Of a stretch of DNA of 58,313 bases, positions 1 through 58,313 are shown one piece after another. The translations under genes were made by a program, and so were the position numbers. This stretch comes from Flavicella sediminum (GTDB lineage Bacteria > Bacteroidota > Bacteroidia > Flavobacteriales > Flavobacteriaceae). Position 1 is the first letter of the stretch; the number at the start of each line of letters is the position of its first letter. The DNA is taken from NCBI RefSeq assembly GCF_006381105.1, contig NZ_VDET01000029.1, positions 1 through 58,313 on the forward strand. The letters run 5' to 3'. The notes under the pieces are model-generated. The model was given only the letters and a program-made list of their open reading frames with translations, did no database searches and was not told the DNA's origin.

Positions 1-352
1 ACTTATTAGGGGCTAAAATAGATACAACCATTGTGCTTATGATACATAAAATAGATAGAATTAATATTGTTTTACTTTTTTATAATAATAAGACATCCGC
101 ACAATATAAGAATCTGTATTTTGACAAGTAAATTGACTTACCATTTAAGAATATTGAACAAAATTGTTAAGATGAATAATTAGGATATGTTCATAACGCT
201 AATTTTAACAAACGGATTAATAACTACAGAAATCTACATTCAACAAAATTTAGAAATCTGTTATCTTAAGAATTAATTCCAAATCAGTTTTAAATAATCC
301 AATCTACTTAAACATAAAATTATCAATGCAATTTATTAAATTCATCAAAAAG

Positions 353-382
353 AATAGAGGAGCTAGTATTGGCTCCTCTATT
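353..382 (-). terminator. Intrinsic terminator of the T9SS protein gene at 421-1254
   Basis: A perfect 11-bp inverted repeat (AATAGAGGAGC / GCTCCTCTATT) encloses an 8-base loop. On the minus strand it is followed by a short T run (CTTTTTG). It lies about 40 bases beyond the stop codon of the minus-strand gene. The region to its left (1-350) is AT-rich and shows no gene. Confidence 0.85.
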
Positions 383-420
383 ACTCACATAAATCCTTCA
401 ATTTTTGAAATTACTTACCT

Positions 421-1254
421 TTAATTGTTAATTAACAATTTTTCATTAATTACATTACCATTATCATCTTTCAGAACAACCATATAAACACCAGGTTTTA
501 AACTACTTACATCATAAGTATTCTTGTTTTTTTTAGTAACAGTACTCGTTATATTTTTACCTAAAGTATTATAAATTAATATTTCTATTATGGTGGTTCC
601 TAGCGATGCATTCACAACAAAACTATCCGTTGTTGGATTCGGACACAATAGCACATTGGTATTTAGTCTATTATTATTAATTTTCAGCGTTGCCTCAGGA
701 TTGTCACTAAAAGTAAACTCATCCACATATCCGAAAGTATCAGTATTATTCAAATTTCTTCCTGCAGGTTCATTTAGAACTCCAATATCTGCATGAAATA
801 AAATAGCATTCACAGTTAAACCTGCCGCCCCACCTTCAACAGCAAATACCATATCTTGCCATTGACCAAAATCAGTGTACAAATTAGTAGCTCTTAAAGT
901 AGTGCTTCCTCCAAAGGTATTTGCATCAGTAACATCAAACCTTGCGCCAATATCTGCCTGCGCTGCAAAGTTCACCCATACATGACAATATTTCGTAACC
1001 CCAGCGGGAATAACATAAGCACTCGCTAAATCAAAAGAAATACCTTCATACCAATTTGCTGTAGTTCTACCTATTTTAGCAACATTTGCAGTTGTATTCC
1101 CTGTTGTATTTGGGTTAGCAACAATAGCTAATGTTGCTCCGAATTTTTCATAGTTAGTTGGAGATCCTGATTCAAAATCATTAATTACAGTTTGTCCAAA
1201 AGCAGGAGCGATTAGACTAGATAATAAAAAGAATAGCGTAATTTTTTTTTCCAT
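421..1254 (-). CDS. T9SS-secreted protein, putative carbohydrate-binding, with C-terminal sorting domain
   Basis: This 277-residue protein starts with a clear signal peptide (MEKKITLFFLLSSLIAPAFGQ). A central region of about 170 residues, rich in beta-strand-like and aromatic segments, follows. The last 75 residues are a type IX secretion sorting domain (CPNPTTDSF ... YDVSSLKPGVYMVVL ... EKLLINN), which implies export and surface attachment or release. The central region reads like a carbohydrate-binding beta-sandwich but shows no catalytic motif I recognise. It is a paralogue of the gene at 6654-7487: same length, same layout (VINDFESG, NxDTFGYVDE, DIGVxNxPAG). Its promoter carries the PUL direct-repeat motif, so it probably belongs to the PUL regulon. 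Function beyond secretion is inference. Confidence 0.85.
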   Translation of the reverse strand: MEKKITLFFLLSSLIAPAFGQTVINDFESGSPTNYEKFGATLAIVANPNTTGNTTANVAKIGRTTANWYEGISFDLASAYVIPAGVTKYCHVWVNFAAQADIGARFDVTDANTFGGSTTLRATNLYTDFGQWQDMVFAVEGGAAGLTVNAILFHADIGVLNEPAGRNLNNTDTFGYVDEFTFSDNPEATLKINNNRLNTNVLLCPNPTTDSFVVNASLGTTIIEILIYNTLGKNITSTVTKKNKNTYDVSSLKPGVYMVVLKDDNGNVINEKLLINN

Positions 1255-1297
1255 AATGATTGGTTTTATTGGTTTGTATTATTACAATTTAGTACTG

Positions 1298-1353
1298 CTA
1301 AATTAATCTAGTTAACTATTTGTAAAATGGACAAAACCTTGATATACATGGAT
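1298..1353 (-). promoter_or_regulatory. Promoter with AraC-type direct repeat upstream of the T9SS gene
   Basis: Half-sites TGGAC (1328-1332) and TGGAT (1349-1353) are 21 bp apart in direct orientation. A near-consensus -7 box (minus strand TAATTTAG, 1298-1305) lies 23 bp from the proximal half-site, the same spacing as in the other three PUL promoters. The predicted start of transcription is near 1291, leaving a short leader to the ATG at 1254. Confidence 0.6.
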
Positions 1354-1484
1354 TATATTTCTTTTTTATAACTTCTTAGTTCACCAAACAAAAAACAACA
1401 TTCTAAACAAGGAGATACGACAAGACGTTTTTAGCACTTGTAAACTTTTACCTAATCGTACATGAATAATACGAATACTCTGCT

Positions 1485-2262
<778 letters not shown>

Positions 2263-2396
2263 TTAATTTTTGAATTAAATACTTTGTTTTTCTTGTATTA
2301 TTAGAAAAATATCCTTGTGATTTTTTCTCCCAGCCAAACTTAAGATTTATCTCTCTAAACAAATAAGCGAAAGTATTATCGTACATGTTTACAGTG

Positions 2397-2404
2397 TAAT
2401 TTTG
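2397..2404 (+). promoter_or_regulatory. Candidate -7 box for the BNR-protein gene
   Basis: TAATTTTG matches the Bacteroidota -7 consensus TAnnTTTG, about 59 bases before the ATG at 2463. No convincing -33 TTG is present at the expected distance, so this is a modest prediction. Confidence 0.4.
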
Positions 2405-2462
2405 AATATATAAACACCTTTTTCATTTTAACTTTACAATTCTTGAAACCAAACTATTAATC

Positions 2463-5400
2463 ATGCAAAAGAACAGACTAAAACGGGGTTCCGTTATCAG
2501 CCTCTTAACTTTATTAATATTCCTACTTACCAACAAAGAAATATGGAATAAATCAGAAAACGACGAAAAGGGATACTACCGTGCAGAACATGGCGAAGAC
2601 TATGAAGAAACTGAAGAAGAAATTGCTTTTGAGATGGCTTTAGAAAAAGATTCCCACCCAGTTACATTTGACCCTACAAAGCTTCAAGGAATTGAATTAG
2701 CCAAATATAATACATGGTTAAATAATTTAAAAATGTCTGGTTTTAAGTTTAGTAATAAAGAGGACTTTACTCGATATTCAAAAATAGCCTCAAATAACAA
2801 GGAAGCAACTAATCAGAAAAAAGAAGAATCTTATGCCAATAATACTTTGTCTGGTTTTTGGGATCAAAAAGATCTTGCTTTGTTTGATGGTAGTGGCTTT
2901 AGAGCTGATGGTTCTATTTACGACCCTATTAATAATAACTTTTATGTAATTTCTTTTGCAGGGCATATTTATAAAATAGATGAAGGAGCAGATAAAGAAT
3001 GGTTATTAAGAAATGATCAAAAAAGTTTTAGCAACAATGACTTTAGACTACGAGGACTCCACTTTAATGGAATAAACTTACCTGATGGAACATTTAGATT
3101 ATTACACCAACAAAAAAACGGAGGTATGGAATACTCTGACGATGAAGGACGCACATGGATTACAGCAAACGGAGCGTTTTTCACTAATGGGAATAATTAT
3201 AAAACCTTGGTTTCAAATAAAGGAACTGAGAAAAAAATTGTTGCATTTGGAAACCAAAAAGACAGTGTTGGTTGGAGAGACAGTGTATTCATATCCGAGG
3301 ACAATGGTGAAAATTACAAAGAATCTTCTGTCGTGGTCTATTCACCTCAATACGAAACCAACATTTTAAAGCCCTATGGAAGTAATACTATTTATTATTT
3401 TGTGTTAAGGATAAGTGATAATAGACTTTCCATATATAAAATGGATGAAATGGATTCAGACTTTTCTTTAGTTAGTGAAACATTTCCTGGAATTGAAGGT
3501 GTTCGTTCTTTAAAAGGGACATCTGTCAAAGGAACTACGACCATATATATTAGTTATAACAACGATACTATTTTTTACACCACTAATGAAGGTGAAACGT
3601 GGACAAAAACAGGTAGCACACCTCAAGATAGAGACATAATAGACGTACATCCCACTAAGCCAAATATTTGTTTTTCTGGTTTTACAAGGTTAAATATTTC
3701 CTTTGACTATGGTCAAACATGGGTTAATAACGGAAACAAGCTTCCTCCTATTAATCATGTATGGGATTTACAGCATTTTAGATCTTACGAAAAAGAGGAT
3801 GGAAGTTTCTATACTTTTGGGGGATTTGACTTTGGTTCATATTATACTTCAACTCCAGAAGTATGGGATTCTTGGATACCTATTAACAGGGGGAATCCAA
3901 CTATGATGTCTTATGACGCAGCTACTAGTGAAAAGCATAACAGAATATTCAGCGCAAATCAAGATAGAGGTTCACAAAGTATTCTAGATAACGACGAAGG
4001 GAAACCTGACTTTATTTCACTAGCCTTAAGAGAAGCCAATACCGATATTTTAAGAGTTGTAACAGCAAAAGGTGGAGAAACAGCATGGTACTGGTATTAT
4101 TATGGAACTATTGGTAGAAGTACTGTTGTTGGTGGAGGTGATATTAATGCGGTAACTAAAAAAGACTTTTATGGTAACTTTACAGCAACAATGATGATTG
4201 CTTCACCAAATAGTAATGAAGATGCCGTCTATATTCCTTGGGGCAACCAACTACATAAAATATCATATAATGATGGGCAGATTGATCGAACATTACATCC
4301 CTATATTTTTCCTGAAAACATACTTAGCTTCGGATATTCTGAAGTAAATACAAATAGATGGTATGTAGGGTTAGCGTCTGGAAGAGTTATGTACTCTACA
4401 GATGGTGGAAATTCATTCTCAGCTTCAAAATATTCGGGAACCTGGCCAAAAGGATCCGTAAGTACCTCTACAAAGAAATCACCTGTAATAGCCACAAGTC
4501 CTATTGACGAAGCAACCGTTTATTATGCCGCAAAAGGTAATAATTTTTTAATTTCAATTGATGGAGGAAAAACATTTACAAACCATAATGACGGATTAAT
4601 TGTTGAGAGTATACTAGATCTAGCAGCAACTCCTAATGGTCAATATATCTTTGCCGCTTGCGGATTTGATGGTGCTTGGGTTTTTGCGGTTCAGCAACAA
4701 AAATGGTTTAAAATGAATAGTACCAATCTACCTAAAGAAGTACGATATGTGGATGTGCAATTTATAAAATCTAAAAACTTAGTACGATACAGCACATACG
4801 GTAGTGGAATTTTAGACCTTAGACTTAATGAAGATTTTTCTCAAATTTTCATATCTCCCGACAACTTTAAAATTAAAGTTACCCATGAAACATGCCAAGG
4901 AAAGAATGGAGAATTAAAAATTGAGACTAAATTTAACCATAATTATGAAATGACTATCTCGGGTGTAGATTATAACTTTACAAATACGTTAAATATCCCC
5001 AATTTACATCCGGGAGACTATGATGTTTGTGTTGGAATTGCTAACCACAACTACTCTTATTGTTTTTCCTTAGAAATTAAAGCATCTTCATTAATTTCGG
5101 GAAAAACAGTTTCAAAAAACAAAAATAGCTTAGCTGTTGATATTGAGTCTGGAACAGCTCCCTACTCAGTTACCATAAATAATATAAAAGTTTTAGAAAC
5201 ATATGCCACATCATTTAGCTTACCAGTAAAAAAAGGAGATATTGTGCAAGTAGCAACTAAAGCAACTTGCGAAGGCAAACTAACGAAAATTATAGGTTCT
5301 TTATGGGAAGTTAAAGCATTTCCAAACCCTACAACAGGATCTTTTGAATTAAATATACCTGACTCCGATAAAAATATTACAATAGATTTGTATTCACTAA

Positions 5401-5540
5401 ACTCAGGACTTCTCTCTACCAAGCAATACCCCATAATAAACAACAAGGTAAAGATGGATATTAAAAATTATCCAGCAGGTGTGTATTTTCTAAGATTGCA
5501 TGTAGAAAAACCAAAAACAATTAAAATTATAAAAAAATAA
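2463..5540 (+). CDS. T9SS-secreted BNR/Asp-box beta-propeller protein
   Basis: This 1025-residue secreted protein has an N-terminal hydrophobic segment (SVISLLTLLIFLLT) and then an acidic stretch. A long propeller region carries several Asp-box-like repeats: YSDDEGRTW, ISEDNGENY, TTNEGETW, YSTDGGNSF and SIDGGKTF. This fold is shared by sialidases, GH74 xyloglucanases and Vps10-type sortilins, but I see no sialidase FRIP motif, so enzymatic activity is not supported. The region at about 800-950 resembles Ig-like modules. The last 80 residues (AFPNPTTGSFELN ... NYPAGVYFLRLHVE ... IKIIKK) are a type IX sorting domain. It is followed after 2 bp by a lipoprotein gene, so the two are probably co-transcribed. 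Its role in the neighbouring PUL is unproven; adhesion or surface glycan binding is possible. Confidence 0.85.
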   Translation: MQKNRLKRGSVISLLTLLIFLLTNKEIWNKSENDEKGYYRAEHGEDYEETEEEIAFEMALEKDSHPVTFDPTKLQGIELAKYNTWLNNLKMSGFKFSNKEDFTRYSKIASNNKEATNQKKEESYANNTLSGFWDQKDLALFDGSGFRADGSIYDPINNNFYVISFAGHIYKIDEGADKEWLLRNDQKSFSNNDFRLRGLHFNGINLPDGTFRLLHQQKNGGMEYSDDEGRTWITANGAFFTNGNNYKTLVSNKGTEKKIVAFGNQKDSVGWRDSVFISEDNGENYKESSVVVYSPQYETNILKPYGSNTIYYFVLRISDNRLSIYKMDEMDSDFSLVSETFPGIEGVRSLKGTSVKGTTTIYISYNNDTIFYTTNEGETWTKTGSTPQDRDIIDVHPTKPNICFSGFTRLNISFDYGQTWVNNGNKLPPINHVWDLQHFRSYEKEDGSFYTFGGFDFGSYYTSTPEVWDSWIPINRGNPTMMSYDAATSEKHNRIFSANQDRGSQSILDNDEGKPDFISLALREANTDILRVVTAKGGETAWYWYYYGTIGRSTVVGGGDINAVTKKDFYGNFTATMMIASPNSNEDAVYIPWGNQLHKISYNDGQIDRTLHPYIFPENILSFGYSEVNTNRWYVGLASGRVMYSTDGGNSFSASKYSGTWPKGSVSTSTKKSPVIATSPIDEATVYYAAKGNNFLISIDGGKTFTNHNDGLIVESILDLAATPNGQYIFAACGFDGAWVFAVQQQKWFKMNSTNLPKEVRYVDVQFIKSKNLVRYSTYGSGILDLRLNEDFSQIFISPDNFKIKVTHETCQGKNGELKIETKFNHNYEMTISGVDYNFTNTLNIPNLHPGDYDVCVGIANHNYSYCFSLEIKASSLISGKTVSKNKNSLAVDIESGTAPYSVTINNIKVLETYATSFSLPVKKGDIVQVATKATCEGKLTKIIGSLWEVKAFPNPTTGSFELNIPDSDKNITIDLYSLNSGLLSTKQYPIINNKVKMDIKNYPAGVYFLRLHVEKPKTIKIIKK

Positions 5541-5542
5541 CT

Positions 5543-6241
5543 ATGAAAAAAACACTATTTATGCTAGTTTTCAGTTTCATCTATTCATCCTGTTCCCCAG
5601 AGGGAAATAGCGATACCGAATTCAATTCTGATAGCACACCTTCTGTCCCTATATTAACATTTCCATCTCAAGATCAATTGTGCTTAACAAACACTCTCAA
5701 ATTCACTTGGGACGCTTCAATTAATGAGGATGGAAGTTCAGTTATTTATATATTTGAAATTGCAAAAGACAATTTATTTTCTAACAAAGTTAGCTCTGAA
5801 GTACTTACTTCATTATCAAAATTTGTTATCTTAGAAAAAGGTTTTGCTTACTATTGGAGAGTTAAAGCTAGGAGTAGCAAAAATATTGAAAGTGAATATT
5901 CATCAATTTCTCAATTTTACACAGAAGAAATTGCCGAAAGCAACCACTTACCTTTTGCTCCAGAACTTATACTTCCATTTTTCAATCAATCTTTAAGTAG
6001 TATTAACACAACCACTTTAGAATGGAGATCCTCGGATGTAGATAATGATCCATTGAAATATGATGTTTACTTTGGCAAAGACGAAGACAGTCTTACATTA
6101 ATGATTGAAAACCTATCCGATACTTCATTTAAAGTTAATTTAGATCCCTCAGCAGCTACATATTATTGGAAAATAGTCGTAAAAGATGATAAAGGTGGCA
6201 AAACAACCGGACAACTATGGAGTTTTAGCGCTGAAGATTAA
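5543..6241 (+). CDS. Lipoprotein with two fibronectin type III-like domains
   Basis: This 232-residue protein has a lipoprotein signal (MKKTLFMLVFSFIYSSC). Two similar beta-sandwich modules follow. The first (residues about 33-125) contains LKFTWDAS and YYWRVKARSS. The second (about 135-230) contains TLEWRSSDVDNDPLKYDVYFG and YYWKIVVKDDKGG. These resemble FN3-like extracellular modules in Bacteroidota surface proteins. No catalytic residues are evident. The start lies 2 bp after the stop of the propeller protein, so the pair probably acts together at the cell surface. Specific function is unknown. Confidence 0.8.
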   Translation: MKKTLFMLVFSFIYSSCSPEGNSDTEFNSDSTPSVPILTFPSQDQLCLTNTLKFTWDASINEDGSSVIYIFEIAKDNLFSNKVSSEVLTSLSKFVILEKGFAYYWRVKARSSKNIESEYSSISQFYTEEIAESNHLPFAPELILPFFNQSLSSINTTTLEWRSSDVDNDPLKYDVYFGKDEDSLTLMIENLSDTSFKVNLDPSAATYYWKIVVKDDKGGKTTGQLWSFSAED

Positions 6242-6581
6242 ATTTTACAATTTATACAGTCTCATACCGTTAACTCAATGATCAAATTTGATTTCATATT
6301 ATTATAATTCAAAATAGTTATTAGCATCACCCGACATATTTCTTCGTTTAAGTAAAATACAATTGAACAAAACAAAATCCACTTTATACACAAGCTAAAA
6401 AAGAGTTAATTTTTCATATATGAAAAAGACAATAATTCCATACACACTAAAAACTAGTGGAGTTGTTTATAGCAATCACATTCCGATAAAAAATAACTGG
6501 ACTCAACAAAAAAATCACTAACAATAATTAAGAATTCTTAATTTACAGGCTAGCCTGAATAGATATATTCCTTACAAAAAA

Positions 6582-6608
6582 AAGCCTTTGAACAAAATTC
6601 AAAGGCTT
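6582..6608 (-). terminator. Intrinsic terminator of the T9SS protein gene at 6654-7487
   Basis: A perfect 11-bp stem (AAGCCTTTGAA / TTCAAAGGCTT) encloses a 5-base loop. On the minus strand it runs straight into a run of T. It lies about 45 bases past the stop codon. The rest of the convergent 6242-6653 gap holds an 18-bp AT palindrome at 6410-6427 and no gene. Confidence 0.9.
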
Positions 6609-6653
6609 AATTCAATTATATAAAACCATTAATATATAATCTCTATTAAATTA

Positions 6654-7487
6654 TTAATCTTTAATTAATCGCATTGATGTTATTATTCCTTTTTCATCCT
6701 GAATTTTTATAATATATAAGCCTGAAACCAAAGTACTAGTATCATACTCGCTATTTCTTATTCTAGTCAAATTATCCATGATTTTTTCACCCAAAATACT
6801 ATAAACAGCTATATTTTTAATATTCATTTCGTTTTTTGCCTCTATCTTGAACGAAGCTTTTACTGGATTAGGATAATAAGAAATACTTTTCTCTAACTCA
6901 TAACTTGCAATACTTAAAGGATTCTCATCTAAAACTTTTATCTGATCTATATAAGCAAAAGTACCTGTGTTATTTAATATTTGTCCTGCTGGATCATTTT
7001 CAACACCTATGTCAGGGTGAATAGAAATTCGATACAAAGTTCCTAATGTAAAGGCTGTTGCTGAAGGAGCATCTTTTATTTCAAAAACTATTTCTTGCCA
7101 TTGATTAAAATCCGTATAGCTATTTATAGGCCTAACCGTTGCAGTACCGTTAGACTCATCATTGGGCGCGTCAAAGCGAATACCCAAATCCGTTTGTGCA
7201 GAACAATAAAACATAAAACTTAGGTACTTCTTTTCTGTACCTGAAATGGCCAAATCATTTACGTCTATACCCTGAAAAATCCACCACTGAGCGGCAGTTC
7301 TTTTAATTTCAAGACAGTTAAAAGTTGTATTTACACCTGTAGCACTAGGATTTACAACTACGGAAGAAGTAATACCTCCACCTAGATTAAGAATCCCTGA
7401 CGCACCTGATTCAAAGTCATTCACCATCGTTTGCCCATAAAAAAACACAGAGTATAATATTAATAAAAAGGTAATTTTTTGTTTCAT
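6654..7487 (-). CDS. T9SS-secreted protein, paralogue of the 421-1254 product
   Basis: This is a 277-residue protein with a signal peptide (MKQKITFLLILYSVFFYGQ). The central domain is homologous to that of the 421-1254 product (MVNDFESG, TDFNQWQEIVFEI, HPDIGVENDPAGQ, NNTGTFAYIDQI). The C-terminal type IX sorting domain starts at YYPNPVKASF and ends ISxMRLIKD. No catalytic motif is recognised. It is the last gene of the minus-strand PUL block and has its own promoter with the PUL direct repeat. A secreted glycan-binding role is inferred from co-regulation and from the presence of a duplicate. Confidence 0.85.
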   Translation of the reverse strand: MKQKITFLLILYSVFFYGQTMVNDFESGASGILNLGGGITSSVVVNPSATGVNTTFNCLEIKRTAAQWWIFQGIDVNDLAISGTEKKYLSFMFYCSAQTDLGIRFDAPNDESNGTATVRPINSYTDFNQWQEIVFEIKDAPSATAFTLGTLYRISIHPDIGVENDPAGQILNNTGTFAYIDQIKVLDENPLSIASYELEKSISYYPNPVKASFKIEAKNEMNIKNIAVYSILGEKIMDNLTRIRNSEYDTSTLVSGLYIIKIQDEKGIITSMRLIKD

Positions 7488-7517
7488 AATAAAAAAGTTA
7501 ATTGTTAATAATTTATA

Positions 7518-7573
7518 TAAAACTACCTTTTTAAATTAATACCTAGATGGACGATGTTTATGAAAACATAGAC
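7518..7573 (-). promoter_or_regulatory. Promoter with AraC-type direct repeat upstream of the T9SS gene
   Basis: TGGAC (7548-7552) and TAGAC (7569-7573) are 21 bp apart in direct orientation. The minus-strand -7 box TAGTTTTA (7518-7525, one mismatch to TAnnTTTG) lies 23 bp from the proximal half-site. The predicted transcript starts about 24 bases before the ATG at 7487. Confidence 0.6.
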
Positions 7574-7591
7574 ATATATACTTTTTAAATA

Positions 7592-8467
7592 TTAATTCAT
7601 TTTCCAAACTCTTATATAATCCACTTTAGCTTCGGTAGAAGCTCCAACAGCTCTTGAGGTAAAATCGGCAGTACCTCCAAAGCTTGCCCCAGTAGACAAC
7701 CACAAAAACTCCTCTACCTGAGGCACCCAAATACCTTCATAACGCGTCATAAATTCACCGTCATAATATACTTCAAGCTTATCTTTATCCCATAATAATC
7801 CGTAGGTATGGTATCCTGAGTGAATCCCAGGAGTGTCGTATTTTCTAGTGTTTGCTTTATGCGAACTTCCATAACCATCTATATGAACAACACTCTTTGT
7901 ATAATCACCTACCCAAGCAGATTCAAAAACATCTATTTCAGCTCCATCATTTCCTGTACCATCAATACGTCCCATATTATCACCCTGTAGCCACAATGCC
8001 GTATGCGTTCCAAACATAGTTTCTGCAATATCAATTCTTGCCTCAATATAGCCGTATTTAAATTCCATTAAATTATTTGAAGAAATTGAACCACAATGCA
8101 AGGTGTTTTCATTAGTCTTTAAACTTTTTAAAATAACATTTCCATTTTTATAGCTTACATTTTCAGGTTTCCAAAACCATTGTGTAATACCTATCCCTGG
8201 TCTTGCTGCTCGACTTTTCACTGAATTATCTTTGTTCCATTTACTCGATTCGTATTTATCAAAATCATCACTAAAAATTAGCGTCCAGTCTCTTGTATTC
8301 ACAGAATTTAGTAACGGTTCCACCTTTGTTTCAGTAGTACCTCCATCATCATAAATCTCGTCATCAGGAGAAGTTCTGTTGTCTTTACTACAAGAATTAA
8401 TTATAAAAACCGAAAAAAAACAGTATATAAAAAATTCGATTTTGTTTAAAATATTCAAATTATTCAT
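7592..8467 (-). CDS. GH16 family endo-glycanase lipoprotein
   Basis: This 291-residue lipoprotein has its lipobox Cys at residue 26 (FIINSC). A short linker is followed by one GH16 beta-jelly-roll domain (about 58-290). The family motif is AEIDVFE, with predicted nucleophile Glu177, Asp179 and acid/base Glu182; the extra residue before the second Glu is the beta-bulge form seen in laminarinases and agarases. FWKPENV, YGYIEARI, HTALWL and the terminal VDYIRVWKMN are typical. GH16 enzymes cut beta-1,3/1,4 glucans or galactans internally. In a PUL with sulfatases and GH2/GH30 enzymes, a galactan-type endo-hydrolase at the outer membrane is likely, but specificity cannot be read from sequence. 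It is the distal gene of the main PUL block, 60 bp after the GH2 gene. Confidence 0.9.
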   Translation of the reverse strand: MNNLNILNKIEFFIYCFFSVFIINSCSKDNRTSPDDEIYDDGGTTETKVEPLLNSVNTRDWTLIFSDDFDKYESSKWNKDNSVKSRAARPGIGITQWFWKPENVSYKNGNVILKSLKTNENTLHCGSISSNNLMEFKYGYIEARIDIAETMFGTHTALWLQGDNMGRIDGTGNDGAEIDVFESAWVGDYTKSVVHIDGYGSSHKANTRKYDTPGIHSGYHTYGLLWDKDKLEVYYDGEFMTRYEGIWVPQVEEFLWLSTGASFGGTADFTSRAVGASTEAKVDYIRVWKMN

Positions 8468-8527
8468 GTTTTAAAATTTTATTTAAATTGTTTATACTAT
8501 TGATTTAACAAAATACTTTTACAGTAA

Positions 8528-11323
8528 TTATTTGTAAATATCCTTTGCTGAAAAGCCTTCTTGTTTTGATTGTAACTTTAAAGAATTTAAATCTTTGTAC
8601 TCGATATCATTTATAGGGTTAAATGAATCGCTTTTCATATACTCTAAAATACTATGGCGCAACTGACGTGCAACTGGTCTTTTTTTTAAAGTAGATGATA
8701 AATCTATAGATGAAAACACCAATTGCCCTTTCCCCACTTTTGCTTCAAACAAATTGGTTAAATGATGATTCGTTACAAAATTATCAATTACTCTTACCAA
8801 AGGTTTTACATTAATCGAATCAGTAATAAGAGACTTTGAATTAATGCATAAATCCCACCATTGCCAATTGCTATAATTATCCGTTGGAAAATTATCGAAT
8901 ACAGGAAGTTTATTGTCTAATAACACTCCCATAGTCGCAGGTTGATTAGGAAAGTGAACCGGGCTCCAAAAAACAGGAACAAAACGACCTGTAATCCCCT
9001 TCAATATTTTTGGATCAGGATTTAACAATACTTTCCTACCTTCACTTAACGCTTTTATTGCATGCGTGATAGATTTGGTTATTAAAACATTACTCGCTGT
9101 TGTTGAAACCTCTTTTGGATATATCCAAATATTCCAACTATTTTTATATTTAGTGTTATTTAAACTTACTGTTAGCGTTAGCTTTTTCGCCACTTTAGTT
9201 TCAATAGTATAATTAATACTTCCTAAATTTGAATTATTTCCGATTTCTAAATTAACAACATCTAAACGTCCTCTTTTAACTTCACTTCCAGAGTCATCGG
9301 TAATCATCCAATCTATAGTTTGATTGTTTAAATTCTTGTAAAAATTTGCAATTTCAATAGAAGCTTCAAATGTTTCTCCTTCTTTATAAACTGCTTTTTC
9401 AAATCGAATCAAAGGAACTAATTCACTATTAAACTGACTAAATTCTTCAGCGGAAATAACACCTTTTGATTCCCAAAAAGCATTTAACAAACCAACCAAA
9501 GCTGTTCCTTGCCCTGGGAAATCTTGCAATTGTAATAGCTGAAAACCATCAAAACTAGGTGTCTTTAAGGCGCGTTCTATTTCTTCTTTATACAATAGTG
9601 CTGCCAATTTTCCTGATGCATAAGTGAAATCTGGTGCCAAATCTAAAAGACCTTTCTTTTCCAAATCATTTTTTACAGCAATAAAATTTAATGGTTTCAA
9701 AACCCCCGTATATTTTGCAATTTCACTCATATCAGGATATACAGAATATTGTCCAATTTCATGAGAAACCAATGGAATTTTCACTTGTGCTGCTCCTGAA
9801 GTATAATCCGCATTAAAATGTGGTGGTTTTGCATTAAAAATACCTTGTCCACGAATCCAACCTTTATTCGTCCATTGTGATATAAAAAACTCATCTTCTG
9901 GTTCGGGTCTTGTTCCCATGGGTTTTTGAAAAGAAAAAGCTGTTGTGGCATACATATGTCTATCGTCTTTAGCTTTTAAATCTGCTACCATACTATTTAA
10001 CAAACTTGCATCACCCTCTAACTCATTCCCCATTGCCATAAAAATAAACGATGGATGATTTCCGTAATCTTTAATGATTTTATCCGCTTCTGCTTTTAGA
10101 AATTCAGTCGTATTTAAATCTTCTCCAACTTTTAAACTCCAATGAGGCAACTCTACTTGATAGTAAAACCCTGCTTCATCTGCAGCTTCAAAAGCAGCTT
10201 TTGGAGGACACCAAGAGTGAAATCTTAAATGATTTAATCCATAATCTTTTGCTTGTTTTATAAGAGATGCCCAATCTTCCTTTTGCACAGGAGGATATCC
10301 TGTTAAAGGAAAAATCACACATTCTAAATTACCACGAAGAAAAATTCGTTTTCCGTTTAATGTTAAATCCCCATTGTTATTTTTAACCTCCTTGTATCCA
10401 AAACGTGTTTGTACACTTCCTGTATTAGAACTTATTTCAATATCATAAAGTTCTGGATTAAATTCATCCCAAAAAGCCAATGCTTCTGGTCTGTCTATTT
10501 CAAAACTAATTAAATTATCACCACCTTTAATGTTTTCAATTTTTTCATCAAAAACAACTTGTCCATTAACCGATTTTATAATACAAGACAGTTCATGACC
10601 TACATCTCCTGATTGCTGAAACGTAACCTTTAATTTATTGTTACTTACATCAGGATACACTTGAAGGTTTTCTGGTACATTTTTATTAGAAGATTCTAGC
10701 AAAATATCACCAAGAATTCCATTCCATTTTATTTGGGTATGATTGGTATATCCATGAGCCATATCTTGATTTACCTTGTCCGGATACCTCGTCCCTGCAA
10801 CATTAATGAATGGAAATTTGTTTGAATTATCAATACAAATAGTTAATAAATGTTTACCTATACTTAAGTGTTTTGTTAAATTGTATTTATGGTTTCCAAC
10901 CAAGCTATTTGCAGTTCCTATTAACTTACCATCAACATACACCGAAGATTCCCAAATAACACGCTCTAAATTTAATTCAATATTCTTTTCTTTCCATGAA
11001 CTAGGAATTTCAATCTCTTTTTGATACCATGCTTTTCCAATATACTGATGCTTTCTTGTTAAATTAGACATCACATAATTGTTAATTTCTGGTTTTAAGG
11101 TGTTCGGTTTCCCTATACCGGCATCATCTAGCGTACCAGGTAAGCTTATTTTTTCTCCAGTAAACTGACTAGCTGCCCAATTATCATCAGAACCTATATT
11201 GGTTGAATCTAATTTAACCTGCCATTCACCCGATAAGGAGATACTCTCTCTTTTTAAAGTAGTACAACTTCCTAAAAAAGTAAGTCCTATTACTACTATA
11301 CATAAAAAACGAAATGACTTCAT
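8528..11323 (-). CDS. GH2 family glycoside hydrolase lipoprotein (first copy)
   Basis: This 931-residue lipoprotein has its lipobox Cys at residue 20 (FLGSC). An N-terminal sugar-binding jelly roll (AWYQKEIEIPSSW, VIWESSVYVDGKLIGT) and an Ig-like domain precede the TIM barrel, which starts near 315. RGNLECVIFPLTGYPP and LRFHSWCPPKAAFEAADE mark the barrel. The predicted acid/base is Glu434 (MGNELEG) and the nucleophile Glu522 (SHEIGQ). C-terminal beta domains follow. GH2 enzymes remove terminal beta-linked galactose, glucuronate or mannose; the sugar here is unknown. It is a paralogue of the GH2 at 16252-19092, and the pair may split linkages or modification states. The gene is 11 bp downstream of a sulfatase gene in the same operon. 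Confidence 0.9.
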   Translation of the reverse strand: MKSFRFLCIVVIGLTFLGSCTTLKRESISLSGEWQVKLDSTNIGSDDNWAASQFTGEKISLPGTLDDAGIGKPNTLKPEINNYVMSNLTRKHQYIGKAWYQKEIEIPSSWKEKNIELNLERVIWESSVYVDGKLIGTANSLVGNHKYNLTKHLSIGKHLLTICIDNSNKFPFINVAGTRYPDKVNQDMAHGYTNHTQIKWNGILGDILLESSNKNVPENLQVYPDVSNNKLKVTFQQSGDVGHELSCIIKSVNGQVVFDEKIENIKGGDNLISFEIDRPEALAFWDEFNPELYDIEISSNTGSVQTRFGYKEVKNNNGDLTLNGKRIFLRGNLECVIFPLTGYPPVQKEDWASLIKQAKDYGLNHLRFHSWCPPKAAFEAADEAGFYYQVELPHWSLKVGEDLNTTEFLKAEADKIIKDYGNHPSFIFMAMGNELEGDASLLNSMVADLKAKDDRHMYATTAFSFQKPMGTRPEPEDEFFISQWTNKGWIRGQGIFNAKPPHFNADYTSGAAQVKIPLVSHEIGQYSVYPDMSEIAKYTGVLKPLNFIAVKNDLEKKGLLDLAPDFTYASGKLAALLYKEEIERALKTPSFDGFQLLQLQDFPGQGTALVGLLNAFWESKGVISAEEFSQFNSELVPLIRFEKAVYKEGETFEASIEIANFYKNLNNQTIDWMITDDSGSEVKRGRLDVVNLEIGNNSNLGSINYTIETKVAKKLTLTVSLNNTKYKNSWNIWIYPKEVSTTASNVLITKSITHAIKALSEGRKVLLNPDPKILKGITGRFVPVFWSPVHFPNQPATMGVLLDNKLPVFDNFPTDNYSNWQWWDLCINSKSLITDSINVKPLVRVIDNFVTNHHLTNLFEAKVGKGQLVFSSIDLSSTLKKRPVARQLRHSILEYMKSDSFNPINDIEYKDLNSLKLQSKQEGFSAKDIYK

Positions 11324-11334
11324 ATTTATATCTT

Positions 11335-12849
11335 TTAATTATTTTTTAAAACTTCATCCATTTTCTGCTTCATTATTGCAGTTATTTCTGGATGTTCTTT
11401 ATAAACATTATTACTTTCTGATGGATCTTTTTCTAAGTCAAACAACTGTATTTCTTTTCTAAAACCTGGATCTACAAACTTTTGTTCAATCCATTTTGGT
11501 ACTGCTTGTTCTTTAGGAAGTATATATTTCCATTTTCCCATTCTCAATCCAAACGTATATGCTTCTTCTAATAAAAACTCTCTACCTGTTTGCGTTTTCC
11601 CTAACCATGCATCTAGATGATTTTCACTATCTGGAGCTATTCCTTTTTTTACCTTTTGACCAACCAAACTTGCTAATGAAGCATATAAATCAACTTGTGA
11701 TAATAATGCCGAGCTTGTTCCTGCTTTTATTTGTTTTGGCCAATGTACAATTGTTGGCATACGTGTTCCTGCTTCATATACTGAGTATTTAGCACCTCTA
11801 TAAGGTCCAGCTGGCTTGTGATTTCCAAGTAATTCTGTAGCGTAATCTAAATAACCATCATCTAATATAGGTCCATTATCACTTGTAAAAATGATTAAGG
11901 TATCATCTAATAAATTTACTTTTTTTAATGATTTTGTAATTTGTCCTACACACCAATCCATCTGAGCAATAACATCTCCTCTAGGTCCCATAGTACTACT
12001 TTCTACAAATTTTATATTGGCTATTCTTGGCTGATGAATATCATGCAAAGAGAAATACAAAAAGAATTTATCTTCTTTATTTTCTTCTATAAAAGCACTC
12101 GCTTTATTAGAAAGCACAAAAGGAATCTCTTCATCTACCCATAATGCATCTTTACCACCACTCATATAGCCAATACGACTAATTCCATTAATAATAGAAC
12201 CTTGGTGATAAGGATCGGTATGTTGCTTTAACAGCTCAGGATGTTCTTTACCCAAAGGATAACCATCTATTCTAGTTCCATAACTTACCTCTATAGGATC
12301 TTTAGCATCTAACCCTAGCACTTTTTGATTTTCTAAAAACACGCAAGGTGTTCTATCTCCTGTTGCTGGAATTAAAAAACTATAATCAAAACCTACCTCT
12401 TTGGGTCCTGGTGAAATTCTCTTATTCCAATCTACTTTTCCATTTCCTAATCCTAAATGCCATTTTCCTACGACACCTGTTTTGTAACCCGCTTTTTGTA
12501 ACAATTCTGGCAACGTTTCTTTCTTTGTATCTATAATCAACGGAGCATCCCCTTCTAAAATGGCTGCGTTATTTCTAAACGCATAACTTCCTGTTAAAAG
12601 AGAATAACGAGATGGCGTACAAGTTGCAGCGGCACAATGCGCATCTGTAAAGTTTACGCCATTTTCAGCAAGCCTGTCTATATTGGGTGTTTTTACACCT
12701 ATGGCTCCATTAACTCCAATATCCCCAAACCCTAAATCATCTACATAAATGATGACTATATTGGGGTTCACTTTTTGTGAAATCCCAATATAGCACATCA
12801 TAAAAACAATAATGAATACTCCTTTTTTTATTATTTGCTTTCCGATCAT
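11335..12849 (-). CDS. Type I (formylglycine) sulfatase, secreted
   Basis: This is a 504-residue sulfatase with an N-terminal signal segment (VFIIVFMMCYIGISQ). The metal-binding motif IIYVDDLGFGDIG holds Asp37-Asp38. The modification motif CTPSR (Cys77-Arg81, within ATCTPSRYSLLTG) has its Cys converted to formylglycine in this family. VGKWHLG and FTSDNGP are further active-site segments. It removes sulfate esters from saccharides, probably in the periplasm. No sulfatase-maturing radical SAM enzyme is in this window, so maturation must be encoded elsewhere. The gene lies between the TPR/DUF5107-like gene (45 bp upstream) and the GH2 gene. Which sulfate position it attacks cannot be read. Confidence 0.92.
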   Translation of the reverse strand: MIGKQIIKKGVFIIVFMMCYIGISQKVNPNIVIIYVDDLGFGDIGVNGAIGVKTPNIDRLAENGVNFTDAHCAAATCTPSRYSLLTGSYAFRNNAAILEGDAPLIIDTKKETLPELLQKAGYKTGVVGKWHLGLGNGKVDWNKRISPGPKEVGFDYSFLIPATGDRTPCVFLENQKVLGLDAKDPIEVSYGTRIDGYPLGKEHPELLKQHTDPYHQGSIINGISRIGYMSGGKDALWVDEEIPFVLSNKASAFIEENKEDKFFLYFSLHDIHQPRIANIKFVESSTMGPRGDVIAQMDWCVGQITKSLKKVNLLDDTLIIFTSDNGPILDDGYLDYATELLGNHKPAGPYRGAKYSVYEAGTRMPTIVHWPKQIKAGTSSALLSQVDLYASLASLVGQKVKKGIAPDSENHLDAWLGKTQTGREFLLEEAYTFGLRMGKWKYILPKEQAVPKWIEQKFVDPGFRKEIQLFDLEKDPSESNNVYKEHPEITAIMKQKMDEVLKNN

Positions 12850-12894
12850 ATAAATTTACTATTGATTAAGCTCAAATCGTATCTCGTCATTTTT

Positions 12895-15800
12895 TTAACT
12901 ATTAATTAAATTTAATTGAAGGTTGGCATGTATATGTGCTGGAATATGGAAACTCATATCAGTAACCCTCCTAAAGGTTTTTACCGCCTCAAATTCCTTT
13001 CCTAAACCAAGTAAGCCCAAACCAATTAAATAATTACAATGTATTTTATTAATTACATTTAGATCTTCTTCCCAAATTAATAAATCTGGTAGTGAAATCG
13101 CAAAATAATCCAATTTCACATCATCATTCATGTGCTCTTTACCGTAATTAAACAAATTATAAAAACGCTTATTAGCTTCTTCATTTCGTCCTAATTTTTG
13201 CAAAGCTAGTCCTTGATAAAATATTTTATCCGGTTGTTGGTCATTATAAAAAATAGCCGGACTTGGATCGCTCAACCCTTCTGATGCTTTTTCAAAATAC
13301 TCTTTAGCAACTTCTTCATTCCCCAATCCGATATGAGCACAGCCTAACCAATAATGAATATCATTTTCTTGCGTCCCATGAAGTTTCCCTTCTCCTAGGT
13401 TATAAGGATATGTCTGCGCCATATCTAAATACTCAACAGCTTTTTGATAATTACCACTATTTATATGTTTTTTAGCCAATTCTACTTGTATTGTTAAATA
13501 TTGAAATGGCACTTTACCTTCTCCTCCTTCCCAAGGGTGAAATTGACGATTTTTTAAGAGTTCCTCAGCTTTTTCAAAATTGCCTTTCATATTGTACAGC
13601 GAAATTCTTTCTAAATACAGGTCATCTCTTGAATTTGTAAGATCATCATATTTTTCCAAAAGCTCTAAACGTATATCAACGGGAATATTTATTTTTTTAT
13701 ACAATTGATCTAATTCCATTAGCAAACGAGCATCAGAATTATCTAACTCAAAAGCTCTCTCTAAATGCTGTTTTGCTTGCTCTTTTTGATTTGTTTTATT
13801 ATAATACAACAAAGCTAAATTACGATGAGCAATAGCAAAAGAATCATCTAATCTCACAGAAATTTCAATACATTCTTGCGCCTCTTTGTATTGTTTTGAA
13901 GCATACCAAAAGTTTCCTAAATAATAAAAAGCTTTTGCATCTGTTGGATTTGCTTTACAAGCTGCTTGAAGTGCCAAAACTTCTTCTATTTTATTAGGAA
14001 AGCAATATTCATCTGACATTTTCGAAGCTTTTTTATAACATTCTAAAGCTTGTTCCTTATCTCCTTTTTGATCAAAATACCATCCCATAAAATAATAAAT
14101 CATCGGGTACACTTCTGACTTAGCTTCTGTATGTACTTTCAAAATAGAAATTGCTTCATCAAATTGACCAGCCATAGCATAATCTAAAGAAAACTCAATA
14201 TAGTTATGAGCATAGTCTCTAATTAATTCTTTAAAAGAACTCAAATCTGCTTTTTGCTTCGATATCAAGTATTGTTCATACAAAACACCGAAATTGAATT
14301 TATCTATAGCCAATGACTCTTCAATAAGTTTATTAGCTTCTTCAAGTTTACCCAACTTCCTTAAAATAATTGTTTTCAAGTGTCGTCCTTTATGATTGTG
14401 CCAATTTTTTATTAATGCACGATCAATCAAGTCTAACGATTTAGTCAAATCACCTCTAAAGCAATCTATCTGAGCTAAATTAAAGTAACCTGCATCTTGC
14501 CATTGCGCATTCCAACATGCTTTAAAAATACTTGCATACGCTTCTTCCTTTTCACCCATAAAACTTAAAGCCAAACCTTTATTAAACAACGGTTCACCAT
14601 CATACGGATTCGGATTATGATTTGTTAAGCTATCTATGGCTGTATCAAAATAGGCTATCGATTTTTCTAATTGTCCTTTCCTTAAACTTAATAACCCCAT
14701 GGCATTATTACATCTTATATCACCAGGTGCCCTACGCAAACCTTCTTGATAATAATCGATAGGGCTAAATGTAGCATGTCTATATTGCTCTAAATGTAAA
14801 CCTTGTAAATACAAAGCTTCAACAGAATCAATTTCCTTAGGTTCTTTTGCTGCTTTTGCTGGATTTGGAATTTCTTCAGACTTCTTTTTATCTGGTGCCC
14901 AAGCCACTAATACATTTCCTAATTTATCTGAAACAGACACTTTCAAGTCTTCAAATTTAGAGCCACTCAAGCCTACTGCTTTTTCAAAACCATTTTCAGG
15001 AGAAAGATTTACAATATCCTCCAACAAAACACCTTTTTTTCCTTTTAAAGAAACTATAGAATTCTTATATTCTGCTGTTACATAAACTTTTACCAAAACC
15101 TCACCCTCAAAAATTTCAATATTAACTAGAGCTTCTTTCGTTGCGTTTTTAACGACACCTACATTATAATATGGCATAAAGTATTGCTTAAAGCTTTTCT
15201 CTTCATAGGGATGCATCCAAGCAAAGTCGGGTTGATTGTCCGTATATACACCACACATTAATTCGATATATGGTCCGTCAGAATCAGTTAAATTTCTATC
15301 CCAAGCCTTTCCAAAATCACCATGACCCCAAGTCCATTGTTTTTTTCCTGGAGATACATTATGATCAGCAATATGAAGTAAACCACCTTTTGAGTCATTC
15401 TCATAACCTCCAACAAAATCATATTTTGATGTAATTGCCATATAACTGGTTGGCACGGGAATATTTTTATATCTTGATATATCTGTTCCTGGTGAATAAT
15501 CTACCTTGTAATACTCTCCTTTAGCAATTGGAAATTCTGACACATCCCTTTTACCATGATCAAAAACTGCATTTACATCTGGTGGAAACACAGATTGATA
15601 ATGATCATTAACTGCTACAGCAGGATTTGCCCACCAAAGAAATGTTTGAGGATGTGGTGTTCTATTATAAAGTTGTGCTTTAATTTCTAAATAGGCTTTA
15701 TCTGGATGCAGGGTAAAACCAGCCATACCTTTAGTCCGGAACATACGCTCTAACTCACTTACCCAAATAGTTTTACTTCCATCTTCATTCTCTTCAATGT

Positions 15801-16200
15801 AAAAATCTGTTGGATCATAAGTACTTGGTCTATGGTGTTGTGGCCAATTGAACTCAATTCCTCCAGAAATCCATGGTCCAGTCAAACCAACTAACGCAGG
15901 TTTAATAACATGGTTATAATATACGAAATGACGTTCTCTTATTTTATCGTACGCCATTTGAATTCTCCCCCCCAAATCGGGTAATACCATTATTTTAATA
16001 TAATCGTTTTCTATAAAAATAGCATCCCATTCTTTATCCACTTTCGTATCACTCATAGTTTCAATTACAGGATGTGGGTATACCGAACCACTACTTGCTT
16101 GATAAACACGTTTATCTAAAAAAACAGGGTATTTTTCAGGTTTTCCAACTTCATAAGTAGGTATAATTACTTTTTCCTTCCAAGCTTTTACAGTCTTCAT
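12895..16200 (-). CDS. Cytoplasmic DUF5107-like and tetratricopeptide-repeat protein
   Basis: This 1101-residue protein has no signal peptide, so it is cytoplasmic. Residues about 1-400 form a mutarotase-like beta-sandwich of the kind annotated DUF5107, with conserved-looking segments MVLPDLGGRIQMAYD, GPWISGGIEFNWPQHHRPS, PHPQTFLWWANPAVAVN and WTWGHGDFGKAWDRN. Residues about 470-1101 are a long array of TPR units such as AKAFYYLGNFWYASKQYKEA. The many aromatic and acidic or His residues in the N-terminal domain suggest carbohydrate binding or catalysis on imported oligosaccharides. The gene is embedded in the PUL between a GH2 and a sulfatase gene with gaps of about 50 bp. Function is not established to my knowledge; an intracellular glycosidase or sugar-handling scaffold is an inference. 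Confidence 0.75.
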   Translation of the reverse strand: MKTVKAWKEKVIIPTYEVGKPEKYPVFLDKRVYQASSGSVYPHPVIETMSDTKVDKEWDAIFIENDYIKIMVLPDLGGRIQMAYDKIRERHFVYYNHVIKPALVGLTGPWISGGIEFNWPQHHRPSTYDPTDFYIEENEDGSKTIWVSELERMFRTKGMAGFTLHPDKAYLEIKAQLYNRTPHPQTFLWWANPAVAVNDHYQSVFPPDVNAVFDHGKRDVSEFPIAKGEYYKVDYSPGTDISRYKNIPVPTSYMAITSKYDFVGGYENDSKGGLLHIADHNVSPGKKQWTWGHGDFGKAWDRNLTDSDGPYIELMCGVYTDNQPDFAWMHPYEEKSFKQYFMPYYNVGVVKNATKEALVNIEIFEGEVLVKVYVTAEYKNSIVSLKGKKGVLLEDIVNLSPENGFEKAVGLSGSKFEDLKVSVSDKLGNVLVAWAPDKKKSEEIPNPAKAAKEPKEIDSVEALYLQGLHLEQYRHATFSPIDYYQEGLRRAPGDIRCNNAMGLLSLRKGQLEKSIAYFDTAIDSLTNHNPNPYDGEPLFNKGLALSFMGEKEEAYASIFKACWNAQWQDAGYFNLAQIDCFRGDLTKSLDLIDRALIKNWHNHKGRHLKTIILRKLGKLEEANKLIEESLAIDKFNFGVLYEQYLISKQKADLSSFKELIRDYAHNYIEFSLDYAMAGQFDEAISILKVHTEAKSEVYPMIYYFMGWYFDQKGDKEQALECYKKASKMSDEYCFPNKIEEVLALQAACKANPTDAKAFYYLGNFWYASKQYKEAQECIEISVRLDDSFAIAHRNLALLYYNKTNQKEQAKQHLERAFELDNSDARLLMELDQLYKKINIPVDIRLELLEKYDDLTNSRDDLYLERISLYNMKGNFEKAEELLKNRQFHPWEGGEGKVPFQYLTIQVELAKKHINSGNYQKAVEYLDMAQTYPYNLGEGKLHGTQENDIHYWLGCAHIGLGNEEVAKEYFEKASEGLSDPSPAIFYNDQQPDKIFYQGLALQKLGRNEEANKRFYNLFNYGKEHMNDDVKLDYFAISLPDLLIWEEDLNVINKIHCNYLIGLGLLGLGKEFEAVKTFRRVTDMSFHIPAHIHANLQLNLINS

Positions 16201-16251
16201 AATTATATGTTTTTTAGCCTGCTCTATTGCAGATGTATTAATTTTTATTTA

Positions 16252-19092
16252 TTATTTTATTATAGATTCTACTTGATTTATTTTTAGTAATGTCTTAGGT
16301 TTAAACCTAGTACTAACCATATAAGCTTTTAAGCTATAGAGAAGTTGTTTCGCCTCTAACCTATTTTCTAAATCCGTATGTAAATCTATTCCTGAGATTA
16401 GAATACTTCCATTACCAACTTTCGCTTCAAAAATCAATGCTGTTTTTCTATTCTTAAACCAATCATCTATAAGCCTAACAATTGGAGTTAAGGTATTTGG
16501 AAAATCATCTAAAACTATTGCATTTGAATTACTCATAGCATCCCACCATTGCCAGTTTGAATGGTATTCTGTGGGAAAATTAGCCAGTGCAGGATGTGCT
16601 GGATTACATAAAATTCCTAATGTATGTGGTTTTTGTCCTTTTGTCCATGAGGTATTCCAAAATATACTTGAAAATCCAACACCAATATCTCCTCCTTTAG
16701 CTACGGCAACATTACCTTTTGCAATATTTAAGAGAACCTTACCTCCATTTTCAAGAAAACTTATAGTACTTGACTCAAGCTTATTAACCACTTTGATTCT
16801 ATTTTCATTTTCTATTTCGTCATATTTAGCCGGATAAACCCATATATCCCAAGTATTTATAAAATCTAAAATTTGGACTGTTAATGTTAATTTTTGAGCT
16901 TTGATAATTTCAGTAAGTGAAGTCGTTATTTCTCCTAACCGAATCGTATTTCCTATTGAAATATCTAGCTTATTAAGCCTTCCTTCCTTAAAAATTTGAC
17001 CTTTAGAATTGCTTAACCTCCACAATGGAGTAATATTTTTTAATTCATTTGCTCCAAAATTCGCAACTTCAATTTTTGCTACAAAATTTTCGGTATTTCT
17101 AAATACTCGCTTTTTTAAACGAGCTAAGGGGACCGTTTCATTATTAAACTGACTGAATTCTTTAGGAGAAACATACCCCTTTTCATCCCAAAAGGCATCT
17201 AAGACCCCTACAAGAGCAGTACCTTGACCAGGAAAATCATGTAAGTCTAACAATTGAAAACCTGCCATTCCTTTGGTTCTTAAAGCCGCTTCAATATCAG
17301 ATTTGTAGCATAAGGTTTGAAGTTTCCCTGAAGCCAGCAATAAACTATCAGCCAACTCTAAAAGGTTATTTTCTTTCAATGATTCTTTAAAAATCTCAAA
17401 ATTCTTAGGCTTTAGAACCCCTCTATATTTTGACATTTCCTTAAAATTTGGATACGCACACCATTGTCCCATCTCATGACTTACATAAGGCATTGGTGTT
17501 TTATCTATAAATCGACTCCAATCGAATTCTGTTTGTGGAGGTTCTGAATTAATTATACTTTTAAGGTTTTCATTCCATCCTTGAATACGTGGATTTCTAT
17601 TATTATAATAATCTAACTCCTCAAAATAAGGCCAACCAGCTCCTCCTGTATATAGACGTCTATTGTCAAAGGATTTTAAATGGCTCACAAATTTTTTCAA
17701 ATATTCAGAATGATTCTTGCCTCCTGGTTCATTTCCATAAGCCATCAATACAAACGAAGGATGATTGCCATAAGTATTTATAATCGCTTCTGCTTCTTTA
17801 TATAGCCATTGATCAATAGGGGCTCCATCTCCAATAGTAGTCCACGCAGAGGCTTCAACTTGTAAATAAACCCCCAATTCATCTGCAGCTATAAAAGCCG
17901 CTTCTGGAGGACACCAAGAATGAAAACGCATATGATTCAACCCATGATCTTGAATAATTTTTAATATACGTTTCCAAGCATCAACATTAGTAGGCGGATA
18001 TCCTGTTAATGGAAATATTGCACATTCTAAAGTTCCTCTTAAAAACAAGGGTCTTTCATTAATCGTAAAACGAGTTCCTTGAGCTTTAAAATCTCGCATT
18101 CCAAAATCGACATTTTTAGTATCAATTCCAACATTCGTCTTTAACGTAAGCTGCATTTCATAAACATTTGGACTAAACTCATCCCAAAGCTTCGGGTTAT
18201 CACCCATGCTGTATTCTACTACAACTTCATTATTCTCTTTTATTTCAAATTCTTTTTTTAATGATTGAAGTTTCAATCCATTAATAGACTTTTCCTTTGC
18301 TTCAAAAATCAATTGTCCTTTTTGATTTTGTTCAGTATAATTTTCAATTTGAACAACAACTTTTACTTTTTTAGAATGGATATTAGGATACAATTTCACA
18401 TTGCCCATAGACACTTTTGATTGTGCCGTTAAGACAATAGTTCCTACTATACCATTCCAATTACTTTGTGTATTATCAGAAATACTGTGTGCATCAACCC
18501 CAACATCAATATCCTTAACACGATTATCAACACGAATAGTGATAATATGCTCACCTGCTGTTAACAAATCATTTAGGTTATAATTATGAGCAGTAGCTAA
18601 ACTATTTTTCGTTCCAATTTTTTGTTTATCCACCCAAACCGTAGATTCCCAATGCACGCGTTCTAAGTTTAAATTGATATGTTTTTCGTTCCATGATTTA
18701 GGAATATTTACCTTCTTTTGATACCAAGCTGCTCCTTTGTATTCTTTTACAGGTGTTAACCAAAAAGGCACTTTTATATTCCCATTTTGACGATATTTTT
18801 TCATATCATCAGCCTTATACCATAAACTATCGTTCCACATATTACCAGTCCACTTCGTAGCAGCTGTAACCTCATTACCTTTTCGATTTTCGGCCATAGA
18901 ACCGGGCAAATAAACAATATCAGTAAGAGTCGTATCATACCATTTCTCATCCATTCCCTTATCCAAAGAATCAATTCTAAACTGCCAATTTCCAGACAGG
19001 TTTATATAAGATTTCTCTTCTTTATTACAGCCATTAAAGGCTAGTATAAAGAAAAAAAGTAGTACAAATTTCATGTAATGATAAGGTTTCAA
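16252..19092 (-). CDS. GH2 family glycoside hydrolase lipoprotein (second copy)
   Basis: This 946-residue lipoprotein has its lipobox Cys at residue 22 (LAFNGC); the Met at residue 7 is an equally good start. It is a paralogue of the 8528-11323 enzyme, with the same barrel landmarks (RGTLECAIFPLTGYPP, MRFHSWCPPEAAFIAADE). The predicted acid/base is Glu455 (YGNEPGG) and the nucleophile Glu540 (SHEMGQ). The N-terminal sugar-binding domain has a longer insertion at about 70-120 than its paralogue, which could alter substrate access. C-terminal beta domains include NWQWWDAMSN. An exo-acting beta-glycosidase in the periplasm is expected. The gene is 11 bp downstream of the SGNH hydrolase gene. Confidence 0.9.
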   Translation of the reverse strand: MKPYHYMKFVLLFFFILAFNGCNKEEKSYINLSGNWQFRIDSLDKGMDEKWYDTTLTDIVYLPGSMAENRKGNEVTAATKWTGNMWNDSLWYKADDMKKYRQNGNIKVPFWLTPVKEYKGAAWYQKKVNIPKSWNEKHINLNLERVHWESTVWVDKQKIGTKNSLATAHNYNLNDLLTAGEHIITIRVDNRVKDIDVGVDAHSISDNTQSNWNGIVGTIVLTAQSKVSMGNVKLYPNIHSKKVKVVVQIENYTEQNQKGQLIFEAKEKSINGLKLQSLKKEFEIKENNEVVVEYSMGDNPKLWDEFSPNVYEMQLTLKTNVGIDTKNVDFGMRDFKAQGTRFTINERPLFLRGTLECAIFPLTGYPPTNVDAWKRILKIIQDHGLNHMRFHSWCPPEAAFIAADELGVYLQVEASAWTTIGDGAPIDQWLYKEAEAIINTYGNHPSFVLMAYGNEPGGKNHSEYLKKFVSHLKSFDNRRLYTGGAGWPYFEELDYYNNRNPRIQGWNENLKSIINSEPPQTEFDWSRFIDKTPMPYVSHEMGQWCAYPNFKEMSKYRGVLKPKNFEIFKESLKENNLLELADSLLLASGKLQTLCYKSDIEAALRTKGMAGFQLLDLHDFPGQGTALVGVLDAFWDEKGYVSPKEFSQFNNETVPLARLKKRVFRNTENFVAKIEVANFGANELKNITPLWRLSNSKGQIFKEGRLNKLDISIGNTIRLGEITTSLTEIIKAQKLTLTVQILDFINTWDIWVYPAKYDEIENENRIKVVNKLESSTISFLENGGKVLLNIAKGNVAVAKGGDIGVGFSSIFWNTSWTKGQKPHTLGILCNPAHPALANFPTEYHSNWQWWDAMSNSNAIVLDDFPNTLTPIVRLIDDWFKNRKTALIFEAKVGNGSILISGIDLHTDLENRLEAKQLLYSLKAYMVSTRFKPKTLLKINQVESIIK

Positions 19093-19103
19093 GTAGCTGT
19101 ATT

Positions 19104-19853
19104 TTAGTGCCTATTTGTTGTTTTGAAATATTCAAAAATTGCATCCGCAACAAACTGATGTCCTTTTTGATTGATATGATTATTTTGTGCCATATAACCG
19201 ATAAGTGGTTCTGTTTCCGCTAGCTTTTTAAACAAGGCATAGCTATCTATCAAACCAACCTTGTGTTTTTTAGCCAAGTCCCTTATTTGCTCACTATGCT
19301 TTGCCAACTTGGTAGTTTGTGAAGCAATGTCCTCATTTAAATCAGGACTAGGAGTCAATAAAATAACTTTAGTCCCATAAGCTAAGGCTTCTTTAATCAT
19401 TTTTTCCCATGCTTGTTTGGCTCGTTCCAATCCAATACCTCTATCATTAAGACCATAATCAATAAATAAAACCTCAGGTTTATAAACTAAAACTTCGTCT
19501 TTAAACCTCTTTGCACCTTGCTCAGATTGTTCACCACCTATTGATGTTGTTACAACATTAACCACTGAATATGGATAAAAATCATTGACTTTTTTCAGTG
19601 TCCGAAAGGGGTAAGAATTTAAACGATCCACAACACCTCTTGTGCTATAACCCGTAGGAACAGAATGCCCATGAAAAACAAAATTAATCGTACGGTTTTT
19701 AGGCCATTTTACTTTTAATTCTTTTTTAACTGAATCTAGATAATACGTCGAAATTTCATTATTTGAGAATGACATACCCTTTGTTTGAGCGAATGCAAAA
19801 TTCAAATTCATTAAAAAAATGAATCCTAAGACTATTTGTTTTTTAATCATCAT
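19104..19853 (-). CDS. SGNH/GDSL-family hydrolase, putative carbohydrate esterase
   Basis: This 249-residue secreted protein has a signal peptide ending LNFAFAQ. SGNH block I is FVFHGHSVPTGY, giving a GHS catalytic Ser in place of GDS. The block II glycine region is TTSIGGEQSEQG and block III is DYGLNDRG. Block V reads MAQNNHINQKGH, where the usual Asp three residues before the catalytic His is Gln. This suggests a Ser-His dyad or a variant subfamily. Such enzymes often remove acetyl groups from polysaccharides; here that is inference from PUL context. Its ATG overlaps the stop of the upstream MFS gene by one base (TAATG), indicating translational coupling. Confidence 0.8.
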   Translation of the reverse strand: MMIKKQIVLGFIFLMNLNFAFAQTKGMSFSNNEISTYYLDSVKKELKVKWPKNRTINFVFHGHSVPTGYSTRGVVDRLNSYPFRTLKKVNDFYPYSVVNVVTTSIGGEQSEQGAKRFKDEVLVYKPEVLFIDYGLNDRGIGLERAKQAWEKMIKEALAYGTKVILLTPSPDLNEDIASQTTKLAKHSEQIRDLAKKHKVGLIDSYALFKKLAETEPLIGYMAQNNHINQKGHQFVADAIFEYFKTTNRH

Positions 19854-21253
19854 TATTTATCCTTTGTTAATTCCATTTCAATTTCTTCTAAACTTTTTCC
19901 TTTTGTTTCAGGCAACCTCTTTTTAATAAATAAAAACCCTGCGACACAAATAAAACTATACACCCAAAAAGTTCCTGAAGCTCCAAAAGCATCATTTAAA
20001 ATCGGAAATGTAAATGTTAAGATAAAGGAAGCTATCCATAATGAAAATGTAGCAATAGACATAGCTACACCTCTGATTTTATTAGGAAAAATCTCAGACA
20101 AAACCACCCAAGTAATTGGCGCCAAAGACATTGAATAAATTGCAATTGCTGTTATAACTAAGACTAACACAGGCCATCCTGTAAACTCCATATAATAGGC
20201 ACCTCCTAAAATAGCATAAACAATACCTAAACCTATTGAACCCAAAAGCATTAATTTTCTACGACCCCAACTATCTACAGTACGCATAGCCACTAATGTG
20301 AATATTAGGTTAACGCTCCCTGTAATTACGATATTGAAAAGCATATCACCTACACTATAACCCGCTGCAGTAAATATTTCTTCAGCATAATTAAAGATGA
20401 TGTTAATTCCACACCACTGTTGAAATATTGCTAAAACAATTCCTATAATTAAAATTGGTTTAACTTTTGGATTTTTAAAATCTGAAAATTTAATTTTTGC
20501 TGTCCCACTCTCTTGAAGTGTTACACCTATACTTCTTGCCTCTTGTTCCGCATAAAGGTTCCCACCTATTTTTGCTAAAACATTTTTGGCAGCAGTAGTA
20601 TTATTCATTTTTATTAAAAATCGTGGACTTTTAGGCACTAAAAACATCATACCAAAAAATAAAATTGCCGGAATAAGTTCAGCCCAAAACATCCATCTCC
20701 AACCTGTTTGTCCATTCCAGGATCCTAAAATCATTTGATCTGTACTATTCTCTGGAATAGAATCAGCTATAAAAAAATTAGCTACTTGCGCCACCAAAAT
20801 ACCAATAACTAATGTTAATTGATTAATAGCCACAAACTGTCCTCTATATTTTGCTGGCGCAATTTCTGCAATATACATTGGCGAGAGTGTAGAAGCTAGC
20901 CCTATTCCTAAACCACCAATTAATCGGTAAATTATAAAAGGGGTAAATTCATTAACATACCCAGTACCGAAAGCAGATAGCGTAAACAAAGCAGCAGAAA
21001 ATATTAATGGTAATTTTCTCCCGAAACGATCGGCAACAAAACCTGAAATAACGGCACCAAAAATACAACCTATTAATGCACTACTCATAGCCCAACCTTG
21101 TAGTGTTGGCATAGTGCCAATATCGAAAAAGAGTTCATAAAAAGGTTTAGCACCACCAATAACAACCCAGTCGTAACCAAACAGAAACCCTCCCATTGCC
21201 GATACTAAGGCTAAAAAAAGTAAATATGTAAAATTGAATTTTGTTTTTCCCAT
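19853..21253 (-). CDS. MFS sugar porter (sugar:H+ symporter type)
   Basis: This 466-residue, 12-helix inner-membrane transporter of the MFS sugar-porter family carries the classic signatures. These are GGFLFGYD in helix 1, GFVADRFGRK between helices 2 and 3, PKSPRFL after helix 6, QQWCGINIIFNYAEEIF in helix 7, DSWGRRK between helices 8 and 9, and LPETKGKSLEEIE after helix 12. It would import a monosaccharide or small sugar released by the PUL enzymes from periplasm to cytoplasm. It lies 39 bp downstream of the sulfatase gene and overlaps the SGNH gene by one base. The exact sugar is unknown. Confidence 0.93.
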   Translation of the reverse strand: MGKTKFNFTYLLFLALVSAMGGFLFGYDWVVIGGAKPFYELFFDIGTMPTLQGWAMSSALIGCIFGAVISGFVADRFGRKLPLIFSAALFTLSAFGTGYVNEFTPFIIYRLIGGLGIGLASTLSPMYIAEIAPAKYRGQFVAINQLTLVIGILVAQVANFFIADSIPENSTDQMILGSWNGQTGWRWMFWAELIPAILFFGMMFLVPKSPRFLIKMNNTTAAKNVLAKIGGNLYAEQEARSIGVTLQESGTAKIKFSDFKNPKVKPILIIGIVLAIFQQWCGINIIFNYAEEIFTAAGYSVGDMLFNIVITGSVNLIFTLVAMRTVDSWGRRKLMLLGSIGLGIVYAILGGAYYMEFTGWPVLVLVITAIAIYSMSLAPITWVVLSEIFPNKIRGVAMSIATFSLWIASFILTFTFPILNDAFGASGTFWVYSFICVAGFLFIKKRLPETKGKSLEEIEMELTKDK

Positions 21254-21292
21254 AATGTTTCTTTGGTTTATTTTTAATTATTTATTAGACTA

Positions 21293-22900
21293 TTAGTCTT
21301 TAGTTAAACTACTATTATACCAGTCTTCGTTTGGTTGAAAGTCTTTCTTTAAAAAGTTCTTTCGTTGTTTTTCTAAACTTGACAGCATTTTTGTTTTTCT
21401 AGTTTCGTACTTAGCATTTGCTTTGGCTTCATCATAATTAGCATACGCTGTTGGTAAACGAGCATCAACACTTACTAAATAAGCATCTAGTTCAACTCTT
21501 AAATTACTTGCTACTTCAAGATTTTCATTTGAAACATCCTGTTTTTCACTAGGATCTGTAGTTAAATTATATAATTCATCATGACCATCTTCCCAATAAT
21601 GAATAAGCTTATATGCTTCTTTTCTTATAATACTTACAGGTTCACCTCCTTGATTCCCATAGTGAGGATAATGCCAAAACAAAGCTCTTGTGCTAAGAGA
21701 TTCACCTTTTAAAAGAGGCACTAAACTAACTCCATCAATAATTTGATTGGCATCTTTTTCAGCACCAACCAATTCTAAAAGCGTTGGATATAGATCAATC
21801 CCTGAGACAGGATAATCAACAGAATTAGGTGTGTTTTTTAACATTGGAGCTTTAATAAGATATGGCTCTCTAATACCACCTTCCCATTGGTATCCTTTCC
21901 CTCCTCTTAACGGGAAGTTTGTTGTTGAAAAAGCATCACCACTTGCAACGCCTCCATTGTCTGATGTAAACACAACTATCGTATTATCATCTAAGCCAAG
22001 TTCTTTTAATCTATTTAATACAACACCTACAGCATCATCCATAGATTCTACAAGTCCGGCATAAATAGGATTGTCTTGAACCGTACGTATTGGCAGAATT
22101 CTTTCCATTTCAAAACCTGATTCAGGAATACCTTGTGCTTCAGCTTTATTTCTATATTTATTCCATTTAGCTTGAGTTGTCTGAATAGGACCATGTACTG
22201 CATAAAAAGACAGGAATGCGAAAAATGGTTGGTCTTTATTTTCCGATATAAAGTCTGCTGTTTCTAACGCTAATCTTTTAGTAAGATTTTCGCCATCATA
22301 TTTATAATCTAATTTTGGATTTCTCCATGGTGCGTAATATCCTCCTTTAGGCCCTCCAACTTCCCAACCACCGTGATTGATATCAAAACCGTTTCTTTCT
22401 GGTGTATACGGTTCATCTCCTAAATGCCATTTACCTGCAAAGAAAGTTTTATATCCATTTTGTTTAAAAGCTTCTGCAATTGTAATATTATCATCTGATA
22501 TGGCATGTGCATATTCTGGCGGCATTACTTTAGTATTATAATAATCTCCCCATTGCTTTCCTGTTGCTGCTCCAATCCAATCAGTAACTCCATGACGTGC
22601 AGTATATTGCCCTGTTAGCAAACTTGCTCTGGAAGGGCTACACACTTGACAAGCAGCATAACCTTGTGTAAACTGTACTCCATCTTTAGCTATTCCGTCA
22701 ATATTAGGTGTTTCGTAATATTTACTGCCTGAATAACTCAAGTCATGAGCACCTAAATCATCTGCTAGAATAACTAGAACATTTGGTTTTTTAAATCCTT
22801 TTTGTTTAAAATTATCTTTGTTTTTACAACTATTTAATAAAATAGTTGCAAAACAAAGACAACTAACTAACTTAAACAATCTACTTAATTTTGTATTCAT
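21293..22900 (-). CDS. Type I (formylglycine) sulfatase lipoprotein
   Basis: This 535-residue sulfatase has its lipobox Cys at residue 25 (LLNSC). Metal ligands are in VILADDLGAHD (Asp47-Asp48), and the formylglycine motif CSPSR (Cys87-Arg91) is followed by ASLLTGQYTARHG. FAGKWHLG and FTSDNGGV are present. The C-terminal part (residues about 430-535) is typical of membrane-anchored polysaccharide sulfatases. It shares little beyond the core with the sulfatase at 11335-12849, so the two probably remove sulfate from different positions. It sits 11 bp after the frameshifted GH30 gene and before the MFS gene. Confidence 0.92.
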   Translation of the reverse strand: MNTKLSRLFKLVSCLCFATILLNSCKNKDNFKQKGFKKPNVLVILADDLGAHDLSYSGSKYYETPNIDGIAKDGVQFTQGYAACQVCSPSRASLLTGQYTARHGVTDWIGAATGKQWGDYYNTKVMPPEYAHAISDDNITIAEAFKQNGYKTFFAGKWHLGDEPYTPERNGFDINHGGWEVGGPKGGYYAPWRNPKLDYKYDGENLTKRLALETADFISENKDQPFFAFLSFYAVHGPIQTTQAKWNKYRNKAEAQGIPESGFEMERILPIRTVQDNPIYAGLVESMDDAVGVVLNRLKELGLDDNTIVVFTSDNGGVASGDAFSTTNFPLRGGKGYQWEGGIREPYLIKAPMLKNTPNSVDYPVSGIDLYPTLLELVGAEKDANQIIDGVSLVPLLKGESLSTRALFWHYPHYGNQGGEPVSIIRKEAYKLIHYWEDGHDELYNLTTDPSEKQDVSNENLEVASNLRVELDAYLVSVDARLPTAYANYDEAKANAKYETRKTKMLSSLEKQRKNFLKKDFQPNEDWYNSSLTKD

Positions 22901-22911
22901 TTTTTATTTTT

Positions 22912-24443
22912 TTAATGTCCAATTAAAGTACTAACCGACCTTGATTCTAACCTAACCCTTTTGTTACGGACCTTACTCGCTTTTAAATTACCATTCTTAG
23001 AAGTCACGTATATATTCTCAACGGTAAAATCCGTAAAGCATAAATCTTTAGACTCTTCACTATAATTTATTCCTACAATAACGATTTCTGATGTTTCATC
23101 GTTTAAATAGGCAGAAAGCATAACATTCTTGTATTGTTCAAGAATACTCCCCCCTCATTCAACGATATCTCTATACGCCTCATTCCAGGCTTTACAAACC
23201 TTGAATAATTACCTAAAGCCCATAGAAGCTTCGATTCGCGAGCTACACCATCATACTTTAAGGACTCTTGATTATATAGGTCACTTTCATTTCCCGTATC
23301 AATATAAATAAGCCCATCTTTATAATCAGCTCTAGTAATTGCTGTCCACCACTGCCATGAACTCGCATTTGCTAGAGTTAAATCCGCATGAATTACTCTT
23401 GCTACATATAAGGCAGTGTTTATTCCTAAATCTCTTTTATAACCACCACCTATATCATCGGACCTATCTAGGATGCAAAATTCACTTTGCCAATATTCTA
23501 GATCATGTTTCTTTAATTTTTTATTCAGTTTTTTTCTAATCGATATCAAACTATCTAGTGGCCATGTTGTAAAATAACTATGTCCCGAAATAGTTGATTT
23601 CAAATTTTTAAAAGAATCTTTTTTATCAAAAAAATAATCAATCTGATTACCTCGTTCTGGCTTTCCAAAATCTGAATACAACCACCTCAGGTCAGCTGCT
23701 TCAGCAACAACAACTTTTGTCGATAAATTATTTTCTTGAATTTTCCTATCAAGAATATCTATAATTTTCAAAATATTATCATTCGTTGCAGGAGTTCCTT
23801 CTTGTGAAGCCCTTTCCCAATCCCATTGCGGCTCATTTATAGGGCTTACATAATCAAATAAAATACCTTCATCTTTAAAATGGTTTAAAAACTCAATCAT
23901 AAATTGCGAATAATCCTCAAAATACTCACGTTTTAAATTTATCTCACCATCTTTATTATCGCCATTAAATCCTTTTCCATTCTTAGTCCATTGTACTGGA
24001 GCTGAAATTGAAAATGCTAAAAAACGATTAACTCCATATTTACTTGCTTTATTAAGAAACCATTGCTGCCCGACTTGCTTGGTCCAATTATAAATTCCCT
24101 CCTTATTTACAAAAGCCTCAACACGCCTCCATTCATTTTTAATACCTGACTCCTCTTTTTGTTCTGCAGTACCAGCACCGATATAAAAGCGCCATAAAGA
24201 CAGACCAATCCCTTTTGGATTTCCATTAGTATCTAGAGCTTTACTAAATAATAACTCTGCTATTTTCTCTTTTTTTTTCTCAGGCCAATTTTTCCCTACA
24301 AATTCACAACGCCAAGCATCTGAAGCTCCAAAACCCTCAATCGTTTGGTACAACTTAGACTTATCTAATTTCACTTTAAATTCTTGCGCATTTGAATTTA
24401 AAATTATTAGAAATAAAAACCCTAGTATTGACTTAACATACAT
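22912..24443 (-). pseudogene. GH30 family glycoside hydrolase, frameshifted near its C-terminus
   Basis: The first reading frame gives a secreted protein (signal MYVKSILGFLFLIILNSNAQ, start at 24443 preferred over 24476). It has GH30 landmarks TIEGFGASDAWRCEFVG, YVSPINEPQWDWE (acid/base Glu) and YWQSEFCIL (nucleophile Glu), then LLWALGNYSRFVKPGMRRIEI. After NEGG it leaves the family pattern and stops. The other frame resumes exactly where expected (SILEQYKNVMLSAYLNDETSE) and supplies the missing beta-sandwich down to the stop at 22912. The switch is at a run of six C (plus strand, 23149-23154); one more or two fewer bases would restore a product of about 511 residues. Both catalytic Glu are upstream of the break. 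It may be a sequencing error, a phase-variable tract or recent loss. Confidence 0.85.
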
Positions 24444-24507
24444 AATATTGGAATTTAACAGCTTCAGTTTTAACATCTTCTTAAAACTACATCTTTAAGA
24501 TTAACAA

Positions 24508-24563
24508 CAAAATTAAGTACTATTCATCTATAAAAAATAGACTTAAAAACCATAAACATGGAC
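24508..24563 (-). promoter_or_regulatory. Internal PUL promoter with AraC-type direct repeat
   Basis: TAGAC (24538-24542) and TGGAC (24559-24563) are 21 bp apart in direct orientation. The minus-strand -7 box TAATTTTG (24508-24515) matches TAnnTTTG perfectly and lies 23 bp from the proximal half-site. It lies between the clan GH-A gene and the frameshifted GH30 gene and would drive the distal half of the PUL. The 10-mer ATGGACAATA here recurs in the susE promoter and at the regulator's start codon. Confidence 0.7.
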
Positions 24564-24575
24564 AATAATACTATT

Positions 24576-26000
24576 TTACATTTCTATTCCCTTTAACACA
24601 ATTTTATATATCTGATAATCTCCTTCCCTATTTACCTCTAAAACAACCTGATCATCTTTCAACAATCTTGCAGATGAAAATTCTGACTTATAGGGAGCTG
24701 CTTTGTTTGTTTCTGTATAATCAGCTGGTACAAATCGCTCTACACTTTCAATAGAATTAATTACAAATCCCTTAACTTTAATCCCCACTTTAGCAGACGA
24801 CTCTTTTCCTCCCGTTACAAATATCACCATCCTTTTAGAATCATTTAAGGCTGCTGCTACATGGAATTTATTTGATGTCGTTTTAAGCGCATATCCTTTA
24901 TAAGAATCCGAAAGCTCTCCTAATATTTGACCAACCGGATAAACTACTGTATAGTTCCAATTTGTAAGTCCCAAACCAGGTACCGAAGTATTAATTGGTG
25001 GCCAAAATGCTGCTGCATCAGCACTTGAACGAGCATAAATTTGAATTATATCAGGAATAATATTAGCCGCTTCCATATACAATGCCCTATCATTATAGTC
25101 TCTTGACGGCATCCATTCCGATAAATAAATAAACTTTTTATCTGGGTTAAAATTATTTGCACATGCTTTTATTCTAGTCTCTAATTCTGCAATATTATGC
25201 GTGCTTGTATTGTAACCAGTGTATGTATGCAAAGCAACACCATCTATAATTGAATATGCTTTTGTAAACTTATTCTTCATTGTAGTAAACTCTTCGGGAT
25301 GCGTATAATCACCATTAATTAAAAGTTTAAATTTATGATTAGGAAACTTTTGATCGATAAATTCAGCTAAGTTCATTGCTACATTAACATACTTATCTAG
25401 TTTTTGAGAACGTGATCCACCCCCAGCAAATTGTAACCACCACTCGTTTCCTATTTCTACAATCCCATTTTGAATATTTGATTCTATAATTGCTTTTTCT
25501 GCTGTAACTTTTAGTTTAGCAATGGCACTATTCCACTGAGAAGACCCAAGGGATGTATTCATTGCAGCAACAGTAGGCAAAACAATACTATAATTATTAA
25601 TATTATTTTTTAGAGTAGAAACAGAAGCTCCTGGAGCCGCTGGAGTCTTATCCCATCCAGGTGTTGTATTACTTGTCCATGCATAAAACTCAGATTCCCA
25701 ACCTCCAGGATAACGAACCACCGTACTATTTATACCACTTAAAGTATTCGCGAAATTATTAAAAGTACCATCTGGGATTTGTCGCCAATCATTATTCACG
25801 CCAAATATTTCAGGGTGAATTTCAACTTTATCAGTTGCGTCTACATTTAATACAAGTCCTTTGAAGTCTTCTTCTGGAACAACAGTATCCCCTCCACCAT
25901 AAATTGGATCATTTGGATCAGTGAAACTATCCTTATTACAACTTATGGTAAAACCACAAACTAATAAAAGAACAAATAATTTTGTAATTGTTGTGTTCAT
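24576..26000 (-). CDS. Clan GH-A glycoside hydrolase lipoprotein, family uncertain
   Basis: This 474-residue lipoprotein has its lipobox Cys at residue 21 (FTISC). The start of the barrel reads IHPEIFGVNNDW and VVRYPGGWESEFYAW. GIVEIGNEWWLQ supplies a likely acid/base Glu186, and FIYLSEWMPS a likely nucleophile Glu295; HTYTGYN lies between. The layout (IFGVN, RYPGG, GNEWW, SEW) fits clan GH-A families such as GH39, GH51, GH79 or GH86 more than GH30, but I cannot assign one. A C-terminal beta-sandwich of about 100 residues follows. It is probably a surface or periplasmic exo- or endo-hydrolase of the PUL substrate. The gap to the upstream GH30 gene (26001-26102) holds only a degenerate form of the PUL direct repeat. 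Confidence 0.8.
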   Translation of the reverse strand: MNTTITKLFVLLLVCGFTISCNKDSFTDPNDPIYGGGDTVVPEEDFKGLVLNVDATDKVEIHPEIFGVNNDWRQIPDGTFNNFANTLSGINSTVVRYPGGWESEFYAWTSNTTPGWDKTPAAPGASVSTLKNNINNYSIVLPTVAAMNTSLGSSQWNSAIAKLKVTAEKAIIESNIQNGIVEIGNEWWLQFAGGGSRSQKLDKYVNVAMNLAEFIDQKFPNHKFKLLINGDYTHPEEFTTMKNKFTKAYSIIDGVALHTYTGYNTSTHNIAELETRIKACANNFNPDKKFIYLSEWMPSRDYNDRALYMEAANIIPDIIQIYARSSADAAAFWPPINTSVPGLGLTNWNYTVVYPVGQILGELSDSYKGYALKTTSNKFHVAAALNDSKRMVIFVTGGKESSAKVGIKVKGFVINSIESVERFVPADYTETNKAAPYKSEFSSARLLKDDQVVLEVNREGDYQIYKIVLKGIEM

Positions 26001-26102
26001 TTTTTTTTAAAATTTAAATTATGTATTTCTGCTATGAATTATTTAAAACTAGCTTTTAATATTTAGACTATAAAAACATATCTAATGTCTACATATACCG
26101 AC

Positions 26103-27728
26103 TTACTTTAACATCGCTTTCAAAGTAACTATCGATTTCGCTTTAATTGTAACAGCATCAAAATTCATAGTAGATTTTTTTAAATCACTTGAATTTGAAG
26201 TTGTGTAAATATCAAAAGTCCCCTCGACCACTTCAAAATCTTCCCCGTAATTCTCAAAGGATATCTTTCTATTATTATCCGTATTATTGACACATACCAA
26301 AACAACCTCATTATTTGAGGTATTCTTATATCCAGATATCATGAAATTTTCAACAGCCTCTTCCTCATTATATTCAGGATCTACAACCTCAAATCGAACC
26401 ATACCAGGTCTCACAAATCGGCTAAAATTCCCTAGTGCCCATAGCAATTTATTTTCCTTATAGGTTCCCCCTGTATGTGCAGAATTATTTGAACTAGGAG
26501 TATACAAAACAAGATTAAATCTAAAAGGATGATCTCCATACTGCGATTGATTTAAAGCTGTCCAAAAACTCCAGCCAGCAGCATTTCCAAACACCAAGTC
26601 AGTATGAATAATACGACTCAGCCACAAGGCATAATCCATCTCTTCAAAAGTAGCTATATCTTTACCTTGCTGATAAGCCGTTCCTAAAATACTATATTCT
26701 GTTTGCCAATAATCTAAGTCATGACTTGCTAGCAATGCTTTTAAGGACTTTCGTTGTCGAATAGACTCGTAATTTGTCCCATTACTAAAATAGCTATGTC
26801 CTGCTATGTGTTTTGAAAGATTATCTAAATCTCCAATATAATTATCACTTTCTGTATTAAAAAAATCATTAACCTGATTTGTTGTAGCACTTACCCCTTC
26901 ATACAGATACTTTAGTTGTCCTGCTTCTGGAATCATTATTTTAGCTTTTACACCTTTCTGAGTAAACACATTATCTATAATTCGAGTAACAACAGCAACT
27001 TCTGAATTCAATGCTTTGGTTCCAGATTGTTGTGCAGCACCAACTACAGCATTCCATTCGTATTGCGTTTCATTAAAAGGACAAACTGTAACAAAATTAT
27101 ACCCTTGATTTTCATACCTTTTCACAACATTGGCTAAAAAACTTGCATAATCATGATATTTATCTGGATTACAATTAAAGCTAGAAACCTCGGTCGTACT
27201 AAAGACAAAACCATTTTTGGTCATAAAATAAGGAGGAGTTCCAGCCCAAGCCGTAAACCTTGAAACCCCATACTCTTTTGCTTTTGATAAAAACCATTGC
27301 TCTCCCTGTTGCTTGTTCCAATTGTAGTTTCCATTTGAGTCCAAATAACATTCTGTCTCTCTAAACCAATTGGAGACAGAAAAGCCACTATTTCTCTGAT
27401 CTGCCGCACCATCTCCTATGATTGTTCTCCATAAAGAAAGCCCAATACCTTCAGGATTTCCTAGCACATCCGTTTCCGTACTAAAAAACAACTTAGCAAT
27501 TTCATTTTTCGAAGTTCCTGACCATTTTCCAACCCATTGATCCTGAAAACCTCCCGATGCTCCAAAATGATCTATCACTTGAAATGTATTGTCTATATTC
27601 AAAGTAATCTCCCCGATCGTCGACTCGTATTTAGAATCATCAGGGTGTGAAAAATCATCTTTTTCACACCCAAATGTTATACTTAAAATTATTATTAGAA
27701 GAAATTTTATTAAAACTTCATATCTCAT
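26103..27728 (-). CDS. GH30 family glycoside hydrolase lipoprotein
   Basis: I prefer the start at 27728, giving 541 residues, because it gives a lipoprotein signal directly (MRYEVLIKFLLIIILSITFGC); the upstream ATG at 27764 would overlap susD. The barrel shows IDHFGASGGFQDQWVG, LSLWRTIIGDG, TVCPFNETQYEW (acid/base Glu220) and DYWQTEYSIL (nucleophile Glu344). These are followed by LLWALGNFSRFVRPGMVRFEV, the join to the family's beta-sandwich. GH30 includes endo-beta-1,6-galactanases, xylanases and glucosylceramidases. It is a paralogue of the frameshifted GH30 at 22912-24443 but is intact, and probably works at the cell surface. The gene starts 13 bases after the susD stop. Confidence 0.9.
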   Translation of the reverse strand: MRYEVLIKFLLIIILSITFGCEKDDFSHPDDSKYESTIGEITLNIDNTFQVIDHFGASGGFQDQWVGKWSGTSKNEIAKLFFSTETDVLGNPEGIGLSLWRTIIGDGAADQRNSGFSVSNWFRETECYLDSNGNYNWNKQQGEQWFLSKAKEYGVSRFTAWAGTPPYFMTKNGFVFSTTEVSSFNCNPDKYHDYASFLANVVKRYENQGYNFVTVCPFNETQYEWNAVVGAAQQSGTKALNSEVAVVTRIIDNVFTQKGVKAKIMIPEAGQLKYLYEGVSATTNQVNDFFNTESDNYIGDLDNLSKHIAGHSYFSNGTNYESIRQRKSLKALLASHDLDYWQTEYSILGTAYQQGKDIATFEEMDYALWLSRIIHTDLVFGNAAGWSFWTALNQSQYGDHPFRFNLVLYTPSSNNSAHTGGTYKENKLLWALGNFSRFVRPGMVRFEVVDPEYNEEEAVENFMISGYKNTSNNEVVLVCVNNTDNNRKISFENYGEDFEVVEGTFDIYTTSNSSDLKKSTMNFDAVTIKAKSIVTLKAMLK

Positions 27729-27741
27729 TTTTTTAGCTTTA

Positions 27742-29313
27742 TTAATAATTTGGATTCTGCTCAACTAAGCCTTGAGAAAGTTGAATTTCTTCCGGTGGAA
27801 TTGGCCATAACAAATGAGTATCTATATCAAACAAAATTCCTTTATCCATAGCTTCTCCTAAATTAGTTGTCTCAAAAGGGTCTGTATTATGATTAACATT
27901 GTAATCTACAAAAGTTCCATTAGGCCCCATAATTAATGCGATACGAGGAACACCATTTATTTTCTGTCTTCTTAAATCATGTAAACGGTGTAATTCCAAA
28001 GCAAGCTCCAATCTACGCTCTTTCCATATCGCATCTCTTAAATCATCACCCGTAAGCGACATATCTGTTGTTAAACTCACCCGATCTCTAACTTTTTTCA
28101 AGCTTATTAATGCAGCAGCCTCATTATCATTAAAATAAGCAGCTTCAGCGTGCATCAACAACAAATCTGCATATCTAATATGAATATGGCTTAATGGATG
28201 TTGCCCTACTTGATATACCTCTGGACGATCCCCCTTAGGTATATAAAATTTTCGATTAATTCTTCCTGACTTATTTCTAGTTGGAGCAGCATCATACGAG
28301 GTCACATCTGGGTCTCCATAAACAGGCTCACCATGCTTCATAATCGTTGACCTCAATCTGATTGCGTCTCCTTCCGACAAAAATGCATTCTCTAAATCAC
28401 TTGTTGGCGTACCCCAACTCCATCCCAAATCGGCACGACTTCCTTGTGTACTAGAATAAACCCCTCCAATATTGGCATATAATTGATCGTTTATATAACC
28501 AACTTCAAAAATCGATTCAACTCCATGTAAGTGATTTGGCTTCCAAACATTTTCGAAATCAGCCTCTAATTGATACTCTTGTGATAAAATAACATTGTTC
28601 GCCATGACTTCTGCTTCAGCATACTTTTCTTGATATAAATAAGCCTTAGCTAAAAGAGACTGAGCAGCACCTATTGTCACCCTACCCATATCCGATGTAG
28701 CATATTCACTTTTCAAAGGTAAAACCTCTATCGCATCTAATAAATCTTGCTCAATTAAACTATAAACATCTGACGTAGTTGCTCTTGTATACTTATACAC
28801 TTCTGGTTCAAAAAGCTCCGCCCATGTAGTCACAATTGGAACCCCCCCATATGTCTTAACTAACTCAAAATAAAACCAAGCTCTTAAGCATTTTGCTTCT
28901 CCCAACAAACGGTTCTTTAAATCTTCATCCATATCAACATTAGGAATATAAGCCATCGCTAAATTAGCTCTAGTAATACCAATATAATTATGCTCCCAAA
29001 AAGAGTTTATGTAAGCTGATCCTGGAAAAACATTATAGTGAGCAATACCGGTAATATCAGCTCTTGGTTGTTCTGTATTACCAGACCATTCGTCATCAGA
29101 AGCCATTTCATTTATGGTTCTTAAGAAATTTATTTGATTCCAACCTTCTCCGTTAATTTTTTGGTAAATACCATTAACAAATCGCTCGCTAGCTTCCGCA
29201 GAAGCAAAGAAATCGTCTAGTTCTTGTTGACCTCTAAGGGGCTGATCCAAAAATTTATCAGTACATCCCATTAATACAACAGTAAAAAATGTGAAAATTA
29301 TTATTCTTTTCAT
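27742..29313 (-). CDS. susD: SusD/RagB-family starch-utilization-like glycan-binding lipoprotein
   Basis: This 523-residue lipoprotein has its lipobox Cys at residue 17 (VVLMGC). It carries the SusD/RagB helical fold: N-terminal DKFLDQPLRGQQELDDFFAS, TPR-like helices (GEAKCLRAWFYFELVKTYGGVPIVT is the family hallmark region), and a C-terminal LEKALELHRLHDLRR-like segment followed by the final LLWPIPPEEIQLS. It caps the SusC barrel outside the cell and captures oligosaccharides. It lies 12 bp downstream of susC and is the defining partner of that transporter. The ligand is not known. Confidence 0.95.
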   Translation of the reverse strand: MKRIIIFTFFTVVLMGCTDKFLDQPLRGQQELDDFFASAEASERFVNGIYQKINGEGWNQINFLRTINEMASDDEWSGNTEQPRADITGIAHYNVFPGSAYINSFWEHNYIGITRANLAMAYIPNVDMDEDLKNRLLGEAKCLRAWFYFELVKTYGGVPIVTTWAELFEPEVYKYTRATTSDVYSLIEQDLLDAIEVLPLKSEYATSDMGRVTIGAAQSLLAKAYLYQEKYAEAEVMANNVILSQEYQLEADFENVWKPNHLHGVESIFEVGYINDQLYANIGGVYSSTQGSRADLGWSWGTPTSDLENAFLSEGDAIRLRSTIMKHGEPVYGDPDVTSYDAAPTRNKSGRINRKFYIPKGDRPEVYQVGQHPLSHIHIRYADLLLMHAEAAYFNDNEAAALISLKKVRDRVSLTTDMSLTGDDLRDAIWKERRLELALELHRLHDLRRQKINGVPRIALIMGPNGTFVDYNVNHNTDPFETTNLGEAMDKGILFDIDTHLLWPIPPEEIQLSQGLVEQNPNY

Positions 29314-29325
29314 GATAATTGTTTA

Positions 29326-32300
29326 TTAAAGTGAAAAATTTAATGCTAGTAAAAATGTTCTTGTCAATGGATAACTTGCGTAATCAACTCCATATCCATT
29401 AATAATATTACCACCTGCACTTACTTCAGGGTCAAACCCAGAATACTTAGTTAATGTTAATAAATTCTGACCCGATAGAGAAAGTCTTAGTTTTTTAACC
29501 CCTTTCATAGGAATATTGTAACCTATTTGAATATTTTTCAATCTTACAAAACTACCATCTTCTACCAACAAGTCCGAAGGAGTTTGGTAGTTATTATTTC
29601 TATCCAATACACTCAAACGAGGAAAGCTTGCACCTGTATTAGTAGGACTCCAAACTTTATCCAATGTACCTGCATGAACATTAACATCATTAATTCCTGA
29701 ATGTGCAAAAAGGTTCGTATAATTTATAACATCGTTCCCAAAAACACCATACCATTGCATATTTAAATCCCAATTACTATAAGTAAAATTAAAATTCAAC
29801 CCTGCAGTAAAGCTTGGAAAAGGATTCCCTATTGTTGTTAAATCTTTATCATTTAGTTCTCCGTCATTATTATAATCCACAAACTTTAAGTCGCCCGGAA
29901 CTGCATTAGCCTGTAACAAGTTACCTGTCTCGCCTGAATGCGCATTAATTTCCGTTTGATTTTGAAAAATCCCATCTGTTTTATATCCATAAAACAAACC
30001 AGCAATTTCACCCGGTCTAGAAATCTTCAAATATCGATTCCCTAAATCCGATCTTTGCTGTCCAAATAATTCTTCAATACCAGGCGCAATCTCAGATAAT
30101 TTACTTTCATTTGTAGAGAAATTCGCGTTTATACTATAAGTAAATTTATCCTTTACACCCGAATATCCTGCAGAAACATCCCAACCTTTAGACTCCATAC
30201 TTCCTACATTTTGAGCAATAGTTCCTGGTATACCTGTATAGTTTGGCGGCTCCACTTGAAATAATAAATCTACTGAGCTTCGTTTATATCTCTCGATAGA
30301 GAAGTTAATTCTACGATCCAACAATGCCCCCTCAATACCTAAATTCACATCTTCTACCGTTTCCCATTTCAAATCTTCATTTCCAAATCTATTTAAAACA
30401 TTCGTAACATATCTTTCTCCTCCAAAGGCATAATTAGAGTCTCCGATTCCGAAAAACTGAGATGCAGGATTTATGTTTTGATTTCCTAACTGTCCGTATC
30501 CCGCCTTTAAACGAAGAGAATTAACAACAGGGACTTTAAAGAAAGATTCATCTGATATAGCCCAACCAACCGATACACTTGGAAAAGTTCCCCATTTATT
30601 TTTTGTTGGAAATACAGAAGAAGCATCTCTTCTAACTGCTGCTGTTAAAAAATATTTATCTTTATAGTTATACATTAATCTTCCTAAATAAGAAAACATT
30701 GTTCTAACAGTTTCATTAGCTCCAACGGTCATATTTTCACCTGTAGCGGCGTCTATATATCTAAGTGCTTCATTTTCTTGACCAGGAACATCCTCTCGAA
30801 AAGCTGACACATAATTATAACGTTGTTCATCTAAAATTAAACCAGCTGTTACTGTAAAATCATGCTCCTCTATTTTTCTTTTATATGTAACAGTATTATT
30901 CCAAACCCAATCAAAATTATTTGAAATATTTCTACTTACATTGTTAACTAATCGCTGTTCATTTGGATGAATAAAAAATTCAGGATTAAAATTATCTCTT
31001 TTATTATTTTTAAAATTAAAACCAAATTGCGTTTGAATATCTAAACCTTGAACAGGCTTATAACGCACTCTTGTATTCGTAGATAAACCAAAAAATGTTA
31101 TTTCACCAAAACTTCTAGCGACATTAGCTACAGGATTTGGAACCCCGATGCTGGATCTATCAAAAATACTAAACTCATTTCTACCATCACGACTACCAAT
31201 TGGAAGGTAAACATCCGTTAATGGTTCAATTCGAAGTGTATTGTAAAATAAATTTGGAGTATCTTCCCATCTTTCAAACCGAGTACTTAGATCTTGTTGA
31301 AACGTTAATTTTTCATTTACTTTATAATCAATATTAAACCTTGAAGTTAATTTTTTCCTATAGCCTTTTGCATAATGTGATTGTTCATCAAAATACCCAA
31401 CACTAGCTAAATACTTTAAACTTTCACCACCTCCTGATATACTTATATTATAATTCTGCACAGGAGCAAAATCAAGTAAAGTTTCATCCAACCAATTTGT
31501 TCCAGAGCCAAAACCAGCAATTTCCTCATCTGAATAAACCGCTACACCTCCATCATTCAATCTTCTCTGATTAACAACTTGAGCATACTCCTTAGCTCCC
31601 GCTAGATTAATTTTTTCTATATTCCTCAGCCCTGTTGATACATCTACCGTTACAACAGCCTTACCATACTTCCCTCTTTTAGTAGTAACCAATATAACTC
31701 CATTGGATGCTCTAGAACCGTAAATTGCAGCAGCAGAAGCATCTTTTAGTATTTGAAAATCTTTAATATCTTGTGGATTGATAAAATTTAAATTTGTTCC
31801 CGATGGTAACATGACTCCATCCACAACAATTAATGGAGATTTATCATTATTAAATGAAGTTATTCCACGAATTAAAATAGAAGGAGCAGAACCAGGAGCT
31901 CCTCCATTCGAAATCACCTGCACACCTGAAGCTTGGCCCTGAAGAGCTTCAGCAGGACTACCCGCTGTAATTCTTTGTAAAGCTTCCCCGTTTACTGTTG
32001 AAATAGAACTTGTCACCTCTTTCTTTCTAGCTGATCCATAACCGATAACTACTACTTCATCCAATTGTTGATTATCATCCAACAATGTAACAGAAATCTT
32101 TTGTTTCGTTCCTACAACAATTTCCTGAACTTTATAACCAATATAACTGTAAATTAAAGTTGCGTTATTCTTTACATTTATAGTATAATTACCATCAAAA
32201 TCTGATATCGTTCCGTTATTTGTGTTTTTTTCCAAAATATTCACTCCAGGTATTGGCTGCCCATTCGAATCTAAAACAGTTCCTGCAACTGAGTTTTGGG

Positions 32301-32370
32301 CCATTGCTGAAAAACCAACAAATAAAAACCCCATTATAATTAATATTGAATGTTTCATGTAATAATTCAT
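29326..32370 (-). CDS. susC: SusC/RagA-family TonB-dependent outer-membrane transporter
   Basis: This 1014-residue protein may start at the Met at residue 5 (32358), which begins a clean signal peptide (MKHSILIIMGFLFVGFSAMAQ). Residues about 27-105 are a carboxypeptidase-regulatory-like domain (VAGTVLDSNGQPIPGVNILE). Then come the DEVVVIGYGSARKKEVTSS region, the plug domain (LQGQASGVQVISNGG, SILIRGITSFN, DIKDFQILKDASAAAIYGSR) and a long beta-barrel ending in an aromatic residue region (LLALNFSL). It imports oligosaccharides using TonB energy. It is 14 bp downstream of the susE-like gene and 12 bp upstream of susD. The barrel is complete with no disruption. Confidence 0.95.
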   Translation of the reverse strand: MNYYMKHSILIIMGFLFVGFSAMAQNSVAGTVLDSNGQPIPGVNILEKNTNNGTISDFDGNYTINVKNNATLIYSYIGYKVQEIVVGTKQKISVTLLDDNQQLDEVVVIGYGSARKKEVTSSISTVNGEALQRITAGSPAEALQGQASGVQVISNGGAPGSAPSILIRGITSFNNDKSPLIVVDGVMLPSGTNLNFINPQDIKDFQILKDASAAAIYGSRASNGVILVTTKRGKYGKAVVTVDVSTGLRNIEKINLAGAKEYAQVVNQRRLNDGGVAVYSDEEIAGFGSGTNWLDETLLDFAPVQNYNISISGGGESLKYLASVGYFDEQSHYAKGYRKKLTSRFNIDYKVNEKLTFQQDLSTRFERWEDTPNLFYNTLRIEPLTDVYLPIGSRDGRNEFSIFDRSSIGVPNPVANVARSFGEITFFGLSTNTRVRYKPVQGLDIQTQFGFNFKNNKRDNFNPEFFIHPNEQRLVNNVSRNISNNFDWVWNNTVTYKRKIEEHDFTVTAGLILDEQRYNYVSAFREDVPGQENEALRYIDAATGENMTVGANETVRTMFSYLGRLMYNYKDKYFLTAAVRRDASSVFPTKNKWGTFPSVSVGWAISDESFFKVPVVNSLRLKAGYGQLGNQNINPASQFFGIGDSNYAFGGERYVTNVLNRFGNEDLKWETVEDVNLGIEGALLDRRINFSIERYKRSSVDLLFQVEPPNYTGIPGTIAQNVGSMESKGWDVSAGYSGVKDKFTYSINANFSTNESKLSEIAPGIEELFGQQRSDLGNRYLKISRPGEIAGLFYGYKTDGIFQNQTEINAHSGETGNLLQANAVPGDLKFVDYNNDGELNDKDLTTIGNPFPSFTAGLNFNFTYSNWDLNMQWYGVFGNDVINYTNLFAHSGINDVNVHAGTLDKVWSPTNTGASFPRLSVLDRNNNYQTPSDLLVEDGSFVRLKNIQIGYNIPMKGVKKLRLSLSGQNLLTLTKYSGFDPEVSAGGNIINGYGVDYASYPLTRTFLLALNFSL

Positions 32371-32384
32371 TTAATTGTTATTAG

Positions 32385-33797
32385 TTATCTTAATACTGCT
32401 ACTAATCTATTAAGATGCGTATCAAATATTATCGTATAGTCTTTTCCTAATGCTGAATCAGGGAATATATAATTTGCGCCACCTCCAGGAACAGTCGCTT
32501 CAGGGGCCTCAGCATTATCTACCCTCCAAAAAGGAGCCCACCCTGCAGCATTTGCATTCAAAATAAAACCATTAGCTCCTGCATCATCAGGTTGATCATC
32601 GACAGTCACGTCTAAAGTCCATAAAAATAAATTATTCGCATCCTTCACAAAAGGCTTACCAGATTTAAAATGCCAACACTGCGTGCTATCATCGGTATTA
32701 TTAACACAAACTGATGTATCCCCAACAAAAACACCTCTTCCTAAAATATAGACTTGATCGTACGGTGTATCAGTAGGTGTATACGGTGTTACCATATATG
32801 ATTGATCTCGCAAATCCATAGTTACTTCATAATACCCAACTTCTGGTAAAATAATTGGATCAACGTCTGCTCCTGTGCCCAAAACTAGCTCACCAGGAAC
32901 ATTTGGATTTGCTCCAAACGTATAAGGCTGAAATGATCCTTTTTGAGGTAAAAATCTAACCTCTGTGTTTACACTTGGTGAATAATATCTAGCTGTAAAA
33001 ACATTACCATCTTCTCCCGCTACTTTACTTGGAACCGAGACATATGGATGACCAAATAAATCTGAATTTAAAGCCTCATTATCCGTAAGAGACGTAATAT
33101 ACATAGCATCAAACAACAGATCATTTAACACATTTACCGTTACAGTTTCCGTCTCAACATTCCCAGAAACATCCGTTACACTAATTACAAATGAATAACT
33201 TCCACTATCTGAGATATCTAGAGCTTTTGTGTAATTATAAGAAGTTCCAGTAATAGCAATACTTTCATTCAGCAAAGTGCTTTCTATTTTGAATTCATCC
33301 AATTCAGCATCAGACACTGTAACATCTAAATTAACTTCAAAACCATTACCTATAAGTACTGTTGCTCCATTAATTGGTTTAGCTATTTGAATTACTGGAT
33401 TAACAACATCTTGATCTAAAGTAATTACAACATTTTTTATTTCCTTCTTTCCTCCTGCATTTGTAACTGTAACCGTCACCGTGTGAGAGCTATTTTCTTC
33501 CGCATACTCTGGTATCTTAAACTTATAAGCAAGTTCATAAGTTTCAGGAAAAGAATCTTTTAGAATTGTTTTATCTAAAGACCAAGGATCATATTTCAAA
33601 TTTACAGACTTTATACCTGCTGGATCAGAAACTATACCTTCAAATATAAAAGTTTGCCCTGGCAATGAAGATATTTCATCTACCCAAGATTGAAAATCCG
33701 GACTAGAATCTACTTTGACAGAATCATTATCGCTACAACCTATCGTTATAGCGAAAACAGTCAAAAAGATTAATAAAATTGCTTTTGTTGTTTTCAT
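32385..33797 (-). CDS. SusE/SusF-like surface glycan-binding lipoprotein
   Basis: This 470-residue lipoprotein has its Cys at residue 21 followed by SDNDS, an acidic surface-export signal typical of Bacteroidota. Residues about 30-125 and 130-225 are two Ig/PKD-like domains (TVTVTNAGGKK, SFVISVTDVSGN). The region from about 226 to 470 resembles the C-terminal part of SusE/SusF proteins (VYILGRGVFVGD, FWRVDNAEAPEA, YTIIFDTHLNRLVAVLR) and probably binds sugar. It is the first gene of the PUL operon, unusually ahead of susC. It is transcribed from the promoter at 33835-33890. Confidence 0.8.
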   Translation of the reverse strand: MKTTKAILLIFLTVFAITIGCSDNDSVKVDSSPDFQSWVDEISSLPGQTFIFEGIVSDPAGIKSVNLKYDPWSLDKTILKDSFPETYELAYKFKIPEYAEENSSHTVTVTVTNAGGKKEIKNVVITLDQDVVNPVIQIAKPINGATVLIGNGFEVNLDVTVSDAELDEFKIESTLLNESIAITGTSYNYTKALDISDSGSYSFVISVTDVSGNVETETVTVNVLNDLLFDAMYITSLTDNEALNSDLFGHPYVSVPSKVAGEDGNVFTARYYSPSVNTEVRFLPQKGSFQPYTFGANPNVPGELVLGTGADVDPIILPEVGYYEVTMDLRDQSYMVTPYTPTDTPYDQVYILGRGVFVGDTSVCVNNTDDSTQCWHFKSGKPFVKDANNLFLWTLDVTVDDQPDDAGANGFILNANAAGWAPFWRVDNAEAPEATVPGGGANYIFPDSALGKDYTIIFDTHLNRLVAVLR

Positions 33798-33834
33798 GGT
33801 TAATATTTAATGTTAATGTTTAGTTATATTTATA

Positions 33835-33890
33835 CAAACCTACACTTTTGCTCCCTTGAAAAGATAGAGATTAAAACTGCATATATGGAC
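33835..33890 (-). promoter_or_regulatory. Main PUL promoter with AraC-type direct repeat
   Basis: The minus-strand -7 box TAGGTTTG (33835-33842) fits TAnnTTTG. Upstream half-sites TAGAG (33865-33869) and TGGAC (33886-33890) are 21 bp apart in direct orientation, starting 23 bp from the -7 box. No -33 element is visible, as expected for an activator-dependent promoter. The predicted transcript has a leader of about 30 bases before susE. The rest of 33891-34244 is AT-rich and contains the divergent regulator promoter. Confidence 0.75.
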
Positions 33891-34148
33891 AATAACACTT
33901 TATGAAATTCTATTTATATCTTAAACTAATTAATTGTAAATTTAAAAACCAAAAATAATTTTGTTAACATTTATCTATTTCTATTTACAAACTAGTGAGC
34001 AAAACAACACCTAAATAAAAAAATAAAACAGCTTAATAATAAGCTATTTCACATGGTAATACATGTAAAAAAACTCGTTATTAAATTATTTCATACAAAA
34101 ACAAAGCAAATTATTTTATTTTATTTCACAAAACGGCACTAAAATCAA

Positions 34149-34177
34149 TTGAACAATCTTGAAAATTCATATCTTTG
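34149..34177 (+). promoter_or_regulatory. Candidate promoter of the AraC-family regulator
   Basis: A -33 TTG (34149-34151) and -7 TATCTTTG (34170-34177) are 18 bp apart, fitting the flavobacterial consensus. Downstream, TGGAC motifs at 34217-34221 and 34246-34250 overlap the leader and the start codon, which would allow autoregulation. Confidence 0.55.
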
Positions 34178-34244
34178 AAATTGTTTTATTAAAAGAATAG
34201 TAACCGATATTCATAATGGACATAATTTAACAAAACGCTAAACA

Positions 34245-35129
34245 ATGGACAATACTACTTTGAGAGAGGGGTTTATGGGACAGAAAATTATTTCACATCC
34301 TAAGTCTATTATTAATATAATAAAAAACAACAAAATATCCAAATCACTATATATTAGCGACTTAGGATATTATCCCAAAGCACACCACCATTATAGGTTT
34401 AGAAAGAAAGGAGCAGATCAATATATTTTTATTTATTGTACAAAAGGAAAAGGAGAAATTTTATTGAATGACACTAAGATTCAGATTTCGCCAAACCAAT
34501 TTTACATCATTCCAAAAAACACAAAACACGAATACAAAGCTGACGAAAAAAACCCTTGGAGTATCTATTGGCTCCACTACAAAGGAATACTAGCCCCACC
34601 ACTTTATGACAGATTTGTAGCAAACAAAAATATTGATATTCCTTTTACTGTTGAAAAAATAAATCTTTTTGAAAAAATATTTAGCCTTTTTGACAGCAAC
34701 AATCTAGAGAACCAAATAGAATACGCTAATTTGTTAAGCCTAAACTTTATCAGCACTTTTATTTATCACAATTTTGAAACAAACCACAAGACGCATATCA
34801 ACCTCAATGATAACATCATCGATTCTATAAAAGATTATCTTCTAGAAAGATTAGATCAAAACTTAACCTTAGACCAAATAGCATCAAAATTTAATTATTC
34901 TAAATCATATTTACATGCTAAATTTAAAACCAAAACAGGTTACTCTATAATGGTTTTCTTTAATTTGAAAAAAGTCCAAAAAGCATGTGAATATTTAAGT
35001 TATACGGATTACAGTATAAAAGAAATTAGTTTTAAAACGGGTTTTGAAGACCCTCTGTATTTTTCAAGAATTTTTAAAAACTATATGGGAAAGTCACCTA
35101 GAGACTATAAAAAACATCAACACAAATAA
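34245..35129 (+). CDS. AraC-family transcriptional regulator of the PUL
   Basis: This 294-residue cytoplasmic regulator has residues about 35-120 forming an AraC-type cupin sensing domain (KGKGEILLNDTKIQISPNQFYIIPKNTKHEY, WSIYWLHYKG). Residues about 190-290 are a double helix-turn-helix domain (LTLDQIASKFNYSKSYLHAKFKTKTGYS, YSIKEISFKTGFEDPLYFSRIFKNYMGKSPRDYK), all family hallmarks. It is divergent from the PUL. The 21-bp-spaced direct repeat in four PUL promoters is the arrangement AraC-type proteins bind, so this gene probably encodes their activator. Its inducer would be a sugar released from the substrate. The start codon ATGGACAATA is itself a copy of the operator half-site. Confidence 0.9.
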   Translation: MDNTTLREGFMGQKIISHPKSIINIIKNNKISKSLYISDLGYYPKAHHHYRFRKKGADQYIFIYCTKGKGEILLNDTKIQISPNQFYIIPKNTKHEYKADEKNPWSIYWLHYKGILAPPLYDRFVANKNIDIPFTVEKINLFEKIFSLFDSNNLENQIEYANLLSLNFISTFIYHNFETNHKTHINLNDNIIDSIKDYLLERLDQNLTLDQIASKFNYSKSYLHAKFKTKTGYSIMVFFNLKKVQKACEYLSYTDYSIKEISFKTGFEDPLYFSRIFKNYMGKSPRDYKKHQHK

Positions 35130-35442
35130 AGGTTACAGCTGAAAAACATTTCTTTTAAAATCCCTATAACTGAATTGAATCTGTACTTAATCTAACACAA
35201 CAAGCCTCAACTGTGACAATGAATATCTCACTTTGAAACTAATTTTCTGCCTAAATTAATTCTATTAGTTTTATATAACTCAATAGACTTTTACTTGTAT
35301 TCGTTTTTATCATTCAATTCCATGAAACACTACGATAAATTATATTTACAATAAAATACTTTTCCCACAAGGCCTAAACTACATCCATTTATAATTTATC
35401 TCTTTTATTTAGCGCCTAACTGAAGTAAGCAACTACAAATCT

Positions 35443-35658
35443 GCTACTTGCCGAAATTGTGAAGTTTGTTTTGATAAAATTGCAATGGCTTTTTTCTTTT
35501 TTGAGGTACGATAAAAAAGGAATGTGCCATGGGTACGAAACTTTATTGTACTTGTTTAGCAAGATTATACTACGATACTATACAACGCAATTGATCACCT
35601 AAATATAAGCGCTTTACAGTAGTTGTTGAGGCACGAGGCAACTAGCTGGAATGTGCTG
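35443..35658. repeat. Two-hairpin intergenic repeat, copy 1
   Basis: This 216-base element is repeated nearly intact at 35948-36163 and partly at 37521-37698. One hairpin has stem ATGGC (35485-35489) / GCCAT (35526-35530). The other has CAGTAGTTG (35617-35625) / CAACTAGCTG (35639-35648). Both hairpin tops show the same core, GAGGYACGA (35503-35511 and 35628-35636). There is no ORF inside. The surrounding 35130-35442 stretch holds nothing I can recognise. Confidence 0.8.
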
Positions 35659-35788
35659 ATTTTCGATAAATTATATTTTATTTTTTTCAGTTTTAATTAA
35701 TGACACGTGTTCTTTTTACCCTGATACAAGATGGCATTTAGTTCTTTCATTTTCTTTTTCCATTGCTGAATAGATACTGAATCAAGTT

Positions 35789-35919
35789 CAGCACAGGCTC
35801 CAAATCTAGACTTCAATAACATTTCTAAAACGCTATTCTCATTTTCTATATAAAAAGAACTCGCTACGCTCAATCAGCTTTTTATATTACGTAAATTTCA
35901 AATGCATTTTTACGAAATA
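35789..35919 (+). repeat. Direct repeat, left copy, bracketing the defence region
   Basis: It begins CAGCACAGGCTCC, continues through GCTATTCT and AGAACTCGCTACGCTCAA, and ends TTTTTACGAAATA. It matches 58139-58274 in the same orientation with few differences. It lies between copies 1 and 2 of the two-hairpin repeat. It could be a recombination boundary or simply a dispersed genome repeat. Confidence 0.75.
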
Positions 35920-35947
35920 TACTTGTATGTCGGTTTAGCTAAACATT

Positions 35948-36163
35948 GCTACTTGCCAAAATTGTGAAGATCGTTTTGATGGAATTGTAATGGCTTTTTT
36001 CTTTTTTGAGGCACGTAGAAAAAGGAATGTGCCATGGTTGCGAAACTTTATTGTACTTGTTTAGCAAGATTATACTACGATACTATGGAATGCTATTGAT
36101 CACCTACGTGTAAGCGCTTTACAGTAGTTGTTGAGGCACGAGGCAACTAGCCGGAATGTGCTG
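35948..36163. repeat. Two-hairpin intergenic repeat, copy 2
   Basis: It has the same 216-base length and hairpin layout as copy 1, with scattered substitutions that mostly keep the stems. It ends 27 bases from the stop codon of the nucleotidyltransferase gene, so copies 2 and 3 bracket that gene pair. Confidence 0.8.
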
Positions 36164-36189
36164 GTATGAGAAAGTATATATCCTATGCT

Positions 36190-36882
36190 CTATAATACTC
36201 GCCCTACAATTTCTTCTATTTTCTCTTTTACTAAAGGCAATCGTTCTTCTATCATTAATGGATGGATATGTGTCATTAACACCTCTTCTAATAAACCTCT
36301 AGTTATTATTTTTTCTAATTCTTCAATTAAAAAAGATTTGATCGTTTTTTCAGTAGTCGCTATTTCATCTACTATCGTAGTTCTATTATCAAATACATAG
36401 ATAATATCTTCAATATCATGACTTGTTCTGTAGTCATTTCCCCTATTATTATAGGCTTCAAACTTTGTTGCTAAATAACATGGTGCTGAAAATATTTTTA
36501 TCTCTTGATCATTTGCTTTTACAGTCCATAAATTTTGAAAACCTATTTTGTACCATCTATTTGCTGGCCCCAATGGTCCATCTTCTGTAGACATTATATC
36601 TACAGGAATATCTTTGTACCTGTAACTACAAATTGCATGGCCTTGTGGATCTGGATGAAAACCTAAATTTGCTAACTCTTCTTGTAGATTGACCCATTTA
36701 CTTATATTCACAATGTTTAAAGTCATGTCTATATCTTGTGTAGGCCTGATTTCATCAGCTGCTGGATCGTCTGTATACAAACTGACCACAGCACCTCCTA
36801 CAAAAACTATTTCTTCTTTTATAGATTTTAATGCCCTTGCAACTTCTGCTACAACAGCTATATTTATCACTCTATTCTCCAA
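36190..36882 (-). CDS. Nucleotidyltransferase, toxin-like, paired with an HTH protein
   Basis: This 230-residue protein has the minimal nucleotidyltransferase core: a GG motif (VFVGGAVVSLY, Gly29-Gly30), TQDIDMTL (Asp50, Asp52) and a third acidic residue in IPVDIMSTED (Asp95). This is the pattern of AbiEii-like and related toxins that transfer nucleotides to RNA or protein. Residues 100-170 continue the fold (ATKFEAYNNRGNDYRTSHDIEDIIYV), and the C-terminus is helical. It overlaps the upstream HTH gene by 11 bases, so the two are translated together. An antitoxin/toxin or abortive-infection pair is a reasonable inference; the target is unknown. Confidence 0.75.
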   Translation of the reverse strand: MENRVINIAVVAEVARALKSIKEEIVFVGGAVVSLYTDDPAADEIRPTQDIDMTLNIVNISKWVNLQEELANLGFHPDPQGHAICSYRYKDIPVDIMSTEDGPLGPANRWYKIGFQNLWTVKANDQEIKIFSAPCYLATKFEAYNNRGNDYRTSHDIEDIIYVFDNRTTIVDEIATTEKTIKSFLIEELEKIITRGLLEEVLMTHIHPLMIEERLPLVKEKIEEIVGRVL

Positions 36883-37396
36883 GTTGTAAACGCTTTTTTA
36901 TTTCTGCAATTGCTATTTCCTTTTCTCTAGCCCTTCCCACTCTTAAAGCATCTACTAAGGCTAATAATTCATATAAAAGCACATCTTTTAAGGCTGCCTG
37001 TGGAACTGAACTGTACAAGGGAATAATGCTATGCCCTCTTACTGTACCTTTTGCATAAGGCCAAACATAATGTTCTGTACTATTAATTAGATTATTTAGT
37101 GGTGGAGCGGAATGAGATGTTGGTATACCACGTACTACTGCTCCAGGTTTTTGCGGAAACACATATCGTAGGCCGAATTGTAAAAATTCTAGTAGAGCTA
37201 ATTTCATAACAACTTTCCCTTTCGGATCTAACAAACCTGAAAATTTAGAACGTGCTACTGATTCACTTATTTCTGACTGGCTCATTTCTAAGGATTCTGC
37301 AATTGATTTTTGATTCCATTGAGGATTATCTACACATATCACTTTTAATAATAGTAATACGTCTTGCGGTTTCATCTGTGTGTTGTTTGCCTTCAT
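36872..37396 (-). CDS. HTH DNA-binding protein, putative autoregulator or antitoxin
   Basis: This is a 174-residue protein if started at the ATG at 37396. A TTG at 37429 would add 11 residues but lies inside the palindromic operator, so it is rejected. Residues about 8-60 look like a winged helix-turn-helix (VLLLLKVICVDNPQWNQKSIAESLEMSQSEISESVARSK). The rest contains LKDVLLYELLALVDALRVGRAREKEIAIAEIKKRL, a C-terminal helical tail. It overlaps the nucleotidyltransferase gene, as antitoxin genes commonly do. The two inverted repeats just upstream are likely its own operators. No close family name is offered. Confidence 0.7.
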   Translation of the reverse strand: MKANNTQMKPQDVLLLLKVICVDNPQWNQKSIAESLEMSQSEISESVARSKFSGLLDPKGKVVMKLALLEFLQFGLRYVFPQKPGAVVRGIPTSHSAPPLNNLINSTEHYVWPYAKGTVRGHSIIPLYSSVPQAALKDVLLYELLALVDALRVGRAREKEIAIAEIKKRLQLGE

Positions 37397-37403
37397 AATT
37401 ACA

Positions 37404-37435
37404 GTAATATCGTATATCGCGATATGCAATATTAC
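37404..37435. promoter_or_regulatory. Imperfect palindromic operator of the HTH/nucleotidyltransferase pair
   Basis: This 32-bp inverted repeat centred on ATATCG/CGATAT has two mismatched pairs. It starts 8 bases upstream of the chosen ATG. It shares the core half ATCG and the outer AATATT with the perfect palindrome 65 bp away. Confidence 0.65.
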
Positions 37436-37469
37436 AAAATAAAACTATATGAATAAACTACTTACAAAT

Positions 37470-37499
37470 AAATATTGCGTATCGCGATACGCAATATTT
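37470..37499. promoter_or_regulatory. Perfect 30-bp palindromic operator
   Basis: The two 15-base halves (AAATATTGCGTATCG and its exact complement) meet without a spacer. The centre is 65 bp (about six helical turns) from the centre of the imperfect palindrome, so two dimers could sit on the same face of the DNA. It lies upstream of the HTH gene. Confidence 0.7.
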
Positions 37500-37520
37500 T
37501 GAATTCACCTTGCTAGGAAG

Positions 37521-37698
37521 GTAATGGCTTTTTTCTTTTTTTAGGTACGACGAAAAAGGCATGTGCCATGGTTGCGAAACCTATTGGTTTTAGTTTGGCA
37601 ATATTTTGTTGCGAATGTTGAAAATGTTATTGAACAATTATATAAAAAGCTCATTACAGTAGTTGCTGAGGTACGAGGCAACTAGCTGTAATGGGCTG
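37521..37698. repeat. Two-hairpin intergenic repeat, copy 3 (divergent)
   Basis: It keeps both hairpins (TAATGGC ... GCCATGG and CAGTAGTTG ... CAACTAGCTG) and the GGTACGA core, but the segment between them has diverged. It lies between the HTH gene's operators and the viperin gene. Confidence 0.7.
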
Positions 37699-37729
37699 GT
37701 ATTTGTTTGTTATTTCATTATAAAAGATC

Positions 37730-39163
37730 TCACCTTTTTTTATTATTTTCCTTGACTCCGTTTCTGCTAAATAAAAGCATATACTTTTCTATAATTTCAT
37801 CAGCTATTTGTTCTGGTCTTTTATGATCTACCTCTATAATTAAATCGTAATTATTTTCATCAAAAACATCAATATCGTATGTATTCAAAAACTGGTTCTT
37901 AAACAGGTTATTCCTTTCATTCACAGTATGAAATGTCTCATTTGTTCTTACTGACTTCTTTAATCTTTTTATAGCTTCGTCTTCTGATACTTTAAAAAAG
38001 ACATTAAAAGATTCATTGATAAAATAAAACCCCAATCTATAGTCTATCACCAAATTATCTGATGCGTTACATTCATTCGCAAATTCACTATCAATTTTCT
38101 TATCTAATTCAGGATTCATTAAACACATTTTTTGAAATTCAACAATACTCATTTTATTAGATTTTGCTACCTCTCTCGTTTTGTTGCCTATTGAAATAAA
38201 TTGAAAATTCAGTTTCTGAGCAATCAGTTTGCCTACTGTACTTTTACCTGAGGCAACTCCACCTGATAAAGTAATTTTATTCATTGAATTTTGAGTGTTG
38301 ACATTCCAATTATAAACACCACCTCTGTTCATGAATTTTTCAAAATCATACTTCATTTCACTCATTGCAGCATTCACACCAACTTCATTTATGGGCTTAC
38401 TGTACATATGAGTCCCTTCTGTGTTGTCAAAAAACCTACCTGCTGGATCAATCATCACATAAGAACCTGTAATTTGATCATTACTTTCAGGAACAATTGT
38501 TTCTACTAGCTTATGATTTTCTATAAATAAATTAAACTCTTCTTGAGATATTTCAAATTCATCAAACTTGTCGTCATTCTGATTTTCTATACGTAATGAC
38601 TGTAATACTTTCCATCTCTCAGGCTTTGCCTTCAAGATAAAATCAATCATGTTTTCCTCAAAATTATACCTATTGACAACCGTATTGATTTTCAATCTAT
38701 AGCTATAGCTCCTTACTCTTTCAATGATTTCTCTATACTCATTTTTCGAAATGCTTTTCTTCTTAGACAGCGTTCTACCAATTGATCTATTCGTTGACTC
38801 ATTTAAACTGTCAATACTAATAGCAATCCAGTCTAAATACCCTGAGTTTTCCTTTAAAAACTTATCCGTTAATTTACTACCATTGGTTACAATCATAGTT
38901 GTCATTCCTTTTTTCTTTGCTATTTTAATTAGCTCAGAAATCCAGGGACAAATAGTAGGTTCACCACCTGCAAACGTTATTTTTTCAAAACCCTTTTCTG
39001 CTAATTTTTCAATGACTTTTATGGCCTCTTCTTTTGGCAAATGCCCTTTTGGTAAAATTGTTTGCTTTACATCTTGGAATGTGGCAAAGCAAAATCCACA
39101 TTTCATGTTACACGGCTCCCATAAATGGAAGTTTACACTTGGAATAAATTCATTTGTTTTCAT
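37730..39163 (-). CDS. Prokaryotic viperin fused to a cytidylate-kinase-like domain
   Basis: This is a 477-residue fusion. Residues about 1-290 are a radical SAM domain of the viperin family: WEPCNMKCGFC (Cys18, Cys22, Cys25 for the 4Fe-4S cluster), FAGGEPTICPW, MIVTNGSKL, AISIDSLNESTNRSIGR, INTVVNRYNFEENM, RWKVLQSLRIENQN, IVPESNDQITGSYVMID and GRFFDNTEG. These match the viperin-specific regions that bind nucleotide triphosphate. Residues about 294-460 are a P-loop kinase like archaeal-type cytidylate kinase (Walker A GGVASGKST, 301-309; EFQKMCLMNPELDKKID). Viperins convert CTP, UTP or GTP to 3'-deoxy-3',4'-didehydro chain terminators. A fused kinase could supply the triphosphate substrate or phosphorylate the product. 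An internal ATG at 38284 could also yield the kinase alone. Confidence 0.9.
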   Translation of the reverse strand: MKTNEFIPSVNFHLWEPCNMKCGFCFATFQDVKQTILPKGHLPKEEAIKVIEKLAEKGFEKITFAGGEPTICPWISELIKIAKKKGMTTMIVTNGSKLTDKFLKENSGYLDWIAISIDSLNESTNRSIGRTLSKKKSISKNEYREIIERVRSYSYRLKINTVVNRYNFEENMIDFILKAKPERWKVLQSLRIENQNDDKFDEFEISQEEFNLFIENHKLVETIVPESNDQITGSYVMIDPAGRFFDNTEGTHMYSKPINEVGVNAAMSEMKYDFEKFMNRGGVYNWNVNTQNSMNKITLSGGVASGKSTVGKLIAQKLNFQFISIGNKTREVAKSNKMSIVEFQKMCLMNPELDKKIDSEFANECNASDNLVIDYRLGFYFINESFNVFFKVSEDEAIKRLKKSVRTNETFHTVNERNNLFKNQFLNTYDIDVFDENNYDLIIEVDHKRPEQIADEIIEKYMLLFSRNGVKENNKKR

Positions 39164-39233
39164 ATTGATTTAATTTAAATTGATCCACTTGGATGATTAA
39201 ATCGATACTTGTAAACTGATTATTCCATGTATG

Positions 39234-41717
39234 TCATTCGGCTAAGTTTAAAAATGGGTATTTATTAAAAATTTGATTGGTTAACTCTATAGATTTTTCA
39301 TTACCAAACTCTGCTAATCTAATTGCATAATTCTTTAATAATAAAGGTTCATTAGGAACAATTTCTAACGCTTTTTCATAATGAAAAAATGCCTTCTCAA
39401 AATTCCTTATATCTGCATATACATTTGCAATTGCAGAATGCACATCAAAATCTTCATTCTCTAATTTTAAGCATTCTGTAAGGGCTTTGATAGCTGCTTG
39501 ATGGTTTCCGCCTTCATTTAACTCTAATCCCTTATTGTAATAATGTTTATACTTATTTCCTTTTTGTAAATCAAAATCTTTCCAAGCAATAGTACGATGA
39601 CCCATGTTTTTCAATGAAAACATTCCTTTTAATATTTCATCTTTCCCAATCATTTCTTTTCCTATCACTTCAAAGTAAGTATCCTTATCAAAAAAGGAAA
39701 TAAAATCGGGAAGTGTTTTAAAACTCATTCCTTCGTTATTGTTTAAAACATTCACTATGTCCAAATAATTCACTTTTAAGCAATCATTTATTTCAGTATT
39801 TACTTTTTCAAAGGAATTTGAAACAATCCATTTTGTTACTTTTCTGCTCTTTACATCAAAAACAGTATTTTCTTTAGATAAATATTCTTCTGCATTGTTT
39901 AGTTGATTCGCTGCTTTTACATTGGTATGAATTAACTCATAATTTTGAGCTTTATAGTCTAACCTAAAGTTTGTTCTCTTACATTGAATTAATAAAACAT
40001 TTGCTTTATCATAAACGATAAGATCTGCATCTCCATCAATTAAACCTACCTCTTTTTGGCTGGGATGTACCACCTCAAAACCATGCCTTACTAATAAGTC
40101 TTCTAATACATTTTCAACATCCATAGCTGTTCGCCTATTATTATTTTTAAGTAAGGAATTGACATATACATTCTGACTAGTAAAGCTTGTAAAAAATAAA
40201 ACAGGACTAAATATATAATCACCTAATAATAGAAAAGGTGTATCCATTACAGAATACCTAATAATAAATCTATCAAATGAATCAAATTTACGTAGATTTT
40301 TTCTGTCAAACGCAAATTGTTGTAAGACTTGAACTACAGTTTCTACTTCAAATTCCTTATCTGCTTTGCTATATAAATCTATATACTCTTCTTGGGTACT
40401 ATACACAAAAGGCAACTGAAATTTTTCTTTATTTTTAACCACTAGATATGTACATGCTTCTTGCCAATTACTTGTAAGTAACACGTTACTATTTTGTATG
40501 TCTTTTAAGACCTCGTAATATCTAACCAATCTATTAAAAGCATGTACATAGATAGGTTTTATAACCTTAGTAGCCTCTACTTTTATATTTTTACTATTAC
40601 TATCTCTAATATAAAAATGAGTTAGTTTTAAATCTTCCAAAATTTCAATTATAGCTCGTAGGTTATATGCCAAAGCTTTGTTATTTAAATAATCCTCTTT
40701 GTGTTTACTCGCTATTTCACCACCATTTTCTAATTGACTTTCAACTAAAACCCTTCCTTTATCTTGATAAACTACTTCATTCACTTTATAACGTAATTCA
40801 TCTTCAAACCATTGGTATTTAGACTCTGGAGATTCATAAAAACATAAAGACTCATAAATGTACTTTGGTTCAAATTTAGGATTAAAACAATACAGTTGAA
40901 AAAGGTTCATATTCAGAGTTTGCCTTTCTGTTATTAAACTAAGACATTTAAAAACAAGCTTTTTAAGTCTAGGATATTCATTTTTTAAAAGAGTCTTACT
41001 AAAATCAATGGCAAATTGTACTGAACTGAGAGTCTGTTGCTTTATATTAGAGTTTCTTAAAATTAAGTCTATAAAAAAATTATAAACATTGGCCAATACA
41101 CTATGATTATTTGCATCAAAATTAGCATCGAAGTTTTTTGTTTCAAAATAGGCAACCGTAAAAAACAGAATGTGCTCCAATGGATGTTTTTCTATTTCAA
41201 CGATGATACTCTCTATTTCTCTCCAAAGTTCTACTTCAGTTTTTTGAAAAGATTCCCAAACATCTTGATGAATTACATAGTCTTCACTTAGTAGACCGTC
41301 CTTTAATAAAAAACCAATACGATCCTCTCTGAAGAAAACTTCATTTTCCCTAATGGCCTTAATAAAAACAGCGGGGAATTCCTTGGCTAATTTGGATTCA
41401 AAAGCCTCACTAAAAATAGTTGTTTTAGTATAATATATAAGCAGTAACGAGACCGTGCTTTGTGAAGTAAAACAGGCCGAAAATATATTTTCTTGTAAGA
41501 TAAAGGTGTTCCAAAAATAACTAGAAGAAGCTGTACATTTTTTACATCGTGCACTTTTTACTAACCAGTTGTATTTTTTGTTTTTTCTATTTTCTTTTTG
41601 AGAATATTGAAGAAATTCGACTACACCTAGTTCCCATAAAGTAATAAAAGCTTTATGGTAATCACCTTTATGAAATGCTACTACAGCATTAATTTTAATG
41701 TTTTTTTCCATTGTCAA
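39234..41717 (-). CDS. Large protein with Mrr-like PD-(D/E)XK nuclease core and C-terminal TPRs
   Basis: This 827-residue protein has no signal peptide. Residues 1-500 are not assigned to a family; there is a CKKC pair at 58-61 and many helical segments. Residues about 530-640 hold a restriction-like core: VENVLEDLLVRHGFEVV, GDADLIVYD (Asp565) and VLLIQCKRTN (Gln578, Lys580), the D...QxK form used by Mrr-type nucleases. Residues about 705-827 are three to four TPR units (AIKALTECLKLENEDFDVH, FEKAFFHYEKALEIVPNEP). It lies 70 bp upstream of the viperin gene in the same orientation, between two defence modules. A DNA- or RNA-degrading defence effector with a sensing N-terminus is an inference. 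Confidence 0.7.
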   Translation of the reverse strand: MTMEKNIKINAVVAFHKGDYHKAFITLWELGVVEFLQYSQKENRKNKKYNWLVKSARCKKCTASSSYFWNTFILQENIFSACFTSQSTVSLLLIYYTKTTIFSEAFESKLAKEFPAVFIKAIRENEVFFREDRIGFLLKDGLLSEDYVIHQDVWESFQKTEVELWREIESIIVEIEKHPLEHILFFTVAYFETKNFDANFDANNHSVLANVYNFFIDLILRNSNIKQQTLSSVQFAIDFSKTLLKNEYPRLKKLVFKCLSLITERQTLNMNLFQLYCFNPKFEPKYIYESLCFYESPESKYQWFEDELRYKVNEVVYQDKGRVLVESQLENGGEIASKHKEDYLNNKALAYNLRAIIEILEDLKLTHFYIRDSNSKNIKVEATKVIKPIYVHAFNRLVRYYEVLKDIQNSNVLLTSNWQEACTYLVVKNKEKFQLPFVYSTQEEYIDLYSKADKEFEVETVVQVLQQFAFDRKNLRKFDSFDRFIIRYSVMDTPFLLLGDYIFSPVLFFTSFTSQNVYVNSLLKNNNRRTAMDVENVLEDLLVRHGFEVVHPSQKEVGLIDGDADLIVYDKANVLLIQCKRTNFRLDYKAQNYELIHTNVKAANQLNNAEEYLSKENTVFDVKSRKVTKWIVSNSFEKVNTEINDCLKVNYLDIVNVLNNNEGMSFKTLPDFISFFDKDTYFEVIGKEMIGKDEILKGMFSLKNMGHRTIAWKDFDLQKGNKYKHYYNKGLELNEGGNHQAAIKALTECLKLENEDFDVHSAIANVYADIRNFEKAFFHYEKALEIVPNEPLLLKNYAIRLAEFGNEKSIELTNQIFNKYPFLNLAE

Positions 41718-41762
41718 AAATTTATAGATTGTCGCTTAGCGATATTTTTGACTTAGACTCTT

Positions 41763-41793
41763 CAAATATATACAATTATATTTCAAAATCCAA
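41763..41793 (-). promoter_or_regulatory. Candidate promoter of the nuclease-TPR/viperin genes
   Basis: On the minus strand, TTG (41791-41793) and TATATTTG (41763-41770) are 20 bp apart, fitting the flavobacterial -33/-7 consensus. The predicted transcript starts near 41756, about 40 bases before the ATG. Confidence 0.5.
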
Positions 41794-41920
41794 TAATGTG
41801 GGTAGATATACATTTTACGTAGATTTTATACGGAGTGTTGTTTGGCTTTTCCATTTAGAATCTACACAATTATTTCCCCTTCTTTTTCTATCACAATGTC
41901 TAGTTTAATCCTTCTATTAC

Positions 41921-42292
41921 TTATTTTATCAAACCATTTACCCACAAAGCTATGACAACATCCATCTGAGAGTTATGTCTTTTATTGCCTAACTCTAGTT
42001 TTTCCCATAATGCCTTAGGTGAAAAGGTAGACGATGAATTGCTTTTTAATATTTTAAGTGCTTTTAACGCATAGTCTTTATTCTTAACCGATCTAGTGTA
42101 ATTTCCTTTTGGGATACCTTTTACTAACCCTTCTTCACATAAGCCTAAATATGTGTTTTTTGGACAGCCTTTATCTTGTGAAGACTTAGAATCAAAAATA
42201 TCTATTGCAGCTAGTTTCCAAGCTTCTTTCGGGTTGACACCTGTTTTTATAGCGAGAACTGATAAGGTACCGTAACTATTGTAATTTGACAT
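41921..42292 (-). CDS. Small protein at the end of the type I RM operon
   Basis: This 123-residue protein has no recognised catalytic motif. It contains KEAWKLAAIDIF, KGCPKNTYLGLCEEGLVKGIPKGNYT, YALKALKILK and MDVVIALWVNGLI, a conserved-looking pattern I have seen in bacterial proteins of unknown function next to restriction genes (possibly the family labelled DUF6979; this is from memory and not certain). It starts 9 bp after the GIY-YIG gene and is therefore part of the hsdR-led operon. Function unknown. Confidence 0.7.
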   Translation of the reverse strand: MSNYNSYGTLSVLAIKTGVNPKEAWKLAAIDIFDSKSSQDKGCPKNTYLGLCEEGLVKGIPKGNYTRSVKNKDYALKALKILKSNSSSTFSPKALWEKLELGNKRHNSQMDVVIALWVNGLIK

Positions 42293-42301
42293 TTTAAAAA
42301 A

Positions 42302-43144
42302 TTATTTCCTTTTTAACGTATCCAAAGTTTTTCCGTTTTTAGCTTTCCATGCAGTCCAACCATTTGCTGCTCGTGCTAAAATAGTTACTGCAGCTGCACT
42401 TGGTGAGTTGAAAATATAATCTTGTTGAAAAACATAAACACCATTTTCTTCTTTTAATATGGCATCTGCTAATAATTGTGTTCTTAATTTTGAAACCCAT
42501 GGACCAATAGCCTTGGCCTCATTGATGGTGCATTTACCTCCTTTGTGCACTAGAAAACCATCATCTGTTAGTTCACCTATAGCAGTGGCGTCTTTTCCCT
42601 TGCAATAAAATAACTCTTTATTGGTTTGTGCTTTTCGTTTTTCTTCAAAAATAGGATAGCCTAAGGTAGCCAACAATATCTTCGCCGTTTCAAAGTTGTC
42701 GAGCAAATCGTATTCTCTACTTTCCGGTATCGATGGCTTTTTAGACCCCGTATCATTATCTGTACTATATCTACCAATTTCTTTGGCTTTTTCTAAACAA
42801 TAATGCTCTAAGTATTTACCATCTGTTTTCGTATACTCATCTGTTTTGGTTGTGATGATTACGCAGTGAGACCAAAAATCTTTGTTGCGATTGTGTGATT
42901 GTATGCGTTTGAAACAATCTTCACCTTCACCTATATACACCATTGACTTGCTGCTATCTTCATTGATCCCAAATAAAAAATAGACACCCGTAAAATGCAC
43001 CATTTCCCTTTTTGAAACTTCTTGTATTTTATTTCTTGGAAACAAAATTGCTTTTACTAAACGATTCGTAATTTCTGCTTCACGTATACTGGTAGGGGAA
43101 CCGTCTGGCAGAAATATTTGTATGGTTTGAGGTTTGATTTTCAT
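42302..43144 (-). CDS. GIY-YIG nuclease-family protein with C-terminal DUF4357-like domain
   Basis: This 280-residue protein has the GIY-YIG core at about 50-125: TGVYFLFG (GVY in place of GIY), MVYIGEGEDCFKRIQSH (YIG, Arg80) and KYLEHYCLE with a candidate catalytic Glu113. The C-terminus (FNSPSAAAVTILARAANGWTAWKAKNGKTLD) is the DUF4357-type region found with such nucleases. The family is often encoded with type I restriction systems and may act as an accessory nuclease, but its role is not settled. It lies 25 bp downstream of the pentapeptide protein gene and 9 bp before the small protein gene. Confidence 0.8.
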   Translation of the reverse strand: MKIKPQTIQIFLPDGSPTSIREAEITNRLVKAILFPRNKIQEVSKREMVHFTGVYFLFGINEDSSKSMVYIGEGEDCFKRIQSHNRNKDFWSHCVIITTKTDEYTKTDGKYLEHYCLEKAKEIGRYSTDNDTGSKKPSIPESREYDLLDNFETAKILLATLGYPIFEEKRKAQTNKELFYCKGKDATAIGELTDDGFLVHKGGKCTINEAKAIGPWVSKLRTQLLADAILKEENGVYVFQQDYIFNSPSAAAVTILARAANGWTAWKAKNGKTLDTLKRK

Positions 43145-43169
43145 AGCGATTAAGTTTATTTAAATGTAG

Positions 43170-44489
43170 TTAGTTTTTACCATATTTTCTAAATGCTTGA
43201 ATTGTTTGATAGTAACCATAACCAATCATTATTTTCCCAATAAAAAACCATAAAACAAAACTCGATTCTTTTATGTGAAAAGGTATGTATTTGAATTCTA
43301 AAGGATTTATAAAACGTAAGAAACCATTGATTTCTAAATTACATTCTGTATCAGACAAGATGGAAGTCTGTCCCGTAAATTGACAATAGACAACAGGTAA
43401 ATAGTAAAATATCGAAGCGGTAATTAATGTAAAAATCACCCCGATAGACCAACTTCGCTTATAGTTATTTGAATGTTTGTTTAAGAATAAAATAAACTGA
43501 TTTCTCCTTTTGTCAATACGGCTTATAAAGTCATCCGTTTTTTTGTAATTCAATTCTTTTCTGAAAAGAGTCATTTCGTGGTGATGAAAATCTAAAGCCT
43601 CAATATGGTTTTCATTTTTACGAAATTCTTGTTTGATTCTCCTGTAACTTTCACGTAAACCTTTAAATGTTGATTTGAATAATGCTAACATAAATACTTT
43701 GTCATCCTCCTTTTGAAAACCTGAATCAATAGCATTTTTAATATAATTATCAAATGCATAACCTGAAGGTCCTATGTCTGATGAAAAAGGGAGATAGGAC
43801 TTGAATTTATGAAATAAATGGCTATGAAGATTATCTTTTTCAATACTGTCAAATAAATTGACTTTGTTTTCTCTTTTTTCTAAAGCACTTTTAATAACAC
43901 TAATATTATTAGCAGCATAAAATGACAAACTAATTAAGTCAGGTATTTCGTTCTTAATCTTGATATCATAGACTTGAAGTGTACACCAAAAATTAGAGTT
44001 TGATATATCTAATCCATTTTCAAAATGAGATTTCTCAAAACTTATATATGTGTTTTCAGATACTTTATTATGTCTAAAAATTGCAGCTTTTTCAAATTTG
44101 GTTTCTGAGAAAATACTAATATTCAAAAAATCTGTCAAATGAAATATTTGATTTTCTTCAAACGTAGACTGATAGAAATCTACCAACTGATTAAATGTCG
44201 TGTTTAAACAATTAATTCCCTTTTTGAAAACGCATCTATGAAATCTTACTTTTTGATTAAATTCATAATCCCTTAAGTTAACTTCATAATCGAAAACGCA
44301 ATCTGAATATTTCAATTCTTCACCATTACGAATAATCCTTTTCAGCTCTTTTGAGAATTGGGCTGAAGAAGAAGGTGCTGTATTGCTAAATGATATACCT
44401 CCTTTTTTTTTCCGGCTCTTACTTCCAGTGCGCTCTTGCGAATAACTATCATGTAGTTGCTTAAAAGGGAGTTTGTTTTTGTTTATCAT
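43170..44489 (-). CDS. Pentapeptide-repeat protein with C-terminal membrane helices
   Basis: This 439-residue protein has a basic N-terminus (SKSRKKKGG). Residues about 55-175 contain repeating F...xF/xxF units (VRFHRCVF, FNQLVDFYQSTF, ISIFSETKFEKAAIF, ISFEKSHFENGLDISNSNF) typical of a pentapeptide right-handed beta-helix. A helical charged region follows (FKGLRESYRRIKQEFRKNENH). Two hydrophobic segments near the end (WSIGVIFTLITASIFYYLPVVY and SSFVLWFFIGKIMIGYGYY) are probable membrane helices. Its place inside a type I RM operon, between hsdM and the GIY-YIG gene, raises the possibility of a membrane-acting defence effector. It is 44 bp downstream of hsdM. Confidence 0.7.
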   Translation of the reverse strand: MINKNKLPFKQLHDSYSQERTGSKSRKKKGGISFSNTAPSSSAQFSKELKRIIRNGEELKYSDCVFDYEVNLRDYEFNQKVRFHRCVFKKGINCLNTTFNQLVDFYQSTFEENQIFHLTDFLNISIFSETKFEKAAIFRHNKVSENTYISFEKSHFENGLDISNSNFWCTLQVYDIKIKNEIPDLISLSFYAANNISVIKSALEKRENKVNLFDSIEKDNLHSHLFHKFKSYLPFSSDIGPSGYAFDNYIKNAIDSGFQKEDDKVFMLALFKSTFKGLRESYRRIKQEFRKNENHIEALDFHHHEMTLFRKELNYKKTDDFISRIDKRRNQFILFLNKHSNNYKRSWSIGVIFTLITASIFYYLPVVYCQFTGQTSILSDTECNLEINGFLRFINPLEFKYIPFHIKESSFVLWFFIGKIMIGYGYYQTIQAFRKYGKN

Positions 44490-44533
44490 TTTTATTGACT
44501 ACGCTTATGATGTACCTCTTGCTGGAAGAAGTC

Positions 44534-46159
44534 TTAAATAGTTTTCAATCCTAATTCTTTCAAATATTTATTATGCTCGTTTCGTGCTTTATTAGCTTTC
44601 TTCTCTATAGCAATTAATTTGTCATTTACTTTATTTAAATCAATCTTAATTTCTTCTTTGGCAGTACTAACGTATCTAGAGATGTTTAGGTTGTACTCGT
44701 TTTTTTCTATTTCTGCCATAGAAACTCTACGAGCATAACGCTCCACAGGCTCTTCTGGTCTATTAATATAGGTGTCTACGATTCTCTTGATGTCTTCTGG
44801 CCTAAGGTGATTTTGACGTTTCTCTTTTGCAAAATTACCTTCACCACTTGCATTTATGAATAGTACATCGTCGTTCTTTTTACATTTCTTTAAAACTAAG
44901 ATACATACCGGAATCCCAGTTGAGAAAAACAAATTAGAAGGTAAGCCTATTACGGCATCAATGTTACCATCTACTAATAATTTTTCTCTTATACGAGCTT
45001 CTGCACCACCTCTAAATAAAACCCCATGAGGTAAAATAATTGCCATGGTACCATTGTCACTTAAAAAGTGAAAACCATGTAGTAAAAAAGCAAAATCTGC
45101 TGCTGATTTAGGTGCTAAACCGTAATCTTGAAAACGAAAATCTTGTCCCATTTCCTCAGAAGCATCCCAACGTAAACTAAAAGGTGGATTTGCTACTACG
45201 GCATCAAACGTTTCTTTTTTAGCAGGATTCATTTCACTTAAAATATCCCAATCATTCTTTAAGGTATCCCCATGGAAAATTTCAAATTCAGAATCTTTTA
45301 CCCCATGCAATAGCATGTTCATACGTGCCAAGTTGTAAGTCGTTACATTTTTTTCTTGACCATAGATTCTGCTTAGAATACCATTATTTTTTTCAATCTT
45401 GTGTTTTACATTCAATAGCAAGGAACCAGAACCACAAGTAAGATCTAGTACTTTGTTAATTTTTTGTTTTACACCAGTTTTTGGATCTTGGCTGTCTAAG
45501 ATTACAATCTCTGAAAGAATGGTAGATAATTGCTGCGGTGTATAAAACTCCCCTGCTTTTTTTCCAGAACCCGCTGCAAATTCACCAATTAAATATTCAT
45601 ATGCATCCCCTAAAGTATCTGTATCTGTATCAAAATCTGCAATACCTTCAGAAATACTTTGTATAATGGTGCACAGTTTTTTATTCTGTTCATCGTAATT
45701 TTTCCCTAACTTTTCAGAGGTTAGGTTGATTTCAGAAAACAAGCCTTTGAAAGAGTTTTCAAAAGATTCGTTTTCTATGTACTTAAATCCATTTTGTAGC
45801 GTGAGTAATAAATCTGTTTTTTGGGTACGTGCTAGTTCTGAAATGCTTCTCCATAAAAAATTAGGTTCAATTACATAATGTACTTTTCTACGCATTTGCT
45901 TTTCAAAGTCAACTATAAATTTGGGATTTGCATCATACCAAACAGATAAAGGTGTACGTTTATCGTCTTCTTCTAAAACAGGATAATCTGAACCCAGTTC
46001 TTTTTGAACAGACGTTTCATAATTATCAGATAAATAACGTAAGAATAAAAAAGACAACATATAATCACGGAAATCATCCGCATTCATAGACCCTCTTAAT
46101 TCATTTGCTATTTTCCAAAGTGCTTTACCTAATTCTTCTTGTTTTTGTTTTGCTGTCAT
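44534..46159 (-). CDS. hsdM: Type I restriction-modification methyltransferase subunit HsdM
   Basis: This 541-residue N6-adenine methyltransferase carries the N-terminal HsdM helical domain (about 10-165). The SAM-binding motif is DLTCGSGSLLLN (239-250) and the catalytic motif is ANPPF (323-327). GEFYTPQQL precedes motif I, as is usual. It methylates the site recognised by HsdS and, with HsdR, forms the restriction complex. The order in this operon is R, S, ATPase, M, so hsdM is separated from hsdS by the PrrC-like gene; the gap to that gene is 11 bp. Confidence 0.95.
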   Translation of the reverse strand: MTAKQKQEELGKALWKIANELRGSMNADDFRDYMLSFLFLRYLSDNYETSVQKELGSDYPVLEEDDKRTPLSVWYDANPKFIVDFEKQMRRKVHYVIEPNFLWRSISELARTQKTDLLLTLQNGFKYIENESFENSFKGLFSEINLTSEKLGKNYDEQNKKLCTIIQSISEGIADFDTDTDTLGDAYEYLIGEFAAGSGKKAGEFYTPQQLSTILSEIVILDSQDPKTGVKQKINKVLDLTCGSGSLLLNVKHKIEKNNGILSRIYGQEKNVTTYNLARMNMLLHGVKDSEFEIFHGDTLKNDWDILSEMNPAKKETFDAVVANPPFSLRWDASEEMGQDFRFQDYGLAPKSAADFAFLLHGFHFLSDNGTMAIILPHGVLFRGGAEARIREKLLVDGNIDAVIGLPSNLFFSTGIPVCILVLKKCKKNDDVLFINASGEGNFAKEKRQNHLRPEDIKRIVDTYINRPEEPVERYARRVSMAEIEKNEYNLNISRYVSTAKEEIKIDLNKVNDKLIAIEKKANKARNEHNKYLKELGLKTI

Positions 46160-46170
46160 CGTTTATGTTT

Positions 46171-47241
46171 TTAAGCAAAATCAAATTTGCTATCTATTTC
46201 TGTCATTATTTCATTAATAAGCTGTTTGTCTGGCGCATCTAAGAATGATGCTTTTTGACTGTAAAACTCATGTGACCTGGCATTAATTATATCGGTTACT
46301 GAACTGACATCACTTATGTTCATTTTTTCTAAAGCATAACTAAATCTAGGTTTTCCTAAAAAAGAACTAATCGTTTCAAGTAACTGCCTTAAAAAAACAA
46401 AATGTTGAAAATCTATGTCGTCTGATGCTATAGCTTCTTTAAGATTCTCTACAAGCATAAGGTGGTAAAAAAAACTTCCCTTTTTGGTGGATTTTAGTTT
46501 ATATTTATTCTCATTTTTCTCAAGGATTCTGGTGATAAATTTGTTTTTCAACGTACCATCTTCATTTTCACTTTTGAATATTGCTGCATTATCACCTTTT
46601 CTCAGCCAACTGCTTAAAATAGAAAATAAACCTGCATGGTGTGTAGTTAAGACCACTTTAGTTACATCTATTTTCTCTTTAAATAAATCTATTAATAAGC
46701 GAGATGTATTAAAAATATTGTTGTCATCTAAACTTGAAACGGGGTCATCAATAAAAATGTATTCCTTTTGATCGTCGACTAATTCACTAACCTCAAATAA
46801 GGTTAAAAACCAACACCAAATAAATATTTTTTCTTCACCACGAGAAATTTTAATATTCGTATCCTCATCATCAGGATTGAAAAAAGAAATTGATTTCCAT
46901 CCTTTTTGAGGGTCATCATCTTGAATAAGATTGTATCTAAAATCAAACTTTGTTGAATAATACTTCAGCTTATTTTGTATATCCAATTCTGTTCCCATGT
47001 ATTGATGGAACGTATTCAAAGAGCTGTGTTTTATTTCCAGCATCGTTTCTTCATTATCCCAAGTAAACAAATCTTCACTGTACGCGTTAAAATACACACC
47101 TTGGTGAGAACCATCTTCTTGCTTAAGAGTATCTTTTAAATTAACCGATAAACGTGTTTTTCCTGTACCATTAAAAGCATAGACTAAATAAATATTTTCA
47201 TTAGCCCCTATTATGTCATCTGTTATTTCTTGTAATGTCAT
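46171..47241 (-). CDS. PrrC/RloC-like ATPase, possible anticodon nuclease
   Basis: This 356-residue protein has an ABC-type ATPase core: Walker A AFNGTGKT (22-29), signature-like ISRGEEKIF (132-140), Walker B YIFIDDPVSSLDD (161-173) and a switch-His region LTTHHAGLF. This is the pattern of PrrC and RloC. The C-terminal 90 residues contain RQLLE (Arg285, Glu289) and SHEF (His324). PrrC's reported catalytic triad is Arg320-Glu324-His356, with the same four-residue Arg-Glu step and a similar Glu-His gap (32 against 35). Length is also close to PrrC (about 396). PrrC sits inside a type I hsd operon as here, held silent by the restriction complex. Anticodon-nuclease activity is an inference; related AAA proteins also carry an RxxxE...SH region. 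Confidence 0.6.
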   Translation of the reverse strand: MTLQEITDDIIGANENIYLVYAFNGTGKTRLSVNLKDTLKQEDGSHQGVYFNAYSEDLFTWDNEETMLEIKHSSLNTFHQYMGTELDIQNKLKYYSTKFDFRYNLIQDDDPQKGWKSISFFNPDDEDTNIKISRGEEKIFIWCWFLTLFEVSELVDDQKEYIFIDDPVSSLDDNNIFNTSRLLIDLFKEKIDVTKVVLTTHHAGLFSILSSWLRKGDNAAIFKSENEDGTLKNKFITRILEKNENKYKLKSTKKGSFFYHLMLVENLKEAIASDDIDFQHFVFLRQLLETISSFLGKPRFSYALEKMNISDVSSVTDIINARSHEFYSQKASFLDAPDKQLINEIMTEIDSKFDFA

Positions 47242-47243
47242 AA

Positions 47244-48533
47244 TTATAATTTATTAGTATCAGGGAACAACTGTTGCATTAATCCTTTTTTGTGATTTTT
47301 AAGGCCTTCAATTTTTTTGACTTGCTCTTCTATTAAATCATCCATTGACGAAAGACAATTGGCTATTTTTTGTTGTTCTTTTATTTTTTTTGGGAGTGAT
47401 AAGTGAAATTTTCTTTGAGTTGTTATTGGAACCTGATTTCTTGTTGACTGAGACATAACGCGTGTGTATTGCGCAATAAAATTAGGGGTAATCAAATATT
47501 GTAACAGGTAATTATTACATAAATTCATGTTGTCGCATCTAAAATATGTGGCTGTAGTACTTAATATAACGAAATCTAATTCTGTTTCTAATCTAGCTAC
47601 AGGACCAACTGTTGCATTATGAGCAAAAAGTATATCTCCATTTTTAGCCACTCCTTTTTTAAATTTCTTGGCTCTTTCTATCGGAATTCTTTTACAGTTT
47701 TTAAAATCTACAATTCCATTAATAAAGTCATTAGCAGAAATATATGGTACGCCTTGATTCGAAAACTCTTCGCTTTTCGGATATAGTGCACCGTGATTTC
47801 CATCTAAATGGCTAATAATAGTTTTATCATCTATTAATTTTTGAATAGTTACTGCTTCCCAATCCCCATCATTTTCAAATTCAGGAAAACGGTATTTAGG
47901 CGTTGTTTCACCTTTCGCAGGGAATAGTTGTTGTAATAAACCTTTTTTGTGGTCTTTTAATACCGTTAGTTTTTCTCTTTCTGCTGTAATAACTTCATCT
48001 AAAGATGATAAACAATCTGCTATTTTTTGTTGTTCTTTGTGACATTTAGGGAAATATATTTCCATTTCTTTTAAATTGGAATTATATAATCTTTTAATAA
48101 TACCCCCATCTGATGTTTGCCAAACTAAAGTTGAATAACAATAAAACAATAACGTATTTGATATTTGTGTTTCATCATTTCCAATCCAAACAATATTTGA
48201 GTCTTGAAAATATGCATCGGAACCATCATAAACTACTAATCTACCAATAGTACCAGATGCAGAAATAAGTATATCCCCAATATTTGGAAAAGAAAATTTA
48301 CTTTTAAATTTATTATACAAATCAACAGGAATGTATGCATCTGGCTCACGACCAAATGTTCCTATTTTATAAAATGGAATTGCATTAATTGAACTGGTTG
48401 ATGTTTGCTCTTTAAAAATCCTTTTACACATCAAAGGTTTCCCTATTTTTCCTAGAGATTCTTTAATCCATTCGTCATCCTTTTCAAAAGCAGGAAAACG
48501 TAATTCAGGCAGTATTTGTTTTTCTTTATTCAT
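47244..48533 (-). CDS. hsdS: Type I restriction-modification specificity subunit HsdS
   Basis: This 429-residue protein has two target-recognition domains (about 1-165 and 215-380), each followed by a conserved helical spacer. LSSLDEVITAEREKLTVLKDHKKGLLQQLFP and LSSMDDLIEEQVKKIEGLKNHKKGLMQQLFP are near-copies of the same region. This two-fold layout is standard for HsdS and sets the bipartite DNA sequence recognised. It overlaps the end of hsdR by 8 bases and ends 2 bp before the PrrC-like gene. The recognition sequence cannot be predicted here. Confidence 0.93.
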   Translation of the reverse strand: MNKEKQILPELRFPAFEKDDEWIKESLGKIGKPLMCKRIFKEQTSTSSINAIPFYKIGTFGREPDAYIPVDLYNKFKSKFSFPNIGDILISASGTIGRLVVYDGSDAYFQDSNIVWIGNDETQISNTLLFYCYSTLVWQTSDGGIIKRLYNSNLKEMEIYFPKCHKEQQKIADCLSSLDEVITAEREKLTVLKDHKKGLLQQLFPAKGETTPKYRFPEFENDGDWEAVTIQKLIDDKTIISHLDGNHGALYPKSEEFSNQGVPYISANDFINGIVDFKNCKRIPIERAKKFKKGVAKNGDILFAHNATVGPVARLETELDFVILSTTATYFRCDNMNLCNNYLLQYLITPNFIAQYTRVMSQSTRNQVPITTQRKFHLSLPKKIKEQQKIANCLSSMDDLIEEQVKKIEGLKNHKKGLMQQLFPDTNKL

Positions 48534-51480
48534 AAGCGTTTAATCCTGCTATTTCACGCCCTTGGGCTAGTTTTGTTAATAAAGGCACTAAATCATCCAT
48601 CAATGCTTGTTCTTTTATGCTACGGTCTTTCCAACCTAATTCTAGAGGCGCTAATAAATCTGTTAGCTTTTCACCATCAAAAATCATTCTACTCAATATT
48701 TCATCGATAAAAGATTTTAGGCTTTCAATTTCAATACTATGATTTTCCGCAATATTTAAAAGTTCTATATCAGATTTTTCTGCTTTGAATTTTTGGTAGC
48801 CTACTCTAATGTCTTTTTCAGTTAAACCACTCCCTACTTTTAATGTTTTGATATAAGCAATGATATCTTCACGTTCCTCCATTAAATTAGCACTAGAGCT
48901 TAATAAATTAACCAATTGCTCTGGAGACATTTTTTGTTTGGTTGGTTTGTCATGTGTGTATTCTGAAATGAGTCCAATAATATAATCGTAATCTATAACT
49001 GCAGAAGAGAATAATACAAATTCAAAATCTAACTGCTCCACTACTTCAGGAGCACCAGGCTTGGCTTGTATTTCTTTTAAACTCTTTGCCGTATCTAAAT
49101 AATTGCTTTTAAACGAACGGAAATCATCCGTAGGCAAGACCTCTTCAATGATTTCTGCTTGGGTATCTTCTAGATCGGTGTATTGATCTAACTGTGTTTT
49201 TAAACGTTGTACCTCTTTGAATGTATTGATAAATTCCGCACGCGCTTCATCACCTTTTAAATTAGATATTTCAGAAGGAGTACATTCTAAACCTTTAGAC
49301 TCCATAAAGACTTTTAAGTTGTCTATCGCTTCTTTGTATTTTTCAATCACCTTAGCTGCAGTATCCACCACCCAAATTTCTTTAGGGTTTTCAACATCCG
49401 CACCAGAGAACAATACCATGGCTTTATTTACTTCTTCTTCCTGTTGACGGAAATCTAAAATATTACCGTAAGGCTTGGTATCATTGATAACACGATTGGT
49501 ACGAGAAAAGGCCTGTATCAAACCATGGTATTTTAAATTTTTATCAACGTATAAGGTATTTAAATATTTAGAATCGAAACCCGTTAGTAGCATATCTACC
49601 ACAATCATCACATCAATTTTATTTTCGTGAGGATAATCTGCGTTTGAATACTTTTGATCTTTGATACGTTTTTGAACATCTTGGTAATATAAATCGAACT
49701 TTGTTATCGTATGATTGGTACCAAACTGCTGATTGTAATCGTTGATGATTTTTGTTAAGGCTTCCTTTTTCTTATTAGGCTCTAGCTCATTGTCTTTTTT
49801 CTCTTGTTCTAAGTCTTCCTGCAATTGCTTGATGTCTTTATTGCCTTCTGCAGGAGGAGAGAACACACAAGCTATATTTAACGGTTTGTAGTTAGGATTT
49901 AGAGCTAATGCCTCGCTTTGTTTCTGTTTTAGAAAATCGTAATACTCAATAGCATCATTGATAGAAGCGGTGGCAAAAACAGCATTGAACCTTCTGTTAT
50001 GTGTTGCTTTTTCATGTTTAGACAAAATAGCATCCAGCACCCCTAATTTATGCGCTAGTTTTTTGAAGTCTGCATTTCCTTCTACTTTAAAATAATCTAT
50101 ATGAAATCGAAGTACATTTCTATCTTCTATGGCATGGGTAATCGTATACGCATGTAATTCCTTTTGAAAAACATCTTCGGTAGTTTTGAATGAAGCTAGA
50201 TCATCTTCAATCATTTTAGCAGTTGCATTTTCTTCAAAAATAGGAGTCCCCGTAAATCCAAATAATTGTGCTTTTGGAAAGAACTCAACAATAGCTTTAT
50301 GATTATCACCAAACTGAGAACGGTGGCATTCATCAAAAATAAAAACTACACGTTTATTACTCAACGGCGCTAAACGCTCTTTGTAATTTCTTGTATTATT
50401 AGAATCTAACGCTAAACCTAGCTTTTGAATGGTAGTAACAATAACTTTATCTGCATAATCTGTAGATAACATTCTTCTTACCAAAGTTTCTGTATTGGTG
50501 TTTTCTTCAACACTCCCTTCCTGGAATTTATTAAACTCTTCACGTGTTTGACGATCGAGATCTTTTCTATCTACTACGAATAAACATTTCTCTACATCTG
50601 GATTGTCTTTTAGCAATGTAGAAGCCTTGAAAGATGTTAGTGTTTTACCACTTCCTGTTGTATGCCAAATATATCCGTTTCCTCTGTTCTGTTTTATGCA
50701 TTCTACGATAGCCTGCACCGCATACACTTGGTACGGACGCATTACTAATATTTTTTGCTCACTGGCTACCAAAACCATGTAGCGACTGATCATTTCACCT
50801 AAGGTACACTTGGAGAGAAATTTATCCGTAAAATCGTCTAGGTGGTTGATTTTTTTATTGTCTTCACTTGCTAAAGTATACACTGGTAAAAATTGTTCGT
50901 CGGCATTGAAAGCAAAATGATTGTTGTTGTTATTCGCAAAATAGAAAGTCCGTGTTTTATTACTGACAATAAACAATTGCATGAAACACATTAACGAATT
51001 TGTATATCCGTTTCCTGAATCATTTTTATAATCTACAATTTGTTGCATTGCACGATTAGGGCTGACATGTAGCGATTTTAATTCTATCTGAACAACTGGG
51101 ATACCGTTTATCAATAAAATAACATCATATCTATGATTGCTATTTTCGGTATTCATACGAAGTTGATTGATGACTTCGTATTCGTTTTTACACCAATCTT
51201 TTATATTCACCAATGTGTAATGCAACGGCGTACCATCTTCTCTAGTAAAAGAATTTCTTTTTCTTAGATAATTCGATGCTTTAAAGACATCTGGATTTAT
51301 AATTTCTTCGCGTAATCTAGTGAATTCAGTATCTGTTAATTTTACTCTATTGAGTGCCTCAAATTTTTCTCTGAAGTTTTTATCTAAACTAGCTTTATCC
51401 CTAATATCCTTACGATACTTGTATTTTAAACCAATTAATCTTTCGATTAATTCTTCTTCTATTTGTTGTTCTTTTATCAT
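48526..51480 (-). CDS. hsdR: Type I restriction-modification restriction subunit HsdR
   Basis: This is a 984-residue subunit. Its N-terminal nuclease domain has YDVILL (Asp119) and QIELKS (Glu133, Lys135), the PD-(D/E)XK arrangement. An SF2 translocase follows with WHTTGSGKT (272-280), FDECHRSQFG, GFTGTPIF and a helicase C-terminal domain containing DMLLTGFDSKYLNTLY and QAFSRTNRV. It cuts unmethylated DNA after ATP-driven translocation. It is first in the seven-gene operon, which starts after a 310-bp gap (51481-51790). That gap holds no convincing gene and probably the operon promoter. Confidence 0.95.
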   Translation of the reverse strand: MIKEQQIEEELIERLIGLKYKYRKDIRDKASLDKNFREKFEALNRVKLTDTEFTRLREEIINPDVFKASNYLRKRNSFTREDGTPLHYTLVNIKDWCKNEYEVINQLRMNTENSNHRYDVILLINGIPVVQIELKSLHVSPNRAMQQIVDYKNDSGNGYTNSLMCFMQLFIVSNKTRTFYFANNNNNHFAFNADEQFLPVYTLASEDNKKINHLDDFTDKFLSKCTLGEMISRYMVLVASEQKILVMRPYQVYAVQAIVECIKQNRGNGYIWHTTGSGKTLTSFKASTLLKDNPDVEKCLFVVDRKDLDRQTREEFNKFQEGSVEENTNTETLVRRMLSTDYADKVIVTTIQKLGLALDSNNTRNYKERLAPLSNKRVVFIFDECHRSQFGDNHKAIVEFFPKAQLFGFTGTPIFEENATAKMIEDDLASFKTTEDVFQKELHAYTITHAIEDRNVLRFHIDYFKVEGNADFKKLAHKLGVLDAILSKHEKATHNRRFNAVFATASINDAIEYYDFLKQKQSEALALNPNYKPLNIACVFSPPAEGNKDIKQLQEDLEQEKKDNELEPNKKKEALTKIINDYNQQFGTNHTITKFDLYYQDVQKRIKDQKYSNADYPHENKIDVMIVVDMLLTGFDSKYLNTLYVDKNLKYHGLIQAFSRTNRVINDTKPYGNILDFRQQEEEVNKAMVLFSGADVENPKEIWVVDTAAKVIEKYKEAIDNLKVFMESKGLECTPSEISNLKGDEARAEFINTFKEVQRLKTQLDQYTDLEDTQAEIIEEVLPTDDFRSFKSNYLDTAKSLKEIQAKPGAPEVVEQLDFEFVLFSSAVIDYDYIIGLISEYTHDKPTKQKMSPEQLVNLLSSSANLMEEREDIIAYIKTLKVGSGLTEKDIRVGYQKFKAEKSDIELLNIAENHSIEIESLKSFIDEILSRMIFDGEKLTDLLAPLELGWKDRSIKEQALMDDLVPLLTKLAQGREIAGLNAYE

Positions 51481-51790
51481 TGGTCAATTGTTGCTAACGG
51501 CTCTCAAAATATTGATTGCCTCCAATTAATGTACTTTGCTATTTAGAGGTCTAAAAATATGAAAAAACACGTAGTAAACGCTTAGAATCTCTACTTATTT
51601 TTATGTGCAAAAACTCAGTTAAAACCGAACTCTAATACTTAATATTTAGAATTGATTTAAGAAGACTGCTTTTTAATGTTTTTGGAATATTAATCTTTAT
51701 AAAATCTAAATTTTAATTCTGGATATTTTTTTATAAAGTCTATATTATTGTAGTTTTTTCAAAATAAACCTTAAGCTCAAAGCTTTCTTT

Positions 51791-51991
51791 TTAGATTTTT
51801 GTTTTCGCTTCATAAATTAATTTTTGTCCTTGCACTTCAATAGATTTAGCTGTTCTACCAAAACTCTCTGTTAACAATTTAAGATCGTTTGTGTATTTGA
51901 TAGCCGTTTCTAAAAGCTTTATTTCTTTTTCCGACCAAGGTTCTCTGTAACGAGGATTAATTTTACGATATTCTATCATGCTGCTTGACAA
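51791..51991 (-). CDS. Small Myb/SANT-like helical protein
   Basis: This 66-residue protein carries a helical motif resembling SANT/Myb-type DNA-binding units (WSEKEIKLLETAIKYTNDLKLLTESFGRTAKSIEVQGQKL). It starts 20 bp after the end of the 52012-52491 gene and is last in the RecQ-fusion operon. It may be a small DNA-binding partner or regulator. Function is not known; it is kept because of length, position and coding-like composition. Confidence 0.6.
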   Translation of the reverse strand: MSSSMIEYRKINPRYREPWSEKEIKLLETAIKYTNDLKLLTESFGRTAKSIEVQGQKLIYEAKTKI

Positions 51992-52011
51992 ATTGTCTTT
52001 ATGAACTAATT

Positions 52012-52491
52012 CTATTTCTGAATTTTACTTTTTAATTGATTAATTGCATTGTCGGATAGTTTGTTAAATCGTTCTTCTAAGAAAAAAGTAATCTCCATCC
52101 ATTTATTAGATTGACTCGTATTACTCTTCTTCACTGTTTCTCTGGGTTGCTTTTTTATTGAAACTACGAAATCTGTCAACTCGCCACGTTTGTATGTATT
52201 TTTATATTTCCCAAACAACTCATGTGAAGTAACTTGTTCAGGAAGTTGCCTGTGGTTTCCGAGTAGGAATTTCACAATACGAGAATAGGTAGGGTTCGTT
52301 GCGCTATTCCGCAGTAAATCAGCAATAGTACTAATTTCATTTTTATCAATAGGAAGACCACCATTCTGTTCCGCTTTCAGTTTCTCGATTGCAAAACTTA
52401 AGGCATCACTAGTTTCTAGGCTAAAATTGCTATTATTAGAAATAGATACTTTTAGGTTTTCTAATAATTCAATGGACTTATTGGTATTCAT
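52012..52491 (-). CDS. Hypothetical protein in the RecQ-fusion operon
   Basis: This 159-residue, mostly helical protein has no signal peptide and no family I recognise. The N-terminal half (SIELLENLKVSISNNS, ALSFAIEKLKAEQNGGLPIDKNEI) and the C-terminal WMEITFFLEERFNKLSDNAINQLKSKI are predicted helices. It starts 13 bp after the helicase fusion gene ends and is followed by the small SANT-like gene. Its presence only in this operon suggests a helper for the helicase, but nothing in the sequence proves it. Confidence 0.65.
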   Translation of the reverse strand: MNTNKSIELLENLKVSISNNSNFSLETSDALSFAIEKLKAEQNGGLPIDKNEISTIADLLRNSATNPTYSRIVKFLLGNHRQLPEQVTSHELFGKYKNTYKRGELTDFVVSIKKQPRETVKKSNTSQSNKWMEITFFLEERFNKLSDNAINQLKSKIQK

Positions 52492-52504
52492 AAATTGTAA
52501 TCTT

Positions 52505-55500
52505 TTATTTTGTGTCTGTCTGGTCTAATATTCCAGTTTTTACATCTTTCACAAACCTCAACTTAGGTAGTACTATTTTATATTCTTTCCCTTCGGTAGC
52601 ATCATACCAATAGAGTAGGTATTCTACATTACCATTAATCAGTTTGTAGCCATCTTTTAAAAAGGTATTGTATTTGGTTGTTATAAAAGACTTAGAAAAC
52701 ACGAGTATATTACGAGTATTCATTTTTGCCAAGCCTAAAGCGGCATTGCTAGCAAACTGAACCGTATCCTGTTTTAAAAGCTCGCCAGAAGTTAAGGTAT
52801 TGATTGCAGCTGCCGTAGCGTTGTATTTCTGTGATGCCAAATAAATATCTTTATGTCCTAAGATTATTTCAAAATGTTGTGGCTGTGTTGTTGTACCATT
52901 AAAACTTTTCACCTCTAATTTATCTGTTCTAAAGTTGTCAAAAAAACTAGCATTGCAATGTATCTGCAATGTTCTTTTGGCTCTTGAACAGCCTACATAT
53001 AGTACACGTTTGGACTCCGTGTCATTAAAAACATAATCTTCTAGCAATACATAAACATGGTCAAACTCTTTCCCTTTTGCTTTGTGCATGGTTGCAATGA
53101 TGATGACATTTGCATCTGCATTGATTGCATCTTCCATTTTTATTTCACGAATGTATTCGTACCAGTCTATGAGCTGTTTTTGCTTTTCGTAATTTGCTTC
53201 AAATTTTAAGATAATCGCTACACAGGTATCAAAATGAGGACTGTTTACATGCAAGTTTTTAAAAGTTCTTTTTGCCTCTATCCATTCTTTATTAAAAATG
53301 ATACCTGCGTCATTTTCCCTTTGTTTTAATGCGTCCGTAAATGTTCTTAGTTCCAATAGATCACTTAGACTAAACCCCTCTAAGCCTGTAATAAGTTTTG
53401 TTCTTTGACCTGCGTCTCTTAAGAATGTACTGAGTAATAAAGCCTGTTTATTTGTGCGAACTAATATTGCTCTTGTACCAGAATGATTGTCTTTTATGAC
53501 ATTGTCTACTACAGATTTTTCTAGATACGAACTACTGTATTTTATGAGTAGAATTTGCGCAGCATCTTTACTGTTTATTGGTTCTAAAACCTCCTGTTTT
53601 AGCCTGTTAGGAATTGTATTTAACAGCTCGTTGTTAAACTCCACAATATTTGAAGAACTTCTGTAATTTTTAATCAATGCATATTGAGTTGCCTCGTATT
53701 TTTGTTTAAAATCCAGCATGTTTTGATTAGACGAACCACGGAATCCGTATATATTTTGATCATCATCACCAACAGCAATGACTCGTATATTTCCCGATTT
53801 CTGTATGATGAGTTGAATAAGCTCCCATTCTTCTTTATTTACATCTTGAAATTCATCTAAAAGCAATACACTTTTGTTTGTTATTGATGAAATATCAATG
53901 TCTTCATTTTTGATCGCCTCTAAACAATCTTTGATTACATTTTGAGATTTTGCTAAATCTCCCAATTGTCCTAATAACTGAAAACAAAAACCATGAAAAG
54001 TTGTTATTTTAATTAAGCCTGCGTATTCTGGAACCAATTTTCTAGTTCTCGACCTAAACTCTAAAGAGGCAGCTTTAGAAAAAGTTAGCATTAAAAACTG
54101 TTCCGGCTTGATATCTTCCAACAGCAATAGACTCGCTATTTTATGTACTAATACTTTTGTTTTCCCACTACCAGGTCCCGCAAGTACCAAAATATTATTA
54201 GATTTTCCATCGTTCACTATTTTAGCTTGATCCGTATCTAAGTCGCCTATGATTTCTTTTAAACGTTTTGGAGTCAGGGGAGTCCCAATTTCAGTCTTTC
54301 TACGAGGGAAATATTTTGTTAAAAACTCTTCGTAAGGTATCCTGAAATAGTCATTTACATACATCAATGCTGACTCATAATTTTGAATTCTTTTTTTAGC
54401 ATATTCTCCAACAATATGAATTTGCTGCGTTTTATGATCATAATGATCGCCCATTTTCTCGAAATTTCCTTTCGTAAATCTAGGAATAGAATCGTCTATT
54501 TCCTCTATGTTTAACCTATTATAGGAAACCATAAAACCACCTTCAAGTTTTATAGATTTTATTTGATTTAAGAAGAGTAGTGTTTTTTCATATCGTTTGA
54601 TATCTTCTTCTTTAATCTGTCCGAATAAATGGTTGGATTCTTTTAACTCTAGCATTGAAAAAGAAACAGGTAAGTCTTTTTTCTCTTTAGACACCTGCTT
54701 TTCTTTTTGTTCCAACTGAAATTTTTCTAACAGCTCATAGGTATCAATGGATAATTCATGTCTCCAAGCTATATCGCTTTTTAATTCCTCGCTGTATTTA
54801 ATTTTAATTTGGTACAGATCATTCTCTCTATCGACTCGCGTTTTTTGAATGAAATTTCTTATTTCCCAATAGTTTAAAATGTTTTTTATTGCGTCAATAG
54901 AGGATTTTTCTAACCCCATATCAATCAAATTTTGATTCAGTTGACGCATGGATATTTTAATGCTATTTTTTAAACATTGCTGTAATACTATTTCAATTTT
55001 TCTATAGCGTTCTAATATCTTTTTAGAATTATTTGATGATTGCGTTGTATTGATAAAAGCAGTTAGGTCTTTTGAGTCCCCCAGTATTTTGAGTTCTCTT
55101 AAGGTATCTATAACATCTCTGATTTCATTCAATTTGAGACCTGTTGTATCTGCTAAATAATCAATCCTGCATTCATCATCTTTTACGATTCGTTGTAAGA
55201 CACGAGAACAGTTTTGTATTTCTATTTCTTTTAAACTTTTATGCTGATGTATTTTATCAAGTGCCTTATTTAAATTTGGCACCATTAAACTGTCGGCAAA
55301 AACACTAGGTGAATTTTGTTTTCTTTTTAAAAACCCTTGATCCTCTAATGCCGCAATGGAAGTTTTTACTTTCGTTTCCAGTTCTTGCATTTCAGTATCC
55401 CAACCAGCTTTCTGTGCAATTTCTAATGCAGAGTTGCTGATTTTATTGTTTTTTCTATATTTCGACAAATACTTGAGTCCCTGCCAAATTTGTTGAATCT

Positions 55501-57358
55501 CTTTTTGATTAATTTTGGTTTGTTGTAATAAACTGAAATGCTTATTGAGGTCATCTTCATTAAATAGAATATAACATTTGGCTTGTATATTCTCATCACG
55601 ACCAGCTCTCCCTGCTTCTTGTACATAGTTCTCTAAAGAATCAGATATGTTATAATGAATCACAGACTTTACATCATCCTTGTCTACACCCATACCAAAA
55701 GCAGAAGTTGCTACAATGATCTCCTTTTGGTTGTTCATAAAAGCATCCATGTAATCCTTCTTGACATCTTTGTCTAACTTGCCGTGGAAATAAGTAGCAC
55801 TAAACCCCGCTTTTTCAATCAATCCATGAATCTCTTCGACTCTCTTTGTTCTAGAAGCATAAATAATTGCAGGCTTTTCACATCTGTCTAAAAGTTTTAA
55901 TAACTCTCCCATTTTAAGAGCAGGATCCTTAATATCAATTACTTCATATTTTAAATTTGTTCTACTTGCCCTAGTAACAAACTCATCCAATTCAACACCT
56001 AATCTTTTGTTGAAATATTCTTTTATGTCCGTTATTACTTGAGGTTTTGCCGTAGCTGTAAAACAAGAAACAGGTATTCTTCTATACAACATTCCTTCTT
56101 CTAAGTTTTTTATGAATTCGGCTATGTATAAATAATCTACTCTAAAATCTTGTCCCCATGACGAAAAGCAATGTGCTTCGTCAATTACAAACCGTGCTAT
56201 GGAACGTTGTTTTAATATTCTTAATATGGTAGGAGATCTCAAAGATTCTGGTGACAAGTACAATAACTGGATATCTCCGTTTTCAACTCTTTCAATAGCA
56301 TCTTTCCGCTCTAAAGGAGACAGTAAACCGTTTATAGCAACCGCCTTTGTTATATCGAATCGTTTTTCCAGGTTTTCCACCTGATCTTTCATCAATGAAA
56401 CGAGAGGTGATATGATTACTGTTAGTTGCCGAGATAAAGAACCTTTCATTAAGGCAGGAAGTTGAAAAGTAAGCGATTTCCCTCCACCTGTGGGAAATAC
56501 CGCTACAAACGAATCATTTGTCAGACCTGCACGTACTGTTTTTTCTTGCAGACTTATTTCTTCATTAGGATCAAAACTTCTGAAATCATCATAACCAAAA
56601 TAAGTTTGTAATGCTTTTTTCGGATTTAAATTAGAATTGCAATAATTACAAGTTGACTCATTGCAATGATTGAAACGGAGGTCATTCACGATCTGTACCG
56701 TTTTTGGAAATTTATGATTGATCCAATATGCTAATACAGACTTATCTTCTTTAGTACTTATCAAAGCATACGTGTAGGCTAATTCTACTGGGTAATCTTT
56801 CGCTAGCTTATAAATATTGGTGTTTTCACAAACTCTATTACTAAAGAGTCTGTTTATTGTTATATCGATATTTATTGGTTGTGCACTAAAGTTTATTAAA
56901 TCTAAGAAACCTGAATATGCCGTATTACTATACAAAAGATTCGCATAGATTTGTTGACTATTACTATCTAGTTCGTTAAATCTATTTAGTTCGTCAATTA
57001 ATAATTGCTTGGTTAGCTTACAGTCAGAAAGTGGGTTGTTCACATCACTCTCATTGACAATTTTGTATCCCTTTACTAATTTATGATATGGATTGTCATT
57101 AAAAATAATTGGAGACCAAAGCAAGGTGTCAATTATTTTTTTGTTTTTAAATATTTCATTCCCTAAAACACTCGCTAACAACGGGATGTCGTGCGATACA
57201 ATATTATGACCGCATATGTATTCCGCCTGCTTTATCCAAGTTTCTAATCTGACCAACTGCTTTTCATGGAGTTCTTGGCCATTAAAAATTGCTCCAACAT
57301 CATTTATCTTACCTTTTAAAGAAGTCTCTATGTCTATATACAGAATTTTGTTTGTCAT
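52505..57358 (-). CDS. Exonuclease-RecQ-UvrD triple-fusion helicase
   Basis: This is a 1617-residue protein. Residues 1-130 look like a DEDD-type 3'-5' exonuclease (YIDIET, Asp9 and Glu11; GHNIVSHD, Asp57; LSDCKL, Asp112). A Cys-rich linker (HCNESTCNYC, 231-240) follows. Residues about 250-620 are a RecQ-type SF2 helicase (PTGGGKS, Lys294; DEAHCFSSWGQDFR, 393-406; ATSAFGMGVDK; QEAGRAGRD). A winged-helix-like region leads to an SF1 UvrD-type helicase (AGPGSGKT, 1059-1066; DEFQDV, 1167-1172; GDDDQNIYGFRG; MHKAKGKEFDHVYV). A single chain with one nuclease and two helicase motors could process DNA ends or replication intermediates. It heads a three-gene operon next to a type I RM system, suggesting phage or plasmid defence; that role is inferred. 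Confidence 0.88.
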   Translation of the reverse strand: MTNKILYIDIETSLKGKINDVGAIFNGQELHEKQLVRLETWIKQAEYICGHNIVSHDIPLLASVLGNEIFKNKKIIDTLLWSPIIFNDNPYHKLVKGYKIVNESDVNNPLSDCKLTKQLLIDELNRFNELDSNSQQIYANLLYSNTAYSGFLDLINFSAQPINIDITINRLFSNRVCENTNIYKLAKDYPVELAYTYALISTKEDKSVLAYWINHKFPKTVQIVNDLRFNHCNESTCNYCNSNLNPKKALQTYFGYDDFRSFDPNEEISLQEKTVRAGLTNDSFVAVFPTGGGKSLTFQLPALMKGSLSRQLTVIISPLVSLMKDQVENLEKRFDITKAVAINGLLSPLERKDAIERVENGDIQLLYLSPESLRSPTILRILKQRSIARFVIDEAHCFSSWGQDFRVDYLYIAEFIKNLEEGMLYRRIPVSCFTATAKPQVITDIKEYFNKRLGVELDEFVTRASRTNLKYEVIDIKDPALKMGELLKLLDRCEKPAIIYASRTKRVEEIHGLIEKAGFSATYFHGKLDKDVKKDYMDAFMNNQKEIIVATSAFGMGVDKDDVKSVIHYNISDSLENYVQEAGRAGRDENIQAKCYILFNEDDLNKHFSLLQQTKINQKEIQQIWQGLKYLSKYRKNNKISNSALEIAQKAGWDTEMQELETKVKTSIAALEDQGFLKRKQNSPSVFADSLMVPNLNKALDKIHQHKSLKEIEIQNCSRVLQRIVKDDECRIDYLADTTGLKLNEIRDVIDTLRELKILGDSKDLTAFINTTQSSNNSKKILERYRKIEIVLQQCLKNSIKISMRQLNQNLIDMGLEKSSIDAIKNILNYWEIRNFIQKTRVDRENDLYQIKIKYSEELKSDIAWRHELSIDTYELLEKFQLEQKEKQVSKEKKDLPVSFSMLELKESNHLFGQIKEEDIKRYEKTLLFLNQIKSIKLEGGFMVSYNRLNIEEIDDSIPRFTKGNFEKMGDHYDHKTQQIHIVGEYAKKRIQNYESALMYVNDYFRIPYEEFLTKYFPRRKTEIGTPLTPKRLKEIIGDLDTDQAKIVNDGKSNNILVLAGPGSGKTKVLVHKIASLLLLEDIKPEQFLMLTFSKAASLEFRSRTRKLVPEYAGLIKITTFHGFCFQLLGQLGDLAKSQNVIKDCLEAIKNEDIDISSITNKSVLLLDEFQDVNKEEWELIQLIIQKSGNIRVIAVGDDDQNIYGFRGSSNQNMLDFKQKYEATQYALIKNYRSSSNIVEFNNELLNTIPNRLKQEVLEPINSKDAAQILLIKYSSSYLEKSVVDNVIKDNHSGTRAILVRTNKQALLLSTFLRDAGQRTKLITGLEGFSLSDLLELRTFTDALKQRENDAGIIFNKEWIEAKRTFKNLHVNSPHFDTCVAIILKFEANYEKQKQLIDWYEYIREIKMEDAINADANVIIIATMHKAKGKEFDHVYVLLEDYVFNDTESKRVLYVGCSRAKRTLQIHCNASFFDNFRTDKLEVKSFNGTTTQPQHFEIILGHKDIYLASQKYNATAAAINTLTSGELLKQDTVQFASNAALGLAKMNTRNILVFSKSFITTKYNTFLKDGYKLINGNVEYLLYWYDATEGKEYKIVLPKLRFVKDVKTGILDQTDTK

Positions 57359-57588
57359 ATGTTCACTATAATAAAGACACTGTACACAAAATATGCACTA
57401 TGAAAGAGAGCTTTTTTATCTCTAAATTGGTGACTTTATTTATACGACAATAAATATAATAGATTTTATCACTTGAAAACATGACAAATAGCAATAATGT
57501 TACGAAACAGTTATGAAATGACTCCTGAATACATTTTCGGTAACGGAAATTACTTTATTTTAAAAATAACATTCATTTGAAATTATAA

Positions 57589-57831
57589 TTAAAGCTCTAC
57601 CATCTCTAAGAACAACTCTTCTGGAGATAACCCTTTGGTAATATGCTCCAATTTATCTTCAAACTTATTAATATGTTTAAAGACGGTTCCACTACTAAAT
57701 CTTATTTTCTTTAGCTGGTCGATATGAAATTCGATAGCCACGATATTGAAATACCGGCTGTGTCGGTCATGATTTAAATGAGGTACACCTTTTGAGAGTT
57801 TCATCTTTTTGAAATGTTGTGTGTATTGCAT
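57589..57831 (-). CDS. Small hypothetical protein
   Basis: This 80-residue protein has no recognised domain. It is mixed helical (FNIVAIEFHIDQLKKIRFSSGTVFKHINKFEDKL, LSPEELFLEMVEL). A Met at residue 10 (57804) is a plausible alternative start, because a perfect -7 box (minus strand TAATTTTG, 57836-57843) lies so close to the first ATG that only the internal start would leave a normal leader. It stands alone between the helicase operon and the right-hand repeats. The 230-bp gap before the helicase gene (57359-57588) shows nothing else. Confidence 0.5.
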   Translation of the reverse strand: MQYTQHFKKMKLSKGVPHLNHDRHSRYFNIVAIEFHIDQLKKIRFSSGTVFKHINKFEDKLEHITKGLSPEELFLEMVEL

Positions 57832-57883
57832 GTTGCAAAATTAATATGCAAAATGGAGTTTGCCTAGCTTATCATTTTGTCAT

Positions 57884-57918
57884 GATACAAATACTGAGTG
57901 AAACTCAGAACAGGCTCC
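57884..57918. repeat. Partial copy of the CAGGCTCC repeat module
   Basis: It reads TGATACAAATACTGAG, then a small hairpin (CTGAGT / ACTCAG), then CAGAACAGGCTCC. The same arrangement opens the repeat at 58139, but here the downstream part is different. It shows that the module is dispersed and not only a boundary of the island. Confidence 0.6.
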
Positions 57919-58138
57919 ACAAAAGATAAAGTTCCCCCTTTATGAAATTACAGCGTATCATTTGTTTCAAAATGGAATGCTCTTTTTCTTACAGAAACAC
58001 ACTTCCATTCTTTCACAAATTATTTCTTCAGAGACTCCTTTAAATTTCACTCTTGCTTGACACTTGAGGTCATAGTGTTATTTTGTAATTTATGTTTATA
58101 CTTGTTCTTTTGCCTTGACACAAATACTTCGACAAGCT

Positions 58139-58274
58139 CAGCACAGGCTCCACCAAAGGTCAAGACTTGATGAACGTTTCTAAAATGCTATTCTTATTTT
58201 CTAAATAAAAAGAACTCGCTACGCTCAAACAGCTTTTCTTTTCACGAGGCTTTCATTTGATTTTTTACGAAATA
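58139..58274 (+). repeat. Direct repeat, right copy, bracketing the defence region
   Basis: It matches 35789-35919 in the same orientation (CAGCACAGGCTCC, AGAACTCGCTACGCTCAA, TTTTTACGAAATA). The two copies are about 22.35 kb apart and enclose all the defence genes. There is no gene between 57832 and the window end. Confidence 0.75.
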
Positions 58275-58313
58275 ACCCTCTAGGTCAAATTCCGGATCAG
58301 GTGCAAAAGTTGG

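Follow-up and report, generated by a model that had tools for sequence, protein, structure and literature searches.

Prokaryotic viperins (pVip) were reportedly described by Bernheim et al. in 2021. The animal viperin gene has CMPK2 as its neighbor, which is said to supply viperin's CTP from CDP (PMC10058120). For bacteria, an article in PLoS Biology from 2024 puts at 15% the share of viperin genes that adjoin a gene for a CMPK2-like kinase (PMC11249213). PADLOC already holds a class in which both domains form a single protein, the “Viperin-kinase fusion” (pVip-kinase, PDLC02905). The fusion analyzed here is therefore of a kind already catalogued, and the novelty implied by the initial annotation falls away, the more so as the viperin-kinase link has been published (PMC11249213).

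The window, by which we mean the whole stretch of DNA analyzed (58,313 nucleotides of Flavicella sediminum contig NZ_VDET01000029.1), encodes this fusion in the following parts:

37730..39163, minus strand: viperin-kinase fusion protein, a single uninterrupted ORF of 477 aa with an ATG start
38303..39142, minus strand: viperin (radical SAM nucleotide dehydratase) domain, residues 8-287, located by NF038283, phmmer, and Foldseek
39089..39112, minus strand: CxxxCxxC [4Fe-4S]/SAM motif (C18, C22, C25), conserved in 29/29 viperin rows of alignment A3
38285..38302, minus strand: short interdomain linker, residues 288-293, with pLDDT below 50 at residues 289-292
37778..38284, minus strand: (d)CMP-kinase-like P-loop kinase domain, residues 294-462, located by PF13189, VakA, TIGR02173, and a profile of 16 kinases
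38240..38263, minus strand: Walker A, residues 301-308, with G306 and K307 in 22/22 kinase rows of A3
38036..38044, minus strand: DYR motif, residues 374-376, with D374 and R376 in 22/22 rows of A3

The PADLOC fusion model matched the protein across all 477 aa (642 bits; E = 1.5e-193). The proposal that a viperin and a nucleotide kinase share one polypeptide was thus confirmed by a single reading frame and by the NF038283, PF13189, and PADLOC matches, and HMM matches bore out the identities first given to the halves, a viperin (NF038283) and a cytidylate-kinase-type P-loop kinase (PF13189, TIGR02173); the HMM E-values exclude chance matches to both domains. The AlphaFold2 model of the fusion, built from an alignment of 41 sequences, has a mean pLDDT of 91.0 and a pTM of 0.69, a value at which the predicted structure does not fix how the two domains face each other.

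Residues 8-281 scored 339.7 bits against NF038283, the prokaryotic viperin equivalog (cut-off, 180), and phmmer matched the viperin half to mouse viperin (5vsl) at 1.9e-52. When solved structures were searched with Foldseek, ranks 1-30 were viperins or viperin-like enzymes, the best of them being 6q2p (1e-25; TM 0.88 over the target), which is mouse viperin with CTP. A MoaA/QueE-type cofactor enzyme in place of a viperin would have the radical SAM core in common, and the MoaA model does score 78.1 bits; however, this is far under its cut-off of 284, while the viperin equivalog is over its own, and the first MoaA in the Foldseek listing stands at rank 39 (5e-10). The radical SAM half therefore did not side with MoaA or QueE, the outcome that the initial annotation had set against its own claim, and on these scores and ranks such an identity was ruled out. 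There is next to no probability left for it, and we regard it as already refuted to the extent that a sequence and a modeled fold can decide it.

The kinase half passed PF13189 (Cytidylate_kin2; 49.5 versus a cut-off of 28) and scored 109.8 bits against PADLOC VakA. Its best NCBIfam model, also matched by 16/16 scanned kinases, is TIGR02173 (archaeal-type (d)CMP kinase), to which residues 296-461 align at 82.8 bits (85.1 for the half alone), under the cut-off of 102.1; the UMP-CMP kinase family matches weakly, at 20.7 bits. The profile of 16 kinases placed the cytidylate kinase of Staphylococcus aureus (2h92) nearest among solved structures, at 7.6e-8, closely followed by 4cvn, a putative adenylate kinase (2.1e-7). 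A single-sequence search of solved structures ranked adenylate kinase first for this half, and the best 50 Foldseek matches of the full fusion model contained no kinase. Because the domain falls below the (d)CMP-kinase cut-off and adenylate kinase is nearly as close, that CMP is its substrate is something we infer. Nine residues (G306, K307, S324, G326, D374, R376, R400, R406, and R417) occur in 22/22 kinase rows of A3 and R330 in 21/22; by analogy with other cytidylate kinases, they would bind CMP. The DYR motif is perhaps equivalent to the D-x-R of those enzymes, a second alignment segment, weak by itself (i-E 4.6), having paired it with the D-G-R of 2h92.

It had further been suggested that an internal ATG could release the kinase alone:

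38282..38284, minus strand: internal ATG (Met294), at the domain border

Such an ATG does exist, but it is poorly conserved: a Met stands no more than two residues from this position in just one (L017) of the 10 other fusions of this order. A start at Met294 that yields a separate kinase as the working form would suit both the place of the codon and the kinases of split relatives, which begin at about the same point. Nine of the 10 other fusions, however, have no Met nearby, and by eye there is no Shine-Dalgarno-like stretch close upstream, a feature that is often absent in Bacteroidota. We consider a separately started kinase very improbable; Met294 is probably not a start.

The initial annotation proposed that a tethered kinase could channel a precursor to the triphosphate, recharge the product, or set nucleotide choice. 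Kinases of the CMP type act on monophosphates and yield the diphosphate, not the triphosphate. The host encodes a cmk (223.7 bits, over cut-off) and an NDK (177.6 bits) of its own, so the fused kinase is an additional one, and the step from CDP to CTP could be carried out by the host. The archaeal type is rare in the phylum: at least 11 of 395 genomes match TIGR02173 at 1e-8 and none of these is over cut-off, in a scan that scored up to 8 candidates per genome and placed 4 archaeal controls over cut-off.

When the halves were scanned apart, the kinase half aligned to positions 3-173 of the PADLOC pVip-kinase model and the viperin half to positions 180-461. The domain order is thus reversed, being viperin-kinase in the window and kinase-viperin in the model. 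A scan of the genome collection returned 334 relatives, and the counts given here rest on the best 80 of these 334. Among those 80 are 10 viperin-kinase fusions (all from genomes titled as metagenome-assembled; that of L048 is truncated by the contig end), 7 fusions in the order kinase-viperin, and 10 viperins with a separate neighboring kinase (9 as the next gene downstream, 1 upstream); in the other 53, the search found no such kinase, with weak kinase homologues directly downstream of the viperins of L082, L084, L085, and L087 counted within this last class. A kinase remnant precedes the viperin of L028, and a different kinase type adjoins viperin in L069 (thymidylate-kinase-like, by Pfam) and in L008 and L009 (by annotation). 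In the window's own family, 6 of 299 genomes match the PADLOC pVip-kinase model at 1e-60, the window included: G674 and G552 match the whole kinase-viperin model, and G504, G500, and G425 match in the viperin part only. The two same-genus genomes listed have no match to the model at that threshold.

The kinase tree comprised 28 kinases with 2 rows as outgroup, of which L096 is partial; the outgroup candidates L093, L095, and L103 were dropped. In it, the 7 split kinases from Chryseobacterium fall together with the viperin-kinase type in one clade (98/98), and the kinase-viperin group makes up another, moderately supported one (83/54). In the viperin tree (83 of 86 rows, the long branches L007, L010, and L011 left out), the viperin-kinase label requires 9 changes and the kinase-viperin label 2, and solo viperins are sister to fused ones (L040 to L017; L039 to L015). 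The kinases of viperin-kinase proteins thus branch apart from those of kinase-viperin proteins. What fits best is more than one joining, in opposite orders, with repeated loss or gain; rearrangement after a single fusion is the less likely origin of the two orders. The 9 changes, the solo sisters, the 53 kinase-less loci among the best 80 of 334, and the degenerate Walker A of L048 indicate together that the kinase is dispensable in evolution. The L048 protein itself (L048:10-1062) is a viperin-kinase fusion from Ignavibacteriota (Melioribacteraceae) and stands outside alignment A3. At L037:4914-6422, a viperin carries a C-terminal TauD-type Fe/2-oxoglutarate dioxygenase (PF02668; 9.9e-21) instead of a kinase; this viperin groups with L039 and the kinase-fused L015 in the viperin tree (100/100).

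Directly upstream of the fusion lies a gene for a large protein with the following features:

39234..41717, minus strand: 827-aa gene, separated by 70 nt from the viperin start, a distant homologue of PADLOC viperin-associated NERD with a C-terminal TPR region
39978..40025, minus strand: PD-(D/E)XK-like motif, D565...Q578-x-K580, with D565 and K580 invariant
39300..39554, minus strand: TPR repeats, about residues 722-806 (PF07719, 1.7e-8; helices in the model)

PADLOC assigned the 827-aa protein to 0 families, its “Viperin-associated NERD” model (PDLC02906) giving no match. The protein shares 24% identity over 436 columns (4e-20) with the product of the gene in the same place before the viperin of L006, which by contig and coordinates is the same locus as L062. 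A profile search found homologues in 11 loci among the best 80 of 334, all on the same strand and 32-96 nt before viperin, that of L026 being cut by the contig end; the PADLOC NERD model matches 6 of the 8 homologues scanned (the window's and that of L062 excepted), plus L038 and L051. Judged by these sequence links through intermediates and by its position, the 827-aa protein is a diverged homologue of viperin-associated NERD. D565 and K580 are invariant in 13/13 rows of alignment A2, in which L040 and L044 are unconfirmed homologues, and in 10/10 rows of A4. Pfam Mrr_cat scored 16.5 (cut-off, 21), the order of helices and strands in the model (mean pLDDT, 75.4) fits PD-(D/E)XK, and a search of solved structures with the NERD profile gave no match. 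Across 395 genomes of the phylum, with up to 2 candidates per genome scored, there are at least 3 NERD-profile matches, namely the window, G312, and G289. The NERD gene precedes viperin in the window and G312; that of G289 stands alone, no viperin being present on its contig and none from this genome turning up when the phylum was scanned for viperins, so the NERD protein is not strictly tied to viperin. The recurring NERD-type neighbor points to a second component, of which diverged forms such as the window's are missed by the present PADLOC model. When viral contigs were scanned with the single fusion protein, no relative was found, and phage records gave 8 partial matches, none over 80% of the query. 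Of 145 viperin relatives on viral contigs, 80 were retained, and the best 20 of these (L118-L137) had neither this kinase nor the NERD protein by tblastn.

The surrounding stretch is a defense island, with these further members:

36190-37429: PDC-M21A/B (PADLOC)
42302-43144: PDC-S14 (PADLOC)
43170-44489: pentapeptide-repeat protein (PF13576), flanked by the type I restriction methylase gene on one side and PDC-S14 on the other
44534-51480: type I restriction system with PrrC
52505-57358: 1617-aa protein with DEAD/Helicase_C and UvrD helicase parts, upstream of the type I restriction genes

We treat PDC-M21A/B as separate from the fusion; its listed start lies 300 nt away from where the fusion gene ends and has two TATCGCGATA palindromes around it. 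The palindromes, at 37415-37424 and 37480-37489 (0.03 expected in the window), are likely operator sites of PDC-M21A/B. As one of them falls inside PDC-M21A when the gene is read from its listed TTG, the true start is probably further in.

Other genes recur beside viperins of the relatives. Among the best 80 of 334, a response-regulator gene lies within 1600 nt of viperin in 36 loci (Pfam response regulator and LytTR domains in L013 and L022, profile only in the remaining loci), a histidine-kinase-like gene lies within that distance in 24, and either or both occur in 38. At L013:4409-5882, for instance, a histidine kinase and a LytTR response regulator are encoded next to viperin. Two-component genes are absent from all 11 NERD loci, three of which (L016, L026, and L053) have a contig that begins less than 100 nt from the NERD gene. 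Downstream of viperin, an NT5C-type 5′-nucleotidase is found in 11 of the best 80 of 334, 10 of these within the 17 kinase-fused loci; one such gene is L022:7713-8123 (PF06941). A family of 97 aa occurs near viperin in 14 of the same 80 (13 downstream, and upstream in L033), 12 of them kinase-fused. One of its members is encoded at L022:7415-7708, and two members gave no Pfam match at 0.01. The profile of this family also reaches a DUF4258-annotated protein in L011 and therefore perhaps describes a RelE-like fold; relE and hicA genes are reported to adjoin viperins (PMC10865869). Fisher tests that ignore kinship and cut contigs gave p values of 1e-7 for nucleotidase with fusion, 8e-9 for the 97-aa family with fusion, and 5e-4 for NERD against two-component genes. 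A kinship-aware test, from which contig-end rows were dropped (L014, L016, L039, L041, and L056 for downstream traits; L048 and L050 for upstream ones), left 5 independent pairs for each association and no significance (nucleotidase median p, 0.5). The nucleotidase, 97-aa, and NERD/two-component associations are leads only.

In our view, what best explains a complete viperin domain and a kinase with its catalytic motifs, seen by sequence and model in one frame beside a NERD-type nuclease-like gene and among other defense genes, is a prokaryotic viperin that brings along a pyrimidine-nucleotide kinase. We give about an even chance to the reading in which the kinase would feed CDP, the host CTP, and the viperin half ddhCTP. 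The kinase half would phosphorylate CMP (or dCMP) freed during infection to CDP, host NDK would convert CDP to CTP, and the viperin half would turn CTP into ddhCTP, a chain terminator stopping phage transcription; CTP as the viperin substrate is here suggested by the kinase type only. The tether would keep kinase and viperin equal in amount and may raise the local substrate concentration, and the upstream nuclease-like protein would probably add a second attack or a sensing step. It is the presence of this kinase beside the host's own, and the rarity of its type in the phylum, that lead us to read the fusion as a dedicated CDP supply. Alternatively, the kinase could recharge the product, rephosphorylating ddhCMP from degraded or proofread RNA and so keeping up the terminator pool, possibly in opposition to the 5′-nucleotidase of related loci. 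The use of monophosphates by kinases of this family and the downstream nucleotidases of the kinase-fused loci speak for such recharging; yet the window has no nucleotidase gene next to the fusion, and the association loses its significance once kinship is counted. Recharging is the bolder reading and strikes us as rather unlikely.

A kinase domain that acts as a sensor or regulatory module, by which infection-altered ATP or NMP levels switch the viperin half on or off, would sit well with the regulatory-looking response-regulator neighbors, with the retention in L048 of a kinase domain whose Walker A is degenerate, and with the viperin C-terminal stretch RGGxYxW, which joins the kinase via about 4-10 residues. 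Invariance at nine catalytic or nucleotide-binding positions, and near invariance at a tenth, nevertheless exceeds what a binding module would need, and split operons imply that the covalent link is not required, which leaves a sensor role distinctly doubtful. More speculatively, the Bacteroidota viperin might form the center of a modular cassette for nucleotide terminators, where an NMP kinase, fused at either end, and a 5′-nucleotidase would set ddh-nucleotide levels by recharging or removing ddhNMP, the upstream slot being filled by a two-component system or by a NERD/TPR nuclease-like protein and the window representing the NERD plus viperin-kinase form; to this larger scheme we attach little likelihood. 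Returning to the viperin with a dedicated CDP supply, one protein with both activities would allow substrate supply to be examined in a single tube by means of one point mutant.

The occurrence of both fusion orders and of the split neighbor is comparative evidence for viperin and a nucleotide kinase cooperating in bacteria, as is reported for viperin and CMPK2 in animals. Compared with prokaryotic viperins as modeled by NF038283, the window's protein is over the cut-off across the domain and has the cluster motif, but adds a second enzyme domain. With PADLOC PDLC02905 it shares the same two domains (642 bits), but in the order viperin-kinase rather than kinase-viperin, and with a kinase from another branch than that of the kinase-viperin relatives. 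The 827-aa protein is homologous via intermediates to the viperin-associated NERD of PDLC02906 and is found in the same place and on the same strand, although it escapes the PADLOC model and has a C-terminal TPR region. Animal viperin (RSAD2) and CMPK2 likewise pair a viperin with a pyrimidine nucleotide kinase (PMC10058120, PMC11249213). The animal pair, however, is encoded by separate genes, whereas the window has one protein; and while CMPK2 is said to use CDP, the family model that the window's kinase matches best is that of archaeal-type (d)CMP kinases.
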